DNA of 64,000 nucleotides. Origin: Blastomussa wellsi (lineage: Eukaryota; Cnidaria; Anthozoa; Scleractinia; Plerogyridae). Of the stretch, positions 1 through 64,000 are shown piece after piece; positions within the stretch are counted from its first letter, which is position 1; every line of letters starts with the position of its first letter. The position numbers and the translations under genes are program-made. The stretch spans positions 12,717,294 through 12,781,293 of the forward strand of contig OX393562.1 of the NCBI GenBank assembly GCA_947652115.1, in the 5' to 3' direction. Below the pieces are notes generated by a model. The model searched no databases. It was not told where the DNA came from and saw nothing but the letters and a program-made list of their open reading frames with translations.

Positions 1-682
1 AAGGAAAAGAAACCTTTCTTTGTCCCGAGCTTCCTTCACGCTTCGTAGTTCGGCTACAAGGTAATTGCTTTTGTCTGCATTTTAAAATACACTTGTAAAA
101 TTTCTTAGGACTCGAAGTCCATTCTTTAATAGTTTCCTTCTTTTCTTTGGAGAAGATTTCCAGCCTGTGCTTAGCTTTAAAGCTTGTTAGTTTGTCGATG
201 TCATTAAACCATTTCCCTGAAGTTGGACGCATATCATTCAAGCTGTCGACGCTTCCACTCGCTGTAGTATCTTGCCGTTCTGCGTGTGACCCAAGAAGTG
301 AAACCTTAGAATCGTCCGTGATTGAACTATTCACCCGATGCTTGAAATTGGGCGAGCTATTGCCTTTTCGTCGAAAGCAGAGTTTTTCGTTCTCAACAAC
401 AGGCATATTCAAAGGCAATGTAATGCTTTGCGCTCCTTTAGTTTTGTTCACTGGCAGTGAAGTGTACTCGATCCCTTCTTCCAAATAGTCCGATTGTCGA
501 ATCGCGTCCGCGTCGAAGTCCTTGAGTTGAAATTTCAGAGTCGATAAATAAGGTGGCATGACTCCCGTGTCGTGGCTTCCGCTTTCTTGATTCACGTCGT
601 TCTCTTGTGAACTGTTCCTTGACTTGTAATGAATCGAAGGTTGCACTTTTATTGGCCTGGATCTGCCTTTGAGAAGTGGCAT
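1..682 (-). CDS. partial open frame, unrecognised polar protein
   Basis: A minus-strand frame stays open from an ATG at 682 to the window edge (227 codons, no stop); an in-frame TGA lies seven codons upstream of the ATG. The product is hydrophilic, rich in Ser, Asn, Asp and Lys, has no membrane segment I can see and turns basic near the window edge. It could be an intracellular tail or a separate gene. An AAG acceptor-like site about 20 nt inside the frame would give a phase-1 join, the phase in which the discoidin exons to the right end, so it could be the 3' part of that gene; I cannot show this. Two overlapping frames (+147-488, -438-749) have poorer composition. Confidence 0.45.
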   Translation of the reverse strand, partial: MPLLKGRSRPIKVQPSIHYKSRNSSQENDVNQESGSHDTGVMPPYLSTLKFQLKDFDADAIRQSDYLEEGIEYTSLPVNKTKGAQSITLPLNMPVVENEKLCFRRKGNSSPNFKHRVNSSITDDSKVSLLGSHAERQDTTASGSVDSLNDMRPTSGKWFNDIDKLTSFKAKHRLEIFSKEKKETIKEWTSSPKKFYKCILKCRQKQLPCSRTTKREGSSGQRKVSFP

Positions 683-3600
683 TCCAACAAAATACAGCCT
701 TCATTGTTAACGATCTTGAAATTGCAATGACCAGAAACACATTATTCAAATGTAGCTGTTAATACGCCTGCTGTCCATTCATTTGCTTTAACATAAACTC
801 CCTATAATCTTCACCGCTCGGTCATTCCTGTCTCGAAACTGTTACCAAAACATGTCCAAAATCTTTCGGATATTTTAAATCTACACATAATATCAAGTTT
901 CCAAAATTGTCAAAGATTGCTCGAAGATGAATTTCCTGTCGAAATTTTATCCACACTAATCAAATGTCGCGTCAGCTTGCACTGAATTTACCTTTTTAGC
1001 TAATTTAGCCGCGTTTGGTTCGTCACTCTTAATCCAACAAGACTGTGCAAATATCACGAAAGACTTCACGAACCCCGAGTGGCAAAGGCTATATTGCAAA
1101 TTAATGACATTTCCCTTGAGGAAAGTTGTCATCTTATAATTAACATAAATGACAGTTCGAGCGATTTGATTGTTTTATTAGCTTTGCACGTCACCAATCT
1201 ACAAGAACAATCGTTTCCAGTCAGGGTTACTGAGGTTTAGCTCTTCATAAATTTGCTCCATGTTCAGAGTGAAGCGAAGAGCAAGCAATATTTGTTGTGG
1301 CTGTTCGGTGACAACTGCTCGAATATCGTTTGATTTACACGTGTACAATAATGTCACGAGCGTGTTGGACGGCTAAACCAATTAAGTGCCCACTGATTGT
1401 ATGTCTGAATAAATAGGTGCTAATCACGCGAACCGGTGTCACAGTCTCTGTTTACAATGTTTCCAAATTGAGAGGGTATAGTAAAACTGGAATTTCGTAG
1501 GTACTAAATACTTGGATCGATGCAAATTAACTCAAGAACTCAAATATTTTTTTTCTGACAAAAGATGCATTACACTGGGCGAGATGACATGGTTCGTGTT
1601 TCAGCCCGTGGACACACACTGCTAGGCCAGCTCTCTGTGGGTGTGTTTGAGGGCTCATTACTTTCTTTTAACTTTTTTGTTGTTGTCAAATTAACAAATT
1701 GACGCCATTTTTTACGCGAGTGTCCTGTCCAAAACTTCGTGAAAAAAGTGTGAACGTCCACAGTTTTTTGACAATATGATGAAGACATCCATGATTAAAT
1801 AACAAGACACTCGCTTACAAAATGGCCTCAAATTGTTTTTTTTACCATGACAAAAAGCCAAAATGAGCATTAAGGCAGTGTTTTACCTGAATTTCAATAA
1901 AATTTTGAGAGGTTTAGAGTAGGCATAAAAGGGTGTGCATATTCTAATTTTAAACTTCAAATTCTTAAATTCAAACGCCATTAAATCTTCACTATTTCAT
2001 ATTCCTCAAACTCCCTCCTCCCAAATATACCCAAAAATCATCCAAAACTTTACAAAACATCACAAAACATTCACTGGTGAGATTAATGAAGGGTTTTGGC
2101 GTTCCTTGAAACGCAAACGAGATATGTGCTTTAAACCCACTTTAATGACGGAAAAACGGCTTTGAGGTACAATCCCGCCTTCAGCGTATACTTTCCTTCG
2201 CGCGCTAAGTAAAAGTGCGAGCGAAACCTGAAATTCTTTCAGAGAAAACGTCGAAATTTATAGTATCACAACCTTCAAACATGTAGAAACAGAATTTCAA
2301 TAACTAACCTTTAGTCCATGATTTCACCGGAAACTCTTGAATGAAACCCACTGAATTACTTCAAAGTTTAGTCTACTCGTAGTGACAGAACACGGCAAAC
2401 ATTAACAGTTCCATTCATATAGTTTCATGTGAAATGTCTCTCTTAACGTGAAGATGACGATTGGATGCAATTTGTCGCTTATTTTCGAGAATTAAACGAC
2501 TCAAAACTGTAAACAGCTTGAAGTTGTTTGTAACTGCACCATCCGACTACGTCATTTGATGTGTGTGTCCACTTTTTAGACACAAGCATTATCCAATGAG
2601 TGCTCGAGAATGTCTGCAGTTACGTTATGATAGATTTCAAGTTGCCGTGAGCGTGTTCAGTCATAGATCACTGATGACGTCAAAATATCGAAATAACAAC
2701 AAAGTGGCACACAAGGCGTTAGCCAAGTGTGGCACTGATGTTCTTACCACATTTCGATGTCTCTGTGATCTATTACTGAACAGACGCGCGGCCACATGGA
2801 ATCTATCTGTTCTATATAATAAAGAAACAAAATACAAAAAGTTTGACGTCATTAGTGCGTACCTTTAATAGATCATATAATTAATAATTGAATAGAATAC
2901 AATACAATAGGATTTTAAAGTTGTATACTTGCAATTGTTCCCCGACGAACAAACATTTTCAGTATCATTCGCCGGGCAAGATGGTGACCTTTTTTATTTC
3001 TGGATACCGTTGGCCGTGATCAGCCTGGTTCCCAGTAGGTGATGAATAAAATTACTTACAATGCATTGCATATCACGGCATAGGTGAGATCTTTACAAAA
3101 GTATTTTGGTGTTCAGCACCTCACTAATCAAGAAGCTTTAAGATGCTTGATGCTTCTTGATCAGTACGTGTCCAAATTTACCTGGATGTTGGAAATGTAA
3201 CAAGCTAAGGATCACAAGATAATTTGGTTTTATCAACTGCGTTGATAATGTGAATTGCCCACCGTAAAGAGATTCAAGAGCTGACGTTTCGAGCGTAGGA
3301 CTCCAACGAGAGCTCCGGGGCCTCAAAAACATCCCATGCAAAAACTCGTGCATCCACTGTAAAAATGGCGAGACATACCCATGGAGAAAATAAGTAGACC
3401 ATGCTATATCTATAAGCGAAATGGTGCAGTACGTGCAGAAAACCGTGTCATTAAAATGACCAGTTGGAAATAATTGAGGTGCAAAAAGTGAAATTATTGT
3501 CATTATCAGCTGCTTAAAATCTTGTTGAAGAGTTTGCCTCGCTGCCACGCAAAAGGGTTTTATCAAGCTGGAACAAAAAAAGAGAAAAATCAAACTCCTG

Positions 3601-4494
3601 ATCAGCTTTTTGCTGAGCTTAATATGTATAGAACAAGGGTGTGCGGATATGTGAAATTTTTCTTCGAGTGTTCAACTCGATTTCTCACCAGCGGGGCGCA
3701 TTTTGTTTATTTTATTAACATATTAACAACCAAGTTACCCGAAGATTTCCGACCATTTCCGACCACTTCCCGAAGACTGCCGAAAATTCTCTGAATGTTG
3801 TCCGAAGGTCACACGAACGTTTTCGGAAATTTACGAAGATTACCGAAGGTTTCCCAAAGATTTCTGCCGTAGCCTTCCGAGGAAGACCCGAAGACGTTTC
3901 TACAAATTAAAGTACAGTGAAAGCGTCAAACATGGCATCAAACATCGATATCATCACACGTAAAGTTATCGTAATTCTATGCTTGTCCAACTACTGTGTT
4001 ATGTAGTTAATATATTCTATCAAATGATGCAGTTCCGGAATGTACGTTGCGCTCCACAGTTTGACGGCTATCTTGGTGCGTTCTTGTGAGGGGATAATAT
4101 TATAGTCATTTTTACCTTTTTATCTTATAATATAATAAACAGATCGAATGAAAACCTCCCACTTTTGTTGTACATGTTAAGATGACCTCCTCTTTGCCTG
4201 TTTATCATTGACGAAGGTCTATACAATGCATTCTGTATCTTAGTGACTTATTCGATACAGTAATTGGGTGATGTTGACGATCAAAATCCGGTAAAAATGT
4301 ATTTATTATTTGATATGTTATATATTTATATATTTATATTTTATATCCCCCACAACCCCCACCCCAACTACGGTCCTTCGCCCTCCTCCGTCTTCATTCC
4401 CGCGTACCCAGAACTTCTTATGGTGTTCTAAACTGTGCGTTTCCAAAAGAAGTGAGCAAAAATTGAAGTGAGCAACAACATATGTTTCAGATAC
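683..4494. other. no gene recognised; intergenic or intronic
   Basis: AT-rich stretch with only short chance frames. A fragment at 3219-3298 matches, in inverted orientation, the repeat at 23641-23735 (shared GCTCGAAACGTCAGC and ACGGTGG motifs). Around 3750-3880 a degenerate CCGAAGATTT-like string is repeated. 4312-4350 is an AT microsatellite. Confidence 0.6.
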
Positions 4495-6324
4495 CTTCAC
4501 AGCCATAAATTTCCAGCTTGGTGCAGATCGTACCGAACCAGTGAATGGGGCGGAGCTTAATGTACCTTGCCTGTATGGCCTGAGGCAGGAACTCTCGGCT
4601 TATATCCGCCTGTGTTTTGTAACCCTGAAATATCTAAAGTTTGAAAATGTGGATAAAGAGACAAAAAAATTACACTGAGAATCTTATTTTAAAAGTCGGT
4701 ATAACCGCGACCCTTGTGTCCTATTTTCGATATTCCCACTAAATTAATAATACATAATTAATCTTCAAGCAGCCCTGTAATTATTGCTTTTTTTTTTTGT
4801 TACACTGGCTGCAGACAAAATCACGAAATATGTAACATTTAAAAGAAGGAACTGTGCAAATATCTATTTTTTGGCCACGAGAACATGAAATTCCTATCTT
4901 CACTGTATATATATGTATTAGTAAAATCCAACTAGTGGTCTATTATCAATGCCGCGTTCTGATTGGTTGAGCTACTATCAGGCTATATATTATAGTCCAC
5001 TAGTAGCGAAAGCGCCGGCTTTGAAAACCAAAACAATGGCGGCTGAATTGCGTTTTTGCTGAAGTTTCGGACGAGTATTTGAGCTCATTATTAGATAATT
5101 CTATACTTTCTAGTTTTACTACAACAATTATTCCTCTCGCCCTCATGGCCTCTGAGTCAATGACTCAGAGCCCAATCGGGCTCGAGGAATAATTGTTAAA
5201 TATCCTCTACTTATATTTCAAATGCTTGCCAATTGAGAACGCGTTACGTAGACTATTAAGCCAGATTTTGGTGCACGCAAGCGTAGAAAAGAATGAGAAC
5301 CAACAATTTAAATGACACTAGAGTGAGGGAGGATTTACCCAACGCCGAAGAAACTGATGGATAAAGGAAATACCATGCCTTGACACCGTCGGAAAAAAAC
5401 ACTAGAAGCTGATATAGGTAAATAAATTGTCGTAGAAAATTTGAATGAGTCCGTTAGCCCATCAACAGAGAGAAATGGCGCATTCAGAACATGGCCTTGC
5501 CTTTCGCTGTCCTTCGTGTATAAAGTCCTGCCAGTTGGTGTCATCGTCACTGTACTCAATGTAATATTCCTTCAAACGAGATTCTTTGTTGTAAGCAGCA
5601 TTCCCTTGAGTTGCAATAGCTGTTACCGTTTTTCGTTTGCCTAAATCGACCTGTAAATACCAATAATGGGAAATAGACAAAAACGTAAACTCCAAGTGAT
5701 GACCTAATTAACCAATGAAAAACAAGAGCGTTACCTTATTGACTAATCAGACACAGCATATACATCATCATGCTGATCGATCGCCTTTTTGGCTACACGA
5801 CTTTACTTTTCTGTTTTCTGTGTTAGTTCAGTGCTGATTGCATTTTGACATTGCCTGAATGTTTGTTTTGCTACTATTGATGTTTGCCATTCTTATGAAA
5901 ATGTGTTTTACCTGCATCTTAATTCTCATCCAAAACGAGCTTATTTCCACATGAATAGTTTCGCACTTAGACTTGTTTTGAAACAGAGGGAAAAGGGAAA
6001 TGGCCTATTGAGACGCTCTAATGACAACAGCCATTCAAATTCTTGTGATTTCTTCTTGTCTTTGATCGGTACTCAAAGTCAAATTACAGAAATATTTGTA
6101 TTGCTCACTGGATAAACAAATCACTTACATAAACGAAAGTTGAAATGATGAGAATGAGAAAGATGTTACCTTAACAAACTGGTTTCGATCATTATATCTT
6201 GCACACCACATGTCTCCTTTGTAATATCCCAGGCGAATCCTATCTTTCGATCTTACATAACTTGAGATAGCTATGGACGCGTCCGGGATTTGAAAGTTTT
6301 CAAGTCCAAGGGGCTCCAGGCAAG
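4495..6324 (-). CDS. discoidin domain D14 (three exons)
   Basis: Exons 6170-6324, 5501-5650 and 4495-4624. The first encodes Cys-Leu-Glu-Pro-Leu-Gly to the Trp-Cys-Ala motif, the second YLQVDLG followed by AIATQG, the third ends in YGCEG. Lengths 155, 150 and 130 nt keep phase 1-0-0-1. The second exon ends AAAG/GCAAGG, a GC rather than GT donor. This is the last domain recognised towards the left, so it is the most C-terminal in the window. Confidence 0.82.
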
Positions 6325-9300
6325 CTGCAAAACAAAACTTTATTAAAGTGAAAAAACAAGAGAAAACTTTAAACATTCCGGGAAATAAGTGTCAGTTTTG
6401 GCTAACCTTCGTCCAGGCACTCCAAGAGTTTCCGATTTAGTTCATCGAATCAAGTACTCAGAAAGTAATAGCAACAGCAAGCACGTCATGTTGCTTTGCA
6501 AATTCAGCGAAGATGGCCAAGGGCTCAGCCCCGTCTCGGATTTGGGATTTTTTCATCAACCGGTACTTATTTCCCCGACTGTAAACCCTATCAAACCAGA
6601 GTCAAACGCAAAATCATTTTTCCTTTAAATAAGAGCTTTCCTATACCTTCGATAGGAAAATGGTGTATATCCCTATGCAAGGGATACACTACATCTCTTT
6701 TCTGTTAATATTTTGGAAACGAAAACAATTGTATTTTCTTCTTCAACTCAGTATTTGTATAACTTGCTTACTTATTTATTTTCAATTATAATATAGATAG
6801 TTCATTAGCCTCTTGCTGCCTCATTAGCATTAAGGTATGGGAAAGTCCTCACTGTCGAGAAAACGACAGAGAAGAACCACGAAGTGCCAGAGAGACAACA
6901 AAAGGGAGTTGTATTTCCCGTGACTTGTTAGCTTAACTGACACAGCTGCATATCATTAAGGTGTTCAAATAATGCTACTGACGTCATCGCGAGGGGTCAT
7001 TAATATTCAATGGGGTTTGGATAGATCATTATCCCTCTTGCTGCCTCATTAGCATTAAGGTATGGGAAAGTCTTCCCTGTCTCGCCCGGTTGGGGAAGCC
7101 CTCCTAAGCAGCCCCTTGGCCCATCACAATAACCCAACATCAAATCTCCTTCCAAATCCTTATCCCCAAACCTTCACACTCCATCCCCTCAAACGTTGCA
7201 AACCCCCACAAGCAAGCTAGAGTCAGTTAACGTTTAACAGACATTCAGCATGCATAAAGGGTTAACACAAATTCCAAGACAATTAGAAAGCTAGGGAAAA
7301 AACCCAACAACTTGTTTTGCCTATAATAGCTACAATAAGCGGCCACCACGGCGGATGAGGGAACTGATGAGGAACCACGACAGTCGCGACAGCCTCCTGG
7401 GATTGAAGAAAACAAGGCAACGCGTGAATCAACGCAAACGGGGGAAAGCAATGTGCATTTATCTCCATCCCGTCGCAGTTTTGAAAGTCTTGACTGAATA
7501 CATCTATCCCCGCGGAACCGGGGTGGGATAGGGATTGTTTGCTGAAAAAAGCATCTCTCTTCACTTATAGGCTTAGACCAGTGACCCACATTAGTGAAAA
7601 TTTCACCATTAATGCGAAGGTCTATATAAAGGGAGCAGACAATCCCCGCATTTCTGAAGTAATTTGTTGCTACTAAACTACTAAAGCTATTGTCTGGTAG
7701 ACAAAAGGCGGGTTTTCTCAGCCAAAAGAGAGGGTTACGCAAACTAGCCACCAGTCTCCCCAACTGATTCCGAAACACTGCATTGATTCGTCCGCCCTAA
7801 AAGAACTAGGGTCCCGGAAAGGGATGTCCGTTACTTTCCGCCAATCTCTCTCCAGAACGTTGTCAAACTCCTCCAATAAAGACACGGGCTCTGCCACGTC
7901 CTCCGAGCTTGGGGCTCACCTAGGAGTACCCACCTAATACTGTGAAGCTTGGCATTCTGACTAGCCGTAATCGGATCGAAGTTGGTGTTCCAGCCTTTTT
8001 CGCCTTGGGCCGCAACAAGGCAAAATGAAAATAAAGCTTAACAAGGAGTTACGGTACCCCTAGATGGAAACCCAAGCCCGGAGGATATGACCCATCTGCC
8101 AGAGTACTCGTGGCAACAAGGGAATGCCTTACAAGACAAAACGCTTGCTGGGTCAGCCCACTGATCAAGGATTCCATAGAATAACGAAAAAACATACCGC
8201 ACTTTGCCGTGTCTTTCTTTCCTTTTGCCACAGTTACTAGGTGCTCTGAGGCCGCCAGGGCAGCATGCCACACCTATTCAATGGGCACACAGCCACACCT
8301 ATTCAATGGGCACATAGCCACGCCTATTCAGTGGGCACACAGCCACACCACGCAGTGGGCACACAGCCACACGTACTCAGTAGGCACAGCCACATGTACT
8401 CAGTGGGCACGCAGCCACACCATTCAGTGGGCACACAGCCACACCACTCAGTGGGCACTTAGCCACACGTATTCAGTGGGCACGCAGCCACACGTATTCA
8501 GTGGGCACACAGCCACACCTATTCAGTGGGCACACAGCCACGCCACTCAGTGGGCACACAGCCACACGTATTCAGTGGGCACACAGCCATACCTCTTCAG
8601 CAGGGACATAGCCACACCACTCGGGTTGGCACATCACACACTATGCTCTATGCCATGGAAGAAATGTATAATAATTTCCATGATCTGAGATAACAACAAA
8701 GCAGAATACCAAAAAACAAAACGAAAAGGCAAACGGCATAAGTAAAATTCAGGACCAGTCGCGTCCAGGTGTAGTAACACAAAATTCCATAAACGGGCTA
8801 GGACATGACACTTGCCGCCATGCCCGCGTGAACGCCATGCATAAATAATCAACCACGTGCTCTCGAGAAACGACAAACAAACTCGAAAAAATCTATCGTC
8901 TGCGGCAAACTCATAAATCCAACGAAAAAACAGAAATAAGAAGCATAAAACCAGAATCCTCACAACCAAAAATTCCTCCTGCTCCGCTAGCTTCCCAATT
9001 GCCTCAGTGTTTACCTCGGCCTGTGAATTAACGGCACCTTGTTGCGAAAGCAGCGAAGCTCCCGAATCTTGTAGAGAATTCGCAGGGCCTGACGAAGCCG
9101 AAGCCGCCGCCGAAGAGGAATTATTCGCCGTACCATCTGTGTCAGGTAGAAGAATCTGCACTACCTCCAGAACATCACTGCTGGCGACCGGAATGCGACG
9201 CGACTGGTCAGACATGCTGCTGCGAGTTGTATTGCCCGTGACTTGTTAGCCTAACTGACACAGCTGCATATCATTAAGGTGTTTAAATGATGCTACTGAC

Positions 9301-12300
9301 GTCATCGCGAGGGATCATTAATATTCAATGGCGTTTGAATAGGACTCTGCGCGCGCTCTGATTGGTCAAAAACCCATGTTTTATGAGCTTTACGCTAGTG
9401 AAAATTCGGAAGGGATGGCGGCGAACATTTTCTATGAAGAAATTCCTGACAAAATTCTGAGACAAGCTGTAGAGATTGTCGAAGAAGCTTCTAAGTTCGA
9501 GAGGAAAGTAGAAGAAGCGAAATTAAATTGCTTCAGTCTATCGATCGTGCTTGTTTTGTTGTTTTTACTCGCGGCGTATTAAATCTATATCATAAAGCAA
9601 ATGAAGAAGCCTAAGCCATATATTATACTGTCATAAAACACTCCGGACATTTGAGAACACTCGAGAAATGAAGAAAACACTCGCCTGCGGCTCGTGTTTT
9701 CTACATTTCCCTCGTGTTCTCAAATGCCCGTCGTGTTTTATGACAGTATAATACATGGCTTAGGCTTCTTTATTTGTTACAGCACTACGCGCCTAACTGT
9801 GGCCACCCAACAAACTTTTTTGACAAGTTATAATTAGCCAATCGGAGAGCACGAATTTGTTTGAGCTGTCCCACCTCCTAGGAATTTTCAAAGCTGTTCT
9901 CACGAAACCTGTCACGCTTTTAACAAGGAGGCGGGACAACTCAAACAAATTCGCGCTCTCTGATTGGCTAACTTGTCAAAAAAGTTTGTTGGGTGGCCAC
10001 AGTTAGGCGCGTCGCGCTGTAATTAATACCTTTGATTTTATTTAATTAATTAGTTACATTTTTTAGCAACAATTTGATGTAAGACTAGCCAGTCTTGATA
10101 AGCCACTGCTACCTGCAGGCCAGTCCACTACAATTCAATGCAAATTGAAGGAAGAATAAATTTTACACTTGAATAACTCTTAAAGAACACCCATCTGCCA
10201 AATCGTAAAATCCATGCGCTGTTGTATACCTACAGTCTAAAAAGGCAACCCACGGTCCCAGAAGTAACCCAACCGTATATCCACTAGGGATACCCTCCCC
10301 TCCCCTCTCCTTTCCGGGCCATCCCTACATATCGTGTTTTTCATTAAAGATCACATGAGTCCCGAGACTGATAGTACCATATCGTTCATGTTACCTTGGC
10401 AACCATAAAGTTCCATTCTAAGACAGATGTGGTTCGTCCATGTCTTGACGACGACGCGTACAAATCGTGCGTATACCGTGCTATCAAGCCTGTATCTCTT
10501 GTCACCATGACCAGAGAATTCCTAGAGGTAAAAATGGGAATACTCAGAAGTACATAATTCCAGAAGTCTACATCAAGATATCAGGGCGCATGCTATATTG
10601 TAGTGCGTAGGTTACTTTTAGAACCGCAAGAGCAATGTGCGAGTTTGAATTTTGAGAGATTAGTGCTAATTATCAATACGTTTGTAACTGGGAGCCATTT
10701 TTAACGGTTAGTGGTTACTGGTATATTGCTGTTCTGATGTTCCTAGTTAGTGTGTGATCATAAATTCTTCCATTTGGTCGTGCGATTGGTGGCGTGAAAG
10801 GTTCACAATAAAAGGCCAAAAACTAACTCTACTACGTACGCCTGGGATACCTGTCAAGAGAGAATCAGATGGCTCAAAAACAAGCCCCAAAGCGTACCCA
10901 GGTGACCATGAAGAGCGAATAAAATAATTTGGGTTCTCGTCTTCCATTACTACTGACCTTGACTCCGTTAATGTCAGTGTACTCTGACCAAGTTGAGCCA
11001 TCCTCGCTGTATGCAACCACAAAGTTGTTTACCCAGGCCTTTCCTACTGCATCGTCCTCTGAAGTCTTTCTCTGCAAGGCAACTCGTGAAATGACATGAA
11101 CACGTGTGAGCTGCACCTGTATGAACTCATCCGGGACATCATCACGTGCGCACCATGCACCACTCCCGTGATGTCTATTATAACGAGCATTCCATGGTTC
11201 ATAGCCTTCACCAAGATAACTGGAGGCGTTTGTGGACACACTAGGAATCTTTGAACTTTCCATTCCCAAATCTTCATCGCAGCCTAAACAAATCAAACTT
11301 ATGTATTATTTTCCACTATCAATGGTTTAAAATATAGTGCGCACGCCAACTGACTGTATTATAAATCAGCTGTAACAATTACGAATCGATTGCGTAAGTA
11401 CATGGGAATTTGGATATCTGCATTATTGCTACCTAAAAAAACTCAGTACGACCGTTTGCTCGCGGGATAGAAACTAACCACAAAGTACCTGGATTATCGC
11501 ATTATTGAAAACTGACCGAATGCTGGTGGCAATGCGAGGCTGATAGAAATTTGAATCGAAAGTAACTCGAAGGTCAACAAATACTTATGGTTCGAAAGTG
11601 AAGAAATAATTACGGTTCAGTTAGCTTACCTTTATAACCAAACACCTGCACTCTGAGGCAGATTCCATTGTGCCAGAGTTTGACGATAATGTTCAGATAA
11701 CGAGCTTTAACTTCGTGTAAGAACTTTACTTTGTTTATACTTGAGCTGTCCGTATTTGCTACAAATTGGTTAATCGTATTCCATGCACCACCAAACGATT
11801 GCATGTAACTAAACCAAACTACTCCGTCCAAACTGTACTCTAACGTATACTTTGAAACGTATTTGTCGTCGCTATGGTGACCTTGAGTGGCAATCCCAGT
11901 TAGCATCATTCCCTCTCCTAAATCAAGCTGCAAGGATTCGTCTTCGTTCTCTTGAGCTGCACACCATGACCCTGTTCGGCTTAATAGCAGTGCTTTTTCA
12001 GGTTCATGTGACGGCCTGCTGCTCGAGGCTGATGAAGATGAAAATGGTATTGCGTCATTTCCGATACCATGGGACTCTGAACAGGCTGAAAGATATACGG
12101 GACTCTCTTACAATGTTGGCAGTGCTAGATTTTATAAATCTTCAGGTAAGGAATAAAACATGAAACTAGTACAATTTGAGTCTATTTGGCTGATCTGGAT
12201 GGGGGAGGAAAGCAAACTAAACTCGGTTAACCAGCATACCTTCACAGCCGTAGAGTTCCATTGTAATATGTGCATGCTTAATCCAGTCCTTCAATAAAAT

Positions 12301-15300
12301 CCGTATGAACCTGGCAGTGATGTTATGCTGTAGTCTATGTTTCGATGAAAACATTTTATTCTCAGGAGGAGTTTGGAATGTCTGAAAAAAGACATGCAAG
12401 CCATGTCATACCCAACGCGCTCTCATTAGTGGAAAATTGTTTAGTGTTGTATTGACATTAAAAAAATCTGATTACATTTATAGTGTTTTTAGTCAGTTTA
12501 TCACATCAATGGTTAAACCTTATTGCTCATTTACGGTTATTGAAACATTAGTATCACATATCTGGTTGTTATACAATTATGGGTAGTAATAAAATGATTA
12601 GCTATAAAAGTCGATTTATTGATAGAAGGTTCACCGAGTGACAAAAATGGCACGCTTGCTTGCCAAAGCTTGCCACATGATGCAATTTCCTCGACTAAAA
12701 CTTGGTGTATTCATGTCATGACTTTCTTATATTTGCGAAAATGCAATTATTTTATGCAGTTCGTTTACGCAGCGGTAAGGTATGTAGAAAACCAATATAT
12801 AAGAGCGAGCACGATATACTCATTCCTACCTTCACCAAGCCATTTTCCATGTAAGAGAAAAACTCACACCCGTCCCTGCTGTAGTTTAACGTAAATTTGG
12901 TAATCCAGTCTCTGTTGGAGGTGGTAAAACGTCCTTGAGTAGTTACAGCAGTCAGCGTTTTCCCGCCGGGGCCCAGGTCGACCTGGACATACTGGTCTAC
13001 TTGGGGTTCCAGAAGAAAAGAAGCTGATTTATGTAACCTCATCCCATTAGCGTTATAATGCGGAGTCGTCGCCAGGAGAGCGTGGTCTGGAATTTCATAA
13101 TTTTCCATTCCAAGAGGATCTCCACAGACTAAAAAGAAAAGCGGTTCAGGAAAGTTTAAAAATGACGGTCTCGCCTTGGTTATCCTCTTCCATTTTATTT
13201 TAACGAATTTTATTTGCGCTGTACATGCGCGCGAATACAGCGGCAAAATTAATCTTAGTATCTGAGATATCAAAGCCCTTAGACGAAGCTTAAAATTATA
13301 TTAAAATACTTATAGAATATTTTACCTGGAATTCAGATAACGCAAGGAGAGCGTTAATCTTATTCCTTTAATACTTGTACTCAATTGTTACCCACAGCAA
13401 ATAAAGAAAACACAACACCCCAGGGTGTACTCCCCATAGTGAACAAAAGTGAAATGTTTATAAAGTAGATGCAAAATTGTTACATTTTCTGTCACAAAAT
13501 AAAAGGTTAAGAGTTTGGTGCTCGGAGCGCAGCCACCCGGTATAAAATATTTCAAGTACCCCCACCGGGGAGGCACAACACTGTGTCCATATAAGCCTGA
13601 TAAACTGTACTGTAAGGATGACATAACTCCAATATCAAAATTAGTAAACTTCGACTTGATACCAGTGGTCAAACAGCATTTAACTTACCTTCACATCCGT
13701 AAAGTTCTAGTCGCATGCATATGTGTCGGTGCCAACTTTGGGGGAAAATTCTAACATGGCGCCCAAAAATCGCCACCTCCAACGAAACGAATCGCACCTC
13801 ATGCGGATTCGAATTACCTACAAATACCTGAAGCCAAAATAAGTAGCATATAAATATTAGTAGCATGTCTTTTAATTTTGATAGTTTATCTGCAATCTCG
13901 CCACTTTTAGAGTTTCCGCATGCACTTTTAAGGGAATGAGACGAGCAAAAGGGAATATTTTCCGATCGATTTTACCTGTGTCAAAACCACTCCCGGTGCA
14001 CAACCTTCTACATGGGAACGAATTTTTATACTTGCACTCATTTTCGTGCAAAGAAAATCATTTCCATATGAAAGGTCGTGTCTAAAACAGAGGTTAAACG
14101 AAACTAGAAAAAGGCTTTGTCGTCCTCGCTTGCAACTTGTGTAATGCTGGATTACATTACCCTACTTGTTAACCGTTGCTGTATATTTTTTAATTCATTC
14201 ACACACGCGCAGCCATAATTTGATGGCAAACAGATAAATAAAGCATACCTTTGAAACTCCATGTTCCTCGTGATTTTGCCACTGCATGCCATCCACACTG
14301 TATGACATTCTAAAGCTCTTCACCCACGCACTGTCAACGGTAGGATGCCTACTAACTCCTTCTTTTCCTTGAATACCCAGGCTTCGTATTTGATTCACGT
14401 GACCCAGGTCAATCTGCAGATACTGAGCGTTATCGATATTTTTCGCGCACCATGCCCCGCCTCCCACTTTAGCACCCAGTCTCCCCATCCACGGCAAGTA
14501 ATTTGTACTGAGCGAACTTGAGGCTGACAAGGCTTCATTGGGTATTATCCACTCCTTTAGTCCAAGAGTCCAAGTACATTCTTAAAACAAACATTTCGAG
14601 ATTTGTTGAAGTCATAATTAAGAATTTAAAATTGTAAATGGTGTGTAACTATGCTAAAGAAATCAACATAATTAGTGATTTATGATACAAGCAAATCCTT
14701 GTGTCAACAAAATCCTAACATTATAACGATTACTTCAAAGATACAAAATGGAAAATTTCGGTTCATCCTCGGTGTAAAACTCATGTTTTCTTTACGAGGG
14801 ACCGGTTCTGAACGGCTCCCAACCGAAAATCGGACCGCATACGGGCCTTCTGTTTGCACGGGACAATTCTGGACCGGTCCAGAACGGATCCAAATGGATC
14901 CAAAATGGAACTTGCTTTTTTGCAGGTCCATTTTTGCCCCTCCCCTTGCTACGGCACTGCCTCCAGTCTGAAAAATGTGCCCCTTTCGGGCAGGCTTCCT
15001 CCTATAGTCCACCCCGTACCATAGCGAGTACTCCCGGGTGTCACAGGTTCTTATAAGGAGGAAACTCCAACATTTCACTTGCCTTCATAACCATGAAGCT
15101 CCACTCGCATACAAGGCAAGTCTTTCCATGTCTCAGGAAGGAATCTGAAGAATCGTGCTTTTATTTCCAATGCAATAACATACTTGAAAGCTTTTGAATA
15201 ATCCAAGGCTGCTGTGAACACCTACAAATTTCAACGAAAAATCTGATTATCTAGGCTGAGAAAATCTTTAAAACACAGTTTTTTCAGTTCTTGCACTTGG

Positions 15301-17346
15301 AAACCGAGGCGGCCTTGTTATGGGTAAAACTGAACCATTGACATTTATATAGAGAATAATACATGGGTGTGTGGAGATCTAAAATTTATTTCAAAGCTTT
15401 TAATGTCACCGTATCTTATCAAGATTCCTCCGTCTGCTTTTCGGATAGCCCACAGAATACAATAAAAATAAATTGTCCTGGCGATGGTAAGTCATGGAGA
15501 ACTCTTGTTCTAGACTATTTATTTTGCAGGAACATGACAAAGGTATTGCAGCCCAAAGTTGTTTTATCGACGGTTCTTGGGTTTTCGGTCGCTGTTTGGC
15601 AAATTTAGTCCTTGAGGTCTGCATACAGTGTTTCACTTCTAGTGTCATGACCAGGTATTTCCAAAAATATAAACTATAGAATATCGAATCAGAGGCAATT
15701 ATTTGTTTCTTCATTCATATTTGAAGACTTTCTCGCAAAATTTAAACAGAGTACTAGTCTGAATGAAAAAAAATGGCGCGCGCTGCCGGCTTTCGCGGGA
15801 AACCTTGAAGGCGTGATGAACGCCAGGAAACTTTCGTAGAATACTACGTATACTCGTGGAATACCGCAGAATATGCAACGCTTTTGTAGGCTCCTGATTC
15901 GCTGTATTCTCCAACGCATGGGATAAAACCTGGTAGTACAATTACTCCTGGTGGTTTCAAATCCTGCCACGAACACTGCGATAAGCTCTGGCCTGATGAA
16001 CCACAAGGCTCGAACACAGACTTATTTCCTCACGTGGAAAAGTGACGTCTCTTGAGACATTTGCAAGCAGGCTAGTCTCAAAGTCGTTTCTTATCATTAA
16101 ATCTCCAAACGACTCTTAAGATAAGCCCTTATCCAGGCTTTTCCGGTTACCAGTTATATAGCCACCATGTTGAATAAGCTAGTGCTCATAACCAAAAATC
16201 TCTTGGGGTCCACGTTGACGAGCATCTTTCCTGGAATACACACATTACTAAAATCTCTAAAAAAGTGGCTTCGGCCATTGGTGCCCTAAAGCGCTGTCGC
16301 CCTTTCGCTCCTTCGGAAACCTTGATTTGCGCGTACAATTCGATAATCCAGCCACACTTTGATTATTGTGACATAGTGTGGAATAATTGTGGGGCAACAC
16401 TAATGCCACGAAGCTGCAGAAGGTCCAAAATCGCGCTGCCAGGATTCTGACTTACTCTGACTACGACGCTGAAGTCGTGCCACTTTTTCAGCAGTTAAAT
16501 TGGACTGAACTTGCTCGTCGTCGTGAGCTCTATACAGTAAACATGGTTTACAAATGTACTCACGGTCTTGCGCCTGAATATTTACAGGTTTTTAAACCGT
16601 GTTTCGAATTATTTCTTGAGAGACTCCTCTAATAAATTTGATGTCCCACTCCCCCGTACCAATTATCTTAACAATAGTTTTTGCTATAGTGGGGCGATCT
16701 TATGGAACGGTTTGCCTTTGACTCTTCGGCAAGCGGAATCCATAAACAGTTTTAATTCTGGCTGCAAGGAATTCTTTAAATAGTATACACTCGGCATCCA
16801 TGGAAAGCAGGCTAACTTAATTTATTGCTATTTTATTTATTTATTCATTATATGAATGGCTTAGACTTTTATATTAGTTATATGCCTGATGTTTTTTACC
16901 GAGTTTAAATAAAGTTACTTGACTTGACTTGACCAGAATTTTTCTGCATTAATTACCTCCTCTCCTTTGACCGTCGCATATTTGTGCCAGAATCCGCCCT
17001 CGTTGCTTGAAGACAACTTAAATGTTGTCACCATGCCTTCGCCACTTTTCCCCGCCACTGCTATTTGGGTTAGAACTATTATTCGGCCCAGGTCTATCTG
17101 CAGATAGGGCGATGGATCGGAAGGCGAAGCACACCAGCCGTTTGTGTCAGGCACCACATTCAACCTCGCCATCCATGGCTCGTTCCCAGACCTTGAGTAA
17201 CTTGACGACGTCATATTGTCGTTGCTAACCACTCCAGATGCAATTCCCAAGGGATCTGAATGAGCTGTCAAGGTATATAATTCATTTATTTTTAAATGTT
17301 GATTTGCCTCCACAATGGCTATGGCCTTAGAGTTAAAATCATATTC

Positions 17347-17388
<42 letters not shown>

Positions 17389-19493
17389 AAAAGTGGCTCT
17401 TGAAACGTCATGCTCTAATTACCTTGATTTTGGAAGCAATTTAACATTTCATTTAACCAAATGCTTGTGGAAAAATGGAGAAAAAATACCATCGATCGGA
17501 TAAGTACAGGCCGCAAAATCTGACGGTAGTTTATTCCAACTGATTGTAACTTCTCTTTCTCAGTATTACTGACAATAATAATTTGCTTTACTTGTAATAG
17601 ATCATCTTATTAGGCTTGCTGTCATTTCCATCGACTAGTGTATAGAGAGGGGTCCACCGTCAAAGGTCGATATACCGAGAGCGAGCCGTCTTTACAGAGG
17701 TTTAAGATTTAATTCTGAGATCTGGAACAGTAATATATAAAATATAACGTGCATACATTTCTGGCAAATACTCTTACTTACTCTCAGAGCCGTAGATTTC
17801 TACTCTTATGCAATTGTTTTCCACCCAGTCTATTAACACAAAACGTACATATCGAGCGATAACTTGGTACTGCAGCATATTTAGCGCGATAACATCTGCG
17901 TAGCTGTTGCCCTGCATATCCTAAACAGAAAAGTAAGTACAACAATGTGAACGTTTGTATACAGCGTTTTGTACAAGGTTATTATTCCCAGGCCAAAGAG
18001 TTCAGGTAGTTACGGTATACAAGTGTTTATCTTTAAATTAACTCCTTACTTGAAAGCACCTTCACAATCAACAGAAACCGAACTATCATAAAGTGGTTTG
18101 GATATCGTACGTACCTTAACTTCTCCGTTTTCTTTGTAATAGAACCATTCACCTTCTTGTCTACTAAATGCTAATCGATAAGTTCTAACAAATGCCGTTC
18201 CACGATTTCTGCCTTGTGTGGCAACTGCCGTGACTATCTTCAATTGCCCCAAGTTGATTTGCAAGGTGACTTCTTCCCGACCTAATGTACAAAGAGGTAA
18301 CGTAATGGGAAAACTTGAAGACGCGGCCCGACGTTTTCTATCAATCTCGATCTTGGCCATCCGCCCGCAAAAACATCTATAAACAGTTTCTCGACATTAC
18401 GATAGTCTTTCAAAGTATTTTTTATCATTATCATGCGGCTTCTGTTAACCGAAAAGCCTCCCTTGGATTTTCGATGTGTTGCTAAAAATAGCGTGAGACT
18501 GCCGCTTTGAATGCAGGAATTGTGGTTTTAAACATTAAAATTGTTAGTATCAACCATTTTTATACACACCTCCGGTAAACTGATTGTTTCCATTGTAGTT
18601 TAATCTTGTATTAAATATATTGTCCATTACACTTGACCTTACGTTTTGTTTGGGTATAGAGAAATCCTCCATTCCCAGAGCTTGAAAGCAGGCTGCAATC
18701 GCCAAGCAAAACATAAATAAAATACTATTGACAAGTTCAAATTTTTGATATGACAGCTCATTCACACCAAGTAAAGGACACCGTCACGCCTGAATATAGA
18801 AATTTTCATGTTCTAATTTCCATATTATTGTGCCAAATGCCACCGCATACACGAATAAAATTGATAAAAAGATTCCACAGAACAAGATAGAACAGGTATT
18901 TCGGGGAAGTAGTACAGGATTACAAGGATGGAAGTGGATTGCAATTCATCAAAATTGATTTCTAAACAAGATGTCCAGAAATCAAAGCTGAAATTCTGAT
19001 GAAATTTTGAATGTTTTAATAGTTATTTTTTCTTTATAGTTTATATTTCTTTGCTTTAAACACTTTTAGCATTTTTCTCCTTCTATTGTAAGACAGGGGA
19101 CACGATTACATTAAGCTTCGAGCCATAAGTATTAAAATATGACATATCAGGCGTGATAGTCTCCCTTTAAGGTGGCCACACAGGTTTTGCGCGCTCTGCA
19201 GTCGTTGGTGCTGATTCGAGCGCACAAGGATAACACAACCACAAATATGGAGCCGAAAGAGTGATGAGTTTTTGTTCCAAGGCGGTTTTATATGAGGCTT
19301 TTTTTCTTAAAATGATAGTATGTTGTAAACTTAAGTCTTGTTGGAATGGTATGTCAGAAAAAGTCAAATTTGGCAGGTTTTTCAGTGTTACCGTGAGTAC
19401 CGTAAGAACCCAGTTAAATGGAACAGGTTTCAAAAACTGTGTTCGGCCACCTTAAGTAACAGAGGACTTTTGCTGTGTTTACATAACCTCATC

Positions 19494-19526
<33 letters not shown>

Positions 19527-22500
19527 GTTAAGCAGAGTTTGCATCAACCTATCAATCAATGAGAACTCGCGTAGTAATATGTCAATTATTTTATAACAAG
19601 ACATGTTCAATGAAACTAGGTTTAACACAATGTTAATAATTAATACAAAACTGAAAGAATGACTTTTACATGGAGTTCAAGTACATCCTAACGAGTGGTT
19701 TTATTGTGCCAAAAGTCGACATAACAAACATCAGTTTGGAACATCTCATGGCTATGGAGGAGAAATTTAGACAGTGCTTAACGTTGCCAAATAGCCTTTA
19801 AACAAACGGTTGGTCAATTGTGATCTATCTCAATCTTCTCCATCACCACTAAGGGGTTTTTCTTCCTTATTAGTATTATTTAGAGGTTTCCTTCATTTCA
19901 AAGGGTAATTTGGTTCATCGCAAAAATGACTCCAAATATCTTGACGGAGCTCGCTCATAATATCTTAAATCGTTTTGTGAAGATCAAATTACCCTTAAAA
20001 TGCAGGAAGCCGTTTATGAAGGAAGAAAAACACCTCGAAACACCAGAGGAGTGATACTAAACCAAAAAGGAACAAGGATGGTTAAGGATGGAAAAGATAG
20101 AGACGGATTGCAAATGACAAATGTGTGGGCAAACCGTGACGTAGCTCCTTTAAAACACATAGCTGTCTGTCAAAGCTCGTCTTAACTTTTCCTATTTGTA
20201 TTTATTTCTTTAATAAAACATTTGAGCAATAACCTTTGCATCCGTAAATTTCCACTCTCATGCAGATTCTGTTTAACCAGTTTACAGGAATAAAGCGCAC
20301 ATAGCGAGCAACCACAGGGTTCCTAAAATCGTGTGTGACAACATCAGAGGTATTACTGTTTCCAGAAAAGATCTGTAAATAATCAATACAAGGATTAATG
20401 AGCTATCTGAAGAAATAACTTAGTGAGACAGAACATTGCCACAACGTTTTTATAACTTAGGCTCGAATCCGGTCGGACCACCAACCAGGGTCTTACAATG
20501 ACTGACAAGATCATGCTGGCTATGCATTACCCAGTTTCTGTCAGTTAACATAACCACGTTATATTTTTCATTATAAATGCGCATAGGCGTGTGGGCACGT
20601 TCGGACTTAGGGGGGCTGTAACCTCCCTGCCCGTGTTACATTAGGCTGGAAAAAACCGCCCAAAAATTGCTGCAGCAGCGTTTCGCCCGACAAATGTTGA
20701 CAATTTTCGAAACTGATGGAAATGCGTCACCATTTTGAGGGTGGTAATATACACATAAACTAGCTTTCATTGCCTATCTTTATTGTAGCTTAGGTCGGGA
20801 TCTTATATTAAAAGAGCATTCTCCAGCCACAAAAAGTGCTGGGCTTTAAGACTAAGAGACACACATACACCCACAAAGAATGAAAATATGAACAAATTTA
20901 AATTGAAGAGCTCTGCTGAACAGCAACAGGGCCTCAAGGAACGATACTAGTCAATTCTATATCAGGCGCTCCAGAAGGTTATTAAACACGTCGGGTTCTG
21001 GAACCGAAGACACCTGCTTCGGGATCCTGGCAGGTCCGATTAGGGCAGATGTATGGGTAGGAAAATGCAATGAAGGTAACATGATCTAAATAAGACAAAT
21101 TTGCAGAAAGTGTCAACATGGTCTCATAAGAGAAAAACGATAAAATAGAATTTTTTCTCACCCAAGCCGTGCCATCCTCTGTGTAGTTCCACCAGTCCAT
21201 TATATCTCTTCTAAACTGCATCATGTAGCTAGTGACCCAAGCATCCGGGGTAATACATCCGGGTACAGGGTATTTCCCTTGGGTCGCTACGCGTTTTACG
21301 TGGTGCAAGTATTGCAAATCTATTTGCAAGTATTGATTCTCGCTATTTTTCTGTTAACACACAATGAAAACTAGTCAAGTCAACGTATTGACTGATCCCA
21401 GGAAAAGACTGCAGGGAAATCTAGTTACGTTTTATAGCAAAAACAACACATTAAGTTATTTCGATTTTTCTTACACGAAAGGGGTTTTGAACGGCTTTAC
21501 TTACTCCCGCACACCAGGCACCTTCTCCCAGCCGGCTGTGTAGCCTGGCCAGCCACGGTTCATAATTTACTCGCAGAGCACTTGAAGCTGTAATGACTTC
21601 GTCCGATATGTGACCGCTCTCCATTCCCAAGGGATCACTGCAGTCTTATATCAAAATACGACAACACAAGAAAGAGGAGATGTATGTTAGTTTTGCATTC
21701 AGCGTTTTCCTTTTTCAACAAACGATCACATGGTGTCTCACATGGTACAAAATCCGTCATTCTAGAGGACACACAACGCACTGGGAAACCCAAAACAAAG
21801 GAAATTCAAGCATTACCGTTTGTAGTCGCTTTGTTTTGTATGTCCCACTACGTACCATGGTGGATTTTGTACAGAGACTATAAAATATTCCATCATGATC
21901 CCCGGTGTGGTTGAAAAAATATCTAGAAGAGTGTGGTACCTTTGAGGAGTAGCTGTATTTAGGGACAAATATATTGAAAGTCACTGTTAGTTTGTTGTAG
22001 TAAACTGATATCAAGTAATTTATAAAAGCACAGAATGAATCAACATGTTCACACACTGCCGAGGTACCTTCTTTAACAAACACCTCCAGTCTTAAGCAAG
22101 GATGGTTCATCCAGGCTGTCGGGTGAATACGCAGATATCTTGCACGAAGATCATACTTGATGGTTACACTAACCACAGTATGGCGATATGTGTTTCCTTT
22201 AAAAACCTAAAACGAAAAATACCCTCAAATCAGTTTCCAAAATAAGGAAAAGTATACAACTGACCACATAACTGCTTTTAGATGAGTTAATATGGAACAA
22301 TCAAATATATATGTAAGTGAAAATTAATTATGTATCAATAAACTGGCTAAAGCTGGTATTATCAAACTGAAGGACCGTATAAATCCATGCGGTGAATTGT
22401 GTAAGTGGAATGATCTTTATCCAGTGTTAAATGTGACTGATTTTTTTTTGTCTTGCCGGTACAGTCAGCTCCCTTCCAATACATTGGTCGAGTGCTTTAC

Positions 22501-25500
22501 GCCATGTCCGAACAACGGAGCTGGTAACACATCTCCTAATAATTCTTCTGTACAAATTCAGTTCAGGTCCCACTTCTTAAAAACATTTGCTGGAAAATTA
22601 TCCAGATTATCCTGTTCAACCTACCGTGCAAATAACATTTCAGGAAATATATCCAAACTTTGATTTTAAATGGAAGAAGTTTACATGCGTCCTATAATAA
22701 CTAAAATAGACTGTGAAACAAGATAGTTTCAATATAAGATTTTGAATCGTATACTACGGACAGATAGAATATTGCACAAAACGAAGTTAATTGAGTAGCC
22801 CCTTTGTAGTTTCTGTGGAGTGGAGGAGGAGTTCCTCGCGCACTTTATTTATCGATATGCGTATGTTAACCGTTTTTGGCTTTCAATATCAGTAAATTAT
22901 TTTGGAAGTCTACGTCACCGATTCCACTCTGCAAACCGTTTGCATCGGAGAATGAACCAGATTTTATTCAGACGATTTGTTTTCAAGTCACCCGAAGTTT
23001 AAAAATTCTGTTAAAAATCCGGCCAGCGGATTATGATGGTAGTCAGCCGCTACGAGATTATTTGAGACACGTTCAGCGTTGCGCTGTAGTTAATGGCTGG
23101 ATTAACGATGAAGATGTTGTTTTTTCTGGCCGCACGTCTTCGCGGCGAAGCTCGAAAGGTGTTAAATGGTATGACTGATATCGACTGTCGAAATTACGCG
23201 AAGAATGTTGACAATCTGGAGCTTGGGTTTGGTGTTGAAAAATAGCGCGAGCTGCACCAAGCGCGTCTGCACAACAGTCGCCAACAGGACACGAAAGCGT
23301 TACACAATCTTAGATCCACAGGTATCGCAATTGGGTGTACTATTGTTAATGCCCTGTCTCAACTCACATTTGCAACAAAATAGCCTTTATGTTGCAAGGA
23401 CTTTGGTGGATGTTAAAGACGACCGAGGGGTTCCTTTCAATGATACTGACAACGTTTAAAACTTGGCTGCTGAGACTGTGGTTGCCCTAGCTAAGTCTAT
23501 TGTTTCACTTCGATCATTTTATTGGATCGGTACGAGGATAATCAATACAATGATCTACACAATTATCAGCATGTATTCTCCCTCTCCGACAGGGACTTCT
23601 TTACCACAAATATGGATTATGGATTTGGATTCGCTCCGACGAAGGGCTAACGCTCGAAACGTCAGCAATTGAATCTCTTTACGGTGGCCAATTGACATTA
23701 TCAACCCAGTTGATAAAACCAAATTATATTGTTATACTTCCCATCGACGCAGCACCACAGTTTCTTTAGAAAGTTACCCCTCAACCACACATATGGTCCA
23801 GCACAAAATTGAAACAGGAAACGCGCCAATCGGACAACAGCCCCGGCGCACCTCTCCTTGGAAACATGATGAAATCGAACAACAAGTAGCTGACCTCTTG
23901 AAGCAAGGGAAGGTAGAAGAATCATCTTACCCTTGGTCTCTCCAAAAAGGACGGTAGCCAGAGACTGCGTGATGATTACCGCCAATCAAATGCATCAACG
24001 GCAAAGTATGCCTTTCTCTTGGAACGAGTTCACGATTCACTTGTTGCTTTAGGCGGTTCGAGATGGTTTTGCACACTGGATCTCGCTTCTGGTTACTGAA
24101 AAGTGGCTATGGATGCAAGCACCAAGGAAAAGGCAGCATTTGTAACTACAAGTGGCTTGTAAGAATGGAACGCCATGCCATTCGAGCTCTGTAATCGAAA
24201 CAGGAAATCCGCCCCCAATCCGACAACAGTCTCAATAGAAACATGATGAAATCGAACAACAAGGAACTGATCTCTTGCTCAGGAAGCAATGGAAGGTACG
24301 AGAACCGTCAAGCCCTTGGTCCTCTCCAATTGTAATGGTGACCACAAAGGACGGTAGCCACCAATTGAATGCAGCAACGGCAAAGGATGCCTTTCCCTGG
24401 CACGAGTTCACTTGCTGCTTTAAGTGGCTCGAGATGGTTTTCCACACTGGATCTTGCTTCTTGTTACTGGAGTTGTAACTCCAAGTGGCTTGTATGAATG
24501 GAACGCCATGCCATTCGCGCTCTGTAATGCCCCAAGTACATTTGCCAGATTAATAAAACTTGTCTTAAAGGGTTTTCATTGGAACATCTGCCTGATTTAT
24601 CTTTATGATGTGATTTTCAATGGGCACACTTGCACGTTGCAAGTTCTGTGGCGTGATAAATGTTAGAGATAGGATGAAATGCCCTGCTTATGGCCAGCAG
24701 TGTAACAAGTATGGAAAGAATGACCATTTTACGGTGAAGTGTCAAGCAGGCAAAAGTCCAAGTGAGAAGTTCCGTACAGATCAGAGGTGGCACTTTGTTG
24801 ATGATTTAGACCAGTGTTCTTTTGAAGAGTATACTATTGATGTCATTACACACAGTATCAGTGCCGTTGAAAAATTTGGAGTCCTGTCCCAAACAATTGT
24901 TTACAACTGTGCATGTAAACAACTCTAAGGATGTCACATTTCAGCTTGCAATTGATTCTGAACTAACCTGCAACTTACTACCCCTGAAGGAATTTTCAGG
25001 CATATTAGATAATCTCAAAGATTTGTATTAAAAAAAAAAAACGTATGAAACACTCATGTATCCCTGCAGCGTTAAGACCACTCATGGTGAAGAAAGTGCA
25101 TTCAAGTCATATCGGTGTAGACGGCTGTCTGCGAAAGGCTCGTGATGTTCTATTCTGGCCTGGTATGTCCAATGCTAAATGTGGCACGTGCAACATCTAT
25201 CAGAGGAACCAGCAGAAGGAGCCTCTCATACCTCACAATCCTCTCAATCCTCGAAAACAAAGATTGGTTCATCATTGTAGACAGCTGGTCAGATTACTTT
25301 GAACTAAACCAGTTACCCAATAACACTGCAAGTACCATCACCTACTCTCTCAAGAGCCAGTTTGCACGTCACGGCATACCAGCCAGACAGAGAGACAGAC
25401 ATGTTTTATTTGGAGTCTTATACAATAAATAGTATATCGACTATGGATTCCAAATAACTAAAAATTACGAATAACAAAAATATATATGACTAATAAGTTA

Positions 25501-28500
25501 TTAATTAATTAAGTCCTAGAGACACGCTTTATAGTGACAATGGATCCCAGTTTGCATCTAAAGAGTTTGAAGAGTTTGCATCAGTTTGGCATTTTGACCA
25601 CCCAATGTCATCACCATTATCGCCAGTCAAATGGGAAGATTGAAAATGCTGTCAAGACCGCCAAGAGATCACTAACCAAGTCAAAGGAAAGTGGACAGGA
25701 TTCATATCTTGCCATTCTTGACTGGCGCAACACACCATTGGCCAGCATTGGAACCATGAGTCGCCAGTTCTTTTTTTTTTTTTAAATAAGTACTAGTGAA
25801 CAGCACACAGTAACAGATCTTGTCAACTTGCTTTATTTTCTCCCACCGGTTTCGTCTGATCACATAGACTTCGTCAGGGAGTTTGAACACGATGGATACA
25901 ATGAACTTACTTTATACCTAATCTATAGAGTACAAATGATGTTCCAACTAGGGTGCGAACAGCGAAAAACACCTACAGAAAATTACGTGCAGGATATGAC
26001 AAAAATCCTGCGTATCATGCAATGTTTAATTTTGAGGCTCTCTCAATCATGTGCTCAGTTGGGTTTTCAGAACTGAGTATCTCGTAAACATGTGTTTAAA
26101 ATGTTTTAACGCTGTGTTTTACTGTGGAATTGTAGCGTTGCAATACTTAGCTGTGCGTGATCCAGAACAATTTTATCACGGTGGCATTTTTCCCCGACCA
26201 GTGACGTAATCCATATGGAAAGTTGATGCAACATGCTTTGAACTGAATTCGCTTCAGTAGCACAGTAAGAGAAATTCATTTTACACTAAGGAGAGAAAAA
26301 TATTGGAAAACCTTTTGTGGCTCCTGTCGAAATTCATTTATAAATATTGTGTATTAACTTCGTTTTCACATCAATCAAGGTTTCGTTTTTACCTTTAGGA
26401 CCCCATCTTCTGTATACTGCTTCCAAAATATTCCATCAAGACTTGAGCTAATTGTGAATTCTCTGACATACTTGTCCTCCGAAGAATGGGATTGAATGGC
26501 GAGCGCTTGAATAACATTCACAACTTTAAAATCCAGTTGTAGAAACTGAATCTTATTTGAGTCATTGCTGTCTGCACACCACGATGATTCAGGGAACTCG
26601 CCATTTAATTTAAGATTTCCTTGCCATGGAGTTAAAACAGATCCATTGTATGTAGAAATGTTTGGGTGTTGAAAATTTCTGGTCATGTTAGAAGCGTGTA
26701 TAGATCTTGCGCACACTGCAAGTGAAAACCGTTTAATTAAAAGTAGTCAAGTTTTCAAATTTATAACTTTGGTTCTGACAATGATGTGTTTAGGACTAGG
26801 TGACTAGTGGAAATATTGGTTGGAAAAGCTGGAAGCTAATTAAGAGAAACATTTGGCAAAAAGACACAGGCCTACTTTAAGAAGGGACGTCATCAGAATC
26901 CAATCAATCAGACAGTCATTTGCCCATCCAGCGCAGATTGAGGAATGATAGGAAAGATACCACAGGTGACCAAAGCAAATAAGAGTTTATAAAATAACTG
27001 AGATACTACGCGTGCTCTTATTGGTCAGCAACCTATGTTATATTGTACCGGTAAACTCCCGCTTATTCCCCACGCGTGACGATGAAGAATTAAATGAAGT
27101 TTATTGTTTTATTTTCGATCGTCAGATGGTTTATAAAACAGAAGATATGATTCTCATAAACGATCGCAATGCAAAAAGGTTGGATCACTAAAATGAATTT
27201 TCCCCGCCCGCCGCAGCTGGAGCGAATGAACTTTAGGGAGGAAGAACTCAATATTTCAACTATCTTTTTGCAAGTGCTCGGCACTGGTAAAAAGCTACCA
27301 CAATAGTGGCTGCGATAAAACTTTCGCAAAAACATTTATGCGCCGAGTCCTTTGTACGCACTTGAATTAACTTGTTAACTTTCGTGCTTTCTGTGAAGCC
27401 TGTCAGGTCTATCAGCAAGAAACGAAGACATGCGAGAAGATAAATTCAAAATAAATTTCTGAGCATAACCGACGGCTCGTAAATGATTTACAAGCGTTTC
27501 TCGTGTTCTCCCAACATCCCACGTGGTTTCATTACGCCTGTAAAGCCCCAGAAAGCGTGGTCTATTACTTAATAGTAAGGAAAAGCTGCAAGCTTCAATA
27601 AAGTTTAAAACCTTACCTAGAGTCCAGTTTTGGCCTTTCTTTAGCTTTTGAAAGCCATATGGGCGATTTTCATTCCAAAGGTTAAGTATGTTGAAATAAA
27701 CATCGCGCGTATGGCACTTAAAAGCCCAAGAAAGGCCTAAACTGGACTCCAGGTAAGGGTTTAAACTTTATTGCAGCTTTTCAAGGGGAAAACAGAGATA
27801 TTTTCAGCTTAATTATAAATCCATACAAACTCTTATAGTTTGCCTTGGTCACCTGTGAAGATACCAACCTTCACATCCATACACTTCGACGCGCATATAT
27901 CTTCTTCCACACCACTCTTTGGGCCAAAAACGCACAAAGCGTGCGGTAACGTTCTGTTTCAGGAAATGCTTCGTTACTGTGTTGGTAAGGGGAGTACTTG
28001 TAAAGGTCTAAAATTAAAAAAAACAGCATTTATATATGTTTTTGTATATATTACGTATTTGTTATGAGAGAACATGTATGGGCACGACTTAACCTGTCAG
28101 TAGGATGCTTATCAAGTTCGTTGATTTTCTGAAAAGAGCCAGGCACAACAACTGTTGTATGTAAACGACGTGCGATTAAATATTCTCCCTTCTATCCTTC
28201 CCTTGCACGTAATGTTAAATCAAATTTTACCCTGACTTCACCGTCCTCTCTGTATTCGAACCAATGCAAAAGATCGCTGGAGAAGGTCAACTGGAATTTC
28301 ACCACAGCCATCTTGAAGTTCATGTGTCCTTGAGTTGCCACAGCAGTGATAACGTGATCTGTCAGTCCAACTGTGATCTGGAGAAAGGCGCCTCGATCTG
28401 TGGTTGCTGCCATCCACGTGTATGTTGAATGAAAAAGCCTACTTCTGGAATAACTATAACTACTCCAATGAGAAGTTTCTCGAATCGAAGTGGACGGAAT

Positions 28501-31500
28501 GTGATCATCCTCCATGCCAAGAGCAGTGGAACAAGCTGTTGAAATGAAAAACTGATGATGATGGTGGTGATGATGACGATGATGGTGATGATACAAACTG
28601 CAAGGCTGATACTACGTGAAAAAATTGACTTTGCGAGACAACAACCAGACAGAAACCGATAAAGCAAGGCTGCAACCGTGGACAGCTGTTTCGTTCTTAT
28701 TGGAACTCGTCAGCATGGTGTAGCAGTTTTAAATGAAACCAGCCAGAAAGCCAGCTCAAATAAAATGCAACAAAACCCACGCTTTATCAAGTTCCGTACT
28801 TTGAACAAACCGCCCCCCGATTTATGATGATGGCGATGATGGTGATGGTGGTGGTGGTGAAGATGACGATGATTATGAGGATGGTGGGGATGGTGCTAAT
28901 GATGACGACGACGATGTAATGATGTTGATTTTGATTGTCACAAGTCACAAGTATGATCGGAAATATCACAAATAATTTAACGCTTTCAATCTAAACAACG
29001 GTCAATCAGCAACGATATGATGTATATTTTATTACATTGCCTAACCTCTGCATCCAAAAATCTCTACTCGCATGCAGGTCCATCCAGACCAGGTAACTGG
29101 TAAAAACCTTAAATGCCGTGAAATGATTCTCTTGACAAGTGAATGTCGTAAGACTTGATTGCTTTGTGAGTTCCCATCAAAGATCTACAAAAAAGGCGAA
29201 ATTTATCCCTTTGCATATTCTTCTATTCAGATAACTAACCTAAATGCATTATTGAGAATAAAATTCGCAAAGTAGCGCGAGAATAAGTTCTGTGAAACTT
29301 CCCAGGAGACTCCTTCAAGAAAAGTTTCCTTTAACTTACTATATTCTTAAAATGGCGAAGGATATTAACAATTCATATCTGAACTGCGGATGTAGATGTT
29401 AAAAAGAAATCAATTTTTCAATTTATGATCAAGTTTTTGACTAACCGCAACTGCGCATATATTTTAGAGGTAGCTGTCAATCATCTCCGCCTTATGTTCA
29501 AGTTGTAACACTCGCTTGTATCAAATCACGTCAAATATCAAGGATATTTTAATACATTGTGTCCCAGGCGTCTGGTTTCGGTATGCTTAAAAATCTGTTT
29601 TCTGAAATAAGTTTGTGGCGATTCATGAATGTGACTAGCGGTTAATTAAATGAAACCAGTAGTATAGGTCGCTCAATTGGTCCGTAACCAATCACAGAGC
29701 AGCATACAGCACACGTGACGCGTCTCGACCAATCAGATTGCCGGATTACATCCAAGATGGCCTCCGGACTTTTTAATGAGCAAAAATTATTCAGTCTGAC
29801 GTCATCCCTGAGGAAAACTCGCGCCCCAGACCTCTACATAGGTTCTGGACCCGTCTCACGGATTTCCAGGGCTAATCGATAAAAATCGATAATGGGATGA
29901 CGTCATGGCTTTCCGGTCCCCCGCTCCTGAAGGGAGCGTATTATTTTCCAGTCCTTTCGCTAGATGGGGCACTCCTCGGGGATTGGTTACCCGCGACTCG
30001 TGTTGGGATCCCTGACCTAGCGAAAAGAGCGGAAAAGGGTATCATCGGGGTGCCACCCCGACTCATTGTCGCCGGAACTATTTACAAATGAAACGCACGC
30101 AACTATTTACAATATTTACAAATTGCAGAGGAGCTCGGCCATCTCCACGTCGTGCTCGTCCAAGTCGTGCTTGTAACCGTACGGGTAGGACGTGAAGGTT
30201 TCAAAGTCGACCACCCTCTTGTCGAAGACTAGACCGTACTGTTTGGTTCGTGGTGATACCTTTAGGCGTTTCGTGGCAGGATCCCGTGTGAAAAAGTGGG
30301 GGTTGGTCACCTCCACGTCTCTGCGAACTCCTTGGGGATCCGTGAGTTCCTCCAGCAGGTTCCGCTTGAGTATCTCGTAGTTGAGTTGCGCGGAACCACG
30401 TACGGATTTCAGGGAGAACCCTCGCACCTTGCAACAGACTTGACCCTGGTCGGACACGAAGCCGTAGTTTTTGGGGCCACCCGACACGAACTCTGTGATG
30501 TAGTCGTCGGGTCGTCTGTGATCTTCGAGTTCGTCGGTCATGTCTCCCAGGTAGTCGCCCAAGGGAATGTCGACGAGACCCGGTTTCCACTTGTACACCA
30601 CAGAGTCCGTGTCGAAGTAGATGACTTGGGTGGTGAGTTTCTCTAGGTAGGAATAGAGTTTTAAACGCGCCCAGCAGGTGGTGAAGGCGGCTACGAAGAC
30701 GTTTGTCTTCCCGTTGTCGACCTGGTTGGAAGCCATGTTGGTGTAAACTACTTCCAACACTTCGTCGTTGCAGATGCGGATCTGGCGGATGTTCCACAAC
30801 GGGTTGGAGACGGCTTCGAAGAGTGCGGCAGGTGTGGAGATGGCAACGGTGGTGAGTTTGTCTAGGTTTTCTCCGAATTTACCCCAGAACGAGTTCAGCA
30901 TGAGTTTGGCGGTGGCTTTTCGGCCGGGGTTCTTGGTGATGAGGGCTGGGTCCAACGAGATACCCTCGTGCTCCACGTAGTCGGCTACGTACTCTTGCTG
31001 TTGTTGAGGGGTGGTGACACCACGAGGATATCCCGCCGATTCTTGTTTGGCCTTTAACCACGTGTTCACATAATTGGCGAAGAGCCCCGTCTTGCGCTGT
31101 TCCGCGGGAAAATGCCACACCTCGTGGATCGTGACGATGGTGTACCCCATCTCTACAGCCTTGATGAGCTCGGGTGTACACCACGTACCGGTGAGCATGC
31201 GTTCTTCGTCCGTGTGATAGCAAACGCAAGAACGGTCCGCGAACGGTTTGGACATTTCCGTCTCTACGCAGGAACGGCAGAGGGGAAAGACCAGCTTTCC
31301 ACCGCAACGGTACGGCAACACGGGATGGAAGAGCTCGTACGGCGGGAGCACGGTGACTTTGGCCATGCCGAAGTAGCTCGCTATGTTCTGGTCTTCCGGG
31401 TGAGTGGTGATGGTAGGATGACCCACGGGATACTCGGCGTACTTGTTGACCCAAGGGTAGAGCGACGTCACATCCACGTACTTGATGCGTTCCCCTTGGG

Positions 31501-34500
31501 TCTTGTCCACACACGAGTAAAGGCTGACGGCATTGGTGCGTCCACCGAAGAACGCGTCCCGTGGTTTGAGGGGTTCTTCTACTTGGATGGTGGATAGGAA
31601 GGTTTGTAGGACCGCCTCCGTCTTCACCATCTTATCCCACTCGCATTCCCATACGATGACCAGATTGTACCCTTCGTTTGACAGATTGTTCTCTTTAACC
31701 TTGGTGGCCTCGCGCAGTTCGTCAAAGGTGCGATCGCTCACGTTGCTTTGTTGATGACGACTCGGAAAAGAAGTGAGACACCCGTGCCACAAACACCCGT
31801 GAAATTCGTACACCGTGTTGGTGAGAGCGTCAAAGCCATCGACCAAGTATGAACGGGCCTGAGTGAACAACCGTTTTTCATCACCGTTGTGGGCGTGTCG
31901 TATGCGGTTCCCTTGGTGTTGGCAGGACGGAGAAGCATTCGCTCGCAATCTGTGCTCTTGCCACGCCAACCATTTGAGAGCCTTGATGGATTGGTTGGAG
32001 GTCGCACCGTGCCAGCCGCGAGGAGGTTCTACCGCGACGGTGTTGTTGGGAAGCTGTTTCTTTATCCAGTAACGATTGCAGGCGGAGGCGATGGTGATAC
32101 ATTTTTCCATCGGATTGAACTCGGCCTTCTCTTCGAACTCTCGTTGGAACTTTTGGCAGCCTGCCTTGAGTAGTTTTACGTCCGAGACGCAGTACGCTTC
32201 CATCTCCGTTTTTAGGACGAAGTGGTAGTCGTTGGCGACCTTGACGGCGTACCACGTCTCGAACGCAGCTTTGACTTTGGCAGACATGCCTTCTGGGTCG
32301 TAGGTGTCTGCGGGTGGCATCGGTCCTTCGTAATCTTGATGGTCGGCGGTGTTGAAGAGATGAGGGAAGAAACCCTTACACTGTTCGGTGATGCCGAAGG
32401 TGTCGGGAAAGGCTGACAGCGGGAACGGCAGGAAGCAGAGGGAGTCCACGAACTTGATGTCACCCGTGGAGAGGGAGAGCACTTTGGTCCCGATGTTGAT
32501 CTGGTTTTCCACGGTGCGATGAGTGTCGTACAGGTGTTTCAACACGAACATGCCATCGTACCCCTTGAAATTATGGAAGACGCCGATGACTTTGCGCGTG
32601 TCTCCGTATTCGTCAATCGTCAACCCGTCCAGGTATTCCATCAAGTCCGCGGTGCATGATGGACCGTAGAAGGAGAGCGTATCGTCTTCGTCTTCTGGCT
32701 CTACACACATGAGGATGGGTGTCTGAACACCGTCGGTGTCGGTGACGGCTTCGTAGTCCGCGTACACGAAGAGGGGTTTCGGTTTTTCGACCCACGCTTG
32801 ACCGTCCTCGTCCATCTCCACGATGCCGCGAGTACCCACCCGCACTTGTGTTTGTATCGCTTTCTGCTTTTCTTTTCTTTGGAGGCAGCGTCGTAGGTCT
32901 TGCAACAGGAAAGACACTTTTTCTTTACATCGCACAAGGAACGGAGTGTCTTGGTCCCTTGTAAATGAGAATTGTAGCAAGAGTCGCCGAAGAAAAGACG
33001 ATGGCATAGGTGGCAGGCAAGAGATGGTTGAGGGAACGTACCGGGTGGAAAATCAGCTTTGGCCGAGGTAAAGTCCGGGCACTTGGTCTTCTCGCACGAA
33101 CGGCACCACTTGCCTTTGCAGGGATGATGGTCGATGTCGTCGTGATCGTAGCCTCGATCGCAGTCGTGGCAGTAATAAGAGCGCGACAGGAACCCGCTGA
33201 AAGAGTTGCACCCGTGGTAGTGCGCGTCGACCTTGAGGAGGAGGATCTGTTTTGGGGGCAGGTGGTCCCGCAAAGACGATACAATGGGGTTTGTCCACAG
33301 ACATGACCTTGATCTGGTATCGGGGAAGAACCGCTTGAAACTTTTGGAGTTCGGCAATACCGCAAGGGCCTTCGGGTACATCGGCCAGTCCGTGTAAGTC
33401 TTTGGCCAGACGGGTCTGTACGGGACGGCCTTTTCTCAAGTTCTTGTAGTCGTTGCCCGCATTCCCCTCGTCGGCGTAGGCACGCATGGTGACGATGGCT
33501 CTGGCACAACACAACTCGTCTTCGTTTTTGATGACTACTACAGACTGTTTTCGCGCCAACAATTTTTCCACCGCCTCGCGCCCGGGACGGTACTTTTTAC
33601 CATGACCACTGCCTCTACCAGGGGTACGAATGAAGGTGGTCTCCACGGTGAAAGAGTCATCCGCTTCAAACTGTTGGTTGGAGTTGAGTTTGGCCGAGAG
33701 GGAATGGAGATACATGTCCAATCGATCACTGCCATCCTCGAACTCCTCCACGGTGAAAGATGTGGACTGGAACGCGTGCGTGAAAGCGTTTGACTGCAGT
33801 GTGAAGTGCAGGGTCGAATGGGGCTGCAAGGTGGAGTCCGAGGCGATCTGGTGACGAATGGTTCTTCGTAGGGCTTCGGTCACTTCTCGGCCCAAGTCGT
33901 CGCGAGGCGTCGGGTCCCTGTTTTGCCGGAGCGTAGCATGGAACCGTTGGCGGTCGAGGACTTGGCGCCAGTTCCTGCGCGGTCCCACGGGACGTAGCTT
34001 GAAATCCAGCAATGGCGGACCGCCACCCACTTGTTGTTGTTGTTCATCGTTCCACATGGCGGCGAGGGAAGGATCGTGAACCCATTCGTCGTCGTCGTCA
34101 GATAAAGATCTTTTTCTTTCGTTCCTAAAGGAACGGGCCGAAGCCGGAACAGAACTAGAACGCGAAGGTCGCCCAACCTTTTGACGGGAAGGACTCAATG
34201 ATCTGGAACGTGGTCTGGAAGACATCGCGAGATCTGAGGTTTTTTGAATTACGCGCCCTTCGTTCGCGCCTCTTATACTTTTCGAACGGATCGAAAGGCA
34301 CCAATCACAACGAGGATCGAAAGGCACCAATCGGTGCTTGTCTCGATTGTTTGACTACAAATATCCCCTACCCCCCCACCCCCCACCCCTCATTTCATGT
34401 CTAACCTTGTCTGACCTTGTCACCGATTGGTGCATTTCGATCCGACCAAAAAGTATAAAAGGCGTGAACGTGGGCAAATTCAAACTTGTCCGCTCGTCGA

Positions 34501-37500
34501 GTCGATCGTAGTCTGTGTGTATTTCTGCCTTTAAATGGAAAATCAAAAGACCTCCGGTAAAGAAATAACTGGAAAGAGAAGCAACTTAACAGCAGAGCAG
34601 AGGGAAGCGTTGTTTTTTCGGTACTATTTATTCATTCTCCCTGACGAGCTGTTGGAAATGATCCGACGATACGTCGTAAGTTCTTATCGTTGTTGTTGTT
34701 GTTTACCGTTTTGGTTTGCTTTTAATCCTCGTGTTTTGTTGTTGTTACAGTATGCTCAAAAGATCAGAGAGAAGAACGAGATTGGATGGCAGAAGATCAA
34801 TGCGATGGTTAATTACTTGAATCCGGAACCCAAGAGGGATTCACTTGGAACGTACGTTTGTAAATTTCATACTCATGTATTAGATCATGCATTTGAACTA
34901 TTAGGACACCACGTATGCACAAATTGGCTTTTTTTTTTCTCCCCCACGTGGGATACACTCTCAGGTTCTGTAGACAAGTGTTTATTTTTTTTTCCCCGTT
35001 GATTTTTTTCAGAACCAGCCGTATAATCGACATACTTTTTATCCGTTGGTCTGACATGTTGCTTTGTCAAGAGTGTGACCGCGAGTACGATTATCGCCGT
35101 TGCGATGAAAGTGTGCGTTGTTGTTATTACTGCCCTGGATGTCTTAAACTTTTTTTACCTTGATTTTTTTTCAGAATGTGTCGATCTAATGTTTTCGCTT
35201 ACGGCTTGATGTTCTGGTGTCCAAACTGCGAATATTATAGTGTTTTCATGAACTTTCTTGGCGAGATTTTTTATTGTTGTGGTTGTAACGCGAACGTCAT
35301 TTGAGATGTAAATAGAGTGTGTTTCTTTTTTCCTAGGTTGTCTTGCGGTTGCCCTAGACCTGTACGACATTTACTGTACTTGTTCGATCGAATCCCGTTT
35401 TGAATTTAGACCATCTTTTTTTTTTTGCTGTATACATAGATTGAGATGTAAATAAAGTGTTGTCTTGCTGTTGCTCGACCCACTTTTTATACTATCTTCA
35501 AAAAATAAATAAAAAGAGTGTTATTGTACTTTTTTTCAGAATGCGTCGATCTAATGTTTTCATGTATGGGTTGATGTTCTGGTGTCCAAACTGTGAATAT
35601 GATACTGTTTTCATGAACTTTCTTGGCGAGAGTTTTTATTGTGGTGATTGTAACACGAACGTCATTTGAGATGTGAATAAAGTGTTTTTTATTTTTCCTA
35701 GGTTTTACGTCACTACACATTACCCATTGCGATTTCGATTTCGGTTATTTTGTAAAGATTGTAAACGTTACAAGATTTGTGTGTATCCCACTAGTATGCA
35801 TCCCACTTGTTTGTATCGCACTTGGATGTATTGTTTGATCTGTGAAAGAGAAATCGACATTAAAGCTTTTTTGTAAAATGATTTATGTCTAAGATTACTT
35901 TAGTCGATTGTTTATTTTGTATCCCACTTGGATGTATTGAACTGTGAAAGAGAAAAAGACATTAAAGCTTTTTTTGTAAAAAAAATTTACCCAGGTATTG
36001 CAGACTCGATTGGGATGTGCTCCTACCCTTTGGTGCCCAAGAGAACTGGAAAAACAGACTTCGCGCCGTAATACCCCCTTGCCATTGCCAACTGTTTGAG
36101 ATGACTTTTAGAATCGACTTGTGGTGCGCGTGGTACGCGTGGAAAATCTTGCACTGTTGTGAAACCCTGTAAATTGTTTTGAAATGCTTTTAATGCAATA
36201 AAAGAACAAAGGTTATTTACAAGTGTGTGTCTTCATCCATAACCAAAACGCGTGACATTCTACCATGCTACAATGGGCCCTAGTACAATTAAAATGAAAA
36301 CCGCAATCGGGTAAGGGTTCTACAATCGTTTCTAACACTCGTTCAAATTTCGGACAACTGTAGTCTTCTAAATTTAAACTAGGAATGTTCAGTTCGTTTA
36401 ACAAGTCTCTTTCCACGTGACCACCCTTGTAAGCCACCACGTCACACCCGCGAAACCTGTGACGCGAGTAAAGTTCCAACAGTTCGTCTTTTACTTTGAA
36501 CTGAGGGAGGGCCTTTTCGTCTTTCGTGGGAGAAAACGTCAATCCGTGCACGTTGTATTTCACGTACCAGGCCGTCCTCTTGTCTTTGGCGCAACACTCC
36601 ATTTCAATCATGAATGTGGAAGAAGTGAAAGCAGAGGTGACAAAGACACTCAAAAAGTTACAGACCAAGACGGGGCAAAAAGCCTTCGACTTTGAAGTGC
36701 GTGTCGTGCCTGACGAGTGCGACACCTTTGAAAAGTTTAAAGTATGGTTTTCGACACCAGACGCTTCTACACCAACAACACCAAAGTCGAAGGACTCGTG
36801 AACGATCCGGACCTTTACGCCCAAATGGCCACCTTCTCCACACTGGACGACGTGAAACCGGACGACCACACGACCGCCTTCTTGTTCGACATTTGTCACA
36901 TCCCGTTCAGCGAGTACGAACTGACCGAGGAACGCTTACATCTCCATAACCCAGACTGGTTCGACAAACATTGGGCGTTCGTCAAAGGGATGTACGACGT
37001 GTACTTGTTCCAGCACAGGTGGTTCGAGTATCATCACGCGCAAAACAAATTCGTGATCTGCGACAAGCCTGATTTGGAAGGTGACGCCATCATCGTCACC
37101 GGCGACGAGGTCGCTCTGTCGTTCTCTGCAGTTCACGCCCTGGAATCTCTGTTCAGTTGTTTGACTACGGCACGCGATCTGATCGAGGACGATATAGTGA
37201 ACCCCTTCGATCTGAAGGTGGAGGACACCTACGATTACAAACGACTGTGCGACAGACTCGTCCGACTGTTGTACGCGGAAAGAGAGACGAGCGAATTCTG
37301 GTTCGCCAAGACCAGGACCCTGGTGCGCGACTACGGATGCGACATTTGCAGAGAAGAATGGGACGCTTTAGAAGCCAGTGAAATGAACTTGTACGATAAG
37401 GAATTAAGAGAATTTAGATCGTCTTGTAACGACGTAGGGTGTTGCTACGTCAAGGGTGCCTTTTTTTGTGAATAAAAGTTCATTGTTTACCCTGTTGTCT

Positions 37501-40500
37501 TCATTCGAGTCATGAATAGCGAAGCGTACTGGTGTTGGGTGAAAGACGTGTGTCTACGCGTCTATCTCAAATACGGACAAGGGATCACGGTTCCCTTAGA
37601 TCCCGTCCACGATCCCTTGCATGTTTTCGACGAGGCCGACGTACAAAACAAACCCTTTCGTTTCGCCGTCTACATAATGTGGTTGAGGTACCAACCCCAC
37701 GCATTCGATTGGTTCAATTGTCTGTTGACGCAACGCGACGTCCTGGTACGGGATTGCACGGTACGACTGACCTCCATTCTGGCGACGACATGAAACGAGC
37801 ATTGCAGAACTACGTCGATCCTTCCAAACCGGGTAGTTTGGGAGGCGTGCATCGGTTTGCCAGAGCCCACCGACTCGACCCGACTAAAGTCAGGAAACTC
37901 TTGGAAACGGAACTCGCGTACACGTTACACAAACCCAGAAGGAGACGTTACCCCACCTTACCCGTGTTGGTTTTCGGCATGGACGAGCAATGGGTGGCCG
38001 ACCTGATCGAGGTGCAAAACATCGCGAGAGAAAACAAAGGGTACAGGTACCTGCTGACGGTCGTGGACGCTCTTTCCAAGTACGCGTGGGTGGAACCGGT
38101 CAAAAACAAGACGGGGAAAGCCGTGACGGAAGCCTTCGCCAAGATCTTGAAGCGAGCCAAAGGTAGAAAACATATCAATTTACAGACGGACGACGGTAAA
38201 GAATTTTACAACAAGACCTTTGCAGAGTTCGCGAAACGTCGAGGCATCCATCACTTTTCCACGGCCGGAGACACCAAAGCCAGCATCGTCGAGAGGTTCA
38301 ACCGCACCCTGAAGGAACGCATGTACAGGTACTTCACTGCCGCGAACACGACGAATTACACCAAAGTGCTGCCTGCCTTGGTGAAAGGGTACAACGTCTC
38401 GTTTCACCGAAGCATCGGCATGGCACCCGCCAAAGTGAACTCGGCCAACCAAAAAGCCGTGTGGAACGTGTTGTACGCCAAGAAGAAAAAAAGAAGACGT
38501 CGCGGCAGCGAATTCAAAGTGGGCGACAAGGTACGTCTCAACACGAAATTTCGTCCTTTTCAGAAAGGTTACTTGCCCGGATAGACTGAGGAAGTGTTCG
38601 TGGTACGCCGAGTGAAGCCGGGACCACCTCTGACCACTTACGAGTTGGACGAATACGACGGCACTCCTCTGAAAGGCACGTTTTACAAGCAGGATTTGCA
38701 AAAAGTGTCGGTGGGAGACGACGACCTGTTCAGGGTGGAAAAGATTCTGAAACGAAAAGGTACAAAAGTCCTGGTGCGTTGGAAAGGATGGCCAATCAAA
38801 TACGATAGCTGGATCGACAAGAAAGCTCTGGTGACACGATGAAAGACTTTTACGTCAAGTTGACGAGCGGTTCGAATCGGTTCGAATTTCCGGACAACCG
38901 AGCCAACCGTTTCAAGAACAGACTCCCGTACCTGATGCAGTTCAAGGAACCCGGTTGGAAAGTGGGCATGACGGACATTCACGTGCCCAAAGCGCCCCGT
39001 CGAGTGGACTTGAAAGATCCCTTCTTGTTCCGTTTCGAGTGGCAGTTGAAGTACGGCGACGGAACTTACGCCGGTACGGACGACACGACGTTGGAGATCA
39101 CGCGTGACGTTCTGGAACGGTTGCACCCCAACATCGCTAGCGGTACCCAACTCCTGCAAGCCGTGAGACGTCTCTACTACAAGACGTTGCAAGACGTGGA
39201 CGTGGTGGACGCCGACCTGAGACGAGACGATGGAGAGAAATTGTACACCCGACTCGTGTTCGACCGAGACGAATTCGTCTTGGACAACCGCGACACATTC
39301 ACGGGGGACGCCCAGCGTTACCCGGCCGTGTTCGTGGGATTTCGATTGGCCCGGGACATGGGATGGATCGAGGTGACGGGTCCGCCCGATGCTCCCGTCT
39401 ACGTCCTGGGTGACAATTTACGCAAAGACTTTCCCGACGACACCGTGCCCAGTGCCACCGACATCGTGGAAGGCAACGACGAATTTTACAAAGTGGACAA
39501 CGATGCCCTCCAATTGAGCTGTTTCTGCAATTGGGTGTTTTCGTACCTGAACGAAAGTTACGAAAGAGCCTTCGGGTTTAATCGACGCCAACTGTTCGTA
39601 CACTCCAGCGTGGTGGAAAGCATCCCCGTGGGCGTACGCATGACGAATCTCTTGGGGGACATTCCGTACTCCTTGGACCGACGCGGCTACGAGATGCAAC
39701 ACGTTCGATGTATGCCCGTACGCGGAGAACTCTTGGACATTATCGAGATCGTCGTGAAGGAGGAGGACGACGACACCGACGTTCACTTCGAACCCGGGAA
39801 CACCGTGGTGACGTTACATTTCAAGTATGCCTGGTGAAGAGTTTTACCTCACGTTACCCAGCGACAGCAGTCGCGGCTAATATCCCGACAACGCGAACAA
39901 TCACTTCAAGGTGCGACTACCCAATCCCATGGAAGGACAAGGTTGGAAAGTGGGATTGAGCAGCATTTCCTTACCCGATGCCAAAGTGACCATTCCGGCC
40001 GTGACCGACGATCCCGAGACCATCCTCTTCACGTACAAGTGGGTCAGAGACAACGACAATAAACCTTATCAGGGCAACCGATTCACCGTCGGGACCAGCA
40101 AAGTGAATCTCCACGACTTGAACAACGTGTTTTCTACGATGAACGGTGTGGAATTCATGAAAAGCGTGGTGAATTTCTACGATCAGAAAAAATTCACAGC
40201 CTACGGTGGTCCAAAGCTGGGTAGCAAATATACCAGTCCGATAGACAACAAGCGCTCGTACATACAGTTCAAGTGGGAAGGAGACGAATTGGTCATAGAC
40301 AACAAAGACATCACCCGAAAAGGAGAACCTCCTGCATTCCAGATCAACAAACACCTGGCCGCCAAGATGGGGTGGTTGTCTGAAGATGAAAGTAAGTTGG
40401 GACCGAATCTCCTCATTTGAGTCAGACACCATCCCCAACATCAACATCAATTATGCCGACGTGAAAAGTTTTGCGGGAAATCCTACATTGTCGGATAGTA

Positions 40501-43500
40501 GTGGAGAGTTTCTCAAATTGAGCTATTACTGTAACTGGCGATTCATCAACTTGAACAAAGCATTTGGACACGTGTTGGGGACCACGACGTCACGATCTCT
40601 GTTCGTGTACTCGGACGTGGCCCAGAGTTCGGTGGTGGGCGATCAAGTCACCGATCTGTTGCGAGAAGTCAACTACGTGAGAAAAGGACAAGGCAGCACT
40701 TACTTCGAACCGCTCCACGTACAATATATTCCGGTGCGCAAGGACACGTTAGACATTATCGAAACGCAAGTGTTCGAGACGAACGGCCCCTTGACCACAT
40801 TCGGTGTTGAAGGCAGGACCATCTTGACGTTGCATTTCAAACGAGAATGAGAGGAGGTAGTTTGACGCGCTACGTACCCGACCAAGACGGCACCGGTTTC
40901 TTCAAAGACATCCTTTCCTCCACCGCCCGAGAAGGTTGGCGAGGTTTAAAAAGGGGTCCGTTGGGTCTACCCGTCAACATTTCCGCTGCCGTGGCCGGAG
41001 CCAAGAGAGGAGCGAAACGTACGGTGAAACGTAAGATAGAAAGAGAAGCCAGCAAGAGGCTCAAGAGAGGCCTCAACGATCTGTTTGGTTCGTGATGAAT
41101 CCCATCTATTCCAGACGCGTGAAACGGATAAGGAAAATAAGTCAACGAGGTGGGACGTTTTGGTCCGACTTGGTGAAACAACTGCAGCGACAGTATCCTA
41201 TAAAAAAGCGAGGTCAACGCAGAGGTACGTTCATTCCTAGACGTCAACGCAAACGAAAACGATGACAGATCTCGTGCCTCTGACCGGATCGACGGGCGTG
41301 TCCAATCCCAAATTGGATCTGTTCCGCGTCCCACCCACCGATGTCAGCATCTCCAGTTTTCGCATGGTTCCCATCCAGACCTTTACCACAGGGATCAACC
41401 CCGTGGACTTTCAGGTCGATCCGCAAGAAGATTACATCGATTTGAGTCGCAGTTTCTTCGAAGTGGAATTGAGGTTGAAGAAAGCGGCGGACGGTACCAA
41501 TTACGCAGTGGCAGACAACGTGTTTCCCGTCAACAACTTGGCGCACACCTTGTTCAAACAGATCAACGTCAAACTCAACGGAACCTTGATCAGTCCTCAG
41601 ACCGACACGTACCATTACAAGGCCTACCTCGAAACGTTGCTGAACCACGACAGAGACGACGGCGACACCATCTTGAAACCTCAAGGCTGGTACAACGGCA
41701 TCGACTGTCCCGACACGTTGACGGCCAACAACCTGGACGATGCCGCGCCTCACGCCGACTTCGAAGCTCTGACTACCACTCAACAAGAAACCGTGAAAGC
41801 CCTGAAAGCAGAAAGAGCCAAGTACCTCGGAGGTACCGTGCACGTGTTGCGCTTCACGCCCCACATCGAAGTGTTTCACATGGACAAGGTCTTGGTGCCA
41901 GGCGTGCAACTCCAGATCCAGATTTACTTCAACAACCCAGATCTGTTCACCGTGGGTGTCGCAGGGCAACCTGCGGCTCGACTCACGAGCCAAGACATAA
42001 AAGTCAGACTGTACCTCTGTCAACTGAGACTCAATCCCTCCGTGTACTTGGAATTGGAAAACAAACAGAGAACGACCCGGAAACCCGTCAGCTACACCAC
42101 CGTGAGAGGTGAAATCAGGACCTACAACATGCAAGGCAACCAACAACGCTTCGAGATCAACAACCTGTTTCAAGGACGCATCCCCAATCGTTTGGTGGTG
42201 GGTATGGTGTCGACGGCGGCTTTCACCGGCACGTTGGTCACCAACCCCTTTAATTTCCAGAAATTCGGTTTGAGCAGCATTCGTCAATTGGTGAGAGGAG
42301 AAGAGTACCCGTACGAGACGTTGGAACTGGTGCACGACGACGACAGCAAGGATCTGAGAGGATACTTCAGGTTCCTGCAAGCCACGGGGTGTCTGTGCCG
42401 AAAGAAAGGAAACATGGTGAGGAGCGAGGAATGGGGACAAGGCAGGAACAGCACGCTGTTCGTATTTGACAACGCGGCCAACGGATGTTTGGACAGTCCC
42501 GTGTTGAATCCCAAACAGAGCGGAGAGGTGCAGCTGGTCCTGAATTTCGGTGCCAATCCAGGAGTCAACATCACCGTCGTGGTGTACGGCGAATTCGAAA
42601 ACTTGTTAGAAGTCGACGCCAACAAAGCCGTCCTGTACAACGTGTACGAACGCTGATGGAACGCGTGGCCCTGAACAACGTGCAGTTGGACCATTTGGCA
42701 GAAGCAGACCCCGTGTTGAAACCGCATTTTCACGGGACCGTGGCCTGCGACGAATTACCGTCGACCCCTCGCAAAGGCGTGCCTCGGGGTTACATCGTCA
42801 ACACGGATCCGTCCGACTTACCGGGTCGCCATTGGATCGCCCTGTGGACCGAAGGCAACGTGTGCGAGGTGATGGACAGTTACGCGTTACCTCTGGAGGC
42901 GTACCAGACCGCGGGACCGTTGCAAGCGTGGTTAAAGACACATTGGAAGTACGTGATCCGAAACGGACAGAGTTTACAGTCGTTGTTCAGCAAGAGTTGC
43001 GGCGATTACGCCCTGTTGTATTTGAGTTCGAAAGCCAGAAACGAAAGCATGCAATACTTTGTAAATCGTTTCTCCAAACACGATTACGCGGCCAACGACC
43101 ACCAAGTAGGCCAGATGTTACGAGAAAAAATAGTAAGAGCCTTAGGATGGCAAGATGTTTGTAAACGACCTCACGTTCAGAACACCGTGCGATCGCACGG
43201 TGGTGTAAATCATTTTTTTTTCGAATAAAGAGGTGTGAAAACGAACCCTGTAGTCACTCTGTATCCATGGATCGAGGAGACGCGTTCACCTTCAACTGTC
43301 CGTGCAGCATCTTGATCGTGGGACCGTCGGGCTGCGGTAAGACGGTCTTCACTTCCAAACTCTTGACGGAAAACGCCGACTTGTTCGGGTCGTCTCCCAA
43401 GGTCGTACGATACTGTTACGGCGCGTGGCAGGACAAATTCGAGGACATGCAGCGAAGAGGCATCAAATTCCACGAAGGCATTCCAGACACGAACGATTTG

Positions 43501-46500
43501 AAAAAGTGGTTTCCCAAAGGAGGTGTACTGGTGATGGACGATTTGATGGACGAAGGAGGCAGCGACAAACGCGTGCTCGATCTATTCACCAAACACTCTC
43601 ATCATCAAAACATCACGGTGTTGTACTTGTGTCAAGACATGTTCCCGCCCGGCAAGTACGCCAAGAGCATTTCCAGAAACGCGCATTACGTGGTAGCGTT
43701 CAAGAACCCTCGCGACCAATTGGGATTTCGAAACTTGGTGCTTCAAGCGTTTCCGAATAAGTGGAAAGACGTGCACGTCAGGTACAGACGAGTGACGGAC
43801 AAGCCTTTCGGTTACATGGTCTTGGACTTGCATCCTGCCAGCAGCGACGATCGACGACTCCTCAGCCACTTGTTAAAAGACGAGGGATACGTGCGATGTT
43901 ATCAGTTCGAAGAAGACGAAAACCCATAACTATCTGTGATGCAGCTACGCGACGTGTCGTGGTGCAGGTTCCTGCACTGATGCAGGCGACACTTGAGCCA
44001 GATGAGGCCCGACGACATGGATCGCGACGCCATGACGCGATTGGTGACGACGTGTAAGACGTGGGAGGACGTGGACGATCTGGTACGAGCATATAACGAG
44101 ACTCACTTCAGAGAATTGATTCACTCGTTACGCGATCGCTGAGGAAGTGTTACCTTCGGTGGGCGTGGGCAGATCTCCCGACGTACCGTCGATGGGAGAT
44201 CTCATTCACATGGCGTTAAACATTTCGCCTTTGAGCCCTCATCCCATCGACACCGTAGATTTGGATCGTTTGGATCCGTCTGCAGTGGATCGTCAACAGT
44301 TGCAGGCCATGGACGACCTACGAGACCAAGACATCATGGCTGCCTTGAGTCCCGCACACGTGGACCAGATGATGCAAAACGCCTACGGCACGCCTGGCGT
44401 AGGTTCTCCACCCGCACCCGTTTTCTCGACTACTTCTCCGGCAGGCGTAGGTACACAACCCGCGAGACCCACGGTCCCGCACAAGAGCCCTCGTAGGCGT
44501 CTTCCCTCGAGTAGCAGTAGTAGTAGCAGCAGCAGCAGCAACAACAGTACACCTAGAAGACCGCCGAGAATGAATCAAGACGACTTGCAGCGACAATTAC
44601 AACTGTTGTTAAACGATCAAAGTCAATCGGCAGCTGGACGACGCATCGCAGGCATCACGACCACCAACACCATCACCACGACCTACAAAGACGGAGGCAG
44701 ACCCAGCGTGCGACGCACTTCTACGCGAGTGAGCGATTGAGATGGAACGACAGGTCTCACTCTTGAACGGGACCCACGCCAAGTGCCCCTTGGACCGCAA
44801 ATTATTGTACAAGTTGGACGGACTCTTTGCGTTTTACCATCGTCAGTGGTGGTGTCATCGTCAGATGTTTTACCATTTCAAACGGTGTCACGGTTGTTTG
44901 AACGCGTTGGCTTTAATCGTAGTGGCAGCAGGCATCGTCGTGGGTTCTGTGTTGGAAAACAGTATCCTGATCGCTTGTTTGTCGGCGGCAGGTACCGTGG
45001 TCAAGGGATGGAACGATTTTAAAAAGTTTTCCTTCAAAGTCGACATGTGTCGTTTTGCCTACACCACCTACGACAAGATGTTAATCGAGTTGAGAACCTA
45101 CGCACGAGGTCTCCCCATGGACGAGTTGGACGGATTCTTAATCAAGATGCAAACCTTGGACGACACCATCACCGATTTCACCCCGCCCGTGTCCGACAAG
45201 TGCATTCGAGACTACGAAAAAACATTTCGTTACGATCACGTGGATAAAGGCGAGAGCACGACGGTGTGAGAATCAGTTTGGGCAATGAAGGGGAGACGAA
45301 CAGGTCGTGGTAGAAGAACAACGCGAAAGAGACAAAAAGGAGGACTCTTTCCCCTGGCGGCACTCATTCCAGCTTTGGTGGCCGGAGGAAAGGCCATAGC
45401 AGCGGGTGCTCTGTCCGGAGCTGCAGGGTACGGTGCGAAAAAAGGATTGGAGGCGTTAGAAAGAAGAAGAAAAAGAAAACGAAAACCCCTCACGCGGTCC
45501 CAATTGAGTTCTGGATCCAAGAAACAGGCCAAAGTCATCTCGCGCATCGTAAAAGGTTTTGTGAGATGAAAAGGAGGAGGACTAAAACACGACGCAGAAG
45601 ACGACAACGAGGCGGTGCATTGCTCAGTATACTCAAGAACGCTGCGACAATCGGGTACAAACTCGGAAAGGACAAGAGGTATAAAAGAATGGGTGCAAAG
45701 GGTGTCACGGGTAGTTACAAAAGACGCTCTGCTCCGTGGGAAGTATGATGAGACTGTTACGTAAGGAGAAACGTTTCCTGACGTCCATCCTGAACGAGGC
45801 GGACCGGTACAGGCGACAAGACATGTTGATGCACGCCAATGCCGATCAGATCAACGCCGTCAGCGAAATGGTCTTGAATCTGCTCAAGAGAAACATCCCG
45901 GTGAGCGAACGAGCGATACAGAAGTTACGACCTCATAAAACAAAACTACGCGAACTGGCCAAACGCAAACACTCGGTCAAACGACGACGCGAACAACTGT
46001 TGAAGCAACAAGGCAGCGGGTTTTGGAACGGTCTACGCAACGTCTTCAAAGCATGTCACTGCAAGAGCGGTTAAAAGGGTGGAAGCAACGCGTGGCCTAC
46101 CTATTGTCGGAAACGAGAGAGCTACGAGAACGTTTGGAACGCGTGAAAGAAAACAGAGACCATTGGTATAAAGCCTACCACGATCTACGCCGCCAACACA
46201 CCTCCTGGAAGTACGCGGACGAACGTTTGTGTCCCGACTGCAGAGTCGTCGCCGAAGGTAAAACGCGCGAGTTGTGCCAGGAGTGTGCCGATGACGCGAG
46301 AAGTGCTCATGATCCCGTCCTCGGAGTTCGACCGATTGACGAACCACTACAAAGGCAAGTTGACACAGAGCGCGCTATTGAACAAGGCGGCTCGATTGTC
46401 TGCCGAGAAACAATTGTTGGAGAAACACTTACCTCCGGGTCTGGCCGTGAAGAAAACCAAACCGATTGCAAAGGAAGTGGGTAAACTCGGCCGACGCATC

Positions 46501-49500
46501 CGACGAGGACCCGTGACCGTTCGCAGTGCACCCGACGATGACGACGACGACGACGACGTGCTCTTAAACGCTCCCTTGGAAAACATGTTGAAACAAATCG
46601 TCAAAGCCAACAAGGCGACAGCTGCTGCAGCAGCAACAGCAGCAACGCCCGCCGTCGTCGTTAAAAAGGAATCCTCGACGCAATCCAAATCAGTTCCACG
46701 CAAGAAAACGATCAAACGACAACCTGCCACACCGTCCACGTCCCACGCAGACCAAGGACCACCAAAAACGACTTTCAAAGAAAAACTGACAGGTCTGTTC
46801 AAGAGGAAGAGAAAAACAGAAGCCGAGCGATTGAAACCGGCACCCGAGTGGGAAGATTGGCACAAAGGCAAGAAACTGAGACGTCCTTTAGAGCCCGAGT
46901 ATGACGAAACCGACGAAGAAGAAGAGTCGTACGAGGAAGAGGAAGACGACGACTAGTGGAGGGGGATTCGACATCCAGAAATTACTGGCAAAAACCGGCA
47001 TGGAATTTCATTGGCCCGGATATCAGTTCATGGGACCTGGCACTCATTTGAAAAAGAGACTCAAACGAGGCGACAAGGGCATCAATCGTCTGGATCGGAT
47101 TGCAAGAACCCACGACATCGATTATTCTCGTGCCAAGAACCTACAAGACAAGTGGGTAGCGGACGCTAAGATGATAAGTGCGATCAACAAGTTACCCGGC
47201 AAGAAAACCATGACAGAACGCATCGTGAGACGTATCATGCAAGCCAAGAAAAAACTCAAGTTGTAATAAAGTCTTTTATTGACAATTGTTGTAGTTCGAA
47301 AAAAATATTTACATCGTTTGCAATTAAAAAATTTGTTCTTCAACAAGTGAGTTCCTTATAGAGTGTGTTGAACCTCTCATGAGGGGGATACCCCCCCATC
47401 CCCATACCCTTGGTATCACGCGACCTGTTTTGAATGTATATAAGGCATTCGCTTTCCATCCCACACCACCAGTTACCCTTTGAAGATGAGTGAGAGGGTT
47501 GAGAAACAACTATTGTTGGACACATATGAAGAAGCGACTGCTTTGATGGAATGGAAGTTGGACGCAGATAAAGAAAATTGCAAAGGTACCCGTTACCAAG
47601 ACATGGTTGATCTGATTGAAGATGGGCCGTGGTTCCTTGATAGGATAATTCAGATATCCTGGGATGCTACTTCAGATGACCCTGAAGTGCTTTCTTTGTG
47701 GGTCGATTTGCTGAGATGGGCAGAGGCCTTCGATAAATTGAACTCTTAATTGTGGAACATTTTATGGACCGTTTATCTGCATTTTATGGACCCTTGATGG
47801 AACATTTTATTGCATTACTATTTTTTTTTTTTTTGATTTTTGTTTTATTTTATCAGTCATGTCTTGTGGAAATTTACCTTCATGCTGTGTAGTCTGTGGC
47901 CAGGAACCTCCCACGTGTACACAACCTCTTCACAGAGTGCACAACGCTGATCACGAGAAGTTCGTGAAAGAAATCAAATGGGGCGAGATAACAGCCAAGT
48001 GGGGTGGTCGCGTTTTCTTGACTTGCTGCGGTTCCATTTATGGAGAATATTACGATATTGAGGAGTGGAACTTTACAACCGTTTTTCTAGGTGAGAATCT
48101 TGAAAAAGCACTCAAACGTATAAAATTTGTGAAGACTTTTATTTTGTAAACAAAACAACATCTGTGATTTGTTGATGTAGCACACGCTCCTATAAAATTT
48201 GTGAAGACTTTTATTTTGCATTGTAGCGTTTAGAAATGCCATGTATGATAGGAGAATTGGACTTTTATTTTGCAAGCGATTGTCACGTTTTGTAAACTTT
48301 AGAAATGCCATGTATGATATTAGAATTGTAATTAAAATAATTTTGAAAAAATCTCTGTGTGATTTTATTTATTCTGTTCTATGTAGCACTCGCTCATATA
48401 TCGTTGCGTTCAATTTGTAAATAGTTCCGGCGACACTGAAAGCGCTTAAATAAATGAAAGCCTAAACACAAAGACGGGACGTCTCAATCAGATAAGCATG
48501 TGCGTGCAAGTGCCAAATCTGTTCGCTCCAAAAAGGCTAAAATTTTGAACAAAAGATTGAAATATGATAGAAACTTCAAATAAACTTTGCTTCAAATTAA
48601 ATGTCATTGAAGATGAACCCACGAAATGTACTCAAAATATCAAAATATCGAAAATTTCAAAGCCGTGCAATTCTGCATGCGTAATTAGTTTATTCACACT
48701 TCACTCGGCTTCATGCTAAAAGTGGAAAGTTCAAATTTTAGCACACGGCTTTTGCATTCAATTCATAATTGAGTGGCTTTACCGATCTTTCTAAAACTTC
48801 CATACAAATTCGAAGCAACATTGTACATTACCATTTTGTGTTCAAAAGTCTTGAAAAGCCTAATTAACTTCGTGTACAGGTCCGTGATTCGAATTCAAAA
48901 CACGTTTGTAAGCGCCATGACATCATGTCTTAAAGGCCGTAAAAGGATAGATGAATCCTTCATCAGCGAGGTTTAAGCAGTCTATTCATGATTTTCCATT
49001 TCAAATCCACTAAAAAATCAATCTGTGTTTCTCCTCCTCATTTTTAACTCCAAAGAGGAGTGCCCCATCTAGCGAAAGGACTGGAAAATAATACGCTCCC
49101 TTCAGGAGCGGGGGACCGGAAAGCCATGACGTCATCCCATTATCGATTTTTATCGATTAGCCCTGGAAATCCGTGAGACGGGTCCAGAACCTACGTAGAG
49201 GTCTGGGGCGCAGTTTTCCTCAGGGATGACGTCAGACTGAATAATTTTTGCTCATTAAAAAGTCCGGAGGCCATCTTGGATGTAATCCGGCAATCTGATT
49301 GGTCGAGACGCGTCACGTGCGCTGTATGCTGCTCTGTGATTGGTTACGGACCAATTGAGCGACCTATACTACTGAAACCCAATTAAATTTATAATTATAA
49401 ATTCAAAGGAAGGAATACTTTGAATCTCGTTGTATTTATTGAGCAATTAGTCTACAACTTATTTGCCCGCTAAACCAAAGGCTATAATTTGTAGTGGACG

Positions 49501-52500
49501 GGCTACATCTATTATGAATAAATGACCATTTATAGCGTTTTCCTGGATGTTGTTAAAAGCATCTCCAAACATTGAAAATTCAATATAATTTTGAGTTGGG
49601 AGATTTGTTTTCATGAAGCTTTGGGTAAAGAGGCGGAGATGATTGACATCCTTCTAGACTTTTTTTGAAGGTGGCGCGAGCATGCGCAGACAATTGTCCC
49701 TGGACCCTCTCTTCCGAGAGCGTAGCGTTGCGTGACAGAGAGAGGGGGGCCGCAGTTGATATAATAATTTCACATACTTTACATCTTTTCACTTTCCATG
49801 GAAAAATATGCATAGTGCAGATGGTAGAGCATCGCACTGGTATTTGCGGAATTAAGTTACGGGCTCGAATCCCGTTGAAACCTTGAATATGTTCAGGCTT
49901 CATTACTTTCCACTTGCATAAATTGGAAAATTCAGTACGATGATCACTTCTACGTTACTTTCATAAAACGTGTTAGTTCATGCGTAAATGCTTACATTAT
50001 GGTGGTCTTTTAGTTTCTTTGACAGCAGTGCTCACCTTTGGAGTGTTTCCATTTTCAACGTAGTTTACCCAAGTCATTTGGTTGTCAGTAAATGACAGGC
50101 TAAAGTTTGTCACCCAAGCTCGAAATTGAATTGCCCATTCAGATACTTCATATTTGCCTTGAGTAGCCACGCCTGTTATGATGTGCGGCTGAGCAAGATC
50201 AACCTGCAGGTACTGGGCACCATCATTTTCAAGTGCGCACCAGGCTCCCTCGCCCTCTCTACTGTAGAGCCGTGCCAGCCAAGGTTCATGGTCCACATCG
50301 TACCATGACGAAGCTGAAAAGGCCTCATTCGGAATCACGCCACGTTGCACACCAATTGGATAGGCGCATTCTGGAAATTACGTAAACGAATGTTTATATC
50401 TGGGTTATCGACTACAAAGATCACAACTCAGTCAACTCTCTCTTAACGGACAAACTCTCTATAAGACGGACACCTCTATAAGACGGACAATGGACAGTTT
50501 GAAATCGTCAACGGACACTTGTGAGGTGATGAATGTTACCGCAAATTACGGTTTAGGGAAGAAAAATTCTTAAATTACCAAGTACGTGGCTCTTTCTAAC
50601 ACCAGACGCTTAATTGACAGCTCTTTTCTTGTCAGCGGAATGACAAGCTAAAATTAAATCAGTCATTGTCCCATTCAAAACATAACTTGGAGGTGACAAC
50701 CTAAAACAGTTATTTTCTTGCTTTCTTAGCTGAAAATTCCTGGAGTCATGTTACGCAGACTCTCTATAAGCCGGACACCTCTCTACGACGGACAGCTGAG
50801 GCCGGTCCCGATGGTGTCCGTCTTAGAGAGAGTTGACTGTATAATAATAAAAACTTTATCCCAGTCAACGAGTTGCCAAGCAGTAAAAGATCTCTGAAGA
50901 GCACTTTGGCCTGGACAAAACGAAAGCGCTGCCTTAATTAGACTGGCCACGAACAATGTAATTATGAGGAAACCGTCAACTTTTATTGCCAAAAGCTAAA
51001 ATGTGCAGAAACATTCTCCTCCCCAGAGCCGCTTGTCCCTCTTAGCCGACTAGGCCTGTGCACGAGGAACAAGTGGCTCTGGGGACACACGATTTGATTC
51101 GCTGAAATCAAACAAAGGGAGTCCAATCACATCAGCCGTTTTAAAATCCTTTATCGTTAGCACGTTTTAAACGGCTGATGTGATTGGACTCTTTTTGTTT
51201 GATTTCAGCGAATCAAATCGTGTGTCCCCAGAGCCACTTGTTCCTCGTGCACAGGCCCAGCCAGCTGAGAGGGACAAGTGGCTCTGGGGACGAGAATGGT
51301 GCAGAAACAAAAGTTACGATACGGGAACGGAATTATCCCCGAAAAACTATTAATGCTAAGGCATAAACTAAACTTTATAGGCACTACAATTACTTTATTA
51401 CTTACTTTTATACCACAGTGAGTTAAAAATGTCCAAACCAGTAAATGACAACCCAAGGGCCTTATCCGAGTGGCGGCCATATTGGCCATAGACAATAGAT
51501 TTCGTACCCCTAGCCTCGAGTTGAAATGTTTGGAAACGAGTTCCCGGTGGCAAAACAAAAGTTTTTAATCCCTCGGGACTCAACATGGCCGCCGTGTGAT
51601 TAAGGCCCATTACAAATATAAATTTAAATTCAGAGTTAAACTGAGGCAGAATGCTTGACTGTTTTAAGTTCTCGTTCCAATCTCTAACGTCTGTAAAGAT
51701 AATTGCCCATGTCATCTACAGAGTTGTTGCTGAAAGGCTTGGTGATTTACTATCCCTAAACGATTTATAGATTTCCGTCTGAATCCCGAGCCCAGAATAA
51801 ATCGAACTCGGAGAAAGAAACATTTTACCTGCTAATTTTCCCTGTTAAGACTGATTTAAATACTTTTGGAAGATCGTATTATTAAACTGAATAAGGCAAT
51901 GTGTCAGGCAGGTTTTCATTATTATTATTATTATTGCCACTCACCTTCACAACCGTATATTTCTACTCTCATACAAATCGTATTATTCCATGCTTCAGGA
52001 TGAAACCTCACAAATCTGGCCGCCACGTGTTTGTACAGTAAAACTTCGTTTACTGTGTTTTGATCAACATTACCATTAAGGCTCTGAAAAGCATGCAAAA
52101 AATGCTTAATTAAGTGGGAGAGGTGGTACTTCAAATAAGAAAAATATGATGGAGGGTAAATTTTCAGCTCGGTGAATAAATGATAAAGATGAAATGATCA
52201 ATTATAATATAAACGTGGGACATATTTATCACACACATGTTGTTTCGGTATTGGTATGTAGGACGCGTGCAATATATGAACCCAGTAAATGGCCCTAGCT
52301 CACGAAGAGTTCTCGTAGCTCAGTTGTTTTGAGCGCCCGACCGGTATCTGGGATCGAGGACTCCTGTCGAGGACTCACACTTTTTTCTTTGTCCCATGCT
52401 CGTGTCAAACCTGATCATTTTTAAGTGGTGGTCAATATACATCGTCAAAGAGAATATTTTGTAAATGCAGTCAATTCAAACACGAGAAGCTACTCCGAGA

Positions 52501-55500
52501 GAAATAAATGGTTAAAAGATCAAACAGGAGGTGTTATACTGGAGTTCAGTTCACCTATGCACGATATTGATGAATTTTTTCGACCTATCGTCTAAATAGG
52601 CCTCATGCATGATGGCGTCATGTGCTCAAAATTCACCTCCAGGCCTCGTTTACGCGAATTATTGTCAACCCCGTCACCGTCATGCAGTTTTCACGTGGCT
52701 ATTCTTTTCATCTTCGCTGCTTTGAGAATTCGTTCGTGAAAAAAAATTACAAGTTCGCCCTTCGAAAGCGAGGCTTGGTGGTAAAACGAGCCAGTCTGAC
52801 ATTGACTGACCATAAAATGTTTCCCTTATGCTCCCGGTGATATATCTACACTTACACAGGTTAAGTTAAAAATACCCGACCTTTGACTTTCTTTCGTTTA
52901 AGGCGTTCCTCCAAAATATCCCATCCAAACTGTAAGCCACTCCGTAACTTGTCACCCAGAATGGATTGACAGGGTGACCCTGAGTAGCGACACGGGACAC
53001 TGTCCGCACCCTCTCTAAATCTACTTGAAGATATTGTTTGTTGTCATTTTGACCTGCACACCAGGCGCCTTGAGCATTATTTAGGCGACTTTTCCAGGGG
53101 GCTTTATCTGGCCCGTCATCACTGGAGGCCGTGAAATGCAGGTCTGATAAGTCGCCGTTTTCTATACCAAGTGGCTCTTGACAAACAGCTGTAGATAAAC
53201 CAGATTAGACCATGAAACTTATTACGGGCTTAGGCAAGATAGATCAAGAGATAAACTATAGTTTACCAAATGATTGTATTGCTTTCATGTTCAAGCTAAT
53301 TGTGACTATTGACTGACTCAAATTCGCTAGAAAGCGCTCTGAAGGACGAGGCACACAACAGCAGGAACGTCTTAAAGTAGAACGGGTACAGAGCGACCTC
53401 AAATTTTCGAATGCTTAAAGTGGGCTGGGCCGCTTCCACAAAATGTATGCAAAGTACCCTCCACTCATATCCAGCACTGTCAAGTGGATTCCACCCAAAA
53501 AGGGATCATTCTATCCGATCCGCGTTTTCGAATGGCATCTGCTCGACAGTATTGGACAACCATAGCAATGTGGGGTCACCGAAATCGTTTGTGGGTGACG
53601 GGCACTTAAAGCTAGTAAGATATTCCAACAGGTTGCAATGTTAATGCTGCTATAGTAGCCTTTTTCCAACAAAAAAGACAAGCCAGTAATAAGCGACGGT
53701 TGCGGCATTTCCGTGACACAATTTTTGTAGCATCAAGTTGGTAGAGCGCCGGACTGCCGTTCGGGAGGTCGAGGGTTCAAACATCGGCCAGACCAGCACT
53801 CACGGTCTTGAAAGTGCTACTGTGATCAAATTCTTGATATTTATATTTTTATATTTTCGTGCACAATACAAATTTCCTAGATATCTTGCCATATTTCAAC
53901 CCGTTACAAACTTTAGAAGTCATGTTTTTGAGACTTTTATTTCCGAGAGTTCAAAGCCGCCATTAATTCTCCTTGTTCCAAGGCTTGGTTGAGAATTTGA
54001 TAAAATGATGTCATTTTCTGAAAATATCTCACAGGTTGAAATTATAATAACAATAACTTCAGAAAATTGCACAAGGATAACGTCCAAAGCTTTTATTCTC
54101 CTTTTTGTGCGATTTTCTGTACTAGTTGTTTCAGCCTGTGAGGTATTTTGAGAAAATGACATCATTTTCTCAAATTCTCAACCAAGCCTTGGAACAAGGA
54201 GAATTAATGGCGGCCGTAAATTCTCGGAAATAAAAGTCCAAACAAGACAACTTCTAATGTTTTTAATGGACTGAAATTTGGCAAGATACCTCAAAAAGTT
54301 GTACTATTAACGAAAATGTAAAAAAAAAATGGACATCGAAAATTTCATCGTAGTAGCACTTTAAATAACTGCTGCCTTTGTAACGAGACTTTCTAGTCTT
54401 CTCCGATAAGGGCGATAAACAATCCCTGTTCATAATAACTCAGTGGGACGTTAAAGAACCCACACACTGTTCGCAAAGAGCAGGGCATGTAGTTCCCGGT
54501 GTAGTGGTCTTGCCTTTCTGGTCTGTCACATAGGACCTCGAGTCCTGTTCGTGCTTTTCCCTCTTGGCAGCTTTGCGCAGTAGAATGGTGAAAACCAAAA
54601 ACGAAAACGAAATCCGAAATAGAATATGTAGTAAGAACTCACGACAAGTGCTGAAAACGGGCCGAGGACCGTACGCGTAGCCTTGGCACCCTGACGCAGA
54701 CGTTTTCTTCCCAAAGGCATTTTAACAGATAGCTGTGTAAGACATTAAGGTACGCACCCTCTCCACCATACACCTCAACCCTCATGGCGGGATAAGTGAC
54801 ATAAGTCTCCGGAATGAAGCGAATAAGCATCGCTGTGATGTTGTGACGGAGATAATGTTTAACAACAGTATTCTCATCGTTATTTCCAGGGAACAACTAA
54901 AAGCAAAACAAAGGATGAACATCGCAGATGCTTTATTGCCCACATGAAAATGTTAGGGAACGTAAATAGAAATAGGTAAGATGCAAGCTCATGCTCTTTT
55001 ACAATCAAAATAATTATATCTTTTGGTGCCTTTTATCAAATCAACAAATTCATCTTTCTATGTAAAACAGTTACTGCTGCCCAGGTCTCTCCAATGTAAT
55101 TAATGTCTATTCTGTTTTTTCCCTTTCTTTTCTTTTTTTCTCTTTTTCTTTACTTATTCCACAACCCATTTAATAAAGCACAATCATTTTTGTAACTACT
55201 CAGCTCGTTTAGTGTTTGCTATCATGAGTAGTTTTTTTGCTTATTTGAGTTTATATTTGTTTTGCTGTATTTATTTCTATATATTTAGCCAAATGAAATG
55301 GTTGTTGTTGATGTTTATTTGTAATGTTATCTAAAAGTGCCCTCAATCTAATTTACTAAACTACTTAATTGTTAAAAAATGGTTTGTGGGACGGCAGAAG
55401 CCCGACAATAAATCGTTACAAAATAATTTCTCCCAAATTTTGGCGCGAAATTTCAGTGTTAATTTGTAATTTCACATTACAAAATTGCTATGGCGACGTT

Positions 55501-56421
55501 TGGCGTGAAATTTCTCGATACCGATAAACAAGTTAAAAACCCAAGATTGTGATCGTAATTTGTCAAATATGATATTAAAAGGTAATCAAACTGTATACTC
55601 GTGAAATCAGGAAATAAGTTCAAAAATTCTAATAATTTCCCTCGCCAATTATTTCCTAATCTCACTCGTCACCATTTGATTAACCATACTAATATGGAGG
55701 ATGGGTAAATAATTTACGGTCGCATGATAACCTTACTAATGTCGCTGTAAATCCGTAAGCACAGTAAGAATTATTTTCTGCAATCAAAACTCACCTTTAC
55801 TTTGCCATCATCAGTATATTCCATCCACTCATCTCCCCATGCACTGAACTTCAATTTATACGTTAGTACCCAGGCTTTTACGTTGCTTTTCCCAAGCCCC
55901 TGTGTTGCCACGGCTGTAATGACGCTCAGTTGTCTTCTTATGGAAATCTGTAAGAATGTCCCCAGTTCCCGATCTCGTTCGACTGCTGCCCAGGCCTCTC
56001 CAATGTAATTAAGTCGACCATATCGAGCGAGGTGAGGCCATTTATAGTGAGAAGCTGTTAAATATTCGTCTGGAATGATACTCGTATTTGCTACCCCAAA
56101 AGCTTCTGAAAAAGCTGAGGACATTTAATTCAGCGAAAGAACACATTTAATGGTTTCAGAGTGGTTTACTGGGGTTCTGGAGTTGTAATCTGTATTGTAA
56201 AATTCATTAATAATTCATAAGGAGTAGATCCAATGCAAAGGTACTATTTAGGTCACATGAATGCTCTGTAAACCCCAATACAAATCAAGAGTACAATTAA
56301 CTTTTGATACAAACTCCTGCTCAGCTGATTAGTATTTATTAACTTTTGATACAGATCTTTACTGATTAAAATGCAAAGCACAATGGAATCGAATAACAAT
56401 ACTTTGCATTCAATTGATTGT

Positions 56422-56461
<40 letters not shown>

Positions 56462-56506
56462 GTATGGGCTTTACAATTGCTCGCCTATCGGCTCGCAATT
56501 GTAAAT

Positions 56507-56545
<39 letters not shown>

Positions 56546-59500
56546 ATAATCCTGATCCCAGGTTTAAACCCTCGATCCTGTCACTAGTGGGCACGCTTTG
56601 TAAATTGTCAATTTGTGTGCCTTGTGTGGATGTTATGCTGGCTTCTTGTAATACAGTGGCATACCTAAAACATTCACATTTTTACATATTTTAGAGTTTA
56701 CCGAAACGCAATGTTCCGACTATGTCATGTAAATACGGCTGGATCTCAGCTGTTGCTGGTACAGGTACGCCGAGACTTGGGGCACTGTATTTCAGCTCGC
56801 CCCATGTAACAATATCCACAGCGGTATTGGTTTCCCCCCTCCCTCAAACTGGAGTCACCACATCAAGTTGTTTATCATGCATTTCGTCAGCTGAGCAGTG
56901 AAACGAATGAACAAGATTGTTAAAGTAACACTGAGATCAATTTGATGATCTTCATTTCTTTAATTTTCGTGTACAACGTTCTTGCTCACCTTGACAAATT
57001 TCGATCCATTCTGAACACTTATTAAGCTTATTAAGCATTTGCAACGGGCTGCTTTAAAATAAGACGTGAACCATTTAATTTGAGATCTTCGCGTCTTGTG
57101 TTGGACGCGAATTTATGAACGGTACACTTCGTGCCTTATTTTCTCCCGTATAAATGGCGCTAAAGTGACACACGCGACACGCACTGTTGTACTTACCATC
57201 ACATCCGAACGCTTCAACTCTCATACACATGTCACCACTCCAAGCTATGGGGTGAAACCGCAAAGCCACAGCTGTGATAGGGGGCTCAATTTGGTGCTTC
57301 ACCGCTGTACCGCGATCGTTGTTTGCGTCAAAGATCTGCGACGAAGATCAAAGAGGAAAACGTTTTTTCCAAAACATTGATCATAAAAACGACTTCTTCG
57401 TGGTGTCTTCTAGCGGTAGGTTATGTTTGGAGAGGAAACAGAGACCTTTAGCACCGCGTTTTTCACATGTTACGGCAAACCGCAACCACAGTCTGAGATT
57501 AGATGTTTCAGTTGCTTTTCGAGGTTTACGAAAATTTAAACTTGACCAACGCGCGTAATTGGGTGATGTCGGTAATTTTATCAATTTGACCGCCAGACAG
57601 ATGAATAAAATGCTGGCAAAGTCAAAAAGTGGTAATTGTTGCACTCGACACCTTGTATAAAAGTGCGGAGTAAGTTTGTAACTACAGTAGCGCCATCTTA
57701 ATTTTTCATTCACTCCGACTACTTCAATAAAATCACTGGAAACTCGTAAAAATTCAGCCGTGAAATGTTTACATCTTAAACGCGGGCTTGTCCCGTTAAA
57801 GTGGCCGAACTACTTTGCCGTATTTCACTAACGGCTAGGAGAGGTTCCTGCAGTTAAAATGTGAACCGCAAATGGCAAACGTGACAGCAGCTGGGCATAG
57901 GTCACGTGATATTTTGAGGTTTGCTGTTCACAGGTTAACAGAAAAAACGTGACGCTAAAAGAGGGGTCGAGGTCGCGCACCGAGCGCAGCGCGGTCCGTA
58001 CAAAATCGAGCGAGGGTCAACATTCGTCAGTACGGCTCGCCGGAGCAAGCTAGGTTAGTAATTATAAGTATTTTATTATATGTCACTCGGTTCATGCAAG
58101 CTTGTTAAAATGCACTTTCGGTGACTTGAATTCAAAGGGCTTCCGTCGTAAGTCGTTTTCATGACGCGAGCAACTTAGAAAGAAGATGCTACAAAGTAGT
58201 GTATCCTGAGGAAAACGAATAACACCTGATCATCAGCGTTTTAGTTTCCTGTTTTAAAGCTCCCAACGACGAAAAAACGGCAAGTTTGCACATTGCTTCC
58301 TCATTGCCGAAGTCGAGATTTCGAAATGTCTGAAGACTTATAGGAGCGGAAAAAAAATTATGGCAACCAAATTTCAGCTACCAAATTTTGCACAAACAGC
58401 AGCCTATAGGAGCGGAAAACAGAAACCTATGGCAACCAAATTTCGGCTACAAAATTTTGCACAAGCAGCCAGACAACAAAATATTTTTTGTGGTCGCAAA
58501 AATCGGCCTCGCTGTGCAGCAGAGCCTGGGAACAGGACCGGACGGCAGCAAAAGAACACACATGCAGACAAGCATCGTCCACACCCTCGCAAAAACAAAA
58601 GGAACCAGCGGAAGCACGATACGTACAACAATAGCAGCGATAGAAGCCGACACGTTTCTGCTGGCACAGTCCCACTGGCACAGGCTGTATCCAGAAGACG
58701 AGATAGCGGGCTACTTCGTGACCAAGGTAGACGTTTCCGAAATATCTTTGGAAGATTTGAACGAAGCGCTGCCAGCTTTCGAACGGCAGCTGCTCGCATT
58801 CGGTTTTGGAATCTACTCCATCGACTGCACGCAAGATTTTTCCGGAGTGTTGGACCGCGAAGCCCTTGTTTCGCACCTAAAATTCGAAGGTTTTCGCCAG
58901 AAGGGCGACTTTTGCTCTGCAATGGGTTCGGGTGCGCCAACGATTCTGCAGAACACCGACAGTGTGGGGAAGCACGTGTGCACTTGGATCTCGAAAAGAG
59001 AAGACCGCACGTTCCGGACAAAAATATAAAACAAGATCGTTTCCAACTTCGAAGCGGGCGAGATTCGAGAGCCAGTGGGCGGCCATCTTGCCGACTATGC
59101 AGACTGCCCAAACAAGCACTTGCACCGAACTTTCCAACACCCAGATGTCCAAGCTCGCGGATGCACCAGAATAGAAGTTTCCATATACGGGTGCCACGCA
59201 AGCGAGCTCTCGGAAGAAAAAGCCGACCAGGTGGTGCAGGAAACTTTGGCAAAGGTTTCGCCGGAAGGAGAAGGTCTTTACGTGGTCCAACCACCAAACA
59301 AACAATGGAAAACCCTGGCTTCTCGCCTGGACCGCTGCCTCGTTTTGGCGGACCGCCCGCAAGGCCACATATTTGTCGGCTGGTTCGCGCACACACAAAC
59401 ATATATCGGGGGTGCACGTGCAACCAACAAAAGCGAACGTGGAGGACGACGCGAAATGGGAAACTTCAACTTTGGTGTGGGCAGCAGCCGACTTTGGTTT

Positions 59501-62500
59501 CCGCGCATGCCCGATTTTTCGGGTAGATATCCTTTCTACACAGGAAGAAGGTGTGGAAATAGGGCCTCTGCGTTGCTACACAAAAGACGAGGAAACGAAA
59601 ACAATATTGGCGGCAAGCAAAAGGCCATGCCAGCTGCACCCAGGCGCCCCAGACCCGTCTGTACTTCTTCCATCGACAAAAACAGTTTCTTGGGAATGGC
59701 AGCAAACCAAATGCAGCGCTATTGGGCGAAATGTCTCCAAATTCCAGCTGCAAGAAGTCCCAGAAATCGCACAAGAGCGGCAAATTTCGACACTTTCCAC
59801 CAGATCTCGCGAAAAAACGATGCAAGAAATACAGGACGTGGCAAGCGCAGAAGAATGGCGAAGATTTTCTTGGGACAAACAAGCGGCTTTCTCAATAATT
59901 CTCAACAATTTCTCGGCAATTTCTCAACAATTCTCAACAGAAAATAACCTTGTATTGGGGTTTCCTCGTCTGTTGTTTGCTGCCCGTCCTCTCCAACCGG
60001 AAACACAAACAATATGGCTCGCGAAGAGTTTCGAGAAGTTGTGGAAGCAAACTTCTTGCACTTGTATTAGCCGGGCTGCAAGTCTATCGACTTTTTTGTG
60101 TCCTTGTTTTTCGGCGCCACTACTTTTTCGAACTCCGTTTCTTTTTGTACAGCTTTTCTCGAAGAATATCGTATTTTGCGCTCTCCTCTGCAATCGCTTG
60201 CAAAATTGCAGCTCTTTGTGGGTCTGGAGTGGAAACAACACGTATTGGGTTCCATACAATGTTTGTCCCTTCGTTGTTGCAGAAACTTTGCGGCTTCCCT
60301 ATCTGTATTTCCAAACCTCCAAACTTTTCCACGTTGGAAAAAGAAGGAAGCCAGAAAGTCGTTCTGTCCGTTTCGAAAATGTCCAGGCATTCCGAAACAA
60401 TTTTTTTTAGAGCTTTTGTTGCAAACACGTTGGCGATTTTCAATACAACCCGAAATTTGCTTTTGTTTTTTTGCCTGCCGCCAACAACTTTCCACTTCGC
60501 GCATGCAAGCTCCGAAACCTTGGTTGCAGATTCTCGCAAACATTGTTCCACCATCCCCCGCACCTCTTGGCTTTTTTGTTCGAACACCTTTTTCGATTGC
60601 ACAATTTTTTCCACCCTTTCCAGCTCTGCTTTGCGGCGATTGTACTCTTCTTCGTCTTTTTTTCGCTTCGCATCTTGCTCGGCCGCTTGTTTGACCCAAG
60701 AAAATCTTCGCCATTCTTCTGCGCTCGCCACGTCCTGTATTTCTTGCATCGTTTTTTCGCGAGATCTGGTGGAAAGTGTCGAAATTTTCCGCTCTTGTGC
60801 GATTTCTGGGACTTCTTGTAGCTGGAATTTGGAGACATTTCGCGTCGTCCTCCACGTTCGCTTTGGTTGGTTGCACGTGCACCCCCGATATTCTTCCTGT
60901 TTGTGTGTGCGCGAACCAGCCGACAAATATGTGGCCTTGAGGGCGGTCCGCCAAAACGAGGCAGCGGTCCAGGCAAGAAGCCAGGGTTTCCCATTGTTTG
61001 TTTGGTGGTTGGACCACGTAAAGACCTTCTCCTTCCGGCGAAACCTTTGCCAAAGTTTCCTGCACCACCTGGTCGGCTTTTTCTTCCGAGAGCTCGTTTG
61101 CGTGGCACCCGTATATGGAAACTTCTATTCTGGTGCATCCGCGAGCTTGGGCATCTGGGTGTTGGAAAGTTCGGTGCAAGTGCTTGTTTGGGCAGTCTGC
61201 ATAGTCGGCAAGATGGCCGCCCACTAGTTCTCGAATCTCGCCCGCTTCGAAGTTGGAAACGATCTTGTTGTATATTTTTGTCCGGAACGTTCGGTCTTCT
61301 CTTTTCGAGATCCAAGTGCACACGTGCTTCCCCACACTGTCGGTGTTCTGCAGAATCGTTGGCGCACCCGAACCCATTGCAGAACAAAAGTCGCCCTTCT
61401 GGCGAAAACCTTCGAATTTTAGGTGCGAAACAAGGGCTTCGCGGTCCAACACTCCGGAAAAATCTTGCGTGTAGTCGATGGAGTAGATTCCAAAACCGAA
61501 TGCGAGCAGCTGCCGTTCGAAAGCTGGCAGCGCTTCGTGCAAATCTTCCAAAGATATTTCGGAAAAGCCTACCTTGGCCACGAAGTAGCCCGCTATCTCG
61601 TCTTCTGGATACAGCCTGTGCCAGTGGGACTGTGCCAGCAGAAACGTGTCGGCTTCTATCGCTGCTATTGTTGTACGTATCGTGCTTCCGCTGGTTCCTT
61701 TTGCTGCCGTCCGGTCTTGTTCCCAGGCTCTGCTGCACAGCGAGGCCGATTTTTGCGACCACAAAAATTATTTTGTTGTCTGACTGCTTGTGCAAAATTT
61801 TGTAGCCGAAATTTGGTTGCCATAGGTTTCTGTTTTCCGCTCCTATAGGCTGCTGTTTGTGCAAAATTTGGTAGCTGAAATTTGGTTGCCATAATTTTTT
61901 TTCCGCTCCTATAAGTCTTCAGACATTTCTAAATCTCAACTTCAGCGATGAGAAAGCAATGTGCAAACTTGCCGTTTTTTCGCCGTTGGGAGCTTTAAAA
62001 CAGGAAACTAAAACGCTGATGATCAGGTGTTATTCGTTTTCCTCAGGATATACTACTTACCACGATCTTGAAAACAATTTTAAGATATTTTATTTCCGCA
62101 GTTTTAGTCGCAAATTTTAAATTTACCAACTTCAGAAAAAAACGCGGCTTATAACCGTTTTTATGGAAACGGTCCGTGTGGCAAAATCCCGACCAGGAAA
62201 TAACCAACCAGAACGCCCGGATTTTCTTCAAAACTACATTGCCATAATTATAATAAACACTCATAATCAGCACCAGAATTGCTTTTCTGTTAGAAAGAAA
62301 GAAGTGGTTTTCACCTTTATACCACAGCGATACGGTGTTCGCAAACGAGGTCAGGTTGATTCTTCTTTTGAAAAATTAGAAAATTGGTGCTCACTATACA
62401 TGTTTCTCCTTACATGATTTAAGAAAAAGCAGATTAATGATATCCATTACACTTCACTGCTCGGCTGTTGTTCCTAGACCATTTTGATAAAAGAAATGCT

Positions 62501-63299: not shown

Positions 63300-63447
63300 C
63301 TGTTTTAGGCAGAATTAAGATAATAGCAAGATTAGAATGCAGCCCTCCATTTCTACAAGTTATAATAGAGCGTTCTTACGCACGTGACCAGCGGTCATAT
63401 TGGTTTAATAACAAAAGAAGATATATGCAAAGAAAAAGAGTTCAATA

Positions 63448-63962
63448 GACCTTTTCAGCTTCGTTTGTTTGTTGCCCCATTTTAGACCACGTGATGTTAC
63501 CCTTGCGACTTGTTGCTTTCAAATTTAAACAAATCCACGCGAAATGAATGAATAATTTCCAAATGGACCAAGGGACAATTCGCGAGAGGGCATCACATGA
63601 CCTGAAATGGGAAAAAACGTAGCAAAAAAGGTCTATTCCCGAAGGATTGATTTGGAATACCAACCTGGGCGCTGCCGTAAAATGCTGTATAGACCATTTT
63701 AGCTTTGCTTGCTTTTTGCTGCATTTTAGGCCATGCGATTCTACCTTTGACAATTAAGTCAAACTTGAAATAAAGTTTTATATGTCTGAGAATAACAGTG
63801 GCGGATACGGGGGAGGGTCGGGGCTTCAGGACCCCCCTTCCCCTTTCTTTTTTGTTTTTACTACTTGTTTGACGCTGAAATTCTCGCATCGACAGGATCG
63901 CTTATTATCACTCAACTAAAAGTTTGGACCCCCATATCAAAAATTCCTGGATCCGCCTCTGG
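63448..63962. repeat. repeat cluster
   Basis: Two related ~60-bp direct copies at 63448-63510 and 63690-63750 (core CATTTTAG(A/G)CCA), then a short TIR element at 63796-63962 with ends AGTGGCGGAT / ATCCGCCTCT. No gene. Confidence 0.6.
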
Positions 63963-64000
63963 ATAAGTTCAAAGAAGTTATTTTGCCATGGATGCAATAC

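What the first reader, a model, noticed from the sequence alone, without database searches (positions are those of the whole stretch)
34535..36202. Alternative 3'-terminal exon array encoding interchangeable Cys-pair modules in a Polinton
Two common exons end in phase 2 at GTACGT. Six acceptors within 1.2 kb (after 35012, 35174, 35336, 35539, 35701, 35994), each with a T-rich tract and AG, all resume the same phase and run to their own stop. Four encode clear CxxC...CxxC mini-modules; B and D are tandem duplicates. Poly(A)-like signals follow several cassettes, so one gene could yield about six proteins with one N-terminus and different zinc-binding ends. The shared part has an F-box-like LPDELL core, so the cassettes might choose targets (inference). 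I know of no such splice-switch array in Polintons or adintoviruses.
Basis: partly seen in the sequence, partly recalled or inferred. Interest (0 to 1): 0.93.

Follow-up and report, generated by a model that had tools for sequence, protein, structure and literature searches.

The report
Viral gene with swappable zinc endings
A virus-like mobile element in an animal genome carries a gene whose shared front part looks built to be spliced to one of about six small alternative tails, four with a zinc-binding pattern, and dozens of sister copies carry different sets of these tails; no RNA was available to prove that the switch is used.

Summary
In a complete 19.7 kb Polinton, two short coding exons behind a TATA promoter end at one splice donor; six acceptors within 1.2 kb resume the same phase, and four endings (A, B, D, E) are CxxC...CxxC modules. 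None of 2000 shuffles gives four.

New here: 60 host-genome stretches (window copy included), 58 matching both common exons. Intron 1 is 67-86 nt in 56 and not a multiple of three in 24, yet exon 2 shows no frameshift, so the intron is real. Cassette acceptors keep AG in 252 of 253 matches. Arrays differ: extra cassette Z (11 loci), extra CxxC cassette G (18), one or two B/D, one or two E. The common exons are under purifying selection (pN/pS 0.26-0.46). Selection on the cassettes is less sure: their intervals include 1, and zinc-ligand columns are better kept than others (98.8% against 86.7%) only among frame-intact cassettes.

Best reading: a viral accessory gene with alternative endings, built like polyomavirus T antigens or insect mod(mdg4). 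Use in RNA, zinc binding and targets are unproven. No F-box was found; cassette C has no zinc pair and F a weak acceptor.

The parts
29658..29977 (+). left terminal inverted repeat of the Polinton; 6-bp target duplication GAAACC at 29652-29657
   Evidence: 99% complementary to the right end; GAAACC on both sides
49055..49373 (-). right terminal inverted repeat; GAAACC at 49374-49379
34424..34469 (+). TATA-type promoter of the array gene (ATTGG box and GTATAAAAGG)
   Evidence: same module in mirror image at 34262-34307, facing the DNA polymerase gene; a TATA-type box in this place was matched in 29 of 58 loci
34262..34307 (-). mirror-image promoter module facing the DNA polymerase gene
34535..34675 (+). 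common exon 1, 47 codons, phase 0
   Evidence: no net indel in the aligned part in the loci compared; pN/pS 0.26-0.39
34676..34750 (+). intron 1 (GTAAGT...TTACAG), 75 nt, stop-free here
   Evidence: 67-86 nt in 56 of 58 loci, not a multiple of 3 in 24 of the 56
34751..34851 (+). common exon 2, 33 codons plus 2 nt, then donor GTACGT
   Evidence: GT kept in 52 of 58 loci; five of the six misses (L043-L047) lack the end of exon 2
34852..34928 (+). start of intron 2: conserved stretch that would give a read-through tail ending HHVCTN in 25 of 58 loci; the stop is lost in the window
35013..35163 (+). cassette A: CxxC...CxxC, contains LLCQE; no poly(A) signal of its own
35175..35304 (+). cassette B: CxxC...CxxC; AATAGA at 35311
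35337..35403 (+). cassette C: 21 codons, no CxxC pair; AATAAA at 35451
35540..35669 (+). cassette D: duplicate of B; AATAAA at 35676
35702..35876 (+). cassette E: CxxC...CxxC; ATTAAA at 35859 and 35961
35995..36172 (+). cassette F: weak acceptor, scattered Cys; AATAAA at 36197
41265..42653 (+). major capsid protein of the same element (yardstick for divergence and selection)

Best explanation
It is an accessory gene of a Polinton (adintovirus-like element). One promoter drives two common coding exons for an 80-residue head; the head's single donor is joined to one of several downstream acceptors, each opening a short ending in the same phase, and most endings have their own poly(A) signal. Four of the six endings here are small CxxC...CxxC modules, inferred to hold one zinc. 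One gene would thus give about six proteins with one head and different tails (inferred; no RNA). Between elements, tails are present or absent, duplicated and replaced by diverged versions while the head changes little (shown by comparison). Most likely role (inference): the head fixes a common partner or place, and the faster-changing tails choose host or viral targets.
For: Gene model: exon 1 donor GT in 57 of 58 loci, exon 2 acceptor AG in 56 of 58, exon 2 donor GT in 52 of 58; intron 67-86 nt in 56 loci, not a multiple of 3 in 24. Head under constraint: pN/pS 0.34 (0.18-0.60) and 0.26 (0.14-0.41). Acceptors: AG kept in 252 of 253 cassette matches. Cassette indels: 20 of 46 distinct events are multiples of 3, against 7 of 52 in the acceptor tract. 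Ligand Cys: with frame-intact cassettes and no motif filter, ligand columns match the window in 98.8% against 86.7% for the others, permutation p=0.0014. Cassette make-up varies. A diverged A' (86-87%) sits next to B at 96-99%. Terminal nature: poly(A)-like signal after 82 of 85 B/D, 43 of 45 E, 17 of 18 G occurrences; no strong donor inside the array in 52 of 58 loci. Chance: 0 of 2000 shuffles.
Against: No RNA. No homologue of the head ORF or of the B/D cassette in the protein database, so no independent host species. No exon 1-exon 2 junction in the genome at up to 3 mismatches. Cassette pN/pS intervals all include 1 (A 1.25, 0.59-3.46; B/D 0.44, 0.17-1.12; E 0.79, 0.44-1.61). The ligand test is weak: by strict invariance it is 9 of 12 against 62 of 136 (p=0.07), and 5 of 12 against 44 of 136 (p=0.53) when frameshifted cassettes of similar length are let in; an earlier 12 of 14 against 59 of 154 (p=0.001) used sequences picked by motifs containing some of these Cys and is partly circular. 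Damage: A is broken in 18 of 47 matches, B/D in 9 of 75, E in 11 of 49; all 12 copies of one family have D and the tail of A frameshifted. A TATA-type box was matched upstream in only 29 of 58 loci. C lacks a module; F's acceptor is weak. Structure prediction never ran.
Confidence: 0.66

Rival explanations
1. Mostly relics: one or two cassettes (for example B and E) are the working end of the gene and the rest are tandem duplications on their way to decay.
For: B and D are plain duplicates. D and the tail of A are frameshifted in all 12 copies of one family; A is broken in 18 of 47 matches. C is short, F has a weak acceptor, and cassette pN/pS intervals include 1.
Against: Acceptors are kept in 252 of 253 matches. 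A, B/D and E stay open with four ligands in several diverged lineages; neutral simulation gives 0.0024, 0.020 and 0.00085, but on lineages chosen because intact and motif-bearing. Ligand columns are better kept in frame-intact cassettes.
Confidence: 0.22
2. Each cassette is a separate small gene with its own promoter and start codon.
For: B and D begin with ATG straight after the acceptor; A has a Met just before its module. A TATA-type box upstream of exon 1 was matched in only 29 of 58 loci.
Against: No TATA-like box in the window array, none in 57 of 58 loci. C has no Met, E has none before its first CxxC. B's ATG is lost in five loci that keep the frame.
Confidence: 0.04
3. The common exons are not spliced to cassettes; the gene ends by reading into intron 2 with a short Cys/His tail.
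For: A tail TYVCKFHTHVLDHAFELLGHHVCTN and stop is identical in 25 of 58 loci; a lineage with a 6-nt insertion keeps frame and stop.
Against: The window copy has lost that stop. Loci with Z replace the tail by unrelated sequence. The donor GT is kept in 52 of 58 loci. It may well coexist as one more isoform.
Confidence: 0.07
4. Cassette A makes the protein an E7/T-antigen-like Rb binder through LxCxE (LLCQE), the others being accessory. (Compatible with the best explanation.)
For: LLCQEC is the same in 7 rows that I picked from diverged intact lineages. The Oncoid class of genes is defined by short linear motifs (PMC11071296, passages); its LxCxE content is recalled.
Against: The Cys of LxCxE is the first cysteine of CxxC, so it is likely a zinc ligand. 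One copy has LLCQK, one LLCQEG. The motif is absent from B and D; E has LFCKD.
Confidence: 0.07

Closest known systems
mod(mdg4) of insects (common BTB exons, alternative 3' exons with FLYWCH zinc motifs; PMC4667647, passages read)
   Same: One conserved N-terminal part joined by splicing to many alternative, duplicated C-terminal exons, most with a zinc motif; head conserved, tails variable.
   Different: Host gene; BTB head of about 110 residues; trans-splicing in some insects; C2H2-type motif. Here a mobile element, an 80-residue head with no domain recognised, CxxC pairs, six cassettes in 1.2 kb.
[quoted passage not shown] unique Cys-rich zinc domain; PMC1945078, passages read)
   Same: Viral gene; common head of about 80 residues with alternative endings, one of them zinc-binding.
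   Different: J domain head, two CxCxxC clusters; few endings and no tandem cassette array (recalled); no sequence relation found here.
Polinton/Maverick elements and adintoviruses
   Same: The element itself: PolB, retroviral-type integrase, capsid, inverted repeats, 6-bp duplication.
   Different: No spliced cassette-array gene seen in what I could search (listings; passages of PMC11071296 and PMC8363768).
Zinc ribbons such as ribosomal eS31/S27a and TFIIB
   Same: Two CxxC knuckles at similar spacing; among the best weak hits of cassette D in Pfam and of the B/D profile in the PDB.
   Different: E-values 0.014 and 0.041 (Pfam, below cut-off) and 0.14 (PDB) only; resemblance, not homology.

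Membership tests
Polinton/Maverick | PolB, rve integrase, capsid, packaging ATPase between inverted repeats with 6-bp target duplication | tested here: met
   (PolB 6.5e-36, rve 6e-14; capsid has 595 homologues but no Pfam cut-off reached; ATPase only by an A32-like match, 4.3e-4, below cut-off)
Gene with alternative terminal exons (mod(mdg4)-like architecture) | common coding exons, one donor, several acceptors in one phase with own stops | tested here: met
Gene with alternative terminal exons (mod(mdg4)-like architecture) | two or more isoforms in RNA | not testable with these tools
   no RNA held; no protein with the head found from the unspliced head ORF
mod(mdg4) | BTB head and FLYWCH endings | tested here: not met
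   no BTB or FLYWCH match for single exons or cassettes; a head domain spanning the junction was not tested
Polyomavirus T antigen | J domain head | tested here: inconclusive
   no J-domain match for exons searched singly; exons were not joined
F-box protein | F-box Pfam match | tested here: inconclusive
Oncoid / LxCxE protein | LxCxE outside a folded zinc site | tested here: inconclusive
   LLCQE present but its Cys is in the CxxC pair
Zinc-binding module | bound metal | not testable with these tools
   only ligand conservation could be looked at; structure prediction never ran (17 busy replies)

The most novel reading that the evidence does not exclude
The array is a portable library of small zinc modules: Polintons recombine and duplicate cassettes between elements and pick among them by splicing, giving an integrating virus a combinatorial set of target-binding proteins from 1.5 kb.
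Probability: 0.33. Interest if true: 0.92.

Novelty: new variant of a known kind. Interest (0 to 1): 0.71.

Why it matters
Alternative terminal exons on a common head are known in host genes and in polyomaviruses, but I found no report of a compact array of interchangeable, duplicating zinc modules in an integrating virus. With dozens of natural variants in one genome, the evolution of splice-chosen protein tails becomes directly testable.

Tried and rejected
Relatives in IMG/VR by ATPase, capsid and a 28-row capsid alignment: none. Homologues of the head ORF (15 candidates, none at E<=10) and of the B/D alignment (none). PDB by sequence with B/D, A and E profiles: weak hits only, best E 0.14, 0.49 and 0.91. 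F-box, J domain, BTB: no match. One E variant gave Mob_synth_C at 0.0013, 19.1 bits against a cut-off of 37.4; I take it as chance. Exon 1-exon 2 junction anywhere in the host genome: 0 matches at up to 3 mismatches. The paper that named adintoviruses (10.1093/ve/veaa055) is not held; what I say of its content is recalled.

Mended on checking: the ligand-column test used sequences picked by motifs that contain some of those Cys, so I repeated it without motifs (p=0.53 with frameshifted cassettes let in, frame-intact cassettes, p=0.07 by invariance and 0.0014 by mean match). I lowered the best explanation from 0.70 to 0.66 and the novel case from 0.35 to 0.33, and raised the relic rival from 0.18 to 0.22.

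Dropped before counts: and 127 matches that began after query base 30 or ended before base 80; (used) cassettes outside set lengths or lacking the module motif; all but 7 or 8 lineages per part; L041 and L048 (no exon 2 match) from the 58-locus counts; L043's second arm (L043b). Occurrence counts of Z, A, B/D, C, E, F and G and the poly(A) counts are of sequences found by motif. Array strings drop matches under half length, so E is missed there in L052, L053, L057 and L058 although one search shows it or part of it. Not fetched of the 67 exon-1 matches: six places on C12, C9 and C10.

Full report
What is there. The window holds a complete Polinton, 29658-49373, with 99% complementary ends of about 320 nt and the duplication GAAACC on both sides. 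It encodes PolB and a retroviral-type integrase, a capsid with 595 relatives in the protein database, one of the 120 listed named by its source as from Oculina patagonica (a coral, recalled), and an ATPase with only weak A32-like matches. The array gene lies right of PolB behind a TATA module at 34424-34469 whose mirror image at 34262-34307 faces PolB.

Gene model. Exon 1 is 34535-34675 and exon 2 is 34751-34851, followed by GTACGT. Intron 1 is stop-free and a multiple of three in the window, so splicing could not be told from the window alone. I read 60 host stretches, the window copy among them, covering 61 of 67 exon-1 matches; 58 match both exons. The intron is 67-86 nt in 56 of the 58 and not a multiple of three in 24, while the aligned parts of exons 1 and 2 show no net indel. 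The donor GT is kept in 57 of 58, the acceptor AG in 56 of 58, and the exon 2 donor GT in 52 of 58; five of the six misses lack the end of exon 2. Many copies are related, so these are not independent events. At least L026, L037, L040, L050 and L053 carry stops in the common exons, L039, L042 and L055 are rearranged there, and L043-L047 stop inside exon 2. This shows intron 1 by comparison, without RNA.

Cassettes. Six acceptors resume the phase left by exon 2. A, B, D and E are CxxC...CxxC modules; C and F are not. In the window the predicted phase gives four such modules and the other phases none; 0 of 2000 shuffles give four, mean 0.002. Across loci the acceptor AG is kept in 252 of 253 cassette matches: A 47 of 47, B 48 of 49, C 42 of 42, D 26 of 26, E 49 of 49, F 40 of 40. 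Poly(A)-like hexamers follow 82 of 85 B/D, 40 of 50 C, 43 of 45 E, 20 of 41 F and 17 of 18 G occurrences, but 1 of 45 A and 1 of 11 Z. So A and Z would share the 3' end of a later cassette, while the others can be true terminal exons.

Variation. Of 58 loci, 7 have no cassette match and 51 do. 19 have A B C B E F, 10 add a distal G, 4 add a proximal Z; the others differ by loss, truncation or duplication, some only because the stretch or the element ends there; L051 and L057 have two E. Z opens behind an in-phase acceptor in 11 loci and is full-length in 8. The Z-bearing copies L009, L014, L020 and L025 carry A at 86-87% beside B at 96-99%, a mosaic that fits exchange of segments between elements (inference). 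The array is more divergent than the capsid in the two diverged elements compared: L049 has capsid 95.8% against A 89% and B 86%; L040 has capsid 95.1% against E 71%.

Selection. With one row per lineage and codon bootstrap, pN/pS is 0.34 (0.18-0.60) for exon 1, 0.26 (0.14-0.41) for exon 2, 1.25 (0.59-3.46) for A, 0.44 (0.17-1.12) for B/D and 0.79 (0.44-1.61) for E; two other countings give 0.39 and 0.26 for exon 1 and 0.35 and 0.46 for exon 2. The capsid, found in 12 of 20 fetched stretches, some partial, gives 0.06-0.38 against the window. The head is therefore coding under constraint; the ratio alone does not prove it for the cassettes.

Cassette constraint, told in full. With frame-intact cassettes and no motif filter, the 12 ligand columns of A, B/D and E match the window in 98.8% against 86.7% for 136 other columns (permutation p=0.0014); by strict invariance 9 of 12 against 62 of 136 (p=0.07). 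With frameshifted cassettes of similar length let in, 5 of 12 against 44 of 136 (p=0.53). An earlier 12 of 14 against 59 of 154 (p=0.001) was partly circular. Random substitution of three lineages would keep frame and four ligands with probability 0.0024 (A), 0.020 (B/D) and 0.00085 (E), but those lineages were chosen because intact. Of 46 distinct indels in cassettes 20 are multiples of three, against 7 of 52 in the acceptor tract. Against: 18 of 47 A, 9 of 75 B/D and 11 of 49 E matches are broken, and all 12 copies of one near-identical family (L027-L037, L042) have D and the end of A frameshifted.

Own promoters or starts. There is no TATA-like box in the window array and none in 57 of 58 loci. 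C has no Met, and E has none before its first CxxC; A, B and D do have a Met before their module. B's ATG is lost in five loci that keep the frame. C and E at least depend on upstream exons. The promoter box upstream of exon 1 was matched in only 29 of 58 loci; in L016, L027 and L043 the stretch that holds it is absent, so those copies may be silent or use another start. A further candidate end is read-through into intron 2: a 25-residue tail with stop is identical in 25 of 58 loci and keeps frame over a 6-nt insertion in another lineage; the window copy has lost that stop.

What it works like. Architecture matches insect mod(mdg4) (common BTB exon, duplicated alternative zinc endings; PMC4667647, passages) and polyomavirus T antigens (78 common residues, alternative zinc-binding end; PMC1945078, passages). 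It is a member of neither by any test made: no BTB or FLYWCH, no J domain in single exons. Cassette A contains LLCQE, an LxCxE pattern, the same in seven chosen lineages, but its Cys starts the CxxC pair, so I rate an Rb-binding role low. Cassette D resembles zinc ribbons weakly (S27a 0.014 in Pfam; 0.14 for the B/D profile in the PDB).

Mechanism and limits. Shown: gene anatomy, conserved splice signals, constrained head, variable arrays. Inferred: alternative use in RNA, zinc, a head that sets location or partner and tails that choose targets, exchange between elements as the source of variety. Nothing of this kind turned up in listings for Polinton/adintovirus with splicing, introns or zinc, nor in passages of PMC11071296 and PMC8363768, but that library lacks most subscription papers and the paper naming adintoviruses.

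Noticed in passing
L043 (5757 bases), and pairs at C10:10895383/10900581 and C12:20750452/20754717: Large palindromes: arms of at least 2321 nt, 100% complementary and 1115 nt apart in L043, each arm carrying exon 1, intron 1 and half of exon 2 and then unrelated sequence; looks like a non-autonomous derivative that captured exon 1 and its upstream stretch. The other pairs were seen as convergent exon-1 matches only.
   Followed up: partly
window 34852-34928 and homologous stretches: Start of intron 2 is almost the same in many copies and encodes an in-frame Cys/His tail with a stop; a further isoform or a splicing control element.
   Followed up: partly
L016, L027, L043, upstream of exon 1: The stretch holding the TATA box in the window is absent, leaving the flanking promoter sequence in place; a TATA-type box was matched in 29 of 58 loci.
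   Followed up: partly
L029/L030 (C15) and L007/L008 (C1): Array genes sit as convergent or tandem pairs about 3 kb apart, so elements nest or duplicate locally.
   Followed up: no
L038, after cassette C: A long frame with reverse-transcriptase-like wording (recalled motif) interrupts cassette C: probably a retroelement insertion.
   Followed up: no
window 10874-28611 and 49997-50377, - strand: Several short frames look like discoidin (F5/8 C) domain exons of a host gene cluster around the element; recalled, not searched.
   Followed up: no
window 58258-61918: Two long regions in opposite orientation with shared peptide stretches, probably another transposon pair.
   Followed up: no
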